64,000 nucleotides of DNA from Peristeroidobacter soli (lineage in GTDB: Bacteria; Pseudomonadota; Gammaproteobacteria; Steroidobacterales; Steroidobacteraceae): NCBI RefSeq assembly GCF_004138485.1, contig NZ_RYEV01000010.1:310001-374000 (forward strand). The letters run 5' to 3'. Position 1 is the first letter of the stretch; each line of letters starts with the position of its first letter. Under the pieces are notes generated by a model that had not been told where the DNA came from, searched no databases, and worked only from the letters and a program-made list of their open reading frames with translations. A program made the position numbers and the translations under genes. Positions 1 through 64,000 of the stretch are shown here, in pieces.

Positions 1-1935
1 ATCGAGCGCGGCGAAATCGATCTCTGGAACCTCCGCTTCACGCTCCGGTGGCAGCACACGCCGGAGCGGATCGGCCGCCAGCACGAACGATCCATCCTCC
101 AGCAGTTCGTTCAACGCGAGCGCCGTCTCGCGTTTGTCCTTGACCAGCGCTTGCAGCTCTTGCAGATATCCTCGAACGGCATCCGCGAAACCGACGAACG
201 ACACTGGAACGATCTCGGCCTCGGCGACTCGCAGGACGATTCTGCCAACGGTCTGTGCCTCGGCGATGCCATAGGAGAAATCGGGATCGCCAAATCTCAC
301 ATAGTGTTCGAACGTGTCGTAGTTCGAATGGTAGATGCCGTCGTGCTCGCCTTCGCCGCCGTATTCGACGTTCAGCGAGGCGATTCCCAGATGCTGCAGG
401 AAGGCCGCGAAATCCGAGCCGCCGCCGAGGGCGTAAATTGGCAGATCCGCTCCGAGCTTCGCCTGCCGAGCGATGCGCTTGCTCTCCTCACTGGCACCGG
501 GCCGCTGCCCCTCCACTCTCATCGACGCCCGCAGGCGCTCGTAGACGCTTGCTTTCGTCTGCGGATCGATCACCTCACGCGCGACATCGCTCACCAGGGC
601 TTGTAGCGAATGACTGCCCGCCGCGTTGAGAAAGCCACGCGTGTTGGCATCCGAGTTGAGATACAGAATCGCCTTTCGTCGCAGCTCATCGGCGTTGGCT
701 TCGGCCCATTCCGTGGAGCCCAGCAGGCTGGGCTCCTCGCCATCCCAACTGGCAAAGACCAGGGTCCGCCGCGGTCGCCAGCCTTGTTTCAGCAACGTGC
801 CGATGGCCTTTGCCTCCGCCATCATCGCCACGTGCCCGGACAGCGGATCCCACGCACCGTAGGTCCATGCATCGCGATGGTTGCCACGGATCACCCACTG
901 ATCCGGGCTGTCACGCCCGGGGATCGTTGCTATGACGTTGTGTAGTGTCTGCAAGCGCCACTGCGAAACGATTTTCAGATGGACCTGCGCTGGACCCGGA
1001 CCAAGGTGATAAGTCAGCGGCAAGCCGCCGCGCCAGGCCGTCGGCGCCACGGGTCCCGCGAGCGCTTCGAGCAGCGGCTGCGCATCCGCATAGGAGATGG
1101 GCATGACGGGGATCTTCAGCACGGATCGAGCATCGGCCACATCCAAACGCCGTGCGTGCTTGGTCGCACCGACGCCAGGCGTCAAGGGATCACCGGGATA
1201 CAGCGACGTGTCCAGCACTGAGCCACGCTGCACGCCGCTTTGCGGACGCCACGCGCCCTCGGGATACACATCCCCTTCCCCGTAGCCGTCGTCTCGTGGA
1301 TCGGAATAAATCAAACATCCGATCGCGCCATGCTCGTAAGCGAGCTTGGGTTTCAGGCCGCGCCAGCCCCCGCCGTAGCGAGCGATGACGATCTTTCCTT
1401 TGACGTCGACACCGCGGCGAGCCAGCTCGCGATAATCATCGGGCATTCCGTAGTTCACATAGACCAGCGGCGCGGTGACGTCGCCGTCGCCGCCATAGAT
1501 GGCATAGGGCTGCAATGTATCGGTGCGCTGTGACGTTGCATCGCCCGCGACGGCCGGCTCCTGCAAGCTCGCCACGAATTTGCGAGGTGCGATCAGCGCC
1601 AGCGAGTGCTCCTTCAGCGTCGGATAGAGCACGTCGAATGTCTCGATCCTGGCACGCCAGCCCCACTGTTGGAACCGATCGCGAACCCAGCGGGCATTCT
1701 GCAGATTGTGGGCCGCTCCGACATGATTCGGTTCGGCCGACATCCGTTGCAACCATTGGCGCAGATCGGCTGCGTTCAGCTGCGTATCGAAGCGCTGCTC
1801 GAGCGCTCGCTGGCGCGCGGCAGCCTCGGTGTGAAATCCAAGCATCGCTTGTGCCGGCACCTCACTGGCAGCCGCGGTCCACGACACTATCGAGGCCAGC
1901 GCCGCAGACAGCAGCAGACGAGAGCAAAATCTCAT
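1..1935 (-). CDS. M28 family (NAALADase / glutamate carboxypeptidase II-like) peptidase, C-terminal end beyond window
   Basis: My own translation from the ATG at 1935 gives 645 codons without a stop, running off the window edge. The N-terminus (MRFCSRLLLSAALASIVSWTA) is a signal peptide. A PA-type insert lies around residues 120-320, followed by an M28 metallopeptidase domain: GNHRDAW (H353, D355), the bridging-Asp segment WDPLSG, DGEEPSLLGS, DANTRG and HSNYDT, matching the two-zinc ligand pattern of the PSMA/NAALADase group. The missing end should be the transferrin-receptor-like dimerisation domain. Family members remove C-terminal acidic residues from small peptides; a periplasmic location is inferred. 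The start overlaps the stop of the upstream S9 peptidase by 4 bases (ATGA), so it is the last visible gene of the module 1 operon. Confidence 0.9.
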   Translation of the reverse strand, partial: MRFCSRLLLSAALASIVSWTAAASEVPAQAMLGFHTEAAARQRALEQRFDTQLNAADLRQWLQRMSAEPNHVGAAHNLQNARWVRDRFQQWGWRARIETFDVLYPTLKEHSLALIAPRKFVASLQEPAVAGDATSQRTDTLQPYAIYGGDGDVTAPLVYVNYGMPDDYRELARRGVDVKGKIVIARYGGGWRGLKPKLAYEHGAIGCLIYSDPRDDGYGEGDVYPEGAWRPQSGVQRGSVLDTSLYPGDPLTPGVGATKHARRLDVADARSVLKIPVMPISYADAQPLLEALAGPVAPTAWRGGLPLTYHLGPGPAQVHLKIVSQWRLQTLHNVIATIPGRDSPDQWVIRGNHRDAWTYGAWDPLSGHVAMMAEAKAIGTLLKQGWRPRRTLVFASWDGEEPSLLGSTEWAEANADELRRKAILYLNSDANTRGFLNAAGSHSLQALVSDVAREVIDPQTKASVYERLRASMRVEGQRPGASEESKRIARQAKLGADLPIYALGGGSDFAAFLQHLGIASLNVEYGGEGEHDGIYHSNYDTFEHYVRFGDPDFSYGIAEAQTVGRIVLRVAEAEIVPVSFVGFADAVRGYLQELQALVKDKRETALALNELLEDGSFVLAADPLRRVLPPEREAEVPEIDFAALD

Positions 1936-3953
1936 GGCGTGGCTTCCTGAAAACGTTCCTCGATCCAGTTGCTCCAGCGCCGGTAGATATCCCGCTGGTG
2001 CACCGGATCCTCCGGCCAGTGTCCCGCGATCGGATAGACGATGAACTGGGTCCTGACGCCGTTGTCCTGTAGCGCGTGATACAGCTTGTACGATTGAGAA
2101 ATGGTCACGCGCGGATCGCCGCTGATTCCCAGAATCAATGTCGGTGAGCGGATTCGATGTGCATAGGCCAGCGGCGACTGTCGCCAGTAGTTGGCCGCGT
2201 TGTCGTGCAGCCACGGCGAGCCGTTCAGGCCATGACCGAACCAGACATTCTCATCCGATAAGTTGTATTGATCGACCAGATCGGTCACGGCCGCACCCGC
2301 CACCGCCGCACGCCAGACCGGGTAATGCGCCGCCAGCCACACAGTCATGAAGCCGCCATAGGACCAGCCGGACACCGCCATCCTTGCCGTGTCGACGATG
2401 CCCTGTGACTGGAGCATCGTCACGCCCGCCATGACGTCCCGCCCCGGACCGTCGCCCAGATCGTTGATGATGGCCGCTTGAAACTTCGCGCCGTTGCTCG
2501 CGCTGCCTCGGTAGTTGGGCCGGAACACCAGCCAGCCGCGCGCGGCCAGCAATTGCGAAAACGCGCCTTCGAAATCGCCCAGCGCCACCGTCGACGCCGA
2601 CATCGGCCCGCCATGCACGAGCAACACCAGCGGATATTTCTTGCCGCGCTCGAAGCCTGGCGGATAGTTGAGCACGCCCTGCTGCTCGAACCCCTCGAGC
2701 GTCCAGCGCACCGTTTCGACCTTGCCGAGATCGAGCGCCGCGAGCGCATCGTTGAACCCCGTCACGCGTCTGGGCGTGGCGTCGATCGAGGACATGAAGT
2801 ACAACTCACGCCCCCGCAGCGACTCGCTGCCGATGAATGCCAGCATTCCCTGCCGACTCGCAGTGAGCGAGTCCACCTGCGCAATGGCGCCGAGATCGAC
2901 CTGGCGAGGCGAGCCCGCCCACGGTTGCACCCACAACGTCGTGCGCGTTTCCTGCAGGGCCGACAGCACTGCGCGCCTGCCGGGCAACCACACCGGTTCG
3001 GGCCACAGATCGAGATCGAGCGCGGGCGCCAGGTCGCGACTCTTGCCGCCGGACGTGGCAATCAGATATTTGCCCAGTGGACGATAGTCAGGCTCGGCAC
3101 CGCGCGGCCGCCCGTAACAAATCAAGGTATCGTCCTGCGGCGGATTCCAGAGTCGCTTGACTGCGCTTTCGCCCGTCGCCGGCGCAGCCACGACGGTTCG
3201 CTGACTGCCGTCGCTCAAGCTGAGAACATGGAGCGATGAACGCAGGTTCACCGCCATGTGAGCGCTGGGCTGACTGATGAACGCGATGGAACGGCCGCCA
3301 TCCTGCCACTGCAGGCCGGTAACGCTGGCTGCGCCCGAGGTCAGCTGTCTGGCGCCGCCGCCCTCGGCATCGATCAGCCAGAGCTGAGCAGGACGCGGTG
3401 CCGCCGTCGTCAGATATTCGCTGTCGCCGGCCTCGAACGATTTGTTGTGGCGCTCCTCACCATCGCGCTCGACGCCCTCATCCAAACTCAGGAACGCCAG
3501 CGAGGTACCGTCCGGGCTCCAGCGAAAATCGTTCACACCACCGCTCGCCGCCGTGATCGCGCGTGCCACGGATGTCGAAGCCCCGATGGCCATCACATAT
3601 ATCTGTGATCCGCCGTCGCTGGCTGCGTCGAGCCACGCCAGCCGATCGCCGCTCGGTGACCATCGCGGCGCGCTGACATTCGTTCGGCCGGGCGCCAGCT
3701 CCCGGTACGCCCCCGTATCGATGCTCACCAACAGCAGCGACCGAAGATGACGATTGTCCACGAAATCCTGTCGCGAGATCACGAGCGCGACCTGCTTGCC
3801 GTCGGGAGAGATCCTGGCCTCCGAGAGCTCGACCTGGGCCCCCAGATCCGGCAGTGAGATCGGACGGCTGTGCGCCGGCGTCACTGCGGCAACGAGCAAC
3901 AACACGACGCCGAGCCAGCTCAACGAAAATCGCGAGCTCGATATTGGAATCAT
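1932..3953 (-). CDS. S9 family prolyl oligopeptidase (acylaminoacyl-peptidase/DPP-like), exported
   Basis: A 673-residue protein with a signal peptide (MIPISSSRFSLSWLG...AHS), an N-terminal TolB/WD40-like beta-propeller with several SPDG/SPSGD blades, and a C-terminal alpha/beta hydrolase domain. The catalytic triad is visible: S531 in GWSYGGF, D613 in SGDPRV, H645 in AGHWPE. I chose ATG 3953 because it follows the permease stop with a one-base overlap (TGATG) and begins the signal peptide; a longer in-frame start would add 41 unrelated residues. Known members cleave short peptides, often after proline or from acylated N-termini. It sits between the APC permease and the M28 peptidase in module 1, consistent with peptide breakdown. 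Confidence 0.92.
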   Translation of the reverse strand: MIPISSSRFSLSWLGVVLLLVAAVTPAHSRPISLPDLGAQVELSEARISPDGKQVALVISRQDFVDNRHLRSLLLVSIDTGAYRELAPGRTNVSAPRWSPSGDRLAWLDAASDGGSQIYVMAIGASTSVARAITAASGGVNDFRWSPDGTSLAFLSLDEGVERDGEERHNKSFEAGDSEYLTTAAPRPAQLWLIDAEGGGARQLTSGAASVTGLQWQDGGRSIAFISQPSAHMAVNLRSSLHVLSLSDGSQRTVVAAPATGESAVKRLWNPPQDDTLICYGRPRGAEPDYRPLGKYLIATSGGKSRDLAPALDLDLWPEPVWLPGRRAVLSALQETRTTLWVQPWAGSPRQVDLGAIAQVDSLTASRQGMLAFIGSESLRGRELYFMSSIDATPRRVTGFNDALAALDLGKVETVRWTLEGFEQQGVLNYPPGFERGKKYPLVLLVHGGPMSASTVALGDFEGAFSQLLAARGWLVFRPNYRGSASNGAKFQAAIINDLGDGPGRDVMAGVTMLQSQGIVDTARMAVSGWSYGGFMTVWLAAHYPVWRAAVAGAAVTDLVDQYNLSDENVWFGHGLNGSPWLHDNAANYWRQSPLAYAHRIRSPTLILGISGDPRVTISQSYKLYHALQDNGVRTQFIVYPIAGHWPEDPVHQRDIYRRWSNWIEERFQEATP

Positions 3954-5386
3954 CAGCCAGACTCCCCTTGCAGGACCCGACACTTTCTTTGTTGCTCGCT
4001 CAACGAGCCCCGATACGCAGCGGAGTGCCGCCAGAACAGCAGACCACCGAGACACCACAGCACCATGCATCCCCACTGCAGCTTGCCGCCGGCGCCGGCC
4101 AACGCCGACACCACCGAGCTGATCAGCAAGCCGATCGACAATGCCAGGGCCAATCGCGGCAAGGTGAGTCCGCCCGGCACGCGATAAGGACGATCGATCC
4201 GCGGCTGCTCACGTCGCAGTTTGATCAGTCCAGCGCACACCAGCGAGAACACTGCGAGCAGCGGGATTGCCGCCATGTCCACGATCGGTCCGAGCGCTTT
4301 GCGTCCGAGCGCCCCCATCGACAGCGCCAGCAGCGATACGAACAGCGTGGCGCGCGCTGGGGCCTCGAAGAGCCGCAGCGTTGCGCCAGCGTGCGCCATT
4401 CCCTGGAGGATGCGAGCGCCTGACAGCAGGCAGGCATTCCATCCGGTGAGTACACCGCTCACTCCTGCAACGATGACCAGCACGGCAAGCCATGGCTGCT
4501 GCAGTCCCGCGCGAAAGGCTTCGAACACCGGCAGCTCCGCCTCACCGAGCGCCGCGCGCTCCAGAGATACACTCGCCGATACGATGGCGCCGCCATAAAA
4601 CAAAAAGGCCGCCAGCGTGGCGATCGTCACGACACTGCCGATCGCGCGCAGCGGCGTGCCCGCTCGTCGATCTCGCACCGCCTGCGGCAGGACATCGAAC
4701 CCCGAGAAGAAGAACGGCGTCACGATGGCGACCGACAGAATGCTCAGCCAGGCGCTGGAGGCAGTGCCGGTCGCGAACAGCGGATCGAGCCGCTCCACTC
4801 GCCCGAAGCAGGCCGCGCCGGCGAACAGGACCAGGCCGATGACGATCTTCGCGACGACGAATCCATCCTGAAACAGCGCGCGTGCTCCGACCCCTCGCAG
4901 GTTGACCGCCGTGATCGCAATCAGACCGGTCGCTCCGATCAGCAGATCGCCCCAGCGGACCGGACCGATCGCGGTCGCATACGCCACCGGGCCGTGCGTT
5001 TGTGGAATCAGCGCCTGGATCAGCCAGGCGAGCGTGACGAAATACCAGCCGCAAGTCGCCGCGTAGTTGAAGACGAGCAACCATCCCGCCGCCGCCGAGA
5101 CACGCTCACCGAACGCCTCGAAGACATAAGCCATCGAGCCATTGGCGTCGGGATACATCGTCATCATCTCCGCGAAGCACAGCCCGATCAGCCACATCAC
5201 CAGGGCGCCGATGCCGAATGCGACCAGCGCGCCGAGCGGCCCGGCTTCGATCACCCACAGGCCCGTGGCCACGATCCACGCGACACCGATGATCGTGCCG
5301 AACAGCACGGTGAACAGCTGAAACAGGCCGAGCCCGGTCGCAGCAACCGGAGAGCCAGGCGCACGCAGCGAGTCGCGTCTACGCAT
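3953..5386 (-). CDS. APC superfamily amino acid permease
   Basis: A 477-residue polytopic membrane protein of the amino acid-polyamine-organocation superfamily. The first helix carries the substrate-binding glycine motif (FGTIIGVAW), and about 12 hydrophobic segments follow (for example GALVAFGIGALVMWLIGLCF, LLIGATGLIAITAV). The family takes up amino acids or related amines across the inner membrane; the substrate cannot be read from sequence. It lies between the BKACE enzyme and two exported peptidases, so it probably imports a residue released by those peptidases (inference). Its stop overlaps the next gene's ATG by one base. Confidence 0.9.
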   Translation of the reverse strand: MRRRDSLRAPGSPVAATGLGLFQLFTVLFGTIIGVAWIVATGLWVIEAGPLGALVAFGIGALVMWLIGLCFAEMMTMYPDANGSMAYVFEAFGERVSAAAGWLLVFNYAATCGWYFVTLAWLIQALIPQTHGPVAYATAIGPVRWGDLLIGATGLIAITAVNLRGVGARALFQDGFVVAKIVIGLVLFAGAACFGRVERLDPLFATGTASSAWLSILSVAIVTPFFFSGFDVLPQAVRDRRAGTPLRAIGSVVTIATLAAFLFYGGAIVSASVSLERAALGEAELPVFEAFRAGLQQPWLAVLVIVAGVSGVLTGWNACLLSGARILQGMAHAGATLRLFEAPARATLFVSLLALSMGALGRKALGPIVDMAAIPLLAVFSLVCAGLIKLRREQPRIDRPYRVPGGLTLPRLALALSIGLLISSVVSALAGAGGKLQWGCMVLWCLGGLLFWRHSAAYRGSLSEQQRKCRVLQGESG

Positions 5387-5413
5387 CGAGAACGGTGCTG
5401 TCGCTGGTCGACA

Positions 5414-6313
5414 TCAGCCGGCGGATCGAAGCGCCAGAATCCGGCGTGCCTCATCGATCGTCGCCAGCTCGTAGCCCAGGTGCGTGACGATCTCGCGGGC
5501 CCGCTCGACCAATTGGCCGTTGGTCGCGAACACGCCGCGCTTCAGATACAGGTTGTCCTCCAGGCCCACCCGCACGTGTCCTCCGAGCATCGCCACCTGC
5601 GCCACCATCGGCATCTCGAGCGGACCGATGCCGAGCGCGCCCCACTCCGCATCGGGTGGCAACAGACTCTTCATGTACTGCACGGTGCCGGTATCGGCGG
5701 GTGCGCCCCACAGCACCCCCAGCACGAATTGAAACAACGGCGGTCCGTCGATCAAGCCTTCCTTGATCAGTTGCTGACCAAACAGGATATCGCCCGCGGC
5801 AAACACCTCCAGCTCCGGCTTGATCCGCAGCTGCTGCATCTGAGTCGCCATCGCGCGCAAGGTGCGGGTGGTATTCAGATAAACGGAGTCCACGCCGCCT
5901 TCGCTCTGATTGCTGGTCGTGAGATCCAGCGATGCCATGTCCGGCAAGCAGTCGCGCATGTGCTCCATCCGCTCCTCGACCGAGGCGATATCGCTCTCCG
6001 GCAACGCGCGCCCTTCGTAAGCCGGGTCGGGCATGAAATGCGCGCCCATGCCGCCGGTGAGATTGATGATGATGCGGCTGCCCGACTGCCGGATGCGGTC
6101 GACCACCTCTCGATAGAGCGCGGGGTCGCGGCTCGCCGATCCCGTCTTCGGATCCCGCACATGGATGTGCGCGATCGCGGCGCCGGCCTTGCACGCCTCG
6201 ATCGCGGCATCGGCGATCTGCGCGGGCGTGACGGGAAATGCCGGATGCTTGCGATTGAACTCGCCGCCGCCGGTCACCGCGCAGGTGAGGATCACTTTCT
6301 TGTTGCGTTTCAT
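5414..6313 (-). CDS. BKACE family (DUF849) beta-keto acid cleavage enzyme
   Basis: A 299-residue TIM-barrel protein. It shows the family's early TCAVTGG segment, the metal-binding HIHVRDP motif, and INLTGGMG. BKACE enzymes (first known as 3-keto-5-aminohexanoate cleavage enzyme, Kce) condense a beta-keto acid with acetyl-CoA to give acetoacetate and a shorter acyl-CoA; different members act on dehydrocarnitine, 5-amino-3-ketohexanoate and others. The gene abuts the SDR upstream with no gap (SDR stop 6314-6316, ATG 6311-6313), suggesting the SDR supplies the beta-keto substrate by oxidising a beta-hydroxy acid. The specific substrate is not determinable here. Confidence 0.88.
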   Translation of the reverse strand: MKRNKKVILTCAVTGGGEFNRKHPAFPVTPAQIADAAIEACKAGAAIAHIHVRDPKTGSASRDPALYREVVDRIRQSGSRIIINLTGGMGAHFMPDPAYEGRALPESDIASVEERMEHMRDCLPDMASLDLTTSNQSEGGVDSVYLNTTRTLRAMATQMQQLRIKPELEVFAAGDILFGQQLIKEGLIDGPPLFQFVLGVLWGAPADTGTVQYMKSLLPPDAEWGALGIGPLEMPMVAQVAMLGGHVRVGLEDNLYLKRGVFATNGQLVERAREIVTHLGYELATIDEARRILALRSAG

Positions 6314-7117
6314 CTAACCTTCCCATTCCACATTGCCGTCGACCTCCACGATCTGCCCGGTGACGTGTCTGGCCGTGTCCGCGGCCAGATAGACGACCAT
6401 CGCCGCGACATCGCGCATCGACACCAGCGTGCGCATCGACGTGAATTCGAGATCCTTCCGCAGCACTTCCTCGAAGCTCTCCCCCTGCGCGGCCGCGACC
6501 TCTCGCAGCACTCGACGCAGTCGCTCGTTATCCATGCCGCCGGGCCGGACGACATTCGAGCGAACGCCGAACGGCCCCAGCTCCCGCGCCAGCGACATCG
6601 ACAGCGCTTCGAGTGCGGCCTTCGATACGAGGTACGGCGCTCGCGACACTGGAATCGTGCGAACAGATACCGTGGAGATGTTCACGATCAGTCCCGCGCG
6701 GGCACGCTTCATCTCACCGGCGACGAGCCGAACGCAACGCGCCGCGCCCATGAAATTTGCCTGCAGGCTCTCCAACCAGTCCGCATCGGACAGCTCCTCG
6801 ACACACGCTCGGGCGCCGGCGATTCCAACGTTGTTCACGAGCACGGCAACGGGATCTCCCCACGCAGCCAGCTCCGGCTCCAGACGCGTCATTGCCTTCG
6901 GGTCCGCGACGTCGATGCAGGAATGTTTCAACCGGCTCGGATCCCAGGCACTGGCGAACTCGGCGAGGCGCGCAGCATCGATGTCACAAACATGCACTCT
7001 CGCGCCACGATCGAGAAACTGTGTGGCGATCTCACGCCCCAGGCCGCCACCGCCGCCGGTGATCAGCACCAGCGGAGAGTCCGGCAGGCTCGGTGCGAAG
7101 TAACTCATCGATGTCAC
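6314..7117 (-). CDS. SDR family NAD(P)-dependent oxidoreductase
   Basis: A 267-residue classical short-chain dehydrogenase: cofactor motif TGGGGGLG near the N-terminus, an acidic residue after the second strand (VCDID) that favours NAD, NNVG, a catalytic Ser in the NISTVS strand, and YLVSK (YxxxK). I chose GTG at 7117 because GGGAGG lies 8 bases upstream and the GTGA overlaps the preceding S9 stop; ATG 7108 is the alternative. The C-terminal GQIVEVDGNVEW is typical of the family. Directly followed by the BKACE gene, so oxidation of a beta-hydroxy acid to a beta-keto acid is the likely role (inference from context). Confidence 0.88.
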   Translation of the reverse strand: MTSMSYFAPSLPDSPLVLITGGGGGLGREIATQFLDRGARVHVCDIDAARLAEFASAWDPSRLKHSCIDVADPKAMTRLEPELAAWGDPVAVLVNNVGIAGARACVEELSDADWLESLQANFMGAARCVRLVAGEMKRARAGLIVNISTVSVRTIPVSRAPYLVSKAALEALSMSLARELGPFGVRSNVVRPGGMDNERLRRVLREVAAAQGESFEEVLRKDLEFTSMRTLVSMRDVAAMVVYLAADTARHVTGQIVEVDGNVEWEG

Positions 7118-9111
7118 GGTGACTGCCTCCCGTCTTTGAGGTAGCGGTCATACCAGCTCACATACCGCTGCAGCAGGTCGCGCTCGAAGCTCGGCCGTTC
7201 GATCATGTGATGCTCGCCCGGATAGAGGACCAGCTGCGTGGGCACCCGCAACGACTTCAGCGCCTGATACATCTGCTCGCTGCCCGCGACGGGCACGTTG
7301 AAATCCCGGGCGCCGCTGACGAAGAGCGTGGGCGTTCGAACGCGGTCCGCCTGAAACAACGGACGTGAGATCCTCATCCAGACCTCCGGGCTGCGCCACG
7401 GCGCGCCGAACTCCAGCTCATTGACGTATGCGTACAGGTCCGTGCCGTAGAGTGAAATCTTGCTGCCCCAGCCCGCGCCACTCACGGCCGCCCTGAAGCG
7501 TGGATCGCTGACGATGAGATAGTTGGTCAGAATCCCGCCGAAGCTCCAGCCGCCGACCCCCAGACGATCCGGATCGGCAATCCCGAGCGAGACCGCGTGG
7601 TCGACGCCTTCGAGCAGGTCGGCGACGTCGCGCTCGCCCCAGCGCGCGAAAGTGCGATGAGCGAACTCGATGCCGCGGCCACGGCTGCCGCGATAGTTTA
7701 TTTGGAGAACGGCATAGCCCTGCGCCGCCAGCACCTGGCGCGCGTCATAGGCGGGGTCGTAGTTGAACCCATGCTCGTCCTGGAGATAGGGGCCGCCATG
7801 AATCCACAGCACCGTGGGGTAGCGCACACCGCGCCGGTATCCGACCGGTTTCGTCACCAGCCCATGGATCTTCTGCCCGTCCGAGGCGACGAACTCGATC
7901 GGCTCGCTGTAGGAGAGTTCGACCTCGCGCAGCCAGCTCTCGTTGTGACGACTCAGAGCGCGCAGCACGCCACGTTCGAGTGCGTAGACTTCCGGCGGCT
8001 CACGGTCCGCCGTCGCAATCACCGCGATTCTGCCCTTCGCTTCGGTGAACGATAGAATCTTGCGCGGCCCTTCATACAACCGTTGCCACGCGCCGTCGCC
8101 GCGACTCACGCGCACCGGGTAGCGCGTTCTGTCATCGATGATCAGGCCGTAAATCGAGCGGCCGTCGCTGCCGACCGCCGTGTTGTCGATATCACGATCC
8201 AGCCGCGACAGCGGCAACGTCACCGCACCATCGGTTGCCGAAGCTACCGCCAGTTGCAGCTGATCGAACAGGCCGTACTGTGGCTCGCCACCGCGCCGGA
8301 ACACGAGATCGCGACCATCCGCGCTCCAGGCGATCGGTCCCTCGTCCGTGCCGGGAAACTCGGCGCGGCGCGTCGGCAACGAACCCGGCTGAGCGTCAGC
8401 TACATAGAGATCCGTGTAGTCGGATCGATCTGCATCGGCGTCGCGATTGCTGAAGAAAGCAATCTTGGCGCCATCCGGCGACCAGGCCGGTTCGGACTCT
8501 TCGAACTCGCCGCCGCGGGTCAGCGCCGCTGCTGCCCCCGTCTGGAGGTCGTATATATAGATTCGCGTCGGATTGACGGCGTTGTGGAGATACCCATCGC
8601 CGGCATCGGTCTTGAATCGATAGCGGTCGATGACCCAGGGCATGAGCTGCTTCGGCGCCGGCGGCTGATACTCCAACGCCACGCGTTTGCCATCCGGCGC
8701 CCACGCATAGCCGGAGATTCCCCCGGGGAGATCGGTGATGCGACGAGCTTCGCCGGCGTGCTGCCGATCCAGCAGCCACAGCTGCGCATCGCCGGTGGTT
8801 GCATCCGCCTGCAGGAAACTGATCCATCGTCCATCCGGACTCCAGCGAGGCGAAGATGCGCCCGCGCAGGTCAGCTGCTCGGCGGCACCACCGCTCCAGC
8901 TCACGCGCCACACGCTGCTCCGTCGCGCATCCACAGTCAGGTCCGGAATCGTGACCGTGTAGAGCACGGACGTGCCATCGGGAGAGATCTGAGCGTCCGC
9001 AACTCGTCCGTAGTGGTTCAGATCGTCAATGGCGAGCGGCCGTGCGTGCGCATTCGGGGTCGCGAACGAGAGTGCCACGACGCTCAGTAGTATCGTCCAC
9101 CCTCGGCTCAT
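7114..9111 (-). CDS. S9 family prolyl oligopeptidase, exported
   Basis: A 665-residue protein starting at MSRGWTILLSVVALSFATPNAHA (signal peptide), then a beta-propeller with repeated SPDG motifs, then the peptidase domain. Triad: S523 in GGWSFGG, D603 in GARDFNVPV, H635 in PGEHH. The start is fixed by a 4-base ATGA overlap with the stop of the next upstream gene; a longer frame begins with low-complexity, non-homologous residues. Together with its neighbour it forms a tandem of two distinct S9 enzymes behind the TonB receptor, suggesting sequential attack on an imported peptide. Confidence 0.92.
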   Translation of the reverse strand: MSRGWTILLSVVALSFATPNAHARPLAIDDLNHYGRVADAQISPDGTSVLYTVTIPDLTVDARRSSVWRVSWSGGAAEQLTCAGASSPRWSPDGRWISFLQADATTGDAQLWLLDRQHAGEARRITDLPGGISGYAWAPDGKRVALEYQPPAPKQLMPWVIDRYRFKTDAGDGYLHNAVNPTRIYIYDLQTGAAAALTRGGEFEESEPAWSPDGAKIAFFSNRDADADRSDYTDLYVADAQPGSLPTRRAEFPGTDEGPIAWSADGRDLVFRRGGEPQYGLFDQLQLAVASATDGAVTLPLSRLDRDIDNTAVGSDGRSIYGLIIDDRTRYPVRVSRGDGAWQRLYEGPRKILSFTEAKGRIAVIATADREPPEVYALERGVLRALSRHNESWLREVELSYSEPIEFVASDGQKIHGLVTKPVGYRRGVRYPTVLWIHGGPYLQDEHGFNYDPAYDARQVLAAQGYAVLQINYRGSRGRGIEFAHRTFARWGERDVADLLEGVDHAVSLGIADPDRLGVGGWSFGGILTNYLIVSDPRFRAAVSGAGWGSKISLYGTDLYAYVNELEFGAPWRSPEVWMRISRPLFQADRVRTPTLFVSGARDFNVPVAGSEQMYQALKSLRVPTQLVLYPGEHHMIERPSFERDLLQRYVSWYDRYLKDGRQSP

Positions 9112-11117
9112 TGGGTCACTCCGTGCTCGGCACTCAGATAGCGATCGAACCAGGCAACGCTGCGCTCCATGAAATCCAGCTGATGCGCTCGCTGCGTGAT
9201 GTAATGCCCCTGGCGCGGGTAGATCACCAGTTCCACGGGCACGCCGGCCCACTTCAACGCGGCATGAAACTCCAGCGCCTGGGTCACCGGACAGGAAACA
9301 TCGCGCTCACCGTGCAACAGCAACACCGGCGTGCGCGCCTTGCGAATCTGGTAGAGCGGAGAACGATTCAGATACAGATCGAAGTTTTCGTAGAGCGGCG
9401 CGTCCCAATGCGACAGCTGCTCGTGCATTCGGGTGTCGCTGGAGCCCGCTTCGCTGATCCAGTTGTAGATGCCGCTGGCGGCCACGGCCGCCTTGAAGCG
9501 ATGACTTCCCCAGGTCGCGCCCCAGGCGGCCGCGTAGCCGCCCCAGCTCATGCCGTAGATGCCGGCACGCTGCGCATCCGCGAGGCCGAGAGCGATGAGA
9601 TGATCGAGCCCCGACTCGATGTCTTCCCACTCGCGTCCCATGAGATCGCGACGATTGCCGCGAATGAAATCGGTGCCCCGGCCGCTGCTGCCCCGGTAGT
9701 TCGGATACAGAACCAGGTAGCCGCGCGCGGCCAGCAGTTGCCCCACGTTGGTGGCTTCCTGCTGACCGAAGCCATTCCAGCCGTTCTGCGCACTCATCTC
9801 CGAGCCGCCGTGCACATGAAGGATCGTCGGATAGCGCACGCCGGGTTTGAAGCCCACCGGCTTGACGATCACACCCTCGATGAGCGTGCCGTCTTTGCTA
9901 CGCCAGCGCGTCGATTCCTGCGCACCGAGCGTGAGACCGCCGAGCGGCGGATTGGAATACGTCAGTCGTTTCAGCCCGCCGCGGCCATCGAGACGGCCGA
10001 TGAATATTTCCTCCGGATGCGTGGGCGAGCTGGCAACGACCGCGAAGGTTGCGGCGTTGTTGCTGAAAGTGAGTCGGCCGCGAAGGATCTGCGGTGCAGC
10101 CACCACCGGCTGCATGCTCCCGGACCTCAGATCGAGCAGCCGCATCGCGCTCTGCACGCCCTCCTCCGCGATCAGCGCCAACGTGCCGGGCCGGCCCGGA
10201 ATCGGCACCACATCGATCACCGTGCCGGCATAGCCCTGCGTCAGATTCTTCGGCGCCGATGCGCCATCGACCGCGGCCAGAAACAAGCTGCCGTCGCGAG
10301 GATCCGTGACATCGATCGAACCGAGCCAGGTCACGTTCCGCCCATCGGAGGTCCAACCGACCGATCCCATCATTCCCTGCGTCCTTGCGAGTGCTTTGGG
10401 TGTGCCGCCCACGGCGTCGATCACATAAGGCAGCGAATGCAGGCAACGGTCATCGTCGGTGGTGCCGGTCGAGGCGACGAGTGCAAACGCATCGCCCGCG
10501 GGCGACCAGGCAAAATTCCAGATGTTCAGATCCGTCGGAGTGATCGTGGTTACATCACCGGATTCGACGGCCACGACGCGCAGCCTGGCGCGTGCCGACG
10601 GCGCATCGACCACCACCCAATCGCGGCCGTCCTCTCGCGCGCGCCGCTGCGCTTCGCTCTCTTCATCGCTCGCCAGGAAGGCGATCCGCCGCCCATCGGG
10701 AGACCACTGCAGATCGTTCGCGCCTCCCTGCCCCCGAGTGAGCACGACAATCGGTCCCCATCCGCCGGAATGTTTGCTGCGGATGTATATCTGTCTTGCG
10801 GCCCCGGACTCTGGGCGGGCGAGCCAGGCCAGCGTCCGGCCGTCCGGCGACCATCTCGGCATCGCCGGACTGACGCCGCCGTCCGCCCATTCGACGGGCG
10901 CGCCGCCGTTGCTATCGATCAGCCAGAGGCTGCCGAGTTGGACGCTCCGGCCATCGTCCGATGAATGGTTCTCCAGCCGATAGGCGACCTCCGCTCCCGA
11001 GGGCGACAGCGCCGCATCCGCCACGGTTCGCAGCTCGAGTGAGAGCGCCGGCGTCAGCACGGCGGCACTCGCGTCGATGCAGGCCAGCAGTAGCGAAAGT
11101 AGAGCGGCACTTCTCAT
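9108..11117 (-). CDS. S9 family prolyl oligopeptidase, exported
   Basis: A 669-residue protein with signal peptide MRSAALLSLLLACIDASAA, a propeller with SPDG repeats, and a catalytic domain with S524 in GMSWGG, D606 in GERDVSCPV and H638 in RQGHYI. Only moderately similar to the adjacent S9 protein, so this is not a recent tandem duplicate. It is the first gene after the module 1 receptor, separated by 81 bases that contain a strong hairpin (11148-11168). Acylaminoacyl- or dipeptidyl-peptidase-type activity is the family expectation. Confidence 0.92.
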   Translation of the reverse strand: MRSAALLSLLLACIDASAAVLTPALSLELRTVADAALSPSGAEVAYRLENHSSDDGRSVQLGSLWLIDSNGGAPVEWADGGVSPAMPRWSPDGRTLAWLARPESGAARQIYIRSKHSGGWGPIVVLTRGQGGANDLQWSPDGRRIAFLASDEESEAQRRAREDGRDWVVVDAPSARARLRVVAVESGDVTTITPTDLNIWNFAWSPAGDAFALVASTGTTDDDRCLHSLPYVIDAVGGTPKALARTQGMMGSVGWTSDGRNVTWLGSIDVTDPRDGSLFLAAVDGASAPKNLTQGYAGTVIDVVPIPGRPGTLALIAEEGVQSAMRLLDLRSGSMQPVVAAPQILRGRLTFSNNAATFAVVASSPTHPEEIFIGRLDGRGGLKRLTYSNPPLGGLTLGAQESTRWRSKDGTLIEGVIVKPVGFKPGVRYPTILHVHGGSEMSAQNGWNGFGQQEATNVGQLLAARGYLVLYPNYRGSSGRGTDFIRGNRRDLMGREWEDIESGLDHLIALGLADAQRAGIYGMSWGGYAAAWGATWGSHRFKAAVAASGIYNWISEAGSSDTRMHEQLSHWDAPLYENFDLYLNRSPLYQIRKARTPVLLLHGERDVSCPVTQALEFHAALKWAGVPVELVIYPRQGHYITQRAHQLDFMERSVAWFDRYLSAEHGVTQ

Positions 11118-11147
11118 GGATGCTTCTCGAGCGCGAGAGCCGGCGTT

Positions 11148-11168
11148 CCGGGCCTCGGTGAGGCCCGG
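11148..11168 (-). terminator. Intra-operon hairpin between TonB receptor and S9 peptidase genes
   Basis: A perfect 9-bp inverted repeat (ccgggcctc / gaggcccgg) with a 3-base loop. No T-run follows on the minus strand. It may be a partial terminator or an mRNA-stability hairpin that lets the receptor be expressed more than the downstream enzymes. Confidence 0.45.
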
Positions 11169-11198
11169 TACCGTGCAGGAGGTGAGATGCAGCGGTTG

Positions 11199-13685
11199 TT
11201 AGAACTTGACCGTCGCGGAGGCCACCACCGTGCGTGGATTGCCGCGGTAGAAGTACTGGCTCGACCAGTAGGCCTCGTCGAAAACATTCTCGACATTCAG
11301 GCGCATCGTGACCGGGCGCTCAAAGGCGTTGAAGGCGTAGCTGGCACCGAGATCGAACCTCGTCCAGCTCGGCGCCTCGACGTTGCCCAGGTACACGGAG
11401 CCCGACATATAGAACGGACTCGCATAGGTGCCTCGCGCGCTCAGCGCCAGCCCCGGCAGGAAGGACAGGCTCCAGTCCCCGCCCAAAGTCACATTCACCT
11501 TGGAAACACCGTCCGCGCGCCGGCCGGAGTTGGCGGGATCTTCGGTCTTGGTCAACTCGGCATCGAGCAACATGACGCCGCCCAGCAGGCGAACGCCGGG
11601 CTGCGGCTCACCGAAGATGCCGATCTCCAGGCCGCGATTGCGCTGCTCGCCATCGAGGCTGTAAATCATGGTCTGCTGATCGATGAGCCCCTGCGGGCGA
11701 GCGATCTGGAACACAGCGAAGGTCGCGCCGAAGCTGCCGCGATCCAGCTTCACGCCCGCCTCGATCTGCTTGGATCGATACGGCGCGAAGACCTGCCCGG
11801 CATTCAGCGCCGGTGCCTGCGCCGTCGGCCCGCGCGCCAGCCCTTCCATATAGTTCGCATAGATCGACACCGCCTTGATCGGACGGAACACCACGCCGGC
11901 CGACGGACTCAACGCCTGCTCGTCGTAGGCGCTGATCTGCGCGCCGGTGCCGGGGTCGAACTCGTCGTTCTTCACCTGTTGCAGACGTGCGCCGAGCGTC
12001 AGTTGGACTTTGCCGTCCAGCATCGACAACGTATCCGCCAGCGAGACGCCGGTGAGCGTCGTGTCCAGAATTTTCGGCGGCCGCGGGAAGCCCTGCAGGT
12101 CCGGCGCCGGAATGAAGTTCGGCGTATAGATGTTCGATGGATTGGTCGGCACCATCGCCGAGCCATCGATGCTGCCGTCATAGAAACTGAGCTCGTCGCG
12201 TTTCACCTCGGTGCGAGTCGCGGCGAGCGCGAGCTGATGGCCGACCCGCCCGGTGTCGAACGAAAAACGCAGCCCCGCCTCGCTCGACGCCCCGGCCACC
12301 TTGAATGCCTTGCCCCAGAAGTTCTCGTCGAAGTCGCCGGCGCTGTTCAACGAAGTGCCGTAACTCAATACATACGATCCTTCCGTCCGGCCGAAGCCGG
12401 TGGCGATGTAACCAAAGACATTGCTGCCGAACTGATATTCGGCGCGTGCCACGCCATACACCGAATGCTCCTGCAGACCGAGCCAGGGCTGCAGGAAACG
12501 CTTGCCCGCCGGGGGCGCGCGAGGCGGCGTGGTCAGCGACTCACCGAGATAACTGTCGCCATCCACGCCGCGATAGTCGCGATGCTGATATCCAAAGTCA
12601 GCCGTCACTTGCAGACCGCCCTGATTGAAATCGATGCCAATGGCGGCGTCCTCCGCCTCCTTCGACAAGCCCTGCAAAGCGCCGTCGCCGTCCCGATACA
12701 CGCCATTGACGCGAACGCCGAGCTGCTGCTCGTCGCCGAAGCGACGGCCGGCATCGACGTGCGCGCCGACCTGCGCATCCGAAACAAACATCGTCGTCAG
12801 CGCCAGCAACGGCTCGACGTCTGCTCGCTTCGGCGCGAGGTTGATCGAACCGCCGATGGATCCCACCGGTGACATGCCGCCGAGCAGCGTGCTCGGCCCC
12901 TTGATCAACTCCACGCGCTCGACCGTCTCGACAGCCACCTGATCCCACGGCGCCACGCCGTACAGGCCATCGAACGCAACGTCCTCGGTGCCTACGGTGA
13001 AGCCGCGAATATCGAACACGTCATAGGTTTGTGACTCTGAGCCTGCGGCCCGCACGGAGGCGTCCGAAGTAATCACTTGCACCAGGCCGCGGGCGCCCAC
13101 ATCCTGGATAAAGCTGGACGTGAAGCCCGTCGTGCTCAACGGGGTGTCCATGATGTCGCGGTTGCCCAGCAGTCCCAACCGGCTGCCTCGTGCTACCTGT
13201 CCGCCGCCGTATTCTTCGGGAAGTTTCTCGCTGGTGACGACGACGGTTTCCAGACTCGCCTCAGCCAGCGCTCGCGCGGCCTTGTCGCTCTGGGTGTCGC
13301 TCTCCGAGCCGAGCGCGACATACGACGATCTGCGGTAACCGTTCTGGCTGGTTCGCTGCGAGTCCGCCTTCGCGGCAGTCGTGATCAATAGCGCGCCCGA
13401 CGTTTCATCTTCACGAAAGACCAGCGGCGTACCTCGTAGCAGCCTCGCCACGGCCTCTTGTGGGGTGAGCTCCCCGCTGACGCCCTCGGTGTGCAGCCCC
13501 TTCACCAGGTCCGTCGGATAAAAGAACTCGACGCCACTTTGCTCCGCCAACGTTCGCAACGCCACCGCCAGATCGCCCGCGGGAACGTCGATGGAGCGAC
13601 GCTCCAATTCGCTCGCGCCAGCGGCGAGCGCCGCGGAACAAATCAAACCAACGAGCATCGTCCGACCCGACTGGAAACTCTGCAT
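11199..13685 (-). CDS. TonB-dependent outer-membrane receptor with STN signalling domain (module 1)
   Basis: An 828-residue receptor. ATG 13685 is preferred: GGGGAG lies upstream and MQSFQSGRTMLVGLICSAALAAG is a signal peptide. Residues about 25-100 are an STN (secretin/TonB N-terminal) domain (IDVPAGDLAVALRTLAEQSG), which signals to FecR-type regulators. A TonB-box-like stretch (ETVVVTSEK), a plug domain with VELIKGPSTLLGG, and a long beta-barrel ending in the aromatic ...SATVKF follow. STN plus adjacent FecR and ECF sigma makes this a transducing receptor. The barrel resembles siderophore/FhuA-type receptors, but the following peptidases point to a peptide ligand (inference). Confidence 0.93.
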   Translation of the reverse strand: MQSFQSGRTMLVGLICSAALAAGASELERRSIDVPAGDLAVALRTLAEQSGVEFFYPTDLVKGLHTEGVSGELTPQEAVARLLRGTPLVFREDETSGALLITTAAKADSQRTSQNGYRRSSYVALGSESDTQSDKAARALAEASLETVVVTSEKLPEEYGGGQVARGSRLGLLGNRDIMDTPLSTTGFTSSFIQDVGARGLVQVITSDASVRAAGSESQTYDVFDIRGFTVGTEDVAFDGLYGVAPWDQVAVETVERVELIKGPSTLLGGMSPVGSIGGSINLAPKRADVEPLLALTTMFVSDAQVGAHVDAGRRFGDEQQLGVRVNGVYRDGDGALQGLSKEAEDAAIGIDFNQGGLQVTADFGYQHRDYRGVDGDSYLGESLTTPPRAPPAGKRFLQPWLGLQEHSVYGVARAEYQFGSNVFGYIATGFGRTEGSYVLSYGTSLNSAGDFDENFWGKAFKVAGASSEAGLRFSFDTGRVGHQLALAATRTEVKRDELSFYDGSIDGSAMVPTNPSNIYTPNFIPAPDLQGFPRPPKILDTTLTGVSLADTLSMLDGKVQLTLGARLQQVKNDEFDPGTGAQISAYDEQALSPSAGVVFRPIKAVSIYANYMEGLARGPTAQAPALNAGQVFAPYRSKQIEAGVKLDRGSFGATFAVFQIARPQGLIDQQTMIYSLDGEQRNRGLEIGIFGEPQPGVRLLGGVMLLDAELTKTEDPANSGRRADGVSKVNVTLGGDWSLSFLPGLALSARGTYASPFYMSGSVYLGNVEAPSWTRFDLGASYAFNAFERPVTMRLNVENVFDEAYWSSQYFYRGNPRTVVASATVKF

Positions 13686-13779
13686 GTGCGCTCCCCGATA
13701 GCGGCTCTTGTAACGGCCTCTCATCAATTAAGACGAGCGGCCGGAACAAACACGGTATCGGTCGGCACGAAGTTTCCGA

Positions 13780-14769
13780 CTAGGGATCCAGCACGTGGAT
13801 GGTGTGTCCACGCCGCTCGATGACCACTGGAAAGTTCTTGCCGAGCAGCCTGATGAAGGCGTCGACGTTGTTGGAGCGAAAGTTGCCGTCGATCTTCAAG
13901 CCGGCGAGCCCGGCGCTCTCGATGACGATCTTGTCGTCGTTGTAACGATTGAATTCCGCCGCCGCGTCGGCCAGCGACGTGCTCTGGAACATCAGGAATC
14001 CAGCACGCCAGCTCAGATACTGAGTGACGTCGTTCAACGACTTCTTCTGCACCAGCACGCCTTGACGATCGCCACTGGCGATGCTGCCAGCACCGAGCAG
14101 TGACGCCGGCGGCCCGAGCGCGCCGGCCGGGGACTGCGACTCCATGCGCACCAGCCCTTCGCTGACGACCACACGAATGTCCTGGTTCTCCCGCCGCACC
14201 GAAAAGCGCGTTCCCACCGCGACCACCCGCCGCTCACCCACGATCACCACGAACGGCCGGCTGGGATCTTTCGCGACCTCGACGAACACTTCGCCACGCC
14301 GTAGTTGAATACGCCGTTCGCGTTCCTCGAATGCGACCTGCACCTCGCTGTCGGTGTTGAGCGTGATGCGCGATCCGTCGGCCAGGGAAACCAGCCGCAT
14401 GCCGCCAACTTCCGTTCGATAGGTGGATCGTTGTGGCAGCAACGCCCAGGTGGCCGCGACTATCGCCAGCACCACGCTCGCCGCCAGCGCGCCCCGCCAA
14501 AGGCCGCCGCGCCTGGGCTGCACCACTGGCGCCGCATCGGCGGCGGGGCCCGTCCATGACGGTTGACCGGTCATCGCACCTGCATTCAGCGCCTTCAACC
14601 GGGCCGCCTCGCGCCATGCGTGCTCGAGTCTCAGGAACACCACACGGCGAGCGCTCGAGATTTCCAGCCAGGCCGACAACGCCTGCTGGTCCGACTCGGT
14701 CCAGTCACCGGCATCGCGCTTGAAGAGCCACCCGGCAGCCGCATTTTCCAGCTGTTCTCTACTTTCCAT
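13780..14769 (-). CDS. FecR family anti-sigma / signal transducer (module 1)
   Basis: A 329-residue inner-membrane protein. The N-terminal cytoplasmic FecR_N-like domain has the usual AAGWLFKRDAGDWTESD and FLRLEHAW motifs. One transmembrane helix lies near residues 90-110 (ALAASVVLAIVAATWALL). The periplasmic FecR domain includes GSRITLNTDSEVQV and GEVFVEVAKDPSRPF, with a C-terminal DUF4974-like domain. Start chosen as ATG 14769; GTG 14781 is possible. It overlaps the sigma gene, indicating coupled translation. It relays receptor occupancy to the neighbouring ECF sigma factor. Confidence 0.9.
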   Translation of the reverse strand: MESREQLENAAAGWLFKRDAGDWTESDQQALSAWLEISSARRVVFLRLEHAWREAARLKALNAGAMTGQPSWTGPAADAAPVVQPRRGGLWRGALAASVVLAIVAATWALLPQRSTYRTEVGGMRLVSLADGSRITLNTDSEVQVAFEERERRIQLRRGEVFVEVAKDPSRPFVVIVGERRVVAVGTRFSVRRENQDIRVVVSEGLVRMESQSPAGALGPPASLLGAGSIASGDRQGVLVQKKSLNDVTQYLSWRAGFLMFQSTSLADAAAEFNRYNDDKIVIESAGLAGLKIDGNFRSNNVDAFIRLLGKNFPVVIERRGHTIHVLDP

Positions 14770-15328
14770 GAGCTGACTCACTCGTCACGTTGCGCTGCTG
14801 CTCGCCCGGCCCGGTCTGCGCTCCGCCATAGAACAGCTCGGCCAGCCGTCGAATGCCCTTCAAAGCATGCTTCTGCACGGTGGCCACCGCAATGTCGAGC
14901 CGCGAGCCGATTTCCTGCTGCGACAACCCTTCGACCCGCTGCAGCCAGAGGACTTCCCGGCATTGTCGTGGCAGCCCGTTCAACGCCACGGAAAGATGCT
15001 GGAGCTGTTGTCGGGCGGTGAGGCGTCGTTCCGGCGACAGCGGATCGATCAGCACATTCAATGCATCCAGGTCCTCGATCAGCTCGATGGATACGATCCG
15101 GCTGCGCCGGGCACGATCGATCATCAGGTGACGGGCCGTGGTGAACAGAAACGATCGCGGCGACTGCGGCAGCGCCCCCGCGGCCGACTCATATATCCGC
15201 ACGTAAACGTCGTGGCAGATGTCGGGCACGTCGCTCGGGTTGGGCCAGGCTCTAAGCACGTAACGGCGCAGCGCCGCCTCGTGGCACAGAATCTCTCGCA
15301 CGAACCACTCATTCACGCCCTCGACCAT
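14759..15328 (-). CDS. ECF RNA polymerase sigma factor, FecI-like (module 1)
   Basis: A 189-residue ECF sigma factor: sigma-2 region (REILCHEAALRRYVLRAW...DICHDVYVRIYE, FLFTTARHLMIDRAR) and sigma-4 (LPRQCREVLWLQRVEGLSQQEIGSRL...ALKGIRRL). ATG 15328 is chosen because the module 4 paralogue (43025-43600) aligns from about there; an in-frame start at 15412 would add 28 unrelated residues. It should direct transcription of the receptor operon. Confidence 0.88.
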   Translation of the reverse strand: MVEGVNEWFVREILCHEAALRRYVLRAWPNPSDVPDICHDVYVRIYESAAGALPQSPRSFLFTTARHLMIDRARRSRIVSIELIEDLDALNVLIDPLSPERRLTARQQLQHLSVALNGLPRQCREVLWLQRVEGLSQQEIGSRLDIAVATVQKHALKGIRRLAELFYGGAQTGPGEQQRNVTSESAHGK

Positions 15329-15464
15329 CGGCAGACAGTACACCGGGGCGCCGACCCGGAGAAGGAGGTCGGAACTTTCTTTACGGGGCCATACCGTGTA
15401 TGCGCCCGCCAATCGTCTTACTTTAGATAGGCACGCCGCATCGACGCGCCAGTGCGCCCAGAAA

Positions 15465-16895
15465 TCACTTCCGTACCGGCAGCGGCACCTCTTCGTGGGC
15501 CGGCTTGTAGAGGCGGCCTTCCTGCAACATCAGTCGTCCATTGACGAAGGCCGTGCGCACCTTGCGAAGCGCACTGAAATCCTCATCGGGATTGCCTTCA
15601 ATCACGATGATGTCGGCGAGCTTGCCGGTCTCGATCGTGCCCAGCCGATCGGCCATGTGCAGAATCTCGGCGCTGGTCCGGGTGGCCGCGACCAGTGCTT
15701 CGGTCCTGGTGAACCCGACCTGCGTGAACGACTCGAGCTCATCGATATAGGCGCCGGGCATGTAGTCGGGACCATTGACGATGAGATCGAGGCCGATGCC
15801 CATCTTCACGCCCGCGCGACGCAGCTTTCTCGCCATCTCCACGATGGTGTCTTCGTTGAGCTCGAAGCGCCGCGAGGTGGAGCCGAAATAGCCGCCGCTG
15901 TTTCGTTGAATGATGCGATAGGTGACGAGCGTCGGCACCGAGGCGATGCCGCGCTTGGCCATGAGCGCGATGGCCTTGTCACTGCGCGGCAGCGGGTGTT
16001 CGACCGAGTCGACGCCCGCCTTGATCGCCATGTCGATATATTGGGTCTCCGCATCGACGGTCACCGGCAGCCCGAGCGAATGTGCCTCATCGACCGCAGC
16101 GTTGACCTCGTCCTGGGAATATTCGCTCGCGAGCTTGATCAGATCCGCGCCCTTCGCGAACTGGATCCGCACCGCCTCGCGCCACTGATCGGGACCGGAG
16201 GCAACCCGCACCATCGAATTGGGATTGCCGTTGGGCACTTCCGGATAGGCCGCGGTCACCGCGTGCAACGCGCCGTGCCCACCGGTTCCCGTGATCAACT
16301 GGCCGGCCGTGAAGATGCGCGGGCCCTGGATTTCACCCGAGGCCTGCAATCGCTTGAGAATGAACGGCGAATCGCCGTGAGAGGCGACATCACGCACGCT
16401 CGTGACACCGGCCTGCAGATGAATGGCCATGCGTCGTAAGCCGCGCATCACGGATTCGGCGCCGCTGGTGTTGCCGTTCGTGTAGATGGTCATGTCGGCC
16501 GCGTCGACATAGGTCAGATGCGTGTGCAGGTCGATGAGACCTGGCATCACGGTCTTGCCGGTCACGTCATAGACGACCGCATCCGCCGGCCAGTTGCGCT
16601 CACCGGGATTCAGGATCGCCGTGATCGACTTGCCCTGGACCACGATCGTCGCCGGTCGCGCCGGTGCGCCGGTGCCATCGAACAGCCGGCCGCCTACCAG
16701 GACAAACGAGCCCTTGGGGGCGTTGAAGTCGGCCGGCACCGGAATGCGCAGTCCGTCATCGGACGTCGGCACCGAGTGCGGCAGCCACTGATCGCGGTTG
16801 TAGATGGGCCGGGCCTGCGGCCCGCCGTCCTGAGCGGCGACCGTCGTCGCGATCAACGGAACCACGCACAGCAGTCGACGCAACCAGGTGATCAT
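15465..16895 (-). CDS. Amidohydrolase family protein, exported
   Basis: A 476-residue metal-dependent hydrolase. ATG 16895 has AAGGAAG upstream and starts a signal peptide (MITWLRRLLCVVPLIATTVAA). The beta-sandwich strands (VLVGGRLFDGTG) precede GLIDLHTHL (HxH metal ligands); the C-terminal GTIETGKLADIIVIEGNP closes the composite sandwich. The arrangement resembles imidazolonepropionase-like/prolidase-type amidohydrolases. It is the last gene of module 2. Substrate unknown; peptide or cyclic amide hydrolysis is plausible from context. Confidence 0.88.
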   Translation of the reverse strand: MITWLRRLLCVVPLIATTVAAQDGGPQARPIYNRDQWLPHSVPTSDDGLRIPVPADFNAPKGSFVLVGGRLFDGTGAPARPATIVVQGKSITAILNPGERNWPADAVVYDVTGKTVMPGLIDLHTHLTYVDAADMTIYTNGNTSGAESVMRGLRRMAIHLQAGVTSVRDVASHGDSPFILKRLQASGEIQGPRIFTAGQLITGTGGHGALHAVTAAYPEVPNGNPNSMVRVASGPDQWREAVRIQFAKGADLIKLASEYSQDEVNAAVDEAHSLGLPVTVDAETQYIDMAIKAGVDSVEHPLPRSDKAIALMAKRGIASVPTLVTYRIIQRNSGGYFGSTSRRFELNEDTIVEMARKLRRAGVKMGIGLDLIVNGPDYMPGAYIDELESFTQVGFTRTEALVAATRTSAEILHMADRLGTIETGKLADIIVIEGNPDEDFSALRKVRTAFVNGRLMLQEGRLYKPAHEEVPLPVRK

Positions 16896-17020
16896 TCGGC
16901 GCTTCCTTTTTGTCATCGAGCGCGAAGCCGCGTGGCTTGCGTCCCAGGCTCGATTCTAGGCAGCGCACCTGCGAGCGTCACTAATATCCCTAATGTGGCT
17001 CATAAGAGATTTTGAAGGGG

Positions 17021-18037
17021 TCACTGCGCGTGCGACTGCGCGCGCACCTGGCGCACCACCTCATCCACGGCACTGATGACCGCATCCGCCCGATCAAATT
17101 GAATGTAGTGCCCGGAATCGAACAGCAGCTGCTGGCGGCCCTGACTCGACCAGCCGGCCTGATCGTCATGCAGACGTTTCCAGATCGCTTGCATTTTCAG
17201 CGCATCGGCTCGCGTCATTCCGAGCGCGCCGAGTACGGCATCCGGCAGCGGCCGCATCGCCGTCAGCACGACGAGGGGGCGCGCGCCCAAGGCGCGAAAC
17301 GTGCCCACGTCATTCAGCGTGCGCTCCATGCCGGCCGCCTCACTCATCGCCGCGCGCATCGACTGGCTCGCGTAGGCCTTCGACATCGCAGCGGTCTGCG
17401 CAGGAATGTTTGCTACGCCGGGCTCCTCACCGAGCAGGTGGGTCCAGCCGGTCCAGGTCAGTTTGGATAGCAGTACGACGACGGGCGGCGCAACCTGCGT
17501 CAGCTGAGTCAATCCCGCCGCCCTGAGCTCGCGGTTCTGATCCGGATGCGATCCATCCACCAGCACCAGGCCGGCAACCTGCTCGCCAAACTTTCTGGTG
17601 TAGTCCAGAACGTAGACGGCGCCGAGCGAGTGCGCCACGAGAACATACGGCCCTTGCTCGCCGCTCGCTGCGAGCGTGGCATGCAGGTCCTCGGCGATGA
17701 CATCCGCGTGCTGTGGCTCGTCCTTCGGTTCGCTCCACATGATGCCCGCGCGATCATAGGCGCAGGCACGCGTCAGCGAGGCGACCGAGTCGTGCACGGC
17801 ACTCCAGGCCAATGAGCCGTTGGTATCGAGACCGGCCTCGAATACGACGGTCGGCGCGCCCTCGCCGCGACAATCCAGATGAATCCGCCGATCGCCGATC
17901 TCGACCATCGCGCCGCGCGGCGGGAATTCAGCGCGGGCGCGATGCCGCGCATACGCCTCATAACCGGTGCCCGTCACCAGCAGCAGAACGATGAGAACGA
18001 CGATCCCGAGACCTGAACGCTTCAACCAATGACGCAT
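17021..18037 (-). CDS. Alpha/beta hydrolase with N-terminal membrane anchor
   Basis: A 338-residue alpha/beta hydrolase. Residues about 9-27 form a transmembrane anchor or uncleaved signal (LGIVVLIVLLLVTGTGYEAYA). The nucleophile S137 sits in VAHSLGA, with a variant elbow (AHSLG instead of GHSxG); the likely catalytic His is H310 in DSGHYIQFD. It lies between the module 2 receptor and the amidohydrolase. Substrate unknown; an esterase, amidase or lactonase role in processing the imported compound is an inference. Confidence 0.85.
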   Translation of the reverse strand: MRHWLKRSGLGIVVLIVLLLVTGTGYEAYARHRARAEFPPRGAMVEIGDRRIHLDCRGEGAPTVVFEAGLDTNGSLAWSAVHDSVASLTRACAYDRAGIMWSEPKDEPQHADVIAEDLHATLAASGEQGPYVLVAHSLGAVYVLDYTRKFGEQVAGLVLVDGSHPDQNRELRAAGLTQLTQVAPPVVVLLSKLTWTGWTHLLGEEPGVANIPAQTAAMSKAYASQSMRAAMSEAAGMERTLNDVGTFRALGARPLVVLTAMRPLPDAVLGALGMTRADALKMQAIWKRLHDDQAGWSSQGRQQLLFDSGHYIQFDRADAVISAVDEVVRQVRAQSHAQ

Positions 18038-18062
18038 GCTGGACTTCCGCCGCTATTCGAAT

Positions 18063-20696
18063 TCAGAAGCTCACGTCGAAGGACAGGCCGGTGACGCGAG
18101 GCTCCAGGGGTAAGGACTGGATCCCGAAAATCAGACTCGGATCGAGCGCACTCTGCAGCGCCGACTGCGACAGGTAGGCGCGCTTGTCGGTCACATTGCG
18201 GACGAACAGATTCACCGTCCACTGCCCGCTCGACACGCCGGCACGGACATCGCCCAGGGTGTAAGCAGGATCGCGCGTGTTCGGACCGTCGGTGGAGAGC
18301 GTCACGACGTTCTTCTCACCGACATAGCGGACACCTGCACCGATACGAGCGCTCAGCCGATCGCCAAGCGGCCAGGTGTAATCGGCGTTGAGGGCGCCCG
18401 ACCACTCGGGCACGCCAGGCAGTTGCTGGCCGGTGAGCAGCCCGCCCGGCACATCGGGCAACAACTCAGTCAGACGCGCCCGTGTGTAAGCGGCGTTGTA
18501 ACCGAGCGTGAGTCCGGCGACGGGTCGGAACGATCCCTCCAGCTCGACACCCCGGCTATAAGCATCGCCGGCGTTGGCGAGGAACGCACAGCTGCAGGCC
18601 TCGTTCACGATCGCCTGCTGGATGTCCCGCCAGTCGATATCGAACACACTGACATTGAGCAACGCCCGGCCGTCGAGGAAGGTCGATTTCAGGCCGAGCT
18701 CGTAACTGATCAGCGTGTCGGAATCGACGCTCGGCACGGCGCCCGCCAGAGCCACGTTCGGGCCACCGGGGCGATAGCCCGTCGCGACCTTGGCATAGAG
18801 CATGGCGTCGTCGCTGAATCGAAACCGGCTGGAGATCGACCAGGTCGTGACACTCTCCGATGCGGTATCCGATACGGGTGGAGCATTGCCAAGCACCAGC
18901 CCGCCGAGCTGCTGAGTGAACTTCTGTTCGTTGTGCGCGTAGCGAACGCCGCCGGTGACATCGAGCACTTCAGTGAGGTTGACGGTCACGCTGCCGAAGC
19001 CCGCGTATTCCTCGAACGTCGATGGCAGCGAGCCCACGAGGACGGGGCTCAGCGGTGGCTCGGTCAACTCACGATAGTCGGTGTCGAAGATCCTGGCCCG
19101 CTGCTGGTTGGTGCTGGTCTCATCGGTATAGAAAACGCCGGCCAGCCATTCGATGCGCTTGCCCGAGGCGGAGGCGATGCGCAGCTCCTGAGTGAGCTTC
19201 TTCAGATCCAGATCGACCCGATAGTCGCTATATCCCGGCGGCAGATCCGCCAGGACAGGCACCAGTCCGTAGCTGCTGGTCGTGTCCTGCAGCCGATGCG
19301 TGATGGCGCGCGACCAACTCGTCGCGGAGGTGACGGTGAGCTCTCGTGGGGCATCCCAAACCACCGTCGCGGAGTAATAGTCGACGTTCTTCGAGAACGG
19401 TTGCAGAAACGCGTTGGCTCCCGCCATCTCCCCGAGTGTCGGCTCGCCACGAAGCAGCTCGACGGCGTCATCGGTATAAGTGCTCAACTGATCCAATGTC
19501 ACCGCAGCGTTGTCATCGGAGGCAATGCGGTTCCAGATGCCGCCCAGATTCACACGCACGCTCGCGAGCGGCTCCCACGTCAAAGCGAGCCGGCCCCCAT
19601 ACTGACGTCCCGTGTTCGAATTGGCAGCACCGAGAAAAACGTTGTCCGTATAGCCCTGGTAGTGCTTGTCGTAGAGACTCGCGCGCAGCGCCAGCTGATC
19701 TGCGATGAGGGGAACATTGACGGCGGCACGTCCTGCGTAGCCGATTCGCCCGCCATGGTCGGCGCTGCTGGCTTCGCCACCGAATTGCGCGCTGAAGGCC
19801 GTCGGGTCTGCCTGCTTCAATACATACTTGAGCAAGCCGCCCATGGCGCCCGCGCCATAGAGCGTGCCTTGCGGACCGCGCAGCACTTCCAGGCGATCCA
19901 GGTCGTACGGCATGAGGTCCAGCGCGAAGAGCGTGGCGACGGCATAGTTACCGCTCGCACCCAGCGGCGTGTCGTCGATGTAATAGCCGATGACAGAGCC
20001 GGGGCCGACGGCGGCGATGCCGCGCAGAGTGACGGAGGCCTGCCCGGGCGACCCGCCGCCTTGAACGGCGAGGCCAGGGGCGTACTGCGCATAGTCGGCG
20101 AGCTGACTCAGCCCGAGTTCGGACAACGCCTCGCCTTTGATGGCCGTGACCGATGCTGGCACCTCCTGCAGACGCTCCGCGCGCTTCTGAGCCGTCACCA
20201 CGATCTCTTCGAGACCGGCAGCCTCCTGCGCGAGCGCTCCTTGTGCCCTCGCCCGATGTTCCGCAGCATCGCGAGCCTGTTCGACCTGAGCGATCCGCAA
20301 CCGGTCGCCCTGCCCCGTCGCGGTGACCGCGGGCGCGCCGCTCTTTGGCGGGTCCTGCTTCTGCCTGGATGGATCTCTCGACGCGGCGGTCGGCGCGAGC
20401 ACGACGGTGGCTTCGTTCAGGAATTCGTGTTTGATGCCGGTGCCTCGAAGCAACCGTGTCAGTGCCTCATCCGCCGTCATCACCTCATCGATGGGCGGCG
20501 CCACGCGTCCTGAAATCAATGGCGGATCGAACAGGATATTGAGGTTCGCCTGGCTGCCCACCGATCGCAGCGAATCCGCCAGTGGCTGACTCGGCAGATC
20601 GAATCGCAGCCTCGCCTCCGCCTGCGCGAGCGACGCCATACAAATGAGCGTCGTCGACAACGCCGAAGCCAACGTGAATTGCAGAGTGCCGCGCAT
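18063..20696 (-). CDS. TonB-dependent receptor with STN domain (module 2)
   Basis: An 877-residue receptor. ATG 20696 follows GGGGACA and begins a signal peptide (MRGTLQFTLASALSTTLICMASLAQA). The STN domain is at about 30-105 (LRFDLPSQPLADSLRSVGSQ), the TonB-box-like segment is LEEIVVTAQKRAERLQEVP (typical of the large IroR/CirA-like proteobacterial receptor class), then plug and barrel, ending in ...LSFDVSF. A low-complexity linker separates STN and plug. Its own FecR and sigma lie immediately upstream, so it is a signalling receptor. Ligand unknown. Confidence 0.93.
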   Translation of the reverse strand: MRGTLQFTLASALSTTLICMASLAQAEARLRFDLPSQPLADSLRSVGSQANLNILFDPPLISGRVAPPIDEVMTADEALTRLLRGTGIKHEFLNEATVVLAPTAASRDPSRQKQDPPKSGAPAVTATGQGDRLRIAQVEQARDAAEHRARAQGALAQEAAGLEEIVVTAQKRAERLQEVPASVTAIKGEALSELGLSQLADYAQYAPGLAVQGGGSPGQASVTLRGIAAVGPGSVIGYYIDDTPLGASGNYAVATLFALDLMPYDLDRLEVLRGPQGTLYGAGAMGGLLKYVLKQADPTAFSAQFGGEASSADHGGRIGYAGRAAVNVPLIADQLALRASLYDKHYQGYTDNVFLGAANSNTGRQYGGRLALTWEPLASVRVNLGGIWNRIASDDNAAVTLDQLSTYTDDAVELLRGEPTLGEMAGANAFLQPFSKNVDYYSATVVWDAPRELTVTSATSWSRAITHRLQDTTSSYGLVPVLADLPPGYSDYRVDLDLKKLTQELRIASASGKRIEWLAGVFYTDETSTNQQRARIFDTDYRELTEPPLSPVLVGSLPSTFEEYAGFGSVTVNLTEVLDVTGGVRYAHNEQKFTQQLGGLVLGNAPPVSDTASESVTTWSISSRFRFSDDAMLYAKVATGYRPGGPNVALAGAVPSVDSDTLISYELGLKSTFLDGRALLNVSVFDIDWRDIQQAIVNEACSCAFLANAGDAYSRGVELEGSFRPVAGLTLGYNAAYTRARLTELLPDVPGGLLTGQQLPGVPEWSGALNADYTWPLGDRLSARIGAGVRYVGEKNVVTLSTDGPNTRDPAYTLGDVRAGVSSGQWTVNLFVRNVTDKRAYLSQSALQSALDPSLIFGIQSLPLEPRVTGLSFDVSF

Positions 20697-20813
20697 GCTG
20701 TGTCCCCGGGCAGTCCCTGCCGTTGTTATGAAGTAAGTCCTTATCGGTTTAGACACGGCAGAACGCAGCAAACCTCATTCGGCATCGCCGATGCTCGCGA
20801 GGATGGATGCGTG

Positions 20814-21851
20814 CTAGCGGGCGGAGCTCTGCGCGCCGGGACCGCTGAGCGTGATCTCGCGATCCTCGTGATCCACATGCAGACCATAGGTTCGGGCCAG
20901 CGCCCCGGCAAAGTTCGCTGAATCTCCAGCGCGAAAGATTCCGCTGATCCGAATGTGCGCGACGCTCGGATCCTCGATGATGAGCCGGGCTACGCTGTAA
21001 CGATTCATCTCCTTCACCGCATCGACGAGCGGCGTGTCATCGAATGCCACTTGCCCGCGCTGCCACGCGGTCACGCGATCCAGCCGGGGGCGATCGATGG
21101 TGGCGGGTTCACTGGTCGCGAACGTGAGACGCTGGCCGGGCGCGAGCATCACCACCTCACCGGCGCTCGCCGGCGGCTCGACTCGCTCGGTCGTGCGTGC
21201 CGGCGCGTCGGCGGCGCGAGCATTCACAGACGAGACGGCCACTTTGCCCTCCACCAGCGTCACGGCGAGATTGCGATCCTCGCGTCTGACCAGGAACACG
21301 GTGCCGAGCGCCCTCACCTGCCGATCGCCACTCCTGACGATGAAGGGCCACCGCGGATTCTTCGCCACCTCGAACAAGGCCTCGCCCTGCTGGAGCTCAA
21401 TTTCGCGCTGCTCGGGCGTGTAGCGAACGACTGCACGTGTATTGGTGTTCAGATACATCCGCGTGCCGTCCTCGAGAGCCAGCGTGCGTTGCTCACCCAC
21501 CGCAGTCACGACCGCATCGGTACGCAGATACAACACGGTGCCGATCACGGTGATCGCCGCAACGACGGCCGCCGCAAGCGCCGCTTTGGAAACGCTGATG
21601 GTGAATCCCGCGAGCCCCCGCCTCGGCGTATGCTCCATCGGCCTGCGGTTGAGTCTCGCGGATTTCTCCCAGGTATCCGTGAGAAGCTCGAAGGCAGCCG
21701 CATGCTCCGCAGATTCGGCGAGCCAGCGACGCAGGCCTGCTTCCACTTCCTGCGTTCGGTTCGGTCCATGCAGCCGCGCAACCCACGCCGCAGCCTGCGC
21801 CCGGACGCTCGCGGATGGCATCGGTGAGGCTTTCAACTCGTGCGTGCTCAT
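20814..21851 (-). CDS. FecR family anti-sigma / signal transducer (module 2)
   Basis: A 345-residue FecR protein starting MSTHELKASPMPS, with ATG 21851 overlapping the sigma stop by 4 bases (ATGA). FecR_N-like motifs AAAWVARLHG and LRRWLAESAEHAAAF, a transmembrane helix at about 85-107 (AALAAAVVAAITVIGTVLYL), then the periplasmic FecR domain (GTRMYLNTNTRAVV, GEALFEVAKNPRWPF) and a C-terminal DUF4974-like region (DAVKEMNRYSVARLIIED). It pairs with the sigma gene and the STN receptor. Confidence 0.9.
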   Translation of the reverse strand: MSTHELKASPMPSASVRAQAAAWVARLHGPNRTQEVEAGLRRWLAESAEHAAAFELLTDTWEKSARLNRRPMEHTPRRGLAGFTISVSKAALAAAVVAAITVIGTVLYLRTDAVVTAVGEQRTLALEDGTRMYLNTNTRAVVRYTPEQREIELQQGEALFEVAKNPRWPFIVRSGDRQVRALGTVFLVRREDRNLAVTLVEGKVAVSSVNARAADAPARTTERVEPPASAGEVVMLAPGQRLTFATSEPATIDRPRLDRVTAWQRGQVAFDDTPLVDAVKEMNRYSVARLIIEDPSVAHIRISGIFRAGDSANFAGALARTYGLHVDHEDREITLSGPGAQSSAR

Positions 21852-22336
21852 GGCAGCTCGTTGACGCCCGACAGGACCGCGAGCGCGCTGGCCATGTGCT
21901 TCTCGACGGCACTGATGCTGATGCCCATCTGCCGCGCGATCTGGGCGTAGCTCAAGCCATCGAGCCGCTGCATGAAAAAGATCTCCCGGGTGCGCGGATT
22001 CACGGCGTCGAGCGCGTCGCGCATTCTCTTCAGGCATTCCTCGGCGGCGAGCATTTCCTCGGGCAGCGGACGCGTATCGAGAATGTCCGTGAAGCTCTCG
22101 ACCGCCTCCTCGCAATACAGCTCAGGATGCGCATCGCGTCTCGCGTTGGCGGCCAGGCGCAGCACCGTACGAACCAGGAACCCCTCCGGCCTGCGCACGT
22201 CCCCACCCTTCTCACAATATTCCTGCATCCTCAGGAACGCCTCCTGAATCAGGTCCTCCGACTCAGCATGGGTTCGACCCCGGCGCAGCAGCAGCCGTTG
22301 CAGGCGAGAGAAATAGCGCGGCAGATGCCTCATCAC
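21848..22336 (-). CDS. ECF RNA polymerase sigma factor, FecI-like (module 2)
   Basis: A 162-residue ECF sigma factor with a sigma-2 region (ESEDLIQEAFLRMQEYCE, RPEGFLVRTVLRLAANARR) and sigma-4 (VNPRTREIFFMQRLDGLSYAQIARQMGISISAVEKHMASAL). It is shorter and more divergent than the module 1 and 4 sigma factors. Overlaps its FecR by four bases. Expected to control the module 2 receptor and hydrolases. Confidence 0.9.
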   Translation of the reverse strand: MMRHLPRYFSRLQRLLLRRGRTHAESEDLIQEAFLRMQEYCEKGGDVRRPEGFLVRTVLRLAANARRDAHPELYCEEAVESFTDILDTRPLPEEMLAAEECLKRMRDALDAVNPRTREIFFMQRLDGLSYAQIARQMGISISAVEKHMASALAVLSGVNELP

Positions 22337-22396
22337 AGTACGATGACACGGCGGCCTGCGGAGTCAACCCACACGGCCCCATCTGAAGAATAACGA

Positions 22397-22418
22397 CGCC
22401 ATTGCTGGTTCAATGGCG
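22397..22418 (-). terminator. Probable terminator after the module 3 non-STN receptor
   Basis: A perfect 8-bp inverted repeat (cgccattg / caatggcg) with a 6-base loop. On the minus strand it is followed by TCGTTATTCTTC, moderately T-rich. It lies 87 bases beyond the receptor stop (22505), between modules 3 and 2. Confidence 0.45.
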
Positions 22419-22504
22419 CCGCCCGCTGAGGTATTTCGCTCCGTCGCGTGTCTGACTATTGAATGGGGATTTCTTTTGTCTCCTCGGAGGGCCGCGGCAG
22501 CCCG

Positions 22505-24634
22505 TCAGAAATCGAGCGCCACTGAGCCAATGATGGTGCGTGGCTGTCCGACCGTGATTCGCGTGGTGTTGCCAGCCGCGGGGAAATAGCGCTCATCGAG
22601 CACGTTCTTGACGTTCAAGCCGAAGCGCAGCTGCGAATCCCCTGGCACTCCGAACGATGCGTTCTTGAGGTAGTACCACAGGCTCAGGTCGACGACGGTG
22701 TAATCTCCGAGCGACCAGGTGTTGCTGGTATCGCCGAAACGGTCGGAAGTGTAATCGACACCCGCGCCCGCGCCGAGGCCAGCGAGCTTGCCGTCGCGTA
22801 CTTCGTAGCTGGCCCACAAACGCACGGTGTGTTCGGCGACGCCCGGCAGCGCATTGCCTTTGAAGGCGTTGAAGTCGCCGAGGATTTCGCTATCGGTGTA
22901 GGCGTAGGAGCCAACGAAATTCAAGCCCGGCAGCGGTTCGCCGGTGGCCGAGAGCTCCGCGCCGCGCGAGCGCACTTTGCCCACGAGGTCGAGCACGCCG
23001 GTGCCATTGAGCTCGGCGATGTTGTCCTTCTCCAACTCATAGACCGATGCGGTGAGAATCAAGCGACGCTCGAGGAACTCCCCTTTCGCGCCGAGCTCGT
23101 ACTGGGTCGAGGATTCCGGCGCGAACGTTCGTCCCGTCGTCGGATCCACCTGTGACACCGGATTGAAGCCTTCGCTGTAGCTCACATAGAGCGAGGTGGT
23201 CGCCGTCGGTTGATACAACAAACCGGTCTGCGGCGTGAACTCAGTCTTCTTGTCGAGCCTGGTCAGCGTGCCCGCGGCCAGATTCACGCCCCGTGTCTCA
23301 TCGTAGCGCCCACCCAGCAGCAACGTGAGATTGTCCACCAGGCTGACCTGATCCTGCAGGTACACGCCAAAGGATGAACTGTCCTCGCGGCGCGGATCGC
23401 CGGCGCCGGTGAGATTGCGCGAGATCAGCCCATAGACGGGATTGAAGATGTTGAACCCGCCGGCGCTCGAGCCCGTGAAGAAACGTCGATCGATATCCTC
23501 GTCGCGGAAGTCCGAGCCGACCGCGAGGCGATGCTCGATCGGGCCGGTGGCGAAGGTGCCCTCGAGCTGCGCGTTGGCGTTGTATGAGAGCACTTCGCGA
23601 TCCAGCGTGGCATCGAGCTGTCGAGTCAGATTGCCGGCGGCATTGACGCTGACCGGCCGCACCTGGACATCGAATTCATCTTCGCTGCGGTAGAGCAGAT
23701 TCACACTGCCGCGCCAGTTGTCGCTGAACTGGTGCTGCAGGCGGCTTTCCACCAGATGCACCTTGGAATCGCGCTCCTCGAACCGCTCACCGAAGCGGCG
23801 ACTCAGCGGAATATTGCCCGGAATGTAGCGCCCGCCGCGGCCGTCCGGAAGACTCACGAATCCGCGATCCACGGGACGATGGTCCGTGAAGTACTCGTAG
23901 GTGAGCAGCAACGCGGTGCGCTCGGTGAGATCCCAGCGCAGCGACGGGGAGATGAACTCGCGCTCGATCTCATAGAAATCGCGGAACGTGTCGGTGCGCT
24001 CCAGCGAGCCATTCAAGCGAAACGCCACCGTCTGTGCGTCGTTCACCGGACCGGTGAGATCGATCGTACCGAGTTTCTTACCGTACTCATCGAACACCAG
24101 CTGCGCGTAACCGCGCCGCTGGTAGCTCGGCTTCTTGGTGTTGATGTTGACCAGCCCGCCGGGCTCGATCTGGCCGAACAGCACCGAGGCCGGACCTTTG
24201 ATGATCTCCAGCGCTTCGATGTTCTGGGTCGGCGGTTGATTGCTGGTGACCGCGCTCAACCGCATGCCGTTGCGAAAGATCGAGTCGCGCCGAAAGCCGC
24301 GAATCAGAAAGTCGGTGAGCGTGCCGCCAAAGCCATCGCCTTCGGTGAGACCGGCGACGTTGCGTAACGCCTCGCCGAGACTCGACACCTGCTGATCGAG
24401 CAGCACCTGCTCCGGAATCACCTGCAGGCTGCGCGGCGTGGTGAGCAGGTCCTGTTCGATTCTGCCGATGGTCGCGGTGCGCGCGGCATACCGATCCTGC
24501 CTCGTGCCGAAGACCACGACCTCCTGAAGTGTGTCGTCGTCCGCCGCGGCCTTCTCAGCCGCCATGCCGTCCGATGCAGGCATGAGTGCGGCGAGCACGG
24601 CCGCAGCCGTCATGGTACGTGTGCGTGGATACAT
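22505..24634 (-). CDS. TonB-dependent siderophore-type receptor without STN domain (module 3)
   Basis: A 709-residue receptor with a signal peptide (MYPRTRTMTAAAVLAALMPASDGMA), a TonB-box-like LQEVVVFGTRQDRY, a plug with SLQVIPEQVLLDQ, GFGGTLTDFLIRGF and ALEIIKGPASVLFGQIEPGG (all typical of the TonB-siderophore receptor class), and a C-terminal barrel ending SVALDF. It lacks an N-terminal STN domain, so it imports but should not signal. It is related to its neighbour at 24757-27117 (shared PEQVLLDQ, RGFRR, EVIKGPAS-type motifs), suggesting old duplication. It has its own promoter-like motif upstream (24677-24706). Confidence 0.93.
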   Translation of the reverse strand: MYPRTRTMTAAAVLAALMPASDGMAAEKAAADDDTLQEVVVFGTRQDRYAARTATIGRIEQDLLTTPRSLQVIPEQVLLDQQVSSLGEALRNVAGLTEGDGFGGTLTDFLIRGFRRDSIFRNGMRLSAVTSNQPPTQNIEALEIIKGPASVLFGQIEPGGLVNINTKKPSYQRRGYAQLVFDEYGKKLGTIDLTGPVNDAQTVAFRLNGSLERTDTFRDFYEIEREFISPSLRWDLTERTALLLTYEYFTDHRPVDRGFVSLPDGRGGRYIPGNIPLSRRFGERFEERDSKVHLVESRLQHQFSDNWRGSVNLLYRSEDEFDVQVRPVSVNAAGNLTRQLDATLDREVLSYNANAQLEGTFATGPIEHRLAVGSDFRDEDIDRRFFTGSSAGGFNIFNPVYGLISRNLTGAGDPRREDSSSFGVYLQDQVSLVDNLTLLLGGRYDETRGVNLAAGTLTRLDKKTEFTPQTGLLYQPTATTSLYVSYSEGFNPVSQVDPTTGRTFAPESSTQYELGAKGEFLERRLILTASVYELEKDNIAELNGTGVLDLVGKVRSRGAELSATGEPLPGLNFVGSYAYTDSEILGDFNAFKGNALPGVAEHTVRLWASYEVRDGKLAGLGAGAGVDYTSDRFGDTSNTWSLGDYTVVDLSLWYYLKNASFGVPGDSQLRFGLNVKNVLDERYFPAAGNTTRITVGQPRTIIGSVALDF

Positions 24635-24676
24635 TGCCTCTCCCGAAGTGCCAGTTTGTTATGAGCATCCACGCAA

Positions 24677-24706
24677 TTAACGAACGAGCCGGCGAGAGCT
24701 GAACCT
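24677..24706 (-). promoter_or_regulatory. Putative ECF-type promoter for the 22505-24634 receptor
   Basis: Read on the minus strand: AGGTTCA, then exactly 14 bases, then GTTCGTTAA. The same two blocks at the same spacing recur before the sigma gene (28739-28769), the isopeptidase (31004-31034) and the 31115 gene (31045-31075). It would place a start site about 35 bases ahead of the ATG. Inferred from sequence only. Confidence 0.55.
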
Positions 24707-24722
24707 CGCCGCTCGGGTTCAG
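24699..24722 (-). terminator. Inverted repeat between the two module 3 receptor genes
   Basis: 7-bp arms ctgaacc / ggttcag with a 10-base loop. It begins 35 bases after the stop of the STN receptor and overlaps the -35-like block of the motif at 24677-24706. It could be a weak terminator or an operator over that promoter. Confidence 0.35.
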
Positions 24723-24756
24723 AGATCCCGGCGTCGTTCGTTTCAGGAAGAGAATG

Positions 24757-27117
24757 TCAGAAGGTCAATGTGACGCTGCCGAGCACGCTGCGGGGCCGGC
24801 CCACTTCGACGCGCAGATCGCCGCCGCTGGAGGGAAAGTAATGTTCATCGAACAGGTTCTTGACGGCCAGCTGCAGCCGCGCCTGCCCGAGCTGCGCCCC
24901 CGACGGGCGTCGCAGCGGCAGGTTGTACCAAAGGCTCGCATTCACCAGGGTGTACGCGCCCAGCGACCAGGTGTTGGCGTTGTTGCCGTAGCGATCGCCG
25001 GAACAGAACACGCCGGCGCCGACGCCGAGTCCATGCCAGCGACCGTCGTGAGGCTCGTAGCTCGCCCAGAAATTGAACGTATAGTCGGCGGTATTCTGCG
25101 GACGGCGACCGCGCAGGCTGCCGTACAGAATGTCCATGTCCGAGCGGGAATAGCCTGCGATGACGTTGGCGCCTCGCCACGGCTGACCGGCGAGTGTGAT
25201 TTCCACGCCGCGAGCGCGAAAATCCGCGGAGTCCACCGCATCGCTGCCCACTGCGATGTGCCGGCTTTCGATATCGAACAGCGCCAGTGAAACGCTCAAG
25301 CGATCGTCCGCCGCTTGCGATTTGACGCCGAGCTCGATTTGCCACGACTGTCGCGGCGTATCCAGCGCCGTCTGAGTTTCGGTGACGAGCAGGTTAGGCT
25401 CGAATGCCTCGGCGTAGTTCACCCAGAGCGAGGTTCGCGGACCGGGCCGAAGCACGAGGCCCGCGTGTGGCGAGACGACATCGATATCGCCGGTGTTCGC
25501 CGAGCGCGCGCCGAAGACCGAGGCCGAATACACCCGCTCCCCTCGCAGGCCGAGCAACAGCGAGATCCACGGCGCCGGCGTGAAGTAGTCCTGAACGTAA
25601 GCGCCATGATCACGCTCGCGCGACGCGACTGCGCTGACATCGGTCAGCTCCGGCGATAGCTGACCGTATACGGGAGCAAAAATATCGAAGCCGGCCAGCG
25701 TCGCGCCCGTGGCGAACCGCCGGTCCTGGTCGAGATATCGAAAGTCGAAGCCCGCGCTGAGCCGGTGCTCCATCGCACCGTGGGTGAGCGCTCCGACCAG
25801 CGACGCCCGCCCATACCAGGCGCGAGTGCTCCGATCGAGTGAGCCATCGACGCGACGACTGAGCATCCCTTGGGCAGTGACTTCGACGGGCCGCACCTGC
25901 AGGTCGTCGGCCTCGCTACGTTCATGCAAGAGACCGAACTGCGCCTGCCACTTCTCGGCGATGTCGTGCGTCACGTCCGCCTGCAGGAAATGCAGTTTCA
26001 GATCGAGCTGTTCGAACGGCTCGCCCAGGCGCCGGCCCCGCGGCAGATCCGGTATGTAACGACCGCCACTCGCATCCGGCAACGTCAGCAATCCTCGATC
26101 GACGGGCCGCGACTCGTTGCGGTACTCGTAACTTGCTTCCACACGCGTGCGTGGGCCGGTCTGCCAACGCGACGCCAGGGCAAGCACGCCCTGCTCCAGC
26201 TGCGTGAAATCACGGAACGACGCCGCCTCGTGCCAGGAAAGATTCACTCGCATCGTCGCGTCCTGCTCGTGAATTGGAAAGGAGCTGTCGAGCAAGGCGA
26301 ATCTGGTGTCGTAGGAGCCCATGCGCCCCTCGAGGATGGTGCGTGGCTGCGCCGATGGCTTCTTGGTGATGACGTTCACCACCCCGCCCGGCGGCAGCTG
26401 ACCGAACGCAATCGACGCAGGCCCCTTGATGACTTCGATGCGCTCGACGTTGACGGTGTTGATGCGAAAGATGCTGCCGCGCCTGAAACCATCGCGATAC
26501 ACGGAGTTGCGCCGAAAGCCGCGCACCAGGAAATCGTCGTTGGTGCCGCCGAAGCCATCGCTGAAAGTCACGCCGGTGACGTTCTGCAGGGCTTCCGTCA
26601 GATCCAGCGCCTTCTGATCGAGCAGCACCTGTTCCGGAATGATCTCCACCGTGCGCGGCAACTCCAGAAAGCTCAATGGAAAGCCGGTCAGCGTCGTCGT
26701 GGCCTCGATGTCATAGCGACGCGGGTCCACGCCCAGGACGATCACCTCCTCCACGCTGTCGCGTCGCGCCGATGCGCCTGCCGGTGATGCCGGCGACACG
26801 TTGCGCCTGGCGGCCTCGAATATTCGAACACTGCGCCGGTCGATCTCGAACGACAGCCCCGTGCCCGAGAGCAGCGCATCGAGTGCGGCGGACGCGGACA
26901 TCTGGCCATGAACGCCGTGGGTACGGGCCTTCGCTATCCGCGGGTCCGTATAGACGACCTGCAGGTGCGTTCGTTGCGAGAAGGCGATCAACGCATTACG
27001 CAACGATCCAGCCGCGACATCGAAAAGGTACTGCTGCTCGGATTGCGCGGCAGACGCGCAGCTTGTGTGGACGAGACTCAGCGGGCCCCAGAGAATCAGT
27101 ACCAGCAGCGTGCGCAT
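24757..27117 (-). CDS. TonB-dependent siderophore-type receptor with STN domain (module 3)
   Basis: A 786-residue receptor with a signal peptide (MRTLLVLILWGPLSLVHTSCASA), an STN domain at about 30-105 (FDVAAGSLRNALIAFSQRT), a TonB-box-like VEEVIVLGVDPRRYD, a plug with VEIIPEQVLLDQKALDL, DDFLVRGFRR and ERIEVIKGPASIAFGQLPPGG, and a barrel ending in SVTLTF. It starts 18 bases after its FecR gene, so sigma, FecR and receptor form one unit. The STN domain makes it the sensing receptor of module 3. The adjacent lasso peptide isopeptidase suggests the ligand may be a lasso or other modified peptide (inference). Confidence 0.93.
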   Translation of the reverse strand: MRTLLVLILWGPLSLVHTSCASAAQSEQQYLFDVAAGSLRNALIAFSQRTHLQVVYTDPRIAKARTHGVHGQMSASAALDALLSGTGLSFEIDRRSVRIFEAARRNVSPASPAGASARRDSVEEVIVLGVDPRRYDIEATTTLTGFPLSFLELPRTVEIIPEQVLLDQKALDLTEALQNVTGVTFSDGFGGTNDDFLVRGFRRNSVYRDGFRRGSIFRINTVNVERIEVIKGPASIAFGQLPPGGVVNVITKKPSAQPRTILEGRMGSYDTRFALLDSSFPIHEQDATMRVNLSWHEAASFRDFTQLEQGVLALASRWQTGPRTRVEASYEYRNESRPVDRGLLTLPDASGGRYIPDLPRGRRLGEPFEQLDLKLHFLQADVTHDIAEKWQAQFGLLHERSEADDLQVRPVEVTAQGMLSRRVDGSLDRSTRAWYGRASLVGALTHGAMEHRLSAGFDFRYLDQDRRFATGATLAGFDIFAPVYGQLSPELTDVSAVASRERDHGAYVQDYFTPAPWISLLLGLRGERVYSASVFGARSANTGDIDVVSPHAGLVLRPGPRTSLWVNYAEAFEPNLLVTETQTALDTPRQSWQIELGVKSQAADDRLSVSLALFDIESRHIAVGSDAVDSADFRARGVEITLAGQPWRGANVIAGYSRSDMDILYGSLRGRRPQNTADYTFNFWASYEPHDGRWHGLGVGAGVFCSGDRYGNNANTWSLGAYTLVNASLWYNLPLRRPSGAQLGQARLQLAVKNLFDEHYFPSSGGDLRVEVGRPRSVLGSVTLTF

Positions 27118-27135
27118 TGTCGTGCCATCACCTCC

Positions 27136-28161
27136 TCAACCCGGTGGAGCAAGGCCGCTCAGATACACGATGCCCTTGGCGGCGTCGCGCGAAATGCGAA
27201 CCGGCAATGCATGTTCGATGGCCGCGAGCGCCGCGTCCGGATCATGAGCATCGAACACACCATACACACGCAGCTTCTCCAGCGCCGCGTCCGTGATCAC
27301 CAGTTGCTGGTCCGTATAGCGCCCCAGCTTCCGAATGACTTCGCTCAGTGGCGCGCCATCGAAGATCAGCTGGCCGTCGCGCCAGGCCGCGACATCCTCC
27401 GGGCTGCCAAGCATGCTCAGGCGCAGGCTCGCCTCCTCGCCCGTCTGCTCCGGCGCGGCGCTGTAAGAGACTTCTTCTCCGGCACGCGCGATCACCTTGC
27501 GCAGCGTCCGGCTGACCGGATCGTGCCGTGTCACCTCGATCACACCTTCGACGACGGCGATGCGAACGAAAGCATCATGAACATCGACTTCGAAGACCGT
27601 ACCGATGGCGCGCACTTCGCCATTCGCCGCGCTGACGATGAAAGGCCGATCAGGATCGTGCGCGACGGAGAACAGCGCCTCGCCGGAGCGCAACTGGATG
27701 TCACGACGTTTCGCTGTGAGTTTCACATCCATGCTCGAGCGTGCATCGAGATGGACCTGCGAGCCATCGCTCAGCTCGATCAGCTGCGGACTGCCCATTT
27801 CCGTGGCGTAGTGTTCGACGAGCGGTGTGCGGTTGATGAACACGACAGCGACGGCGAGCACGATGACTGCGGCCAGCCCCCATCCCAAAGCCATGCGATG
27901 CCACGGTGACGCGGGCGCACGCGCTTCGACGCGCGCCGGCGACGTACCCGCCGCGAAGGGCGATGGCGGCGTCATATCCCCCACCAGATCCCACAATGCT
28001 TCCAGCTCGCGATAACGCAGGTATTGGTCGGGATGCTCGCTGGCCCATTTCTCGAACAGCGCGACATCGCGTGGCTGCACCTCGCCCGAGTGCATGATGC
28101 TGAACCACTCATCGGCCTTGTCGACCGCGCGCGCTGCGTGGCGAATCGCTTCGTTGCGCAT
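27136..28161 (-). CDS. FecR family anti-sigma / signal transducer (module 3)
   Basis: A 341-residue FecR protein. ATG 28161 is preceded by GAGGA at good spacing, 10 bases after the sigma stop. The cytoplasmic N-terminus has ADEWFSIMHSGEVQPRDVALFEKWASEHP, a transmembrane helix lies near 96-114 (LGWGLAAVIVLAVAVVFI), followed by the periplasmic FecR domain (GSQVHLDARSSMDV, GEALFSVAHDPDRPF) and a C-terminal DUF4974-like domain. Couples the STN receptor 24757-27117 to the sigma factor. Confidence 0.9.
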   Translation of the reverse strand: MRNEAIRHAARAVDKADEWFSIMHSGEVQPRDVALFEKWASEHPDQYLRYRELEALWDLVGDMTPPSPFAAGTSPARVEARAPASPWHRMALGWGLAAVIVLAVAVVFINRTPLVEHYATEMGSPQLIELSDGSQVHLDARSSMDVKLTAKRRDIQLRSGEALFSVAHDPDRPFIVSAANGEVRAIGTVFEVDVHDAFVRIAVVEGVIEVTRHDPVSRTLRKVIARAGEEVSYSAAPEQTGEEASLRLSMLGSPEDVAAWRDGQLIFDGAPLSEVIRKLGRYTDQQLVITDAALEKLRVYGVFDAHDPDAALAAIEHALPVRISRDAAKGIVYLSGLAPPG

Positions 28162-28171
28162 ATCCGTATCC

Positions 28172-28732
28172 TCAGTCCTCGAGCGGCGCGAGCAGCTTGC
28201 TCTTGAGACAGGCCATCGCATGCGCCAGATGCTTGTGCACCATGCGGGTCGATATGTTCAGCCGGCCGGCGATCTGCGACACGGCCAGGTTTTCGTAACG
28301 ACGTAAATAGAATACCTCGCGGCATTTCACCGGCAGCGCGTCGTAGGCTTCCATGAAAACGCCATACAGTTGCCGGTAGTTGAGCTCTTCTTCCTGGGTC
28401 GGCGCCGGGCTTTCGTGATCCTGTTCGCGGATCACGGCGGTCGGATCGATCACCTTCAACCGGTCCCGCCGCAGCCGGTCCAGCGCCAGGTTGTTGGCGA
28501 TCTGAAACAAATAAGCGCGCGGATGCTCCAGCGTCTGCGGCGCCGGCATCGCCAGCAGCTTGAGCAGCGCTTCCTGGGCAAGGTCGCTGGCGGTTTCCTC
28601 ACAACGCACCTTGGTGAAGATGAAGCGTTGCAGCGACGCCTGATGGGTCTGCGCCAGTCGCGACATGAACAGCGCTTTCGCCTGCTCGCGGTCCCAGACC
28701 AAGGTCATCTCGTTGGTTGCCGACTTGCCCAT
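28172..28732 (-). CDS. ECF RNA polymerase sigma factor, FecI-like (module 3)
   Basis: A 186-residue ECF sigma factor: sigma-2 (QASLQRFIFTKVRCEETASDLAQEAL, RAYLFQIANNLALDRLRRDR) and sigma-4 (LPVKCREVFYLRRYENLAVSQIAGRLNISTRMVHKHLAHAM). The first ATG is at 28732, but a promoter-like motif ends only 7 bases upstream, so ATG 28708 (MTLVWDRE) may be the true start or the mRNA may be leaderless. Likely autoregulated and the driver of the four motif-bearing promoters of module 3 (inference). Confidence 0.88.
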   Translation of the reverse strand: MGKSATNEMTLVWDREQAKALFMSRLAQTHQASLQRFIFTKVRCEETASDLAQEALLKLLAMPAPQTLEHPRAYLFQIANNLALDRLRRDRLKVIDPTAVIREQDHESPAPTQEEELNYRQLYGVFMEAYDALPVKCREVFYLRRYENLAVSQIAGRLNISTRMVHKHLAHAMACLKSKLLAPLED

Positions 28733-28738
28733 GGCACC

Positions 28739-28769
28739 TTAAACGAACCAGCGGCGCGGATGTGAACCT
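28739..28769 (-). promoter_or_regulatory. Putative ECF-type promoter for the module 3 sigma factor
   Basis: On the minus strand AGGTTCA, 14 bases, GTTCGTTTAA, in the 44-base gap between the isopeptidase stop and the sigma gene. Matches the blocks and spacing found at 24677, 31004 and 31045, suggesting autoregulation. Confidence 0.55.
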
Positions 28770-28776
28770 CCGCTCG

Positions 28777-30972
28777 TCACGGCGCGGGGCCCCGGACGCT
28801 CAGCCAGCGCTGGAACCAGTCCAGGGCGCCCTGCTGGGAAGTACGGCGCTCCCAGGGGCGGGTCAGCACGTGCACGCCATTGGGCAGATAGCTCATCTCG
28901 ACCGGCCGGGCCAGGCTGCGAAGGCCGGCGTAGAGTTCCCAACTCGCCAGCAAGGAGGTGGGCCCGATGGCTTCCAGTCGCACGGGGCTGTGGATGGCGT
29001 CGATATTGAACGTCGGCTGCGAGTTGCGCCAGCGCTCCAGGCAGGCGCCGAAAGGCGCGCAACCGATCAGGGCTTCGTACTCCTGCCGCCGGCCACGGCC
29101 GGGCGCATTGAATCCCAGCAGATAGCTCACATAGCCCATGTCGAGCGGGTCGGCGACGACCGCCGCCGCGAACGGCACGGACGAATGCGCCAACGTGTAT
29201 TGCACGTAGTAGCCCGAGCGACTGAATCCCATCAGGCCGACCCGCGCGGTGTCGATTGGAAAGCGGCTGCTCAGCGCACCGACCGCCGCCTCGAACCCGG
29301 CCTGGTGGGCTTGCGCTTCCGCCGGTGTGTTGCGCTCATCGAAGTGATCCTCCATTTGCAGAACGAACATGTCGCGCGCCGCGAGTGCCCGGGCTGCATA
29401 GCCGGTCGTGAATGGCTCCCCGGTGAGCGAATGGGAACCATCGAGCAGGAAGCGCTCGGGCCAGAAGCCGTGACTCTGGATGACCAGGGGATATCGTTTG
29501 CCGGGCATCGCGCTCACTGGACGGAGCAGACCGCCTTTCCAGACGCGCCCGCGCGCGTCGGTCCACTCGATGACCTCGGCGGTGCGCGGCAAGCGCTCGC
29601 GAAACGAGGGATTCAGGTCAGTCAGGCGGGCGCGACGGCCGCTGCGACAGTCGGTTGCCACGACATCCGGCGGCGTATTCAAACGCTCCTCGATGGCGAG
29701 CTCGAACCTGCCATCGCAGGCGGGGGATTCGATCCGGCGCCACCCGCCGGCGCGCGCTCGAAAGCGCCGTGCCGGAAGCGCACCGTCGATGCTGGATCGA
29801 TGCAGGAGCAACGTGTCGTTGGCGGGCCGGCTCACGGCCGCGACGCGCTCGAAACGCTCGGTGCTCCAGTAGGAGGACAAGGGGGCGATGCGCTGTTGCA
29901 GGTTCCCCGAGCGGTCCACCTCCACGATGGCCGCGGATAAGCTCAATGCGGGGGCCAACAGCGTATTCACCAGAACGATGCTGCTCGAGTCGCGGCTCCA
30001 TAGCGCCGCAGGCGCCGGATTCGCTTCAACCAGCTCCCCGGTCGGCGCATCGACGAGCGTCGTGACCGCGCCGGTGCGCACATCGATCAGCACGAAATGG
30101 GCGATCCACGGCGGCGGCGTCTCTGCATCAACCATATCCGCCGCCGATAATCGACGAATGGCGCGTGGATAAGCGTAGTCCGCCCAGGCCTTCGACCACT
30201 TCCGATACGGCCTGATCGCAACCGCATGATTACCATCCGGGGAGAGCCACACGCCGCGCGTTGACGGCAGCAAGGCGACTGGCACCTCGCTGACTGCAAT
30301 CTCACGACCACTGCCCAAGTCTCGTACCCGCGTGACATAGGGGGCGCTGAGGCTGGCTTGCATGTTGACGGCCATGGCGGCAAACACGCTTTGGTCGGTG
30401 AGTCGAAACCCCTGCCGTCGTTTGCTGTCGATGTCGGGATCGGGAACCGCGATGCGTGAGGTGTATATGACGGTGTCGCCGACGATGTCATAGGACCAGA
30501 CGCCACCGGGAACTTCCACCAGCGTGTCGATCCGGCCGGTCGATACGTCGCACGCATATAAACGTGGCGGTCCGGACGGGCCCTCGGCACGGAACGCGAT
30601 GCGCCGGCTGTCCGCGAGCCAGCGCACATCGGCAATCGCAGGTTCATTCGTCGCCGAGGAGAATTGCGCTACGCGTGTGGACTCCGGTGGCGCGCCCCGG
30701 GCGCTCAACCACGCCCGGATCTGCTGCGTCGAGTACACGTCGATCGCGAAGTCGTTGTCACCGCTCTGAAGGTTGCCTCGGGCGGTGACAATCAACACGC
30801 GCTGACCGTCCGGGGAGAACTGGAATTCGCCGCCGGGCTCCGGAGCCACGATGCGGCGCATTTCGATGGAGTCGGCGACGGTAAAGCGACCGTCCAGGGT
30901 CGATGCTGCGTGACTCTCGCTCGCCCACGCCAGCACGGCGAGAAAAACTATCGATAGCTGTCGCACGTGCAT
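28777..30972 (-). CDS. Atxe2-like lasso peptide isopeptidase (S9 family), exported
   Basis: A 731-residue S9-type protein with signal peptide MHVRQLSIVFLAVLAWASESHA and a GGAGGG ribosome site. The N-terminal half is a degenerate beta-propeller. The C-terminal half matches what I know of the Atxe2 lasso isopeptidase family: LTDLNPSF before the hydrolase domain, SHGFWPERFLLDG, nucleophile S584 in GFSRSGYYVQYTLAHS, then FNIDAIHSPVRLEAIG (probable acid E667, 83 residues on), H701 in PNGVHVLTRPWER and the TSQQGALDWF ending. Known members hydrolyse the isopeptide bond that closes the lasso ring. In sphingomonads and Caulobacter such genes sit with FecI, FecR and a TonB receptor, as here, but usually also with precursor and maturation genes, which are absent from this window. 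Confidence 0.82.
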   Translation of the reverse strand: MHVRQLSIVFLAVLAWASESHAASTLDGRFTVADSIEMRRIVAPEPGGEFQFSPDGQRVLIVTARGNLQSGDNDFAIDVYSTQQIRAWLSARGAPPESTRVAQFSSATNEPAIADVRWLADSRRIAFRAEGPSGPPRLYACDVSTGRIDTLVEVPGGVWSYDIVGDTVIYTSRIAVPDPDIDSKRRQGFRLTDQSVFAAMAVNMQASLSAPYVTRVRDLGSGREIAVSEVPVALLPSTRGVWLSPDGNHAVAIRPYRKWSKAWADYAYPRAIRRLSAADMVDAETPPPWIAHFVLIDVRTGAVTTLVDAPTGELVEANPAPAALWSRDSSSIVLVNTLLAPALSLSAAIVEVDRSGNLQQRIAPLSSYWSTERFERVAAVSRPANDTLLLHRSSIDGALPARRFRARAGGWRRIESPACDGRFELAIEERLNTPPDVVATDCRSGRRARLTDLNPSFRERLPRTAEVIEWTDARGRVWKGGLLRPVSAMPGKRYPLVIQSHGFWPERFLLDGSHSLTGEPFTTGYAARALAARDMFVLQMEDHFDERNTPAEAQAHQAGFEAAVGALSSRFPIDTARVGLMGFSRSGYYVQYTLAHSSVPFAAAVVADPLDMGYVSYLLGFNAPGRGRRQEYEALIGCAPFGACLERWRNSQPTFNIDAIHSPVRLEAIGPTSLLASWELYAGLRSLARPVEMSYLPNGVHVLTRPWERRTSQQGALDWFQRWLSVRGPAP

Positions 30973-31003
30973 TCAACCCTCCGGTCGCAAGGGGCGAGAA
31001 CCC

Positions 31004-31034
31004 GTAAACGAGCGGGGCGAGGCAATCGGAACCG
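31004..31034 (-). promoter_or_regulatory. Putative ECF-type promoter for the lasso isopeptidase gene
   Basis: On the minus strand CGGTTCC, 14 bases, GCTCGTTTAC. Gives a leader of about 25 bases carrying the GGAGGG ribosome site. Back to back with the motif for the divergent 31115 gene. Confidence 0.55.
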
Positions 31035-31044
31035 CGACGCGTCC

Positions 31045-31075
31045 ACGTTCAGCAACGCGCGGCTGGTTCGTTTTA
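31045..31075 (+). promoter_or_regulatory. Putative ECF-type promoter for the 31115 propeller-amidohydrolase
   Basis: ACGTTCA, 14 bases, GTTCGTTTTA on the plus strand, about 38 bases before the ATG. Same block order and spacing as the other three module 3 sites. Confidence 0.55.
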
Positions 31076-31114
31076 CTGGAACCGCGCTTCGTCGCGCCAT
31101 CGCAAAGGTTCTTC

Positions 31115-34100
31115 ATGCGTCAGTCCACAGTGAGCGCCGCCCTGCTGCTGTCGTGGTCCCTCTCATTGCCTGCAACGAACGTCGTTGCGCGGACCCTCAT
31201 CGACGAGAGTCCGGTGCAGCCGTTCGCGCAGCGTACGCTCGCGTTCTCCACCGAATCGGGAACGTGGCTGTCGCTCGATGTCTTTGCGGACGGCCGGGGC
31301 CTGGTGTTCGATCTGCTCGGCGATCTGTACCTGTTGCCGATGTCGGGGGGCAAGGCCACCCCGCTCACGCGCGGACCGGCATTCGACAGCCAGCCCTCGC
31401 TATCTCCGGATGGCCGCTGGGTCGCATTCATCAGCGATCGCGACGGCGCGGAGAATCTATGGATCGCCCGCACCGACGGCTCCGCTTCACGACAACTGAC
31501 TCACGACGAATGGGGCATGTTCGCCTCGCCCGCGTGGCATCCGAACGGCAAGTCCGTCGTGGTGTCGCGCACGCTGCGCGGCTATCGCACCGGCTACGAG
31601 CTCGTCGAGTTCGATCTGACCGGCAAGGAGCTCGCCCGGCATTCCACCGTCAATCAGACCGAGGATGCGCGCAGCGAAATCAGTGCCGTTGGCGCGAGCT
31701 TCGACAACGAGGGCAAGTTTCTTTATTACGCGCGGCGTATCGGCCGGCATCCGCGCAACGTTTCCTTTCCGATCTGGGCCATTCATCGCGTGGATCTGAA
31801 GAACGGCGAGGATGTCCGTATCGTGACGGAGCCCGGCAGCGCGTTCCGCCCTCGCCTGTCCGGCGACGGACGCTGGCTCGCCTATGCGACGCGCCTGTCG
31901 GGGCCCGATGGCCCCACGGCATTGAAGCTGATGGATCTCACGAGCCACGGCAGTCGCGTGTTGCTCTCCAACCTGGATCGCGACGATCAGGAGAGCGAGG
32001 ACTTCAATCGCGACATCCTGCCGGGTTTCAGCTTCACCCCCGACAGCACCGCGATCGTGCTGGCCACCGGCGGCAAGCTACGACGCCTGCCGCTCGCTGG
32101 CGGGGCGCCCACCGACATTGCGTTTCGAGCCGATGTGAGCCTCACGCTTGCGAATCCCGGCGTGCAAGGCGAGCGGCCTGAGCTGACGGACAGCCATCCG
32201 GTGCGATTGTTTCAATCGCTCGATCCGGCGCCGGACGGCACGTCGGTCGTGCTCTCCGCGCTCGGCAGTCTCTATCTCCACGACACTCGCGCCATGACGG
32301 TTCGCAAGCTGGCGACGCCGACGAACGCGTTTCACCCGCGCTGGTCCATCGATGGCCACAGCCTGCTGTATGTGAGCTGGAATCCCAACGAAGGCGGCGC
32401 GCTGTGGCGGCTGAATGTCACGGCGCCCGACGCCGCGCCCGTCAAGATCACCCGCGAGTCCGCCTACTACGCCTGGCCTGTGCAATGGCCGGACGGCAGC
32501 ATCGTGGTTCAGAAAACCAGCACACGCAATCAGTTGCTGAACGTGCAAAAGTCGGGTGCGCCGGTGAGGGGCCTGCAACTCGTCCGGATCTCGCCCGATG
32601 ATGGCGCGGAACAAGTGCTGACCGACGCTCCGCCAAAGGCTCGCTTCTACTATCCGCAACTGGGCAAGGCACATCGGATCGAAGGCGATACGCGCGTGTT
32701 CTTCCATGCGCACGATGGACTGATGGCGTTCGCCCCGGAAACTCGCCAGGTGACGCCGGTGTTCTCGCTGGAGCAGCCGTTCGATGAGTATATGAGGCGC
32801 ACGCCGCGGCCCGCCGATGACATCCGGGTCAGCCCGCGCGGCGACTTCTACGTCGCCAAAATCGCCGAGCAGCTCTATCTCGTGCCAAGAAGCGCCGACA
32901 AGGAACCGCTGCGACTCACCGTTGCGGACGGCGCACGCAAACTCACTCGCTATGGCGTGGATCAGATGGAATGGTCCCGCGATGGTCGCACCGTGTACTG
33001 GTCGCTCGGGAACGAGCTCTCCATGCTCGAGGTCGGCGCCCTGAATGCCCGAGCGCTCCCGGCCAGCGAGCAACTGCGCAAGTCCGTTCGCTCCAGCCGC
33101 GTGGACATTCCCCTGCCGCGTCCCGACTCGGCGTCATCGCAAAAACTCGTGCTCAAAGGCGCGACGATCCTGCCGATGACCGGTGCTGCCGCGATCAAAG
33201 GTCATGCCATCGTCATCGCCGGCAATCGCATCGCAGCCATCGTGCCGGAGCAGGAAGCGGCACGCATCAGTGACGCGCGCTTCGTCGATGTCTCCGGCAA
33301 GTACATCCTGCCCGGCTTCATCGATTTGCATGCGCACTGGTCCGTGCTGAGCCGCGACGGCATCGCCGCCGGTCCCGTGTCGCCGTTCCTCGCCAATCTG
33401 GCGTACGGTGTCACTGCAACCCGCGATCCGCAGAGTTTCACAACCGATCTGTTCGCCTATGCCGACCTCGTGGAGAGCGGCGCGCTGCTGGCGCCTCGCC
33501 TGTTCACGACGGGTCCGGCGATTCAGTCCGATATTCACTTCGAATCGCCCCAGGATGTACGTGACGTCATCACTCGCTTCCGTGATTACTATCGAACCAA
33601 TACCGTCAAGTTCTATCTCGCCGGCAATCGCGGCCAGCGACGGATGTTCATCACCGAAGCGAACCGCCTGGGCATGCGCGTGACCTCGGAGTCCGCGCGA
33701 AATTTCAAATGGGATTTCACGATGGTGCTCGACGGCGCCGATGGCCAGGAGCATCCAATCCCGCACGCCCCGCTCTACCAGGACGTCGTGGAAGTCTATG
33801 CACGCAGCGGCATCGTCTACACCCCAGTGATGGCGATGACGCCGGCAACCTATTCGCCGCTCAACCTGTGGACGCTGCAGTTCAAGCCCGAGGACCATCC
33901 TCGGGTGGTCCGCTTCGTTTCGCCCAACATCGTGAAGGGCGCAGCCGCGATGCTGGATACCGATGCCGACGGTGTTAGAACGACAGTGCATCCGGTATCG
34001 CAGGCGGCCGCTGCTCGCGCCATCGTCGAAGCCGGCGGTCACGTCGGCGTCGGTGCCCATGCGCTGCGCCACCTGCAGGGGCTGCGCTTCCACTGGGAGA

Positions 34101-34411
34101 TGTGGACGCTGCACGCCGATGGCCAGGGGATGTCGGCTCAACAAGTGTTGACCGCAGCCACGCGCACCGCAGCCCAAACGCTCGGCCTGGAACGTCAGCT
34201 GGGCACACTCGAAGCCGGCAAGCTCGCGGACCTGGTCGTACTCGAACGCAACCCGCTCGACGACTTGCGCAACACCGCCAGTGTGCTCTACACGATCAGC
34301 GATGGCAGGTTGCTCAATAGTGCAACATTGGAACAGCTGTGGCCTGCCAGCGCTCCAGCCCCCCGATTGTGGTGGCACGACACGCGCGCCGAAGGAATCG
34401 TCACGCAGTAA
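31115..34411 (+). CDS. Exported amidohydrolase with N-terminal TolB-like beta-propeller
   Basis: A 1098-residue two-domain protein. Signal peptide MRQSTVSAALLLSWSLSLPATNVVA; ATG preceded by AAAGG. Residues about 30-670 form a WD40/TolB-like propeller (LSPDGRWVAFISDRDG, repeated PDG blades). Residues about 680-1090 are an amidohydrolase: sandwich strand LVLKGATILPMTG, metal-binding GFIDLHAHW, a TVKFYLAGN lysine-region strand and the C-terminal GTLEAGKLADLVVLERNP. Paralogous to 37153-40329. Family enzymes are often annotated as peptidases or amidases but few are characterised. Divergent from the isopeptidase and sharing its promoter motif, so probably co-induced with it. Confidence 0.9.
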   Translation: MRQSTVSAALLLSWSLSLPATNVVARTLIDESPVQPFAQRTLAFSTESGTWLSLDVFADGRGLVFDLLGDLYLLPMSGGKATPLTRGPAFDSQPSLSPDGRWVAFISDRDGAENLWIARTDGSASRQLTHDEWGMFASPAWHPNGKSVVVSRTLRGYRTGYELVEFDLTGKELARHSTVNQTEDARSEISAVGASFDNEGKFLYYARRIGRHPRNVSFPIWAIHRVDLKNGEDVRIVTEPGSAFRPRLSGDGRWLAYATRLSGPDGPTALKLMDLTSHGSRVLLSNLDRDDQESEDFNRDILPGFSFTPDSTAIVLATGGKLRRLPLAGGAPTDIAFRADVSLTLANPGVQGERPELTDSHPVRLFQSLDPAPDGTSVVLSALGSLYLHDTRAMTVRKLATPTNAFHPRWSIDGHSLLYVSWNPNEGGALWRLNVTAPDAAPVKITRESAYYAWPVQWPDGSIVVQKTSTRNQLLNVQKSGAPVRGLQLVRISPDDGAEQVLTDAPPKARFYYPQLGKAHRIEGDTRVFFHAHDGLMAFAPETRQVTPVFSLEQPFDEYMRRTPRPADDIRVSPRGDFYVAKIAEQLYLVPRSADKEPLRLTVADGARKLTRYGVDQMEWSRDGRTVYWSLGNELSMLEVGALNARALPASEQLRKSVRSSRVDIPLPRPDSASSQKLVLKGATILPMTGAAAIKGHAIVIAGNRIAAIVPEQEAARISDARFVDVSGKYILPGFIDLHAHWSVLSRDGIAAGPVSPFLANLAYGVTATRDPQSFTTDLFAYADLVESGALLAPRLFTTGPAIQSDIHFESPQDVRDVITRFRDYYRTNTVKFYLAGNRGQRRMFITEANRLGMRVTSESARNFKWDFTMVLDGADGQEHPIPHAPLYQDVVEVYARSGIVYTPVMAMTPATYSPLNLWTLQFKPEDHPRVVRFVSPNIVKGAAAMLDTDADGVRTTVHPVSQAAAARAIVEAGGHVGVGAHALRHLQGLRFHWEMWTLHADGQGMSAQQVLTAATRTAAQTLGLERQLGTLEAGKLADLVVLERNPLDDLRNTASVLYTISDGRLLNSATLEQLWPASAPAPRLWWHDTRAEGIVTQ

Positions 34412-34638
34412 CTCTGCGCGCGCGAAGATAGGACTCGCCGTAAACGAATTGCCCCACCGCAGGTCTTGTCGCCGCTCTTGAGCTGAATGGAGCCGCGCGG
34501 GTTGGTATGGCTCGATTGTTCAATCGTGTCCGAGAGTTTTCTATCTTCTCGGGGTACCCCGTCCAACCATGATGAGCGAGCGCGGTGCCTGCGAATGCGA
34601 CGGTGCACGCCGCGCAAATTTACATCATCGACAATGGA

Positions 34639-34682
34639 TCACTCCTGGACCGGGCACGCTGCCGGACGACTGTCCGCGACGC
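34639..34682 (-). other. Relic C-terminal tail downstream of the PEP-CTERM gene
   Basis: Just past the PEP-CTERM stop, another frame reads RPAACPVQE then stop, matching the C-termini RPATCPVEEPSE and RPATTCPVEEPLE of the paralogues at 44793 and 45523. DNA similarity continues downstream (gcacgccgcgcaaatt at about 34605 and again at about 44765). The rest of 34412-34638 shows nothing I can name. Confidence 0.6.
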
Positions 34683-35396
34683 TCAGCTCGAAGCGCGACG
34701 ACGAACGCGAGTCGCCACCGTTGCGCCGATGAGTCCCATCATCATCAACGCCAGTGTCTCTGGCTCCGGGACGGTGGTCGTGCCTGCCGCGTTGTTGTAA
34801 CTGATGCTGTTGACGATGGAATAACCATCGTTGCCGGCGAGCAGGACCCGGCTGATATTGCCCGCCTCGGAGCTCAGTTCGAGCGACTGCTGCCCCCGCT
34901 GATCGATGATGAGCCGCGGCATCAGTGACAACAGATTGCCAGCCGCATCGAACGCCCACGCCCACGGCGAGTCCGTCTCCTGGGTAGAATAGAACTGAAT
35001 GAAATCCGTGGCGCGCTCGAACGTCACTTCCAGCAGGTGCTGAGGCTGCGAGTAACAATCGGCGTGAAGCTGCTGCAGACAGTTGCCGATGAGCCCCGCA
35101 TTCGAATTCCAAGAGCTGAACGCCTTGCCATTGGCCTTCTGCCAACCAAACATCGTCGTCCCCAGCGCGTCGCACCCTCGCGCTCCTGGCGTGCACCCGT
35201 GCGCATACACCGCGCTCGACTGCCGGCCGGCTTCGGTAAACGTCACATGCGAGAGCGTGATGCCCTCATACGTATCGCCGACTTCGGTGCCCGAAACATA
35301 GGCCCCTGCGTCGATGGTGATCGGAACAGCCCACACCCCTTGCGCCGCGAGCAGGGTGCACAGTCCGAACATCGCAAGCCACGATTGTCTGATCAT
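34683..35396 (-). CDS. PEP-CTERM sorting domain protein of a local paralogous family
   Basis: A 237-residue exported protein: signal peptide (MIRQSWLAMFGLCTLLAAQGVWA), a globular region, then VPEPETLALMMMGLIGATVATRVRRR, the classic PEP-CTERM signal (PEP motif, hydrophobic helix, Arg cluster) processed by exosortase. Shared with the proteins at 44793 and 45523 are TIDAxxYxxGTxVxxxxEGxTLSHxTF, HLLEVTFERATDFIQF, AFDAAGN and a VNSISYN-type strand; the Cys-rich middle loops also correspond. ATG supported by AAGGAT upstream. Function unknown; probably surface or extracellular-matrix associated. Confidence 0.85.
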   Translation of the reverse strand: MIRQSWLAMFGLCTLLAAQGVWAVPITIDAGAYVSGTEVGDTYEGITLSHVTFTEAGRQSSAVYAHGCTPGARGCDALGTTMFGWQKANGKAFSSWNSNAGLIGNCLQQLHADCYSQPQHLLEVTFERATDFIQFYSTQETDSPWAWAFDAAGNLLSLMPRLIIDQRGQQSLELSSEAGNISRVLLAGNDGYSIVNSISYNNAAGTTTVPEPETLALMMMGLIGATVATRVRRRASS

Positions 35397-35623
35397 TGTC
35401 GATCCTTATGGGCGAATTTCCGTCGCACGGGGTGAGTTCTATGTACCCCGCGGCAACGCCTGCGAGGGATCGTGACGAGGGGCAGTGGTGCCAGCCCCGC
35501 TCCGACACGGCGGATCTAATCAACTCCCGACGGATGACTTCCGGCCGACGCTCGAGGAGCAGAAGCGATTCGAGCTGATGTCCCCGCCGGAGAGTGTCTC
35601 GAGCACCCTAGCTTCGCTCCCGA

Positions 35624-37156
35624 CTATCCAATGGCTCCGGGCTGCGCTCGCCCGATCCAGGCCGAGGCCCGTTCGTAAGCATGGCCCACCTGGAGCACGG
35701 CCAGGTCGGCATGTTTCGGCCCGATGATCTGCATCCCCATCGGCAGATGGCTCGCACCCCCGAATCCCGCCGGCACCGACAGCGCCGGCAGACCCGCCAT
35801 CGTGACCGGAAAGGTCACTTCCATCCAACGGTGATAGCTGTCCATGGTCCGGCCCGCGATCTGCGCCGGCCAGCGCAGATCGGCGTCGAACGGAAAGACC
35901 TGCGCGCTCGGCAGGATCAGGAAATCGAACCGCTCGAATGCCTGGCGGAAAGCCTCGTAAATACGGGTGCGGCCCACTTGTGCCTCGGTGATCTGACGGG
36001 CGCTGAGCTTGCGATAGCCCTCAACCTCCCAGATCGCTTCCGGCTTCATCTGGCTGATCCGATCGGGCTCATCCGCGAGCGGCAGCAGGTCGGCGCCCAC
36101 CGACCAATGGCGCAGCGTCACAGCGGTTCGCCACATCGCATCCGCCGGCTCGGCGAGTGTGGCCGCCTCCACTGACATGCCGATGTCGCGAAACGCCCCG
36201 AGCGCTTTTTCGCAGGTATCGAGCACGCCTGGTTCCATCGGCAACGCGCCGCCCAAATCGCCCAGCCATCCGATCCGCTTTCCCTTCCATTCGCGGTCCA
36301 ACGGCTTCGCGAACACGCCGGGATCGTCCTCGAGCGAAAAAGGCGCGCGCGGGTCCGCTCCCGCCTGCACCGACAACAGCAGCGCGGCATCGCGCACCGT
36401 TCTCGCCATCGGACCTGAGGTCGCGAAGGTCTGGCCGAACACATCCGTCGATGGCGCCGACGGCACCCGTCCGAAGGAGGGACGGAAACCGAACACGTTG
36501 TTCCAGGCCGCCGGATTGCGCAGCGAGCCACCGAAATCGCTGCCGTCGGCAAGCGGCATCATTCGCAATGCCAGCGCCACCGCGGCGCCGCCCGAACTGC
36601 CACCGGCCGACTTGCACGGGTCATAGGCGTTGCGTGTCACGCCGAAGACCGGATTGAAACTATGCGAGCCCAACGCGAACTCCGGCACATTGGTCTTGCC
36701 GGTGAAGATCGCCCCCGCCGCTCGCATGCGCGCAACGACGAGTGAATCCGTGGTCGCGATATTGTTTCGAAACAACGGCGACCCTTGCGTATGCGCGATC
36801 CCTCGCGCCGCCGCCGTGTCCTTCACCGCATGCGCAAAGCCGTGCAACGGCCCACGAAACCGGCCCTTCGCCGCATCTTCATCCTGCGCAGCCGCCTCTC
36901 GCAGCAGCAGCTCGCCATCCACGCGCGACACGATGGCATTGAATCGTGGATTGAGTGCGTCAACGCGCGCCAGATGCGCCGTCATCACTTCCCGGCTGGA
37001 CAGATCGCGCCGCCGGATCGCCCCCGCCAGCTCGACGGCGGTCATCGCGAGAATGTCGCTGCCCTCGTTCATCCGGCCTGCCTCCGCGCTGATCGCTCGA
37101 GTAGCGATCGTCGCCGCAGGGACGGCCAGAAGCAACTCGCGACGTGTCATCTTCAT
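35624..37156 (-). CDS. Amidase signature family protein, probably Tat-exported
   Basis: A 510-residue amidase. The N-terminus MKMTRRELLLAVPAATIATRAISA looks like a Tat signal. The Ser-cisSer-Lys triad is visible: K112 in HAVKDT, the cis-Ser in GGSSGG (187/188), nucleophile S211 in GSDFGGSLRNP. The family hydrolyses amides, including peptide C-terminal amides and aryl acylamides; the exact substrate is unknown. The start overlaps the propeller-amidohydrolase stop by 4 bases (ATGA), so both are made from one message with the module 4 receptor. Confidence 0.9.
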   Translation of the reverse strand: MKMTRRELLLAVPAATIATRAISAEAGRMNEGSDILAMTAVELAGAIRRRDLSSREVMTAHLARVDALNPRFNAIVSRVDGELLLREAAAQDEDAAKGRFRGPLHGFAHAVKDTAAARGIAHTQGSPLFRNNIATTDSLVVARMRAAGAIFTGKTNVPEFALGSHSFNPVFGVTRNAYDPCKSAGGSSGGAAVALALRMMPLADGSDFGGSLRNPAAWNNVFGFRPSFGRVPSAPSTDVFGQTFATSGPMARTVRDAALLLSVQAGADPRAPFSLEDDPGVFAKPLDREWKGKRIGWLGDLGGALPMEPGVLDTCEKALGAFRDIGMSVEAATLAEPADAMWRTAVTLRHWSVGADLLPLADEPDRISQMKPEAIWEVEGYRKLSARQITEAQVGRTRIYEAFRQAFERFDFLILPSAQVFPFDADLRWPAQIAGRTMDSYHRWMEVTFPVTMAGLPALSVPAGFGGASHLPMGMQIIGPKHADLAVLQVGHAYERASAWIGRAQPGAIG

Positions 37157-40100
37157 TCCCCCGCGGTCTGTGGAGCTTCATTCCAGAACCATTGCGCCGC
37201 CAGCGGCTGCCGGCGCGGCCATACTTCATCGAGCGTGTCGGCATCGTACAACCGGCCGTTCTTCATGACGAAGCGCAGCGATTGCGTGTTGAGGATGTCG
37301 GCGAGCGGGTCCCGATCGAGGATCAACAGGTCCGCGAACTTGCCCGTCTCGAGGCTGCCAAGCTCGGCAGCGCGTCCGATCACCTCGCTCGAGCCGATCG
37401 TCGCCGCGCGCAGCACTTCATGCGGAGTCGCGCCGCCGGACGCATAAGCCTCCAGCTCCCAGTGATAGTCGATGCCCTGCAATTCACCGTGGCTACCGAT
37501 ACCGACGAGCCCGCCCGCGCGTTGAATCGCGAGCGCGTCTGTCGCGAGCGATGGATAGACCTGATCCTGCGGACGCGACCATTTGCGAGTGCGCGTTTTC
37601 GCATCGATCTCACCGTCAGGCACGAAGCGCCGCAACTTTGGCTGATCCTGCGGCACGTGACGAATGATCATTTCGGCATAGGCCGGCCGTGCGCCATAGG
37701 CGACGCCGAGCGTCGGTGTATAAGCGGTCCGCGTCTGCGCGAACAACTGGATCACGTCCTTGCGCAGAGGCGAGATCGGCAAGGCGTGCTCGTTGCCGGC
37801 GAAGCCATCGAGTGCGTGCGTCAGATCCAGGCGCAGATCGCTCGCGCCTTCGGTGGTCGGCATCATGCCCAGCGCACTCGCGCCCTGGATCATCAGCTGC
37901 CGCTCCTTGCGACCGCCCACCATGTACGACTTGATGTTGCGCGTCCGGTAATAGTCGCGATAGCGCGTGAGCACGTTGCGTGCGTCGGCGTCGGAATTGA
38001 TCTCGCTGTTCACGAACACACCCGGCCCGGTGGAATACGCGCGTGGCCCCAGCATCAACCCCGCATCGATCATGTCCTGATAAGCGAAGACATCGACCGT
38101 GAACGGCTGCACATCGAGCCCGGAGGTCACGCCATAGGCCAGATTCGCGAGCAGGCTCCAATGATTCGGCTCAGGAATCTCGCGCCGGATCTCGAACCAG
38201 TGCGCGTGCGTGTCGATGAAGCCTGGCACGATGAACTTTCCAGAAACGTCGCGCACCGTCGCGCCGACGGGAATCGGCACGGTCCCTTGGGCTCCCACGG
38301 CGGCGATCCTGTCATTCTCGACGACGATGTCGGCACCGCGAAGCACTTCATCGCCGCGCATCGTAATCACCGTCGCGCCCCTCAAAACAACCGTGCCTCG
38401 CGGCACGTCGCGCGGCAGCTCCACGACGGCATCGTAGCGCTCGGCCGTTTTTTCCGGCTCCGCGAGGCTGCTCAATGAAATGCGTCGGAACGAAGCGCCC
38501 ACGGACCACGTGATCGTGCGCCCACCATCGGCCCAGCTGAAATAATCCGCGCCAATGGCGGTGAGCTTCACCACCGGCGTCGTCGGGCTCTTGAGATTCA
38601 CGACGGGGGGCGCAGTCCCCGTGACCGGCGGCACGGCGACCAGATAGAGCTGGGAGGCCGAGCGTGCCAGGGCCCAACGTCCGTCGGGACTCAAACGAAC
38701 ATCGTCGGCGGCGCCCGGCGCTTCCACATATTGAGAGAGATGGCGCACTTCGATCGAGACGACGCGGCGAGGCTCCGCCGACGGCTCACTCAGGGATAGC
38801 GTCTTCACGCCTTCGGACGAATAGAAACGAATCAGATTCGGATCGGCCCCGACATCGAGCAGCCGCGCACCGTAGGCATGCGCAATGAGCTGCGACTCCC
38901 CGCCAGCCGCCGGCAGCCGAATGATGTCGGTCGCACGGCTCGGATCGGTCTCCGTCCGCGTGCGCAGGCGATCGTAATGACTGGCGCGCAGCGCCAGCAC
39001 GCGCTTGCCATCAGCAGAGAACAACGGCTCGGTATAGAACGCCGGCGCCTGGGTCAATTGCCTGCGAGCGCCACCCCCACTCGCGGGCTGGGTCCAGATC
39101 TGACCACCATCGCGAGCGGTCCAGGTCACGAACACGATACTGCGACCATCAGGCGACCACGATGGCTGATAGCCAGCGCCGAGCGCGCGAGGCCGGGCAG
39201 CTTGCTTCAGCTCCAGTCGATACAACTGACCCAGCGCCGAGAACACGAGGGACTTCCCATCGGGCGACTGGCGCGGCGTCTGGATCACCCGGACACGCAC
39301 CGGCCCGGTCTCCTCACGCTGCTCGATGCGCGTTTGCGGGCCGACGTCGAGCTCGACCCGCGCGGTGAAAGGAATATCGCTCAGCGCTCGAGTCCGCAGC
39401 TCGAGCCGACGGATCTTGCCGCCGACGCTGAGGATCAGCGAACGATCGTCGTGCGAGAACGTATAGCGCGGCAACAGGTTCGCGTAATAGCCACCGTTGT
39501 AGCCGTCGCGATCGATCGGATACAGCAACCACTGATCTTCGCCTGTCGCGAGCTCACGAATGCGCAGTCCGGTTTCGTTCCGATACCGGCTGGCGTACAC
39601 GAGGCGCTCTCCGTCATGCGACAACGCCGGCTGCATCGCCCCGCCCGCGGCGCGAATGATCTGCTCATCCTTGCCGGTGCGCAGATCGCGGCGGGTGATC
39701 GACCAGTGCGGCGGCTCCTTGTCCGTCCAGGTCGTGCCGATCTTCGAGCAGAAATAGAGATAGCGTCCGTCCGGCGAGGCCACCGCGCCCAGCACGTTGC
39801 GTCGGGCATCGAAGGACTCCGTGCCGTTCGGCTTCGCTTTGGTGATCTGCACTCCCCTGCCGCCGTCCTTGTGGAACATGAACACTTCGAACGCGAGCGT
39901 CGAATGCACCATCCGCGAGGCATAGATATATTCACCGTCCGCGGACCAGCTCGGCGATGTCCAGACGACCGCGCCCTCGTCGCGAGAGAGCTGCCGGGGA
40001 TTGCTGCCATCCGTGGCGGCGATCCACAAATTGCTGGCACCGGAGCGGTCGCTCACGAACGCGATGTGCCGGCCGTCCGGAGAGAACACGGGATTGGCAT

Positions 40101-40329
40101 CGAATGCCAATCCCGTCATGAACGGCCGCGCGCTGCCGCCCAAGCCATCGATCGCGTAGATGTCGCCCAGCAAGTCGAACAGAATCGTCTTGTCATCCGG
40201 CGCGACGTCCAGCGCCATCCACGTTCCCTCGTCCGTGACGAAGTCGACCTGCCGCGTGGCCGTCAATGGCAACGCATTCGACGCCGCAGCCCAGACACCC
40301 AGGCATGCGGCCAGCGCCGCTTTGATCAC
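37153..40329 (-). CDS. Exported amidohydrolase with N-terminal TolB-like beta-propeller (module 4)
   Basis: A 1058-residue paralogue of 31115-34411 with the same layout: signal peptide (VIKAALAACLGVWAAASNA), propeller to about 630 (VFSPDGRHIAFVSDRSG and further PDG blades), then an amidohydrolase with VVLRGATVITMRGD, GFIDTHAHW, NIKSYMVGG and GSLETGKFADLLILDRDP. I chose GTG at 40329 because it gives a GTGA four-base overlap with the receptor stop; a TTG at 40344 is the longer alternative. Position between receptor and amidase suggests stepwise degradation of the imported amide or peptide. Confidence 0.9.
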   Translation of the reverse strand: MIKAALAACLGVWAAASNALPLTATRQVDFVTDEGTWMALDVAPDDKTILFDLLGDIYAIDGLGGSARPFMTGLAFDANPVFSPDGRHIAFVSDRSGASNLWIAATDGSNPRQLSRDEGAVVWTSPSWSADGEYIYASRMVHSTLAFEVFMFHKDGGRGVQITKAKPNGTESFDARRNVLGAVASPDGRYLYFCSKIGTTWTDKEPPHWSITRRDLRTGKDEQIIRAAGGAMQPALSHDGERLVYASRYRNETGLRIRELATGEDQWLLYPIDRDGYNGGYYANLLPRYTFSHDDRSLILSVGGKIRRLELRTRALSDIPFTARVELDVGPQTRIEQREETGPVRVRVIQTPRQSPDGKSLVFSALGQLYRLELKQAARPRALGAGYQPSWSPDGRSIVFVTWTARDGGQIWTQPASGGGARRQLTQAPAFYTEPLFSADGKRVLALRASHYDRLRTRTETDPSRATDIIRLPAAGGESQLIAHAYGARLLDVGADPNLIRFYSSEGVKTLSLSEPSAEPRRVVSIEVRHLSQYVEAPGAADDVRLSPDGRWALARSASQLYLVAVPPVTGTAPPVVNLKSPTTPVVKLTAIGADYFSWADGGRTITWSVGASFRRISLSSLAEPEKTAERYDAVVELPRDVPRGTVVLRGATVITMRGDEVLRGADIVVENDRIAAVGAQGTVPIPVGATVRDVSGKFIVPGFIDTHAHWFEIRREIPEPNHWSLLANLAYGVTSGLDVQPFTVDVFAYQDMIDAGLMLGPRAYSTGPGVFVNSEINSDADARNVLTRYRDYYRTRNIKSYMVGGRKERQLMIQGASALGMMPTTEGASDLRLDLTHALDGFAGNEHALPISPLRKDVIQLFAQTRTAYTPTLGVAYGARPAYAEMIIRHVPQDQPKLRRFVPDGEIDAKTRTRKWSRPQDQVYPSLATDALAIQRAGGLVGIGSHGELQGIDYHWELEAYASGGATPHEVLRAATIGSSEVIGRAAELGSLETGKFADLLILDRDPLADILNTQSLRFVMKNGRLYDADTLDEVWPRRQPLAAQWFWNEAPQTAGE

Positions 40330-42854
40330 TGATTGAAATTCCAATTCAACGTGATGCCGAACGTGCGCGGACGAGTGATGAACTCATTGCGGCCGCTGCC
40401 GGTCGCGGAAATGCCATAGCCGAAACTGACAGCGCGCCGGTCCGTCAGATTGGTGACGAACAGGCCCAGATCGAGGCGCCCCAGATCGAAGTTGGTGCGC
40501 ACGTCGAACTGGTTGTACCCGGCCACGCGAACGTACGGCTGCTGCAAGGTTTCCGGCGCATCCGACAGGTAGCGATGCGACAGGATCACGCTCGGCGAGA
40601 GCACCGTATCGAAGTTGTATGTCAGCGTGTTGGAGATCTGCCATTCCGAGGCGCCCGGCAGCTGCGTGCCATCGAGCAGCGGCGGCGAGGCGATGGTGAC
40701 GGTTTGCGTCAGCTCGGAATCCAGGTAAGTCACATTGGTGGTGAGGGTCATCGGGTCGATCGGGCGAATCGCGGCCGCCAGCTCCACGCCGCGACTGCGC
40801 GCCGTGCCTGCATTGGTGCCGTAGGTGAGATTGTCGGGACGAACCAGCCGCACCTGGATGTCCTTCCAATCGATGTAGAACACGCTCGCATCGAGCTGGA
40901 ACATGCCATCCATGAGCACGCTGTGCGAGCCGAGCTCGTAGTTCCACAGCTCATCGGACTCCCAGCTGCTCGGCGTGTCGAACCCCGGCAGGTCCGCCAC
41001 GGTATTCGGATTGCCGAAACGAAATCCCTTGGACGCGAGCGCGTAGATCGTGTGATCCGAGGTCGGACGGTACGCCAGCGAGATCTTCGGCACGAAGCCA
41101 TCGTCCATGGCCTCACGCTCGGGAATGAACAACGGGCCGGTCGGTGCCTGGATGCCGTAACGCTCGAGTCGCAACGCATAGCGCGTGTCGAACAGTCGAC
41201 CGCCGAGCGTCAAGGTCCAGTCCTGAGCGAACGTCAGGCTGGCTTCGCCGAACAGCGCCTTCTCGTAGCCGTTGCGGAAGCTGTAGCCGCGGTTGAACAT
41301 GTCGCCTTGAAGCAGCGCCGGGTTGTAGCGCGCGGCGAGAGCCGCTGCCCCACCCGGCGCGATCGACAGCGTCGCGACCTTGGACTCGGTGTCCGAATAC
41401 ATCGCACCGAACACCCACTTCAGCAGGCCGCCGTCCTTGGACGACAGCCGCGCCTCGATGGTTTGCATGGTGGTGGTGAAATCCTCACGCGACAGCACGC
41501 CATTGGGCACGAAGGTGCGCACGGCGCTCGACGCCGTCACGTCGCTGTCGAGGACGTGATCTTTGTCATGGGTGGATGCGAGCACGGTGAGATTGGCGAA
41601 GCTCACATCCTGATCCAGACGCAGCGAGTGCAGCTCGATGTTGTATTCCGACGGCGCGGGGAAATGCGTCGAGCGGTGATACCGCCCGTACGTGCTCTGC
41701 ACCGCCTGGAAATCGTCGAGCTGGTTCTCCTGGTACAGGCTCAGCAACGACAGCCGGGTCGTCTCAGTGGGCGAGAAGACGATGGAGGCACGCACGCCGT
41801 TGACTTCAGTATCGTTCGCGTCTTCGACACCGGTGCCGACGTTGCTGATGTAACCGGCGTCGTAGCGCGTCGACCCGACCACGCGCACCGCCAGCTTGTC
41901 CGTGATCAGCGGCAGATTGAACATCGCCTTGGCGGTGTAGCTCAGATCGCCCCCGGAATGATCGATGCTGCGCACGGTGGTCTCGGTCGCCGCGTCGAAC
42001 TGCGCGGGATCGGCGGTCTTGACGATGTAGTTGACGGCGCCGCCGAGCGAGGATGAGCCGAACAGCGTGCCCTGCGGTCCGCGCAGCACCTCGACGCGAT
42101 CGAGATCGAACGTGTCGATGTCTGGAATGCCTGACGCATAGCTCGGCTCGGCCAGCGGCACTTCGTTGATGAAATAACCGGTGGGTCCCTGTCCCTGGTC
42201 GACGCCGGCAGTCGTGCCGATGCCGCGGATGGTCACGGTCGACTGTCCCGAGGTGCCCTCGTTGAATACGACGCCGGGCAGTCGCCCCAGATAGTCCGCG
42301 TTGCTCTGTGCGCCGATGGCCGAGAGCTGAACTCCGGTGGTTGCCGACGCAGCGCCCGCCAGATCGCGCAGGCGCTCCTTACGTTTGGTTGCGGTGACGA
42401 CGATTTCCTCGAGGCGCGTCGTATTGCTCGCCTCCCCGCGCCCATCGCCGACGGGATCCGCTGCCTGAGACAGGCGCAGCCGGCTGCCAGAGGACATCGA
42501 AATCGCAGACACCTTTTGCGGCCCGTACGCCGTGGCCGGCGCCGCTTTGTCGGAGATCAATAGCGCGCCGCTTTCCCCCACCAGCAACTTGAGGCTGGTG
42601 CCCTCGAGCAACTTCATCACCGCCTGCTCCGGGGTGTACTCGCCCTGTACCCCGTTGGTATGCACCCCCTTCAACCGATCCGCGGAGTACATGAACTCCG
42701 CGCCGGATTGTTCGGCGAGCCGTTGCAGAGCGGAGGTGAGCTCGCCCGCCGGAATATCCACCTTGCGCGGTGTGTCCGCCATGACCGGCGCGCACAGCGC
42801 CATCGAGCACGCGGCCGCCAGCAGAGTCGAACGTACAGTCCAGGTTTTCAGCAT
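40326..42854 (-). CDS. TonB-dependent receptor with STN domain (module 4)
   Basis: An 842-residue receptor. ATG 42854 has GGGGAGAAGG upstream and opens a signal peptide (MLKTWTVRSTLLAAACSMALCAPVMA). STN domain at about 28-100 (VDIPAGELTSALQRLAEQSG, very like the module 1 STN), TonB-box-like LEEIVVTATKRKERLRDL, plug with DRVEVLRGPQGTLFG, and a barrel ending in TLNWNFNQ. Divergent from its sigma/FecR pair on the plus strand; the 170-base gap holds both promoters. Confidence 0.93.
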   Translation of the reverse strand: MLKTWTVRSTLLAAACSMALCAPVMADTPRKVDIPAGELTSALQRLAEQSGAEFMYSADRLKGVHTNGVQGEYTPEQAVMKLLEGTSLKLLVGESGALLISDKAAPATAYGPQKVSAISMSSGSRLRLSQAADPVGDGRGEASNTTRLEEIVVTATKRKERLRDLAGAASATTGVQLSAIGAQSNADYLGRLPGVVFNEGTSGQSTVTIRGIGTTAGVDQGQGPTGYFINEVPLAEPSYASGIPDIDTFDLDRVEVLRGPQGTLFGSSSLGGAVNYIVKTADPAQFDAATETTVRSIDHSGGDLSYTAKAMFNLPLITDKLAVRVVGSTRYDAGYISNVGTGVEDANDTEVNGVRASIVFSPTETTRLSLLSLYQENQLDDFQAVQSTYGRYHRSTHFPAPSEYNIELHSLRLDQDVSFANLTVLASTHDKDHVLDSDVTASSAVRTFVPNGVLSREDFTTTMQTIEARLSSKDGGLLKWVFGAMYSDTESKVATLSIAPGGAAALAARYNPALLQGDMFNRGYSFRNGYEKALFGEASLTFAQDWTLTLGGRLFDTRYALRLERYGIQAPTGPLFIPEREAMDDGFVPKISLAYRPTSDHTIYALASKGFRFGNPNTVADLPGFDTPSSWESDELWNYELGSHSVLMDGMFQLDASVFYIDWKDIQVRLVRPDNLTYGTNAGTARSRGVELAAAIRPIDPMTLTTNVTYLDSELTQTVTIASPPLLDGTQLPGASEWQISNTLTYNFDTVLSPSVILSHRYLSDAPETLQQPYVRVAGYNQFDVRTNFDLGRLDLGLFVTNLTDRRAVSFGYGISATGSGRNEFITRPRTFGITLNWNFNQ

Positions 42855-43024
42855 GCCTTCTCCCCATGCGACGTAATTTTTGTGTCGCTCGAGTACTGGA
42901 GACGAAGAGCTCCGATTATTCCTGCGGCAGGCCCGCGCGACGAACGAACCTCGAAAATCCTGCAGCTTTGGCCGCACGGCGCGATTGAGTTAATGTGACC
43001 GCTTCGCCTCACGGAAAGCGGACT

Positions 43025-43600
43025 GTGTTTATAACCTCCGAGCTGGATCGCTGGTTCGCACGGGAGATCCTGCCCCACGAAGCAGCACTCACGCGCTACC
43101 TGCATCGCGCGCGTCAGCGTCCGGCCGACGTTCCGGATTTGCGGCAGGAGGTCTACGTCCGCGTGTACGAGAGCGCCGCTCGGCAGCTCCCCACCTCGCC
43201 CCGGGCATTCCTGTTCCAGACCGCCCGCAATCTGATCGTCGACCGGGCCCGTCGTGAGCGCATCGTTTCCATCGATTACACGCAGGATCTGGACTCGTTG
43301 AACGTCTTGATAGATGAAATTTCTCCGGAGCAGCGCTTGAGCGCGCGACAGGAGCTGAAACAACTGTCGACCGCGCTCGATCAGCTCTCGGACGATTGTC
43401 GCAGGGTGATCTGGTTGCGGCGGGTCGAGGGCCTGTCGCAAAAGGAGGCTGCAGAGCGGTTGAGCTTACCGGAGGGTACGCTGGAAAGTCATCTGTGCCG
43501 CGGGATACGTGCACTGATGAAAGTGGTGTTGGGCGGCGGGACGCCGGACCGGCCACGAGCGAATGCGAGAGGGTTGGACAATGAAACCAAGCATGGATAG
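43025..43600 (+). CDS. ECF RNA polymerase sigma factor, FecI-like (module 4)
   Basis: A 191-residue ECF sigma factor strongly similar to the module 1 one (REILPHEAALTRYLHRAR, VPDLRQEVYVRVYESAARQLPTSPRAFLFQTARNLIVDRARRERIVSID, VIWLRRVEGLSQKEAAERLSL). GTG 43025 is preferred since GGAAAG lies 6 bases upstream and the length matches the paralogue; GTG 42995 is an alternative. Overlaps FecR by 20 bases. Confidence 0.88.
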   Translation: MFITSELDRWFAREILPHEAALTRYLHRARQRPADVPDLRQEVYVRVYESAARQLPTSPRAFLFQTARNLIVDRARRERIVSIDYTQDLDSLNVLIDEISPEQRLSARQELKQLSTALDQLSDDCRRVIWLRRVEGLSQKEAAERLSLPEGTLESHLCRGIRALMKVVLGGGTPDRPRANARGLDNETKHG

Positions 43601-44645
43601 CGACGCGCCGGAGAGCGAGCGCATCGAGGAAGCGGCGGCACGCTGGTTCGCGCGCCAGCACGGCGGCGCCTGGACCGATGCCGATCAGACGCAGTTCGAT
43701 GCGTGGCTCGATGCATCGGCTGCGCATCGAATTCACTACCTGCGTGTCGTTACGACGTGGGATCAGTCCGCGCGCATGAAGGCGCTGAGCGCAGGGGTCT
43801 CTCCAGGCGACATTCCGCCGCGGGACTCCTGGGGAGATCAACGTTTTCCCGGCAGATCGACGGCGCAGGCGGAATCAACCGGCGACGCGCTCGCGAGCGC
43901 CAGCAAACCGACGCGCCACAACCCGCGGCACTGGCGCTTCGCGGCGGCCGCGATAGCCGCGGTGGCATTGGGAATATATCTGCTGATCGTCGCCCCGTGG
44001 CTCGCAGCGGATCGCTACACCACCGCGCTCGGCGACGTGGAGAGCGTGTCGCTCAGCGATGGCTCGAAGATCACGCTCAATACCGATACCAGCCTCCGCG
44101 TCTCCTTCTCCGATCGCGAGCGCACCATCACGCTCGACCGAGGCGAGGCTTTCTTCGATGTCGCGAAGGACAAGGCACGCCCGTTCGTGGTGTATGCCGG
44201 CAACAAGCGCGTAATGGCGGTGGGAACGCGATTCTCGGTGCGCCGCGAGCGCGATGACATTCAGGTCGTGGTCGCCGAGGGACGCGTGAATCTCGCGGAC
44301 GACAGCGCCCCCAGGCCCGCCAACTTCCTGGACGCGGGCGCCGTTGCCCGCACCTCGAATGCCGACGTGCTGGTGCGCCCCGACGCCGGCACCGAGATCG
44401 AGAAATTGCTGAGCTGGCGCCGCGGCTACCTCTATTTCGACAACGTCCCGCTGGCCGATGCCGTCGCGGAATTCAATCGCTACAACACCCGCAAGATCCT
44501 GATCGAGGACGCCGGGATCGCCACGCTGCGCATCGGCGGCAATTTTCGATCCACCAATATCGACGCGTTCCTGGACCTGATGCAAAGTGGTTTTCCGATC
44601 GCGGTGGAGGATGCAGGCGATCGTATCGTTCTGAAGGCCCGGTAG
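43581..44645 (+). CDS. FecR family anti-sigma / signal transducer (module 4)
   Basis: A 354-residue FecR protein; ATG 43581 follows GAGGG. N-terminal domain (EEAAARWFARQHGGAWTDADQTQFDAWLDAS), transmembrane helix near 115-135 (FAAAAIAAVALGIYLLIVAPWLA), periplasmic FecR domain (GSKITLNTDTSLRV, GEAFFDVAKDKARPF, VGTRFSVRRERDDIQVVVAEG) and C-terminal DUF4974-like domain (DAVAEFNRYNTRKILIEDAG). Closest within the window to the module 1 FecR, in line with the closeness of their sigma factors and STN domains. Confidence 0.9.
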   Translation: MKPSMDSDAPESERIEEAAARWFARQHGGAWTDADQTQFDAWLDASAAHRIHYLRVVTTWDQSARMKALSAGVSPGDIPPRDSWGDQRFPGRSTAQAESTGDALASASKPTRHNPRHWRFAAAAIAAVALGIYLLIVAPWLAADRYTTALGDVESVSLSDGSKITLNTDTSLRVSFSDRERTITLDRGEAFFDVAKDKARPFVVYAGNKRVMAVGTRFSVRRERDDIQVVVAEGRVNLADDSAPRPANFLDAGAVARTSNADVLVRPDAGTEIEKLLSWRRGYLYFDNVPLADAVAEFNRYNTRKILIEDAGIATLRIGGNFRSTNIDAFLDLMQSGFPIAVEDAGDRIVLKAR

Positions 44646-44792
44646 GCATCGATTCCGTCGCCGCCGCATCCGTGACTGCTCGGCATTTCGCCCGGGAGCA
44701 CACCACTTTCGCGATCTGGTCATCAAAGCAGCGCCAGAAGCGCGGCGTGCCGTAGAACCCCGCACGCCGCGCAAATTCAAGTCATCGATCGA

Positions 44793-45464
44793 TCACTCCG
44801 AGGGCTCCTCGACCGGGCACGTCGCCGGGCGCTTGAAGTGAACGACGTTGACGGTCGCATAACCCTCGCCAGTGCCCGCGATCCACAGGCGTTTGATATT
44901 GGCGGTCGCGGAGGTCACCTTCACGACCTGATGGCCGTACTGGGTGCTGGCACCATAGTTCTGGAGCGTGGTGAACTGCTTCGTGACAGTCACGACGTTG
45001 CCGGCGGCGTCGAACGCGAGAACGTTGGGCCGGTCGTTACCGTACGTGGAATCGAACTGGATGAAATCCGTCTCCGCATCGAAGCTCAGTTCCAGCAGGT
45101 GCTGTGGCACGCCCGCACAGCGCGAGAATGCGGGGTTGGTCAGGCAGGTCTGAACCGTGGTCATGTTATCGGACGTCCAGTTCCTGCTGTAGCCCGTGGC
45201 GGTCGGCCAGGCGAACGCGGCGAGGCCAAGACCGTCACAGAATGAGTTGGGCGCAGTCCCACAGCTCGAGGGGTAGACGGGCGTGGACACGTAGCCGCCA
45301 CTGGCCCAGGTGATGTGAGAGAGCGTGACATGCTCGAAGACATTGCTGATATCGGTCCCTACCGAATAGAGATCCGCGTCGATGGTCGTGATGTCGGCAC
45401 GTGCAGTTGCAGTCGCCATGAGCCCGATCAGCGCACTCAGGGCAACCCAGGATCCGTTGGTCAT
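44793..45464 (-). CDS. Secreted protein, paralogue of the PEP-CTERM protein, Cys-tail form
   Basis: A 223-residue protein of unknown function with a signal peptide (MTNGSWVALSALIGLMATATARA); AAGGAAAG precedes the ATG. The body has TTIDADLYSVGTDISNVFEHVTLSHITWASG, paired Cys loops (CGTAPNSFC, CLTNPAFSRC), HLLELSFDAETDFIQFDSTY and VLAFDAAGNVVTV. It ends KRPATCPVEEPSE rather than a PEP-CTERM signal, so it is presumably released or held differently. Its tandem neighbour is a close paralogue. The shared FIQF/FDAAGN segment resembles a beta-sandwich adhesive fold, but that is a guess. Confidence 0.85.
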   Translation of the reverse strand: MTNGSWVALSALIGLMATATARADITTIDADLYSVGTDISNVFEHVTLSHITWASGGYVSTPVYPSSCGTAPNSFCDGLGLAAFAWPTATGYSRNWTSDNMTTVQTCLTNPAFSRCAGVPQHLLELSFDAETDFIQFDSTYGNDRPNVLAFDAAGNVVTVTKQFTTLQNYGASTQYGHQVVKVTSATANIKRLWIAGTGEGYATVNVVHFKRPATCPVEEPSE

Positions 45465-45522
45465 GATTGCTTTCCTTTTTTTGAATCGTCAAACGATGGA
45501 TCAGACGGGGCGGCGTCCGCCC

Positions 45523-46176
45523 TCACTCCAAGGGCTCCTCGACCGGGCAGGTCGTCGCCGGACGCTGGAAGTGGACGATGTTGACCATCGAGCTGCGGGC
45601 GCTGTCGCCCGCGATCCAGAGGCGTTTGATATTGGCGGTCGCGGACGTCACGGTCAGCAGCTGATGGCCGAACAGATTGCTGCCGGTGAAGTTCAGCAGG
45701 TAGGTCACCTGCGTGGTCAGTGTCACGACGTTGCCGGCGGCGTCGAAGGCGAGTACGGCGGGATTGTTGTTTCTGTAGGTGGCATCGAACTGGATGAAAT
45801 CCGTCTCCGTATCGAAGCTCAGTTCCAGAATGTGTTGAGCCGCGCTCGAGCAGCCCGCATACCTCGGGTCCACGAGGCAGGTCTGGACCGTCGTCATGTT
45901 ATCCACGGTGAAGCTGCCGAGATGGGCCAGGCCCAGCGAGTTGCAGAATGGGTTGGTGCCGGATCCACCACAGCTCGCGGAATGAACCGGGGTGGACTGG
46001 TAGGTCCCACTGGCCCAGGTGAGGTGAGAGAGCGTGACGCCCTCGAAGACATTGCTGACATCGGTGCCCGGCGCATAGGGGTCCGCGTCGATGGTCGTGT
46101 AATCGGCATGTGCCGCCGACGTTGCCATGAGTCCGATCAATGCACTCACTGCAACCCAGGGAGATCCGTTCGTCAT
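45523..46176 (-). CDS. Secreted protein, tandem paralogue, Cys-tail form
   Basis: A 217-residue close paralogue of the gene beginning at 45464, with a signal peptide (MTNGSPWVAVSALIGLMATSAAHA). ATG 46176 is preferred over 46185 because AAAGGA is well spaced from it and the paralogue starts identically (MTNG). It keeps DVSNVFEGVTLSHLTWASGTY, HILELSFDTETDFIQFDATY, VLAFDAAGNVVTL, ATANIKRLWIAG and the tail RPATTCPVEEPLE. The 58 bases to the neighbour suggest co-transcription. Function unknown. Confidence 0.85.
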   Translation of the reverse strand: MTNGSPWVAVSALIGLMATSAAHADYTTIDADPYAPGTDVSNVFEGVTLSHLTWASGTYQSTPVHSASCGGSGTNPFCNSLGLAHLGSFTVDNMTTVQTCLVDPRYAGCSSAAQHILELSFDTETDFIQFDATYRNNNPAVLAFDAAGNVVTLTTQVTYLLNFTGSNLFGHQLLTVTSATANIKRLWIAGDSARSSMVNIVHFQRPATTCPVEEPLE

Positions 46177-46308
46177 TGTTTTCATCCTTTGTTGGGAATA
46201 GCCCGGCGCAGCTGTAGCAACTTCGATGCCAGCCCCAAAAAAGCATGACGCAACAGGCCCCTACCCCGCGCGACAAATGCATCACAGCCAACTTATGTAA
46301 ACGGCGGC

Positions 46309-46686
46309 GACTCTCGGCTTGAAGCGCGACGACGAACGCGAGTCGCGACGGTTGCGCCGATGAGCCCCATCATCATCAACGCCAGTGTCTCAGGCTCCGG
46401 GACGGTGGTCGTGCCTGCCGCGTTGTTGTAACTGATGCTGTTGACGACGGAATAACCATCGTTGCCGGCGAGCAGGACCCGGCTGATATTGCCCGCCTCG
46501 GAGCTCAGTTCGAGTGACTGTGGCGCGCTCGAACGTCACTTCCAGCAGATGCTGAGGCTGCGAATAACAATCGGCGTGAAGCTGCTGCAGACAGTTGCCG
46601 AATGCCCTTATACGTATCGCCGACTTCGGTGCCCGAAACATAGGCCGCCGCGTCGATGGTGATTGGAACAGCCCACGCCCCTTGCG
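46309..46686 (-). pseudogene. Decayed copy of the PEP-CTERM paralogue
   Basis: Over its length the DNA is nearly identical to 34677-35344, including the PEP-CTERM coding part, but two blocks are missing: the bases corresponding to 34890-35008 (119 nt) and to 35090-35259 (170 nt). Both break the frame. The signal-peptide end is also cut, and similarity stops abruptly at 46686 where DUF418-like sequence begins. Confidence 0.85.
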
Positions 46687-46898
46687 TGCTGCTGTTCCAC
46701 GGCTACGGACTGGGCCTGTACGGCGAGCTGTCACGCCAGTGCTATCTCGTCGTGCCGCTGATCTGGGCCGCGCTGCTGCTGTGGTCGAAGCCGTGGCTGG
46801 AGCATCACGCGTACGGACCGCTCGAATGGCTGTGGCGTGCGCTCACCCGCGGCAAGCCGCCTGCGATGGCGAAGCCGGCGCTGGAAACGCCGCGCTGA
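46687..46898 (+). pseudogene. C-terminal fragment of a DUF418 membrane protein gene
   Basis: The plus strand reads VLLFHGYGLGLYGELSRQCY, then a hydrophobic segment, then YGPLEWLWRALTRGKP and a stop at 46898. This is the typical end of DUF418 (YeiB-like) proteins, usually about 400 residues. Only about 70 codons remain; the 5' part has been replaced by the truncated paralogue. Confidence 0.75.
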
Positions 46899-47450
46899 TC
46901 AGATCGCGCTTTGCCGATCCAGGCGCCGTAGCACGTGGGGCGCCAGCTTCTCTTCGAGCGCGCTGGTGCGGGCGGCATCGCGTTTGGGCATGAATACGGA
47001 GAGCCCGAAGCTCACATCGCCCTTGCGAACGGCGAGCCCATCGCCCCACCACAACGCCTCGTCGCCAAACTTGCGCGGCTGAGGTTTATTGGCAATGACG
47101 CCTTTGTCGGCGGACTCGTGAAACGCCTGCAAAAACTTCCTGGCCATGTCGCGACCGGCCGGCCAGCGCTGCGCGTTCAAGATCACGAAGCGACGCCCCC
47201 GGGCCGGCGCCGTCTGATCGGGCGCCTTGCCGGGCTCGATGGTCCAGAAACAGGTCGATGAGTATTGCCCGTCACGCGACATTCCCTCGTCCTGCCGACG
47301 GCCGCTGTCGACGGGCAATCCGATCGCGGCGCTGATCTCAGCTGAGGTCAGCAGCTCGCACGCGTTGATCTCGAGCGGTGGCGGCGGCTCCGCCGCCGGG
47401 GCTGCGGAGAATATTGCCATCGCTACTGTCGCGACCAGCGCACGCTTCAT
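46899..47450 (-). CDS. Hypothetical exported protein
   Basis: A 183-residue protein with signal peptide MKRALVATVAMAIFSAAPA. The motif INACELLTSAEISAAIGLPV is reminiscent of DUF3558-type domains seen in exported proteins of several phyla, but I cannot assign a family with confidence. Two Cys (in ACELL and STCFW) could form a disulphide. It overlaps the stop of the small HTH gene by one base (TGATG), so it is third in the cstA operon. Confidence 0.75.
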   Translation of the reverse strand: MKRALVATVAMAIFSAAPAAEPPPPLEINACELLTSAEISAAIGLPVDSGRRQDEGMSRDGQYSSTCFWTIEPGKAPDQTAPARGRRFVILNAQRWPAGRDMARKFLQAFHESADKGVIANKPQPRKFGDEALWWGDGLAVRKGDVSFGLSVFMPKRDAARTSALEEKLAPHVLRRLDRQSAI

Positions 47451-47680
47451 CAGGCGACGTGCTCATGAGCCGAAAGCACCGAGGACAGGCTCTCCCCGCA
47501 ACGCTTCAGTGAGATGCCATGCATCGTCGCCTTGTTACGGATCGCCGAGCGCGTCCGGCGCAACGTGACACAAATCGTATCGAGCGATGCACCGGCCACG
47601 GCCAGTTGCCGTAACTGACGGATTTCCTCGGTCGACCAGGTATTGATCGGAATCGATCGGCGCAGGGTGGGATTGATCAT
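47450..47680 (-). CDS. Small Myb/SANT- or GcrA-like helix-turn-helix protein
   Basis: A 76-residue protein read from ATG 47680 to the stop at 47450. The pattern WSTEEIRQLRQLAVAGASLDTICVTLRRT followed by SAIRNKATMHGISLKR resembles the three-helix fold of Myb/SANT-like and GcrA-like DNA-binding domains. It overlaps the cstA stop by four bases (ATGA) and the next gene's ATG by one, so it is clearly a translated member of that operon. Possibly a local regulator. Confidence 0.75.
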   Translation of the reverse strand: MINPTLRRSIPINTWSTEEIRQLRQLAVAGASLDTICVTLRRTRSAIRNKATMHGISLKRCGESLSSVLSAHEHVA

Positions 47681-49710
47681 GCCGCTCCTCGAGCCGGCAC
47701 CTCGGAACTGGGCGGCACCGGCAGGCCTTGAACGACTCGCATGCACACGCGCGCGGTATCGGCGATCACGATCCAGAGAATCAGCGTCAGCACGATTGCC
47801 AGCACGGCATCGAGGCGTTGGTTGAAGATCAGCTGTGGCGCGACCGCGGCTTGTTCCGGGGTCAAGGTGCCAGCAGCCAGTTTCGATGCGATCTGATCGG
47901 CAGCGGCCAGAAAGCCGATTCTCACATCGTCGGAGACGACCTTTTGCCAGGTCGCGACGGTGGTCACGAGCGTCAGCCATGCCAGCGGCACGCCCGTCAC
48001 CCACGCGTATTTCAGTTTGCCCTGCTTCACCAGGATGCCCGTGCAGATACATAGCGCGATGCCGGCGAGCAGCTGGTTGGAAATGCCGAACAGCGGCCAC
48101 AGGATGTTGATGCCCCCGTTCGGATCGATCACGCCGATGTACAGGAAGTACCCCCAGCCCGCGACGATCAGTCCGCTCGAAATCAGCACCGAGGGATACC
48201 ACGACGTTTGACCGAGCTTCGGCCAGATGTGGCCCAGCGCATCCTGGAGCATGAAGCGGCCCACGCGCGTGCCGGCATCGAGCGTCGTAAGAATGAACAC
48301 CGCCTCGAACATGATCGCGAAGTGATACCACAGCGCCAGCATGCTCTGACCGAAGGTCGAGGCGAAGATGCTCGCCATGCCCACCGCCAGCGACGGCGCG
48401 CCGCCGGTGCGAGCAAACAACGTCGACTCGCCCATTTCCTTCGCCAGGAACGCCATCTGATCGACGGTGACCGGGAAGCCCCAGCTCGTGATGGTCGCGA
48501 CCGCCGCCTCCGGCGTCGCGCCGACCGCGCCCGGTCCGCTATTGATCGCGAAGAACACGCCCGGCTCGAGCAGGGTCGCGGCAATCATCGCCATGATGGC
48601 GACCGCGGACTCCAGCATCATGCTGCCGTAGCCGATCAGACGGATATCGGCTTCATTGGTGATGAGCTTCGGTGTCGTGCCGCTGGAGACCAGCGCGTGG
48701 AAGCCCGAGATGGCGCCGCACGCGATGGTGATGAACACGAACGGAAACAGCGCGCCGCCGAAGATGGGACCGGAGCCGTCGATGAACTGGGTCAGCGCCG
48801 GCATATGAATGTCCGGACGCATCACGATGACCGAGATCGCAAGCAGCGTCACTGTGCCGAGCTTCAGGAACGTCGAGAGATAGTCGCGCGGCGCGAGCAG
48901 CAGCCACACCGGCAGTACGGCGGCGATGAAGCCGTAGCCGATCACAAACCAGGCGAGGGTCAGCGCATCGAGATCGAAGAACTGACGAATCGTGGGATGA
49001 CTGTCGACCCAGCCGCCGCCGCCCACCGCCAGCAGCAACAGCACGACACCGATGATCGAGGCTTCCAGCACGCGGCCCGGGCGGATGTCCTTCATGTAAA
49101 TGCCGACCAGCAGTGCGATCGGAATGGTCGCGAACACGGTCGAGGTGCCCCAGGGGCTGTGGCGCATGGCGTTCACCACCACGAGGCCGAGCACCGCGAT
49201 CAGGATCACCATGATGACGAGCGTGCCGATCATCGCAGCGAAGCCGCCGACCGGGCCCATCTCATCCTTCGCCATCTGCCCCAGGCTGCGACCGTTACGA
49301 CGCGTCGAGAGGAACAGCACGGTCATGTCCTGCACGCAGCCACCGAGCACCGCGCCGACCAGGATCCAGATCGTGCCCGGCAGATAGCCGAACTGCGCGG
49401 CGAGCGTCGGGCCGATCAGGGGACCGGGGCCTGCGATCGCGGCGAAGTGATGACCGAACACGATCCATTTGTTGGTCGGCACATAGTCACGACCGTCATT
49501 GAGCCGGACCGCGGGCGTGACCCGCGAGGAATCCAGCACCAGCACCGAGGCTGCGACCCAGGCGCTGTAGAGACGATAGCCGATCGCGTAGACGCACGCG
49601 GCGGCGACGAGGAGCCACATCGCGTTGATGGACTCGCCCCGATGAACCGCGAGTCCACCGATGGCGAACGCGCCCACGACGGCGACCAGCAGCCAACCCA
49701 ACTTCTTCAT
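47677..49710 (-). CDS. cstA: Carbon starvation protein CstA family transporter
   Basis: A 677-residue polytopic membrane protein with about 16 hydrophobic segments and CstA hallmarks: RLNDGRDYVPTNKWIVFGHHFAAIAGPGPLIGP near the N-terminus (written here as one stretch of conserved blocks RLNDGRDYVPT, KWIVFGHHFA and GPGPLIGP), SSGTTPKL, and WPLFGISNQLLAGIAL near the C-terminus. CstA and BtsT-type proteins take up peptides or pyruvate. In this peptide-rich neighbourhood peptide uptake is plausible but unproven. It heads a three-gene overlapping operon. Confidence 0.93.
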   Translation of the reverse strand: MKKLGWLLVAVVGAFAIGGLAVHRGESINAMWLLVAAACVYAIGYRLYSAWVAASVLVLDSSRVTPAVRLNDGRDYVPTNKWIVFGHHFAAIAGPGPLIGPTLAAQFGYLPGTIWILVGAVLGGCVQDMTVLFLSTRRNGRSLGQMAKDEMGPVGGFAAMIGTLVIMVILIAVLGLVVVNAMRHSPWGTSTVFATIPIALLVGIYMKDIRPGRVLEASIIGVVLLLLAVGGGGWVDSHPTIRQFFDLDALTLAWFVIGYGFIAAVLPVWLLLAPRDYLSTFLKLGTVTLLAISVIVMRPDIHMPALTQFIDGSGPIFGGALFPFVFITIACGAISGFHALVSSGTTPKLITNEADIRLIGYGSMMLESAVAIMAMIAATLLEPGVFFAINSGPGAVGATPEAAVATITSWGFPVTVDQMAFLAKEMGESTLFARTGGAPSLAVGMASIFASTFGQSMLALWYHFAIMFEAVFILTTLDAGTRVGRFMLQDALGHIWPKLGQTSWYPSVLISSGLIVAGWGYFLYIGVIDPNGGINILWPLFGISNQLLAGIALCICTGILVKQGKLKYAWVTGVPLAWLTLVTTVATWQKVVSDDVRIGFLAAADQIASKLAAGTLTPEQAAVAPQLIFNQRLDAVLAIVLTLILWIVIADTARVCMRVVQGLPVPPSSEVPARGAA

Positions 49711-49816
49711 TCGACCCCCGCCATCGAGTCGCGGACGCTGCGCGCCGCGACCCGAGATTTCATCCGCAGTTGTTCACGACCGCCGCGAACGCATGCCTTC
49801 CAACGTTTCCTGAGCT

Positions 49817-49908
49817 GCTAGACCCGTCCCGTTGCTGGACCTCGTCCCTTTGCTGGACGCAGTCCCCTGCTGCTGGACGCAGTCCCTTTGCTGGACGCAG
49901 TCCCCTCA
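49817..49908 (+). repeat. Tandem array of mini-hairpins after the cytochrome c gene
   Basis: Four clear units and one degenerate unit of 18-20 bases. Cores are ggac-gca-gtcc at 49855, 49875 and 49893, ggac-ctc-gtcc at 49837 and a degenerate one near 49820. Linkers are mostly ctttgct. It overlaps the stop codon of the cytochrome gene and lies ahead of cstA. Confidence 0.8.
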
Positions 49909-51219
49909 GCGCTGTTTGGCTACTTGCGCTTCGGTGACTTCGCCGCCGACGTTGCCCCAGGAGTTGCGCATGTAGCTTGCGATGTGCGCGACTTCTTCAT
50001 CCGCGAGCTTCTCGCCGAAGTTGCCCGGCATGTCCTTCCAGCGCTTCGGCTCCGGCAGTTTCGCGAGGTGCGGTCCGTAGAGAATGACGTTGATGAGCGA
50101 GGCGGGATTGCTCGCCTGCACCATCGGATTGCCGACCAGCTTCGCGCCCGCATCGCCACTCAGCGCACCGAGACCGGTGGGCTGGTGGCAGGTGCCGCAG
50201 TGGAGGTTGTAGAGCGCCTGGCCGGACTTCATCACGTCCTCGCCCGCGGGCTTGCCGACCTTGCCTTCATTCGCCGGCAGGCTCTTCAGATACGTGGCCA
50301 TCGCCAGCGTGTCCGCCTCGGACAGGTGACGCGTGCTGTTCATGATGACTTCATTCATCGGGCCGTGCGTTTCGCTGAACGAGTTGCGACCGGTCTTCAG
50401 ATACGCCGCGACCTCTTCCACCGGCCAGGGCCCGAGGCCGTTCTTCGCGTTGGTGAGATTCGGCGCCGACCACGGACGCACGTCGCCCGTCATGACCTTG
50501 TCGGTGTACTCACCGCCGGTGTACGCCATGCTGGTCTTTTCCGCGCCCATGAAATTGCGGGGTGAATGACAGGCCGAGCAGTGTCCCAGTCCTTCGACCA
50601 GATACGCGCCGCGATTCCACTCGGGCGACTGCGCGCTGTTGGCCTGGAAGCGGCCTTCGTCGAAGAACATCGTCTTCCAGATTCCGAGTGCCCAGCGCTG
50701 GTTGAACGGGAAGCCCATCTCGTTCTCCGGCGGCTTGTTGTTCACCGGCTTCACGATCTTCAGGTACGCGTACAACGCCGCCACATCCTCATCGGTGAGC
50801 TTCGTGTAAGCCGTATACGGGAACGCCGGATACAGATGCGCGCCATCCGCTCGCACGCCTTCGCGAACCGCACGAGCGAACTGCTCCTCGGTCCACTTAC
50901 CGATGCCGGTCTCCGGATCCGGAGTGATGTTCGTGGAATAGAGTTTGCCGAAAGGCGTCTCGAACGCGAGACCGCCCGCGAATGCCTGTCCACCGGCCGC
51001 GGTGTGACAGCTCACGCAGTTGCCGGCGCGGGCGAGATAGCGACCGCGCTCAACGAGCGAGTTGCCTTGATCGCCGGTGGTGGGCGCGGTGCTGTCGGCG
51101 CGCGTGGTATCGGCAATCGAGAGCGCCGCGACGCAGGCCGCACCAAACGTGAGGCCGAGCGTGACCCAGGTGGCGGCAACGCGTGAGCGTTCGCCGCCTG
51201 CAGTGTTCAATGTCGTCAT
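49906..51219 (-). CDS. Tri-haem c-type cytochrome (alcohol dehydrogenase cytochrome c subunit-like)
   Basis: A 437-residue exported cytochrome. A hydrophobic N-terminal signal or anchor (VAATWVTLGLTFGAACVAALSIA) precedes three CxxCH haem sites: C68-H72 (CVSCH), C214-H218 (CSACH), C341-H345 (CGTCH), each in a cytochrome c domain with a downstream Met region. The layout matches the membrane-bound cytochrome subunit that accepts electrons from PQQ- or flavin-dependent dehydrogenases; no dehydrogenase subunit is adjacent. The CHRD gene lies 28 bases upstream on the same strand and may be co-transcribed. Confidence 0.92.
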   Translation of the reverse strand: MTTLNTAGGERSRVAATWVTLGLTFGAACVAALSIADTTRADSTAPTTGDQGNSLVERGRYLARAGNCVSCHTAAGGQAFAGGLAFETPFGKLYSTNITPDPETGIGKWTEEQFARAVREGVRADGAHLYPAFPYTAYTKLTDEDVAALYAYLKIVKPVNNKPPENEMGFPFNQRWALGIWKTMFFDEGRFQANSAQSPEWNRGAYLVEGLGHCSACHSPRNFMGAEKTSMAYTGGEYTDKVMTGDVRPWSAPNLTNAKNGLGPWPVEEVAAYLKTGRNSFSETHGPMNEVIMNSTRHLSEADTLAMATYLKSLPANEGKVGKPAGEDVMKSGQALYNLHCGTCHQPTGLGALSGDAGAKLVGNPMVQASNPASLINVILYGPHLAKLPEPKRWKDMPGNFGEKLADEEVAHIASYMRNSWGNVGGEVTEAQVAKQR

Positions 51220-51247
51220 TTGTTATTTAAGTCCGGTGCCTGGCGCG

Positions 51248-51673
51248 TTACGGTTTGAGCTGGGCCCGGATCTCACCGCCCTTGTGAGCGGCGCTGTGCA
51301 CGTTGACGTAGAGCTGGCCGGCTTTGAAGGCCTTGTACTGATCCTCGGTGAGCTTCGCGCCCTCGGGCGTCGACCAGGAACCATCGGCGCCCTTGGTGAG
51401 CGTGATCACCGGCGGGCCGTTCTTGCCGGCCTCGGCCAGATGGATGTGAGCGGCGACGCCCTCGATGCCCGTGGTCTTCACGTGGCCCGTGACCGACAGG
51501 TCCTTGGCGATCGTGATCGTGCCTTCGCCCTTCGCGTCCGTCATCACGGCCGGCACTTCCTCGGCGCCCGTGAGCGTGACTTTCACATCTTCGGCGCGGG
51601 CCGACAGGCTCAACGCGACGCCCATTACGAGCAAGGCGCCACCGAACACTTTCGCGGCTCGATTCTTAGTCAT
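51248..51673 (-). CDS. CHRD domain protein, exported
   Basis: A 141-residue protein starting MTKNRAAKVFGGALLVMGVALSLSARA (signal peptide), with GAGGGGGA upstream of ATG 51673. The rest is one CHRD (chordin-like) domain: VTLTGAEEVPAVMTDAKGEGTITI, GVAAHIHLAEAGKNG, LYVNVHSAAHKGGEIRAQLKP. The role in bacteria is unknown; often secreted and found with redox proteins. Neighbours a c-type cytochrome. Confidence 0.9.
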   Translation of the reverse strand: MTKNRAAKVFGGALLVMGVALSLSARAEDVKVTLTGAEEVPAVMTDAKGEGTITIAKDLSVTGHVKTTGIEGVAAHIHLAEAGKNGPPVITLTKGADGSWSTPEGAKLTEDQYKAFKAGQLYVNVHSAAHKGGEIRAQLKP

Positions 51674-51713
51674 GAGATCCCCCTCAATCGTGCTGCTGTA
51701 GTCAACCCTCGCA

Positions 51714-51764
51714 GGCTGCAAGCCTTTGCTGGCTGCAAGCCTTTGCTGGCTGCGAGCCCTTGCG
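51714..51764 (+). repeat. Tandem array of mini-hairpins upstream of the CHRD gene
   Basis: Three 17-base units with cores ggct-gca-agcc (51714, 51731) and ggct-gcg-agcc (51748) joined by tttgct. Same architecture and linker as the array at 49817-49908 but a different stem sequence. It lies 41 bases ahead of the CHRD start, so it may sit in the leader or promoter. Confidence 0.8.
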
Positions 51765-51854
51765 GGTCGTTGTGACGGTACCGTCGCGCGATACCGTTCT
51801 TACCGGGAAAAGCGTACTCCTGCGGCAGGGCAGGAACTTCGCGGAAATGCGTCC

Positions 51855-51900
51855 CCAGCTCGTGCCTTGCGCATGATGTATGCGTGAGGCACGGAGCTGG
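51855..51900 (-). terminator. Long hairpin downstream of the first Lrp gene
   Basis: An imperfect stem of about 20 bp (ccagctc-gtgcct... with ...aggcacggagctgg) with a 5-base loop, 22 bases after the Lrp stop on the minus strand. No T-run; likely transcript end or mRNA-stabilising structure. Confidence 0.45.
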
Positions 51901-51921
51901 CGGCGGAGCGCATGCGCGCGC

Positions 51922-52392
51922 TCAGACTTTCAGCGGCAGCGAGGTCGTCGACTTCACTTCCCACGCCGCCACGAAGGAATTCACTTCGCGGATGTTGGGC
52001 ACGGTGGAGAGCTTGCCGAAATAAAACTTCTCGTAAGCCTCCATGTCGCGCACCACCACGCGCAGCAGGAAGTCGTAGGCGCCCAGGATCACGTGACATT
52101 CGAGCACTTCGGGGAAGCTGCGAATGTATTCGGTGAATTCCTGCAGGCTCTGCTGGTCGTTGCGGATGACCTTCACCTGCACGAACAGCTGGGTGAGCAG
52201 GTTCAGCTTGCGGCGATCGAGCATCGCCACGATGCGGGTGATATAGCCTTCTTCCTTCAGGCGTTGGATGCGCCGGTAACACGGCGATTGCGACAGCCCG
52301 ACCGAGTCTGCGATTTCGGCGGCTGAGTGCGAGGCGTCCTCCTGAAGCGCACGCAAGATTTTCAGATCGATCTTGTCCAGACCTTCCATCAT
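51922..52392 (-). CDS. Lrp/AsnC family transcriptional regulator
   Basis: A 156-residue regulator: N-terminal winged HTH (LDKIDLKILRALQEDASHSAAEIADSVGLSQSPCYRRIQRLKEEGYI) and a C-terminal RAM ligand domain (FVQVKV, FPEVLECHVILGAYDFLLRVVVRDMEAYEKF). Close paralogue of the regulator at 52666. One of the two is probably the BkdR-type activator of the bkd operon, responding to branched-chain amino acids. Confidence 0.93.
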   Translation of the reverse strand: MMEGLDKIDLKILRALQEDASHSAAEIADSVGLSQSPCYRRIQRLKEEGYITRIVAMLDRRKLNLLTQLFVQVKVIRNDQQSLQEFTEYIRSFPEVLECHVILGAYDFLLRVVVRDMEAYEKFYFGKLSTVPNIREVNSFVAAWEVKSTTSLPLKV

Positions 52393-52610
52393 TCCCCCTC
52401 TCGATACTTTCGGCGTGCCCGTATGTGCTGGTCGGGCGCTACCTTCAACTAGCCATGTCTTAGGACGATTTTGTGCGTTGGGCGTTCTCGGTGCGTTTAC
52501 TTATCAACCTCGGCGACTTTGGTGACGTAGTGATGCACGCAATCTGCGACAGTTGCAAGACGCTAACGACGTTCTAGGGAATTTATGAAGAAGGTTTCAG
52601 CAAATGGACG

Positions 52611-52642
52611 AACACGCCCGCCGCGCGAGGCGCGGCGGTGTT
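52611..52642 (-). terminator. Probable end of the bkd-lpd-lrp transcript
   Basis: A strong hairpin with a perfect 9-bp core (ccgccgcgc / gcgcggcgg, loop gag) extended by aaca/tgtt after a small bulge, starting 24 bases after the Lrp stop on the minus strand. No poly-T, but stem strength and placement suggest termination. Confidence 0.5.
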
Positions 52643-52665
52643 GCGCTTCAAGGAAAATTTCGTTG

Positions 52666-53139
52666 CTAGATATGCAACGGCCACGCAGTCGTGGTTTTTA
52701 TTTCCGAGGCCGCGACGTAGGAAGTGACCTCGAGAATGTGCGGCACGCGGGATAATTTCTCGAAGTAAAAGCTCTCGTAGGCCTCCATGTCCTTGGCCAC
52801 CACCCGTAGCAGGAAGTCGAAGACGCCGAGCACGACGTGGCATTCCATGACTTCCGGAAACGCGCGGATCGCCTCGGAGAATTCGGCGAGGCTGGCCCGA
52901 TCGTTCTTCATGACCTTGACCTGCACGAACAGCTGCGCGCGCAGACCGAGCTTCTGGCGATCCAGCAGCGCCACGATCTTGGTGATGTAACCGTCGTCCT
53001 TCAGTCGCTGGATGCGACGCCAGCATGGTGACTGCGACAGGCCGACCGCTTCGGCAACCTCCGCCGCCGACAGCGATGCGTCCTGTTGCAGGACTGACAG
53101 GATCTTGTAGTCGATTTTGTCCAGACCGCCGTTGCTCAT
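52666..53139 (-). CDS. Lrp/AsnC family transcriptional regulator linked to bkd operon
   Basis: A 157-residue Lrp protein (LDKIDYKILSVLQQDASLSAAEVAEAVGLSQSPCWRRIQRLKDDGYI; RAM domain FPEVMECHVVLGVFDFLLRVVAKDMEAYESF). ATG 53139 gives the same N-terminus as its paralogue; ATG 53163 is an alternative that overlaps the lpd stop (TAATG) and would couple translation. In Pseudomonas the Lrp-type BkdR activates bkd; here the gene follows lpd on the same strand instead of being divergent. Confidence 0.92.
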   Translation of the reverse strand: MSNGGLDKIDYKILSVLQQDASLSAAEVAEAVGLSQSPCWRRIQRLKDDGYITKIVALLDRQKLGLRAQLFVQVKVMKNDRASLAEFSEAIRAFPEVMECHVVLGVFDFLLRVVAKDMEAYESFYFEKLSRVPHILEVTSYVAASEIKTTTAWPLHI

Positions 53140-53162
53140 GGCGCTACGTTCCTCAGCAGCCA

Positions 53163-54566
53163 TTAAACATGCAGTGCGTGGCCGAGCCCGGCCAGCGACG
53201 CCTCAAAAAATGCCTCGGAGAGGGTCGGGTGTGCATGAATTACTCCCGCCACATCCTCGAGCGTCGCGCCCATCTCCAGCGCGAGCGCAAACTCACCGGA
53301 GAGCTCCGAGACGTGCGCGCCGACTGCCTGGATGCCGAGCAGACGCCGATCGTGCTTGCGTGCCACGATGCGGACGAACCCGCCCGCCTCGCCCGCTTCC
53401 ATCGACAACGCCCGGCCGTTGGCAGCGAAGGGGAACTGCGAGGTGATCACCTCGATGTCGCCTGCGCCGGCATCGCTCGGCGATAAGCCGACGCTGATGA
53501 TCTCTGGCTCGGTGAAACACACGGCCGGGATCGCGACCGGATCGAAACGACGGCGATGGCCCGCGATGAGTTCAGCCACCATCTCGCCCTGCGCCGCCGC
53601 CTTGTGCTCGAGCATGGGCTCGCCGACCAGATCGCCGATCGCCCAGACGTTGCGCATCGAGGTGCGGCACTGATCGTCGACGTGCACGAAACGCCCGCTC
53701 ATATCGACGCCCATGTTTTCCAGGCCCCAGCCGGCGGTGCGAGGGCGGCGCCCGACGGTGACCAGCACCTGCTCGGCCTGCAACGCCAGTGAGCGTCCCT
53801 CCTGCGTCTTCGCGAACAGCGAGCCTGCCTCGAAGCCGATGACGGTCGTGCCCAGATGCACCGGCACGCCATTCTTCTCGAGCCAGCGCGCCACCGGTTT
53901 GACCAGTGCGCTGTCATAGAGCGGCAGGATGCGGTCCTGGGCCTCTAGAATTGTCACCTCTGCGCCCAGCTTCCGGAATGCAGAACCGAGCTCGAGGCCG
54001 ATGTAACCTCCGCCGATGACGGCGAGGCTGCGAGGCAGGGTCTGCAACGACAATGCGTCGGTCGAGGAAATGATCGGCCCGCCGAACGGCAGCCCCGGCA
54101 ATGCCACGGGCTCGGAGCCTGTGGCGAGCACGACGTGCTCGGCGGTGATGCCGATCTGACCGCCGCTCGTCTGCACGACACACGACTTCGCATCGACGAA
54201 GTTCGCCCAACCTGAGATCACCTGCACTTTGGCGCGCTTGAGCAAGCCCGCGACGCCTTCGTTCAGCCGATTCACGACGCCGTCTTTCCACTTCACGGTC
54301 TCAGCGAGATTCAGGCTCGGCGGTGCGCTCAGAGAAATGCCGAGCGTGCCGCCCTGCTTCGCGGCGTCGCGTACCATGGTGAATTTCTCCGCCGCATGAA
54401 TCATCGCCTTCGAGGGGATGCAGCCGCGGATCAGGCACGTGCCGCCCAACCGATCCGCTTCCACCAGCGTGACCTGCACGCCGAGCTGCGCCGCTCGAAG
54501 CGCAGTGACATAGCCACCGGGACCGCCGCCTACGACCAACAGCCGGGTCTTGATTGCTTCGCTCAT
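53163..54566 (-). CDS. lpdV: Dihydrolipoyl dehydrogenase (E3) of the branched-chain 2-oxoacid dehydrogenase
   Basis: A 467-residue flavoprotein: FAD motif VVGGGPGGYVTALRAA, redox disulphide C44/C49 in GGTCLIRGCIPSK (the IRGC variant is typical of Pseudomonas LPD-val), NAD motif VIGGGYIGLELGSAF, and the C-terminal His-Glu pair in HAHPTLSEAF. It reoxidises the lipoyl groups of E2. Last enzyme gene of the bkd operon, 4 bases after bkdB. Confidence 0.94.
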   Translation of the reverse strand: MSEAIKTRLLVVGGGPGGYVTALRAAQLGVQVTLVEADRLGGTCLIRGCIPSKAMIHAAEKFTMVRDAAKQGGTLGISLSAPPSLNLAETVKWKDGVVNRLNEGVAGLLKRAKVQVISGWANFVDAKSCVVQTSGGQIGITAEHVVLATGSEPVALPGLPFGGPIISSTDALSLQTLPRSLAVIGGGYIGLELGSAFRKLGAEVTILEAQDRILPLYDSALVKPVARWLEKNGVPVHLGTTVIGFEAGSLFAKTQEGRSLALQAEQVLVTVGRRPRTAGWGLENMGVDMSGRFVHVDDQCRTSMRNVWAIGDLVGEPMLEHKAAAQGEMVAELIAGHRRRFDPVAIPAVCFTEPEIISVGLSPSDAGAGDIEVITSQFPFAANGRALSMEAGEAGGFVRIVARKHDRRLLGIQAVGAHVSELSGEFALALEMGATLEDVAGVIHAHPTLSEAFFEASLAGLGHALHV

Positions 54567-54570
54567 GGGA

Positions 54571-56220
54571 TCACCGGACGAAAATGGTGGCGGGCTGCTC
54601 GAGCACCGAGCGCAGCCGTTGGATGAATTCGGCGGCCTCGGCGCCGTCGATGACGCGATGGTCGAACGAGGACGACAGATTCATCATCTTGCGAATCACG
54701 ATCTGGCCGTCGCGCACCACCGGGCGTTCGATGATCTTGTTCGGACCGATGATGGCGACCTCGGGACGATTGATAACGGGCGTCGCGGAGACCCCGCCCA
54801 ACGGCCCCAGGCTCGTGATCGTGATCGTCGAACCGGTGAGTTGCTCGCGGGAGGCCTTGCCGTCGCGGGTGAGCGTTGCCAGTTGGCCGACTTCACTCGC
54901 GCAGTCCCAGAGGTCGCGTGCTTCGGCATGTTTGATCACGGCGACCAGCAGACCGCGCAGGGTTTGCACGGCCATGCCGATGTGCACTGGGGCGCTGCGA
55001 TGAATGACGCCGGCCTCATCGTCGTAGGTCGCGTTCATCTGCGGGAACTCACGCAGCACCCGGACGAGTGCGCGCATGAGAAATGGCAGCAGCGTGAGCT
55101 TCGGCTGCTCTTTTGCCCGAGTCGCGTTCAGATGAGCGCGCAGTTCCTCGAGCTCGGTCACATCGACTTCCTCGACGTAGGTGAAGTGAGGAATGTGACG
55201 TTTCGCCGCCTGCATGCGCTCGGCAATCTGCCGGCGCAGGCCGATGACGGGGATGTCTTCGCCGCCCTCGAGCCTGGTGTAGAGATAACCATTGCCACCG
55301 CCCTGGCTCGGTTCGGCCTGGCCGATGCGAGACGGACCGCCCTCGCCGGACTCCTGCGCGAGGTAGGTGTCGAGATCAGCGTGCAGGATGCGGCCTGTCG
55401 GGCCGGTGCCACGCACGAACTGCAGTTTGATGCCGAGCTCTTCGGCTCGACGACGAACCGCGGGCGAAGCGGCCGGGCGCTCGCCCCGCCGCGGCTGGGT
55501 ATTGAGGCCGTGGCTACGGCTGAAACCGGAGACGGCGTTCGCCGTCGAATCGCCGCTACGGCTGGCGCCTGCGGCTGCCTTAGATTTCCAGTCAGCGTTG
55601 CGGCTGGCACCAGCGGCGCCGGAATGCGCGCCCGCCACGCCCGCGCTGGAATCGCCGCTGCGGCTGACGCCTGCGGCTGCATCTGTTCTCACATCAGCCC
55701 TGCGACTCACAGCTGCGCCGCCTGCCCCAACGTTCGAGTTGCGGTCTGCGCCAGCTGCGCCGCCGACTCCAGAATCCGCGCTGCGCGATAGCGCATGCGC
55801 GGCGCCGGAGGCAGCCTGGCCACTGCCGTTTGTTCTACCGGCGGTGGTCGCCAGCGCGACTGGACCCGTGCCGGTGCGACGCTGCTCGTTGCTCGCCTGG
55901 TTGGCAGATGCGACGGCTGCAACCTGCTCGGCGGGCTGTTGTGCGCTTGACGTTTGTTTGTTTTGATCCGACGAAGCGCCGGAGGTCTCGAGCACCACGA
56001 GCACCGAGCCCACCGCGGCCTTCTCGCCCGCCTTGCCCGCGATGCTCTGCACGACGCCTGCGACCGGCGAGGTCAACTCCACCGTCGCCTTGTCCGTCAT
56101 CATGTCGACGAGCGGCTGATCTTCTTCGACGCGATCGCCGACCTTCACGCGCCACTCGGCGATCTCCGCCTCGGCGGTGCCTTCGCCCACATCGGGCAGT
56201 TTGAAGCTGTACTGTCCCAT
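54571..56220 (-). CDS. bkdB: Branched-chain 2-oxoacid dehydrogenase E2 (lipoyl acyltransferase)
   Basis: A 549-residue E2: one lipoyl domain (KLPDVGEGTAEAEI, lipoyl-lysine K44 in MTDKATVE), a long linker of about 85-235, a peripheral subunit-binding domain (SPAVRRRAEELGIKLQFVRGTGPTGRI), and the acyltransferase core with H521 and D525 in FDHRVIDG. The linker is longer than usual and built of imperfect repeats (AAAGVSRSGDS, AAAGASRSGDS, SRSADSG), reflected in two 32-bp direct repeats at 55547 and 55649. Three bases separate it from bkdA2. Confidence 0.94.
   Translation of the reverse strand: MGQYSFKLPDVGEGTAEAEIAEWRVKVGDRVEEDQPLVDMMTDKATVELTSPVAGVVQSIAGKAGEKAAVGSVLVVLETSGASSDQNKQTSSAQQPAEQVAAVASANQASNEQRRTGTGPVALATTAGRTNGSGQAASGAAHALSRSADSGVGGAAGADRNSNVGAGGAAVSRRADVRTDAAAGVSRSGDSSAGVAGAHSGAAGASRNADWKSKAAAGASRSGDSTANAVSGFSRSHGLNTQPRRGERPAASPAVRRRAEELGIKLQFVRGTGPTGRILHADLDTYLAQESGEGGPSRIGQAEPSQGGGNGYLYTRLEGGEDIPVIGLRRQIAERMQAAKRHIPHFTYVEEVDVTELEELRAHLNATRAKEQPKLTLLPFLMRALVRVLREFPQMNATYDDEAGVIHRSAPVHIGMAVQTLRGLLVAVIKHAEARDLWDCASEVGQLATLTRDGKASREQLTGSTITITSLGPLGGVSATPVINRPEVAIIGPNKIIERPVVRDGQIVIRKMMNLSSSFDHRVIDGAEAAEFIQRLRSVLEQPATIFVR
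55547..55680 (-). repeat. Direct repeats within the bkdB linker
   Basis: Copies at 55547-55578 and 55649-55680, 102 bases (34 codons) apart, about 29 of 32 bases alike, both GC-rich and rich in self-complementary ccgc/gcgg blocks. They encode the AAAG(V/A)SRSGDS linker repeats. Confidence 0.75.
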
Positions 56221-56223
56221 CGC

Positions 56224-57237
56224 TTATGCCTCCATCGCCTGGCGCATGGCGGCCGCCACGCGCGCGGGGCCGGGGAAGTACTGCCATTCGAACGCGTGCG
56301 GATAGGGAATATCCCAACCCGTGACCCGCTCCACCGGCGCTTCCAGCTGATAGAAACATTCGCGCTGAACCAGCGCCGCGAGCTCCGCACCGAACCCGCT
56401 CGTCTTGGTCGCCTCGTGAACGACGATGCAGCGGCCGGTCTTGTGGACCGAGGTCATGATCGTCTCCACATCGAGCGGAATCAGGCTGCGCAGATCGATC
56501 ACCTCGGCATCGACGCCACTCTCAGCGGCGGCGGCGAGCGCGACGTGAACCATCGTGCCGTACGCAAGAATGGTCACATCCTCCCCCGGACGCACGATCG
56601 ACGCCTGACCGAGCGGCACGCGGTAATAGTCCTCCGGCACCTCGGCGGCCGGATGCGCCGACCAGGGCTTCACCGCCACGTCGTGCCGACCGTCGAACGG
56701 CCCGGTGTAGAGCCGCTTCGGCTCCAGGAAGATCACCGGATCATCGTCCTCGATCGAGCTGATCAGCAGGCCCTTGGCGTCGTACGGCGTCGAGGGAATC
56801 ACGACCTTCAAACCCACCACGTGCGTGAACAGGCCTTCGGGACTCTGACTGTGCGTCTGTCCGCCGAAGATGCCGCCGCCGTAGGGCGTGCGCACGACCA
56901 TGGGCACGCTGAAGTCCCCGGCGGATCGATACCGGATGCGCGCAGCCTCGGAGGTGAGCTGATCGAACGCCGGATAGATGTAATCCGCGAACTGGATCTC
57001 CACCACCGGGCGCATGCCATAAGCCCCCATGCCGATGGCGGCACCGACGATGCCGCCTTCGGCGATCGGTGTATCGAAACAACGGTGCTTGCCAAATTTC
57101 TTTTGTAATCCGTCGGTGGCGCGGAACACGCCGCCGAAGTAGCCCACATCCTCGCCGAACACGACCACCTGCGGGTCGCGGGTCATCATCGTGACCATGG
57201 CCGAGTTGATGGCCTGAATCATGTTCATCGTCGCCAT
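56224..57237 (-). CDS. bkdA2: Branched-chain 2-oxoacid dehydrogenase E1 beta subunit
   Basis: A 337-residue transketolase-like E1 beta: GEDVGYFGGVFRATDGL, DTPIAEGGIVGAAIGMGAYGMRPVVEIQF, TPYGGGIFGGQTHSQSPE, IFLEPKRLY and a C-terminal domain with VHEATKTSGFGAE. With E1 alpha it decarboxylates 2-oxoacids derived from Val, Leu and Ile using thiamine diphosphate. Lies 3 bases after bkdA1. Confidence 0.94.
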   Translation of the reverse strand: MATMNMIQAINSAMVTMMTRDPQVVVFGEDVGYFGGVFRATDGLQKKFGKHRCFDTPIAEGGIVGAAIGMGAYGMRPVVEIQFADYIYPAFDQLTSEAARIRYRSAGDFSVPMVVRTPYGGGIFGGQTHSQSPEGLFTHVVGLKVVIPSTPYDAKGLLISSIEDDDPVIFLEPKRLYTGPFDGRHDVAVKPWSAHPAAEVPEDYYRVPLGQASIVRPGEDVTILAYGTMVHVALAAAAESGVDAEVIDLRSLIPLDVETIMTSVHKTGRCIVVHEATKTSGFGAELAALVQRECFYQLEAPVERVTGWDIPYPHAFEWQYFPGPARVAAAMRQAMEA

Positions 57238-57240
57238 GAT

Positions 57241-58518
57241 CTAGAATCCCGCCTCCTGGCGCTGCTTCAGCAGCCGCGGATCGGGCTCCTTGAACACGCC
57301 TTCGAACATCGTCCTGGGGCTCGGGGTCTGGTTGTTTCCATGCACGCCCTGGGCCTCCGCTTCCCTCTGAATGTTGCGCACTTCCTGTGTCACTTCCTCC
57401 TGAAGCGCCGCATGTTTCTCTTCACTCCATTCGCCACGCACGATCAGGTGCTGCTTGAGTCTCGCAATGGGATCACCCAGCGGCCACTTGCTGCCTTCAT
57501 CGGCCGGGCGATACCGACTCGGATCGTCGCTCGTGGAGTGCGCCTCGGCGCGATAGGTGAACAGCTCGATCATCGTCGCGCCATGATTGGAACGAGCGCG
57601 TTGAGCCGCCCACTTCGTCGCTGCATACACGGCGAGGAAATCGTTGCCATCGACCCGCAGGGCCGGCAGGCCGTAGCCCACGGCTCGTGCCGCGAACGGC
57701 GCTTCATCGCCGCCTGCGATGCCCTGGAACGAGGAGATCGCCCACTGGTTGTTGACGACGTTGAGAATGACCGGCGCTCGGTATACAGATGCAAACGTCA
57801 GCGCGTAATGGAAATCGCCTTCCGCCGTCGTGCCATCGCCAATCCAGCTCGCGGCGATCCGCGTGTCGCCGCTCAACGCCGAGCCCATGGCCCAGCCGAC
57901 CGCCTGAATGAACTGCGTGCCCAGGTTGCCGGAGACCGTGAAGTAGTTGTGCTCGCGGCTGGAATACATCACCGGCATCTGCCGGCCGAGCAGCGGATCG
58001 AGCAGGTTCGAATACACCTGCCCCATCATCTTCACGATCGGATAGCCACGCGCGATCAGCAGGCCCTGCGAGCGATAGCTGCCAAAGAGCATATCGGCGG
58101 CATCGAGCGCCGCCGCCTGCGCCGCCGACACCGCTTCCTCGCCAGTGCTGCGCACGTAAAAGGAACATTTGCCCTGGCGCTGCGCGCGATACATGCGCTC
58201 ATCGAACACCCGCGTCAGCATCATCGTGCGCAGGCCCGACAGCAGCGTCGCGCTCGAAATCTCCGGCACCCACGGACCGACCGCCCGGCCTTCGTCATCG
58301 AGCACGCGAATCAGCTCGTAGGCGAGATCGTGGATGGAGCGTGGCTCGGCATCGAGCGCCGGCCGGCGCACGGCGCCGGGCGCCGAGAGACGAAGCTTAC
58401 TGAAGTTGACCGGCTCGCCGGGACGGGCGACGGGCTCGGGAATTCTGAGCGTCAGTGGCGCGTTGCGCGCCGGTCTGAGCGCCACCGCCTGACGATCCAG
58501 GCGGGGTGAATGCAGCAT
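57241..58518 (-). CDS. bkdA1: Branched-chain 2-oxoacid dehydrogenase E1 alpha subunit
   Basis: A 425-residue E1 alpha. The thiamine-diphosphate motif runs from GDGTTAEGDFHYAL to VVNNQWAIS; MYRAQRQGKCSFYVRSTGEEA and YREQ-region equivalents (SYRSQGLLIARG) are typical of the branched-chain group. About 70 extra N-terminal residues, as in Pseudomonas BkdA1. First gene of the operon; SD GGGGGCC before the ATG. The 162-base gap upstream should hold the promoter; an AT-rich stretch (GGATAAGAAATAACC on the minus strand) could be an Lrp site, but this is only suggestive. Confidence 0.94.
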   Translation of the reverse strand: MLHSPRLDRQAVALRPARNAPLTLRIPEPVARPGEPVNFSKLRLSAPGAVRRPALDAEPRSIHDLAYELIRVLDDEGRAVGPWVPEISSATLLSGLRTMMLTRVFDERMYRAQRQGKCSFYVRSTGEEAVSAAQAAALDAADMLFGSYRSQGLLIARGYPIVKMMGQVYSNLLDPLLGRQMPVMYSSREHNYFTVSGNLGTQFIQAVGWAMGSALSGDTRIAASWIGDGTTAEGDFHYALTFASVYRAPVILNVVNNQWAISSFQGIAGGDEAPFAARAVGYGLPALRVDGNDFLAVYAATKWAAQRARSNHGATMIELFTYRAEAHSTSDDPSRYRPADEGSKWPLGDPIARLKQHLIVRGEWSEEKHAALQEEVTQEVRNIQREAEAQGVHGNNQTPSPRTMFEGVFKEPDPRLLKQRQEAGF

Positions 58519-58641
58519 GACGGCCCCCTGAACAACATTCGTTGTCTACTTGTATTGGGCCAGTCTAGCGAGCGCGTCGCGGTTATTTCTTATCCAAATT
58601 CACGTCTCGAACATGCCTTCGCGCATGATCGTGGCAAGCAT

Positions 58642-58673
58642 GGGTGCGCAGGTGTGAAAATTCCTGCGCACCC
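58642..58673 (-). terminator. Strong hairpin after the 58681-59784 gene
   Basis: A perfect 11-bp stem (gggtgcgcagg / cctgcgcaccc) with a 10-base loop, 7 bases past the stop codon on the minus strand. No T-run follows. Probably separates this gene from the bkd operon. Confidence 0.55.
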
Positions 58674-58680
58674 TCGAACC

Positions 58681-59784
58681 TCACTGCTTCGAGACCAGTT
58701 CCTTCTGTTCCGGCTGCTGCACGTAGACCTGCGTGAACTTCACTTTCACGGCCGAGGAAATCGCGGTGTTCTGGCCGGTCTTCGGATCGGGATAGCCATC
58801 GGCCAGACGCATCATCGCCTTGTACTGCGAGGGCGAGGAGAGCTGACCGTAGCTGTGATGATGCGTCGACCAGGAGGTATTCAAGTGATGGTTGAAGGCC
58901 TTCACATCGACGAAGCCGGCCATCAACCCTTCCGCCGCTTCCGGATCGAGCTTCAGCTTCAATTCGAAGCCACGGAACACGTGATATCCGCTGGTGCCGA
59001 ATGTCACGCCCCACGGCAGCATCACACGGTCGGCGGCCTCGGTGATGAGCACGCCATCGACGATCTTGCCCTTCAGCTTGCTCACATATTCCTTGCCCCA
59101 GCGCAGATCGACCCGCTGCGTGCCGCCCGGAATGAAGCCTTCTCCCGTCGCATCCTGCAGCAGACCGTCGCTGCCACGATACGTCGTGACGACCACGGAA
59201 TCGTCATTCTTCAGATCGTCCACTTCGGTCAGCTCGATCACGATGCGGGCATCGTCGTAGCTGCGCATGAACAGATTTTCGAAGTGATTGATCGTGCCCA
59301 TGGTGCGGTAATGGCCGATGCAGCCGATCACGCGATACAGCTGATTGTCGATGCCCTTCTCGCCCTCGGGACTGGTAAAATCCTCGGGGCCGATCTTGCC
59401 GTCGAGGTTCAGGCCGTAGGAAACATTGCCCTGCGCCTCCTTGAACACAAACGATTCAGGCGCCGTGGTCGGATGCCACTGCTCGCCCTCGCGCTTCAAC
59501 TGCGCATCGACGATGGAACGTTTCTTACCGTCGTCGAACAGTTTCTTGAACTGCTCGCGCGGACCGTCATTGAAGCCCTGCGGGCATTCGGTCTTCGCCC
59601 CTTCGGTCTCGTACACGGCCCAGTACTTGTGGGTCAGCACGTAACCGATGCGGCGGTCTTTCAACGCACCCCCGCCTTCCTGCAGCGGCGCAGGCTGCGC
59701 GCTCGCGGTGCCCAGGGCCACGGTGACCGAGGCGGCCAGCAGCGAGCCGGCGATGCTCATCGTTCGAACAGCATTGCTCTTCAT
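58681..59784 (-). CDS. Exported protein of unknown function
   Basis: A 367-residue protein with a signal peptide (MKSNAVRTMSIAGSLLAASVTVALGTASA). I do not recognise the family. Visible features are an early segment DRRIGYVLTHKYWAVYETEGAKTECPQGFNDGPREQFKKLF, a region around GCIGHYRTMGTINHFENLF and a His-rich patch NHHLNTSWSTHHHSYGQL that could bind metal. It follows the PF03640, DUF1552 and DUF1592 genes on the same strand, so it probably works with them. Confidence 0.8.
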   Translation of the reverse strand: MKSNAVRTMSIAGSLLAASVTVALGTASAQPAPLQEGGGALKDRRIGYVLTHKYWAVYETEGAKTECPQGFNDGPREQFKKLFDDGKKRSIVDAQLKREGEQWHPTTAPESFVFKEAQGNVSYGLNLDGKIGPEDFTSPEGEKGIDNQLYRVIGCIGHYRTMGTINHFENLFMRSYDDARIVIELTEVDDLKNDDSVVVTTYRGSDGLLQDATGEGFIPGGTQRVDLRWGKEYVSKLKGKIVDGVLITEAADRVMLPWGVTFGTSGYHVFRGFELKLKLDPEAAEGLMAGFVDVKAFNHHLNTSWSTHHHSYGQLSSPSQYKAMMRLADGYPDPKTGQNTAISSAVKVKFTQVYVQQPEQKELVSKQ

Positions 59785-59810
59785 ATCAGCTCCTAGTCTC
59801 GCCGGCCCGG

Positions 59811-61214
59811 TCAGCGATCGTTCGCCGTGCGGCCGAGGTTGTTGTTGCGATAGTCGTCTCGCACCCAGAACGCCCGGAATCCGTTGCGCTGGCCGTTGAA
59901 CTCGCCGTAGTTGTCGCCATTGGCGTCACCGGGCTTCAAATCCTCGCCATAGGTGTACACGGGACGACCGCGATAGGCCCACACCTGCATCGAGCCGGCA
60001 TCGCCCTGTTTCGCCCACTTGCCCGTCTTCGGATCGATGGTCACGACCGTCCACAGACTGCTCTCGCTCTTCGCGCCCGCAGCGGCCTTCACGTACGGGA
60101 AGGTCGCGTTACAGACAGTTGCATCGAAGTTGCCGCAGATGGCCATGCGATAGACCTGTGGCGAGTCCGGGTGATCGCAGGTCTGCTGATCCATCGCATC
60201 GTCGTTGCACTGATACAGATAGAGCGTCTTGCCCTCTTTATCCGCGAGCACCTGACCGATGCGCGAATCCTGCACCGTGAACTCCGCCGGCGGCAGCAGC
60301 GCACGCTGCGTATAGACGTTGTGCCAGCCCGGAATGTCGCTGCCCGTCACCGCACGTGCCTTCTTCTCGTGCACGTAGGTGTAGAGCGGCGCGCCGCGAT
60401 AGGCCCATTGTTTGATACCGGGCGAGCGCTCGACCACGCTCCAATCGCCCTTGGTCTTCGCGGTCTGCGGCGCAATCACCGGATCCCAATCAGCGAGGCA
60501 CTTGCCGGTGCAGTTGGACTTGCCCGCCGTATCGGCATCCGAGGCATACACGGAGAAGCCTTTGTAGGTCGTGATCATGTGACCGGTGCGAAACGGCACC
60601 ACGTCGAGCTCAGGCGGCACATCGGGCGGCGGACCGATCGGCTGACGCACGATGCCCTGGGCACCGCCGGCCAATGCATTGGTGCCACCGTACACATCGC
60701 CCGCCTTCTTATCGAGCGATGAGGTGTAGACGGGATAGCCGTCATACGCCCACTGGCTCTGACCGTTCTTGCGCTTGGCGATCGTCCACTTGCCGACAGG
60801 CTTCGCATCCGCCGGCGCCAGCACCGCCGGCCACAACTGCTCGCAGCTCTTGCGCGTCTCGGGCTCGGGCAACAGGAAGCCCGGCGGATACGGACTCATG
60901 TAGCCGGTCGTTTCTTTGTAGATCGTGTCATCGCAGGTCGCGACGCCGCTGTTGCGACGATCGCCTGCGTTGCCGTTACGAAGATTGCCGAGCGGCCAGG
61001 TGTAGAGGGTCTTGCCCTCGGCGGTCGCGAACACCGGGCCTTCGAGCTCGGTCTCGATGACCTGGATGCCCGGCGGCATCGGCACCTTCACATACGATTC
61101 CTGATCTTTGGCGTCTTTCGCCTGCCAGTACGGGCCGCTCGCGGCCAGCGTCGCCTGGCTGGCGCCGGCGCCGATGAGCAGCGCCGCCGATAGCAACCAT
61201 CGAAGTCTATTCAT
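59811..61214 (-). CDS. Exported PF03640-type repeat protein
   Basis: A 467-residue protein starting MNRLRWLLSAALLIGAGASQATLA; AGGGGG lies 9 bases before ATG 61214 (ATG 61223 is possible). It contains about six copies of the short secreted-repeat motif (PF03640/COG4315): GKTLYTWPLG, WAYDGYPVYTSSLDKKAGD, GFSVYASDADTAGKSNCTGKC, WAYRGAPLYTYVHEKK, GKTLYLYQCNDD and WAYRGRPVYTYGEDLKPGD, with WxYxGxPxYTY cores and scattered Cys pairs. Function unknown. It sits between DUF1552 and the unknown gene. Confidence 0.85.
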   Translation of the reverse strand: MNRLRWLLSAALLIGAGASQATLAASGPYWQAKDAKDQESYVKVPMPPGIQVIETELEGPVFATAEGKTLYTWPLGNLRNGNAGDRRNSGVATCDDTIYKETTGYMSPYPPGFLLPEPETRKSCEQLWPAVLAPADAKPVGKWTIAKRKNGQSQWAYDGYPVYTSSLDKKAGDVYGGTNALAGGAQGIVRQPIGPPPDVPPELDVVPFRTGHMITTYKGFSVYASDADTAGKSNCTGKCLADWDPVIAPQTAKTKGDWSVVERSPGIKQWAYRGAPLYTYVHEKKARAVTGSDIPGWHNVYTQRALLPPAEFTVQDSRIGQVLADKEGKTLYLYQCNDDAMDQQTCDHPDSPQVYRMAICGNFDATVCNATFPYVKAAAGAKSESSLWTVVTIDPKTGKWAKQGDAGSMQVWAYRGRPVYTYGEDLKPGDANGDNYGEFNGQRNGFRAFWVRDDYRNNNLGRTANDR

Positions 61215-61230
61215 CTCAACCATCCCCCTA

Positions 61231-61350
61231 AGCCTCAATCGAGCTTCCTCCGCACGACGTAACCGACGAGGTGGGGAGAAGCGTAGGCGAGCCTCAATCG
61301 AGCCTCCTGCCCACAACGTCATCGACGAGGTGGGCAGGAGCGCCGGCGCA
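61231..61350 (-). repeat. Two direct copies of a palindromic unit
   Basis: Units of about 60 bases, both opening agcctcaatcgagc (61231 and about 61290). The second contains a perfect 11-bp stem (ctcctgcccac 61304-61314 / gtgggcaggag 61330-61340) with an inner cgtc/gacg stem; the first keeps a degraded version (to about 61281). The second copy ends right at the DUF1552 stop, so it may serve as terminator. Confidence 0.7.
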
Positions 61351-62700
61351 TCAGCTCATGCGAGATACGAGGATCTCGCCGACTTCCTGCGACGTGTTGT
61401 TGCTGTTCACGCCCCACGATGGCTTGTCCACGCCCATCAGCTTCAGCGCGGTGTAGCCGACGCGACAGCCGGTGGTGCCCTTGCCGTCGATGTGCAGACC
61501 GGTGCGCACCGCGCCACCGCAGCGCCCGGCGGTGAAGACCGGAATGTGATCGAGGCTGTGCACGCGGGCGTAACCGTGGTCGGTCGTCGCCATGATGAAC
61601 ACGTTGTCGAGTAGCGTGCCGTTGCCTTCCTTCACCTTGGTGAAGGCATCGACGAAGTACGCCCACGACTCCATCGCCCGACGCGTGAACCACGACGCGG
61701 TCGGCTGATAGCCGATGTGCATGTCGACCGGCTCCTCGTGCGTGGTCGTATGGTGCGGCTTCTCGTAGCCCGGCTTGATGGTCGAGGAGTTCGCGTTGGT
61801 GTACGCCATGTTGAAGACGCGCGTCTGATCGCACGCAAGCGCCATCACCAGCAGCTCCGTCATCATCTTGTGACGAATCGCGATCGCCTCGGCCTCCTGG
61901 CCCATGGCCGGATCGACAGTGATCTCGCCCGGACGCACGCACGCTTCGATCGGCTCGGGCTTCTCCAGGCGCTGCTGGAACTGCTGCTCCAGGTGACGCA
62001 GGCCGGTGAAGTACTGATCCAGACGCGCGCGGTCATCGGCCGGCACGGTCTGCATCAGGCTCTTGGTCTGATCCATCACGCCGGAGAGCACGCTCCGACG
62101 CACCATGATGCGCGGGTCGGGGTTGAACGTCTTGGCATTCGGATCCGGGAAGTCCGGGCCGAACAGGCGGGTATAGAACTGCAGCGGCGACCACTCGGGC
62201 GAGTTCGGCGTGTTGCTGTTCTCATAGCTGTAGGTGTTGCGCACGTCGCCGGTCGCGGTCGCGGTCAGCGACTTGAAGCGCGTGCCGCCGCCGATCTGGT
62301 TCGCGATCGTGACATCGATGGTCTCACCCGGAATGTCCTTGGTGTCCTTCGGCGCGGAGCCCGTGCGGGCGATGACCCAGCCGGTGTAATGACACAGGTT
62401 CTGATAGTTGTCGCGGAACGCCTGGGTATTGGTGATCAGGTTGATGTGCTTCTTGATCGGCTCGAGCGCACTGATCTCCTCGGGCAGATCGAAATCGGCA
62501 CCGTACTTCTTCGGTACGAACACGCTCGAGTTCATGCCGAGGCCCCAACCCCAGGTGCCGAAGCGCACCGGCATCGGCTTGCCGTCGGCGAGCGCGGTGC
62601 CATTGGTGTTGAGCATGCAATTCAACAACGGCAGCGCGACGTTCACCGCGGCGCCACCGACCATTCCTCGCAACACTGTCCGTCTGGTCAACTTGCTCAT
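61351..62700 (-). CDS. DUF1552 domain protein, Tat-exported
   Basis: A 449-residue protein. ATG 62700 is preceded by GGAGAG. The N-terminus MSKLTRRTVLRGMVGGAAV is a twin-arginine signal. The body shows DUF1552 features: PVRFGTWGWGLGMN, LVMALACDQTRVFNMAYTNANSS, GTLLDNVFIMATTDHGYARVHSLDHIPVFTAG. The fold is related to alkaline-phosphatase-like/DUF1501 proteins. Always seen next to a DUF1592 cytochrome-like protein in planctomycetes, myxobacteria and some gammaproteobacteria; the biochemical role is unknown. Confidence 0.9.
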   Translation of the reverse strand: MSKLTRRTVLRGMVGGAAVNVALPLLNCMLNTNGTALADGKPMPVRFGTWGWGLGMNSSVFVPKKYGADFDLPEEISALEPIKKHINLITNTQAFRDNYQNLCHYTGWVIARTGSAPKDTKDIPGETIDVTIANQIGGGTRFKSLTATATGDVRNTYSYENSNTPNSPEWSPLQFYTRLFGPDFPDPNAKTFNPDPRIMVRRSVLSGVMDQTKSLMQTVPADDRARLDQYFTGLRHLEQQFQQRLEKPEPIEACVRPGEITVDPAMGQEAEAIAIRHKMMTELLVMALACDQTRVFNMAYTNANSSTIKPGYEKPHHTTTHEEPVDMHIGYQPTASWFTRRAMESWAYFVDAFTKVKEGNGTLLDNVFIMATTDHGYARVHSLDHIPVFTAGRCGGAVRTGLHIDGKGTTGCRVGYTALKLMGVDKPSWGVNSNNTSQEVGEILVSRMS

Positions 62701-62724
62701 GGATGATCTCTCCGGAAGCCGCAA

Positions 62725-64000
62725 TCAGTTCTTGTCGAGGCCGGTCAGGGCCGCAGTCGTTTGTACGGGCGTCGCAGGCGCCGCGGTGTCGACGGTGGTC
62801 GTCGGCGGCACCATCGGCAGCGTCTCCTCGATGACGATTTCCTCGGTCGGCGCACGGCCCTCGCTCGTGCTCACTTTCTTCGCATCCGTCACGTGCTGGA
62901 AGGCATCGGACATCACGATCGTGCGCAACACGTCGGGGAGCTTGTAGCCGGCTTTCTGGAACTCGGCCGTGTAGTACTTCAGCAGCGGCCGATCGGAGGG
63001 CTTCGCGGCGCCACCCGAGCCGTAGCTGTACAGGCGATCGACCAGGCAGCTCGGCAGCGCCGGGTTGTCGTGCAGCGCCTTGCCCAGACCCACCACATCG
63101 GTGAAGTGCACGCCGTCGAGCTCACCGTTCGTATCGATCGTCGCGCCGTTCTCCGCCGTGCGGAAGCGACCCGCGCCATCGAAGCTCTCGAGCGCAAGCC
63201 CCATCGGATCGGTGATCTTGTGGCAGCCGGCGCACGCGGGATCCTCCAGGTGCACGGCGACGCGCTCGCGCTGGGTCTTGTAGTGCGCATCCGGATTGTT
63301 GAGCTTGCCGAAGTCGACATTCGGCGGTGGTGGCGGCACGACCTGGCAGAGGATGCGCTCACGCAGCGCGCGACCGCGCAGCGTCGGCGAGCTGCGACCG
63401 GGGTGGGCACGCAGCGCGACGAAGCTCACCTGCGTCAGCAGGCCCTGTCGCGGGCTGTCTTCGGGGAACGTATATTCCGTCCAGCCTCGCGAGGCTGGGA
63501 TCTGATACAGCGGCGCGAGGGCCGGCGACATGAACGTATCGCGCGTGGTGTACAGCTCGCGATAGTCCTCCTGCTTGTGAATCAGGTGATCGACGATGGT
63601 ACGCATCGTCTGCTCACGCGCGTCGGCGGCGGTTGCACCGGTGAAGAACGGATACACCGTCGGATCCTTCGAGAGCGCATCGAAGTCATCGAAGCCGAGC
63701 ATGTCATCGAAGAACGCGCGCATGCCGTCTTCGAGGCGCGGGCTCGCGAGCATCGCGTCCACGACCTTCTGCATGCCACGCTCGCTGTCGAGCTCGCCCT
63801 TCTCGGCGGCGGTGAGCACCATATCGTCGGGACCTGCGTTCCACAGGAAGAAGGACAGGCGCGAGGCGAGCGAGTACGCATCGAGCTTGCGGGTGCCCTG
63901 CTTGTTCGGCTTCTCATCGCTCGTCTCGACGATGAACAGCACATCGGGGCTGATCAGCATGGACTCGAGCGTGAGCTCGACGCCGGCGTAGAAATCCTTC
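62725..64000 (-). CDS. DUF1592/DUF1588/DUF1585 multidomain protein (5' end beyond window)
   Basis: The frame is open through base 64000 (KDFYAGVELTLESMLISPDVLF at the edge), so only the C-terminal ~425 codons are visible. DUF1592 (LASRLSFFLWNAGPDDMVL), DUF1588 (QGLLTQVSFVALRAHPGRSSPTLRGRALRERILC, then DPACAGCHKITDPMGLALESFDGAGRFR with a CxxCH haem-type site) and DUF1585 (LPSCLVDRLYSYGSG, LPDVLRTIVMSDAF). A Thr/Pro-rich tail follows. The missing N-terminus normally carries DUF1587/DUF1595 and a cytochrome c-like domain. It precedes DUF1552 by 24 bases. Confidence 0.9.
   Translation of the reverse strand, partial: KDFYAGVELTLESMLISPDVLFIVETSDEKPNKQGTRKLDAYSLASRLSFFLWNAGPDDMVLTAAEKGELDSERGMQKVVDAMLASPRLEDGMRAFFDDMLGFDDFDALSKDPTVYPFFTGATAADAREQTMRTIVDHLIHKQEDYRELYTTRDTFMSPALAPLYQIPASRGWTEYTFPEDSPRQGLLTQVSFVALRAHPGRSSPTLRGRALRERILCQVVPPPPPNVDFGKLNNPDAHYKTQRERVAVHLEDPACAGCHKITDPMGLALESFDGAGRFRTAENGATIDTNGELDGVHFTDVVGLGKALHDNPALPSCLVDRLYSYGSGGAAKPSDRPLLKYYTAEFQKAGYKLPDVLRTIVMSDAFQHVTDAKKVSTSEGRAPTEEIVIEETLPMVPPTTTVDTAAPATPVQTTAALTGLDKN

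Follow-up and report, generated by a model that had tools for sequence, protein, structure and literature searches.

The available part of PMC9266682 treats lasso isopeptidases as parts of lasso gene clusters and describes the role of these enzymes and of their peptides as still enigmatic. Two proven enzymes serve for comparison. SpI-IsoP (sphingopyxin I; PDB 5jrk/5jrl) originates from a lasso gene cluster according to the same part of that source, and AtxE2 (astexin-2/-3; PDB 5txc/5txe) is represented by the NCBIfam model NF033523 (Atxe2 isopeptidase). The available text of PMC9266682 also describes, for isopeptidase-containing lasso clusters, a set of ECF sigma factor, FecR, and TonB-dependent receptor, and the same set accompanies P0001, the gene analyzed in this study. 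A search of the open-licence literature found no report of lasso isopeptidases unlinked to such clusters, which is weak evidence of novelty.

P0001 is located in the window (the whole 64-kb stretch of DNA that was analyzed), in a 9.37-Mb genome of the same genus as genome G008. It shares with SpI-IsoP, its best PDB match, the clade and the column of the putative catalytic acid but belongs to a different lineage and lies outside a lasso gene cluster. With AtxE2 it shares a whole-length match to NF033523 and the NP, Ser, and His motifs; unlike AtxE2, it falls short of the 400-bit cut-off with 150 bits, has its candidate acid in another column, adjoins a siderophore-type receptor, and has no lasso cluster beside it. 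Four genes in the lasso clusters of congeners (L071, L072, L074, and L075) belong to the lineage of P0001, with an overall identity of 25-29%. In contrast to P0001, they stand beside lasso B and C genes, an ORF resembling a precursor, and a lasso-class receptor, and ECF and FecR genes were not recognized in the 20 kb around them. The P0001 module resembles FecI-FecR-FecA modules in its ECF sigma factor, FecR, and FecA-like receptor N-terminus, whereas the hydrolase gene at its head sets it apart. The genes of the locus were as follows:

28777..30972, minus strand: P0001, 731 aa, ATG start, S9 fold (ORF reading)
28172..28732, minus strand: ECF sigma factor, FecI-like (profile match)
27136..28221, alternative start 28161, minus strand: FecR-like anti-sigma regulator (profile match)
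24757..27117, minus strand: TonB-dependent receptor of the siderophore type with a FecA-like N-terminal part (TIGR01783, 280.6 bits)
22505..24634, minus strand: second TonB-dependent receptor of the siderophore type, FoxA/FhuA-like (TIGR01783, 366.4 bits)
31115..34411, plus strand: PD40 beta-propeller/amidohydrolase protein, divergent, upstream of P0001 (profile match)

The P0001 protein and its phylogenetic placement

The initial annotation assigned the S9 protein to the Atxe2 isopeptidase family on the basis of four motifs, all of which were found letter for letter. NF033523 was the sole NCBIfam match of P0001 at E 0.001 (150.2 bits, E 9e-44), and residues 31-724 covered positions 2-637 of the 638 in the model. 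This score lies below the curated cut-off of 400 bits, and the designation of P0001 as an outright AtxE2-family enzyme was rejected on this ground. Pfam returned a single S9 match that barely exceeded its cut-off (24.6 vs. 22.6 bits). The PDB sequence search yielded four matches, namely SpI-IsoP (5jrk, 1e-13), AtxE2 (5txc and 5txe, 7e-9 and 2e-8), and the S9 peptidase 8wt1 (2e-5). A profile of eight rows of the P-type, the lineage to which P0001 belongs, matched AtxE2 at 4e-60, SpI-IsoP at 7e-37, and ordinary S9 proteins at 2e-28 and weaker.

Alignment indicated Ser584, Glu679, and His701 as the catalytic candidates of P0001. Ser584 and His701 align with the Ser and His of AtxE2, and Glu679 falls in the Glu column of SpI-IsoP, not in the acid column of AtxE2; of the catalytic residues of these two enzymes, Ser527 of AtxE2 is named in the title of PDB entry 5txe. 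The Ser and His were present in all 14 aligned P-type rows, and a Glu or Asp as the triad acid was present in 11 of them (missing in L067iso, L164P, and L165P). The N-terminus of P0001 appeared signal-like by eye, and the protein is probably secreted. A structure predicted from a thin five-row alignment (P0001, one relative, and three other S9 proteins of the window) was too poor for triad geometry (pLDDT 56, pTM 0.41). Foldseek with this poor model placed an ordinary S9 carboxypeptidase in ranks 1-6, followed by SpI-IsoP/AtxE2 in ranks 7-14, with a TM of approximately 0.3, and the model was counted neither for nor against any reading.

The phylogenetic position of P0001 was examined in three trees. 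The full-length tree of 46 S9 proteins, which did not contain the proven enzymes, resolved a single isopeptidase clade (100/98) comprising 17 AtxE2-type rows (100/100), seven P-type rows (99/97), and three further rows. When SpI-IsoP and AtxE2 were added in a catalytic-domain tree, 30 rows grouped together (100/100) apart from the ordinary S9 rows; SpI-IsoP joined the three further rows, L016 among them (97/87), AtxE2 fell inside the AtxE2-type, and the P-type itself received a support of merely 82/51. L034 (the same as L106) and two pieces from G008 were left out of both trees. The enlarged tree, to which seven P-type genes from other families were added and from which ten ordinary S9 rows had been removed, contained a clade of 39 rows (100/99) with the P-type (95/89) as the sister of the AtxE2-type (97/92). 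In this tree, P0001 was placed in a subclade of nine unlinked rows (94/95) that neighbors a subclade (100/99) in which four genes are lasso-linked and one is unlinked. L163P is a near-copy of L162P, L142S, whose branch is long and whose ORF end is doubtful, paired with L016 away from SpI-IsoP, and L076, which has a lasso B gene 12 kb off, remained ungrouped. The labels of 38 rows (23 unlinked and 15 lasso-linked) changed nine times along the tree under non-random sampling.

On these trees, the P-type forms a third lineage, hitherto unnamed, within the lasso-isopeptidase clade. P0001 groups with SpI-IsoP and AtxE2 and is separate from ordinary S9 proteins; the family claim of the initial annotation held at the level of the clade (100/100 and 100/99) but not at that of the AtxE2 equivalog. 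We suggest that P0001 is best filed as a P-type relative within this clade rather than as a member of the AtxE2 family.

Gene neighborhood and receptor type

The genes from the first receptor to P0001 are separated by 18, -50, and 44 bp, and the adjacent ECF sigma factor, FecR, and TonB-dependent receptor with an N-terminal signalling part constitute a FecI/FecR/FecA-type uptake module. The second receptor starts 122 bp downstream of the first, a position suggesting that it belongs to the same module. The module is retained in the same gene order in a second species, G008, with identities of 71% for the enzyme, 85% for the ECF sigma factor, 70% for FecR, and 72% for a partial receptor; the divergent PD40-amidohydrolase neighbor is also retained (77.7%). 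By inspection of the neighbors, no further siderophore gene was noticed adjoining the module.

P0001 is not located inside a lasso A/B/C cluster, and no match to PF13471 (lasso B) or PF00733 (Asn-synthase) was found on the whole contig (C9) at E 0.001. A looser search returned one sub-cut-off PF13471 scrap at C9:255283, outside the window. The absence of lasso genes stated in the initial annotation was thus borne out for B and C genes in the 64 kb, but it does not extend to the genome as a whole, where two lasso clusters are present on another contig (C2).

The initial annotation also read the sigma factor, FecR, and receptor as the neighbors expected of astexin-type clusters. These genes are present, but this context is not diagnostic because some ordinary S9 genes have the same set. 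We labelled by HMMs the regions of 12 ordinary high-scoring S9 genes, hand-picked from the PF00326 list and not random, and identified an ECF sigma factor, FecR, and receptor within 18-19 kb of four of them (L169, L172, L174, and L177), compared with 12 of the 12 isopeptidase-clade members of the genome (Fisher p 0.0013). Further ordinary S9 genes beyond these 12 controls also have such sets, and ordinary S9 genes lie within or next to modules, for example at L066, L065, L059, L061, L058, L067, and the window; in the window, two of them (7114-9252 and 9108-11117) follow a receptor/FecR/sigma set. The link between such sets and the clade is therefore an enrichment at most, since the controls were non-random and more S9 genes with such sets were omitted. 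The neighborhood as proof of an isopeptidase was rejected, as four of the 12 ordinary S9 genes share it.

The receptors themselves differed in type. Both receptors of the P0001 module exceeded the TIGR01783 siderophore cut-off of 223.5 bits, whereas nine receptors of other clade modules or lasso clusters reached 78 bits at best or were unlisted, and six receptors of P-type modules in genomes of families f7 and f12 had no NCBIfam match at E 1e-40. In a receptor tree of 51 rows built by a quick method (SH-aLRT 100; the L163 receptor, belonging to a near-copy of L162, was left out), all 14 lasso-cluster receptors and 18 labelled unlinked-module receptors fell on one side together with eight of the 17 controls, and the two P0001 receptors fell on the opposite side with nine controls. 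The L076 receptor (L128_5522) was placed among the unlinked ones. The receptor found two genes away from the unlinked P-type gene L031, which had been labelled a control in this tree, is also of the siderophore type (297 bits) and lies on the side of P0001. P0001 is therefore not the sole exception, and a siderophore receptor lies close to at least two of the unlinked P-type genes.

Isopeptidase-clade genes and lasso clusters across genomes

Seven ORFs of the host genome (G000) exceeded the NF033523 cut-off, with 476-751 bits (83 and 44 candidates scored). The trees added L057_S9b and L065_S9b, which group with SpI-IsoP, L016, and the P-type genes P0001 and L067iso, for a total of 12 clade members. 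The genome has two lasso B genes (PF13471), in the following clusters:

C2:1054-1057 kb: lasso cluster 1, with the adjacent AtxE2-type gene L062
C2:1396-1399 kb: lasso cluster 2 (L064), with a receptor and without an isopeptidase

Eleven of the 12 clade members do not adjoin lasso synthesis genes, and BLAST with B and C seeds found neither gene in the 20-kb loci of these 11 members or in the window. An ECF sigma factor, FecR, and TonB-dependent receptor are nearby in all 12; the neighbors were labelled by BLAST and later by the control HMMs with the same result, L062 being outside the HMM relabelling. Receptor-coupled isopeptidase-clade genes thus outnumber lasso clusters in this genome by 12 to 2, a finding that is independent of P0001 itself. 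The cyclase of L064 groups with cyclases that have P-type partners (100/100 and 100/99 in two trees), and the layout of this cluster is that of the P-type-partnered lasso clusters minus the isopeptidase.

Of the 147 genomes sampled across the order, six contained an over-cut-off AtxE2-type gene, seven matched the P-type profile at E 1e-60, and 18 matched lasso B at E 1e-6. Class-wide, only the genome of the window, among 369 sampled, had an over-cut-off AtxE2-type gene; the per-genome counts of such genes are lower bounds, with seven candidates scored per genome in the order and three in the class. Outside G000 and G008, seven of the eight over-cut-off AtxE2-type genes lie within 5 kb of lasso B and the eighth (in G096) lies 12 kb away, whereas the contigs of the two such genes in G008 had no PF13471 match. 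Because the genes elsewhere are mostly this close to lasso B, unlinked sets of AtxE2-type genes characterize these two genomes and are not general. Within the range searched, B genes outnumber clade genes in G010 and G011, and G102 has four P-type genes and one AtxE2-type gene vs. two B genes.

The P-type genes that we found comprise four that abut lasso clusters, one each in the congeners G009, G007, G002, and G013, and 12 unlinked ones. Each of the four abuts a lasso C gene, a B gene (PF13471), a TonB-dependent receptor, and a short ORF; the C gene was called by PF00733 at three loci and, in G013, by BLAST to the others. The short ORFs share an LGDAxxET leader-like stretch as read by eye. 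The main argument that P-type proteins would act on lasso peptides is guilt by association, since these four genes abut lasso clusters and the two outer lineages include proven enzymes.

The 12 unlinked genes are P0001, its G008 relative, L028, L031, L067iso, and seven in the f7 and f12 genomes. The seven loci all have an ECF sigma factor, FecR, and receptor, with lasso B and C unrecognized in 19-20 kb, and the L067iso locus has the same set. Within its 20 kb, L031 showed a receptor alone, without ECF or FecR, and L028 showed none of the three. P-type genes of the P0001 subclade occur in genomes without a lasso B match. G071 and G114, from another family, each carry a P-type gene, and a search of their assemblies (95% and 93% complete) for lasso B genes with PF13471 gave no match even at E 0.01.

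Possible roles of P0001

We tentatively favor, at somewhat less than even confidence, a reading in which P0001 opens an externally supplied peptide with an isopeptide ring, most likely a lasso peptide, in an inducible uptake module. The TonB-dependent receptor with the FecA-like signalling part would import the peptide ligand across the outer membrane, and FecR and the ECF sigma factor would turn the module on. P0001, a putative periplasmic serine hydrolase of the P-type lineage, would then cut the side-chain-linked ring in the periplasm for degradation or cargo release. The ligand would most likely originate outside the cell, and the catabolic use proposed in the initial annotation appears plausible. 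In favor of this reading are the whole-length NF033523 match, the placement with SpI-IsoP and AtxE2, the ranking by the P-type profile, the four lasso-linked P-type relatives, the Ser and His present in all 14 rows, the 12 receptor-coupled clade genes vs. two lasso B genes, the P-type genes of G071 and G114, and the retention of the module in G008. Counted against it are the sub-cut-off NF033523 score, the siderophore-type receptors, the non-diagnostic context, the enzyme-less L064 cluster, the mostly lasso-linked AtxE2-type genes outside G000 and G008, and the triad acid absent from three of the 14 rows. The available text of PMC9266682, in which the reviewed isopeptidases cleave solely their own cognate lasso peptides, also counts against it.

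In a different role, P0001 would have become part of a siderophore module, where it cleaves a peptide siderophore imported through the FoxA/FhuA-like receptors, or a comparable peptide other than a lasso, to release iron or nutrients. We regard this as possible, with distinctly more doubt than belief. The TIGR01783 scores of both adjacent receptors, set against nine clade-module and lasso-cluster receptors below the cut-off and six f7/f12 receptors without an NCBIfam match, favor it, as do their separate place in the receptor tree and the siderophore-type receptor near L031. However, the protein stays in the isopeptidase clade, and inspection of the neighbors showed no other siderophore gene beside the module. 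A siderophore receptor also leaves a lasso ligand possible because FhuA carries microcin J25, according to the available part of PMC11006600.

A ligand made by the cell itself is unlikely. P0001 would then work in trans on the lasso peptide of the second, isopeptidase-less cluster, whose cyclase affinity and layout match clusters with P-type partners. Among the congeners, an L064-type cluster occurs in five of 14, and an unlinked P0001/L028-type gene was found in three of these five vs. none of the nine others (Fisher p 0.027), a small comparison that is confounded by kinship and whose nine include the fragmented or incomplete assemblies G003, G004, G005, and G006. Nevertheless, G010 and G011 have the cluster without such a gene, and the counts become 3/6 vs. 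0/8 (p 0.055 by hand) when G005 is included, a genome with clusters of the same wider cyclase clade and no recognized isopeptidase. P0001 moreover lies in a separate module with another receptor class, and genes of its subclade occur where no lasso B was matched. Improbable too is the reading of P0001 as a secreted S9 oligopeptidase of the ordinary kind, with a generic resemblance to isopeptidases and a receptor neighborhood that is common in a peptidase-rich genome. The genome has at least 109 PF00326 matches (150 of 170 candidates scored), and the neighborhood recurs at four of the 12 controls and at two S9 genes in the window itself. P0001, however, matches PF00326 weakly and is not among the 109 listed places, and in the trees it stands apart from ordinary S9 proteins (100/98, 100/100, and 100/99).

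Beyond P0001, it is conceivable, although we lean towards doubt, that some soil bacteria maintain a receptor-coupled isopeptidase repertoire for foreign lasso or lasso-like peptides, each module sensing, importing, and opening one of them. If this is true, the purpose would be food, detoxification, or cargo theft, and the enzyme would not depend on lasso biosynthesis, for which the clusters would be just one of its homes. In the sampled genomes, the P-type is mostly unlinked and mostly found in uptake modules that look inducible, and two of the genomes that carry it have no detectable lasso B gene; such a lineage would make the question testable through an inducing external peptide and its opening. 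Such enzymes may be of use for cleaving lasso peptides, which ordinary proteases do not readily cut, and the lineage could suggest that dedicated degraders of lasso peptides exist in soil.

Precursor-like ORFs and lasso cluster types

Short precursor-like ORFs were read by eye in four congener lasso clusters, each abutted by a P-type isopeptidase-like gene, and the motif LGDAxxET[RK] was common to all of them.

Congener lasso clusters with a short precursor-like ORF
L071: 6097-7172
L072: 13455-14345
L074: 6201-7057
L075: 6055-7199

In lasso precursors, a Thr generally lies two residues before the core; by this rule, the first residue of the core would be Glu, Gln, or Gly in these ORFs, so the ring of the products may open with an unusual residue. 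For comparison, the first residue of metanodin, from Steroidobacteraceae, is Asn (PMC12670498).

A lasso cluster type without isopeptidase, in which the receptor gene directly adjoins the cyclase gene, was identified in the P. soli genome and also in L131, L134, L135, and L138; five congeneric genomes keep it. Further arrangements were observed elsewhere. In L140, the two cyclase-like genes are convergent, and one is split across two overlapping ORFs. Within a single genus, g18, three genomes each carry a pair of lasso B matches approximately 5 kb apart.

Other lasso gene arrangements
L064: 5147-11046, P. soli cluster without isopeptidase
L140: 6830-11263, B gene and two cyclase-like genes side by side, congener G005
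G030:C19: 56582-61723, B matches on opposite strands
G150:C66: 24529-29689, same
G170:C102: 81372-86505, same

S9 content and surroundings of P0001

The profile search revealed at least 109 Peptidase_S9 matches at E 0.001, counted as matching stretches rather than genes with 150 of 170 candidates scored, a total that looks large for a single 9.37-Mb genome. Besides the module of the S9-fold protein P0001, the window holds three receptor/FecR/ECF sets, the first followed by two ordinary S9 peptidases.

Window features
7114-15328, receptor/FecR/ECF set (span includes both peptidases)
18063-22336, receptor/FecR/ECF set
34683-35396, PEP-CTERM protein
40326-44645, receptor/FecR/ECF set
within 35624-63999, amidase, PD40-amidohydrolase, and CstA carbon-starvation transporter

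By eye, the PEP-CTERM protein has two more lookalikes at 44793-46128, both short and apparently secreted. After CstA, genes resembling Lrp-type regulators and a branched-chain keto-acid dehydrogenase set were recognized by eye. With these genes, the amidase, PD40-amidohydrolase, and CstA, the 35624-63999 region is perhaps a peptide/amino-acid catabolic setting.
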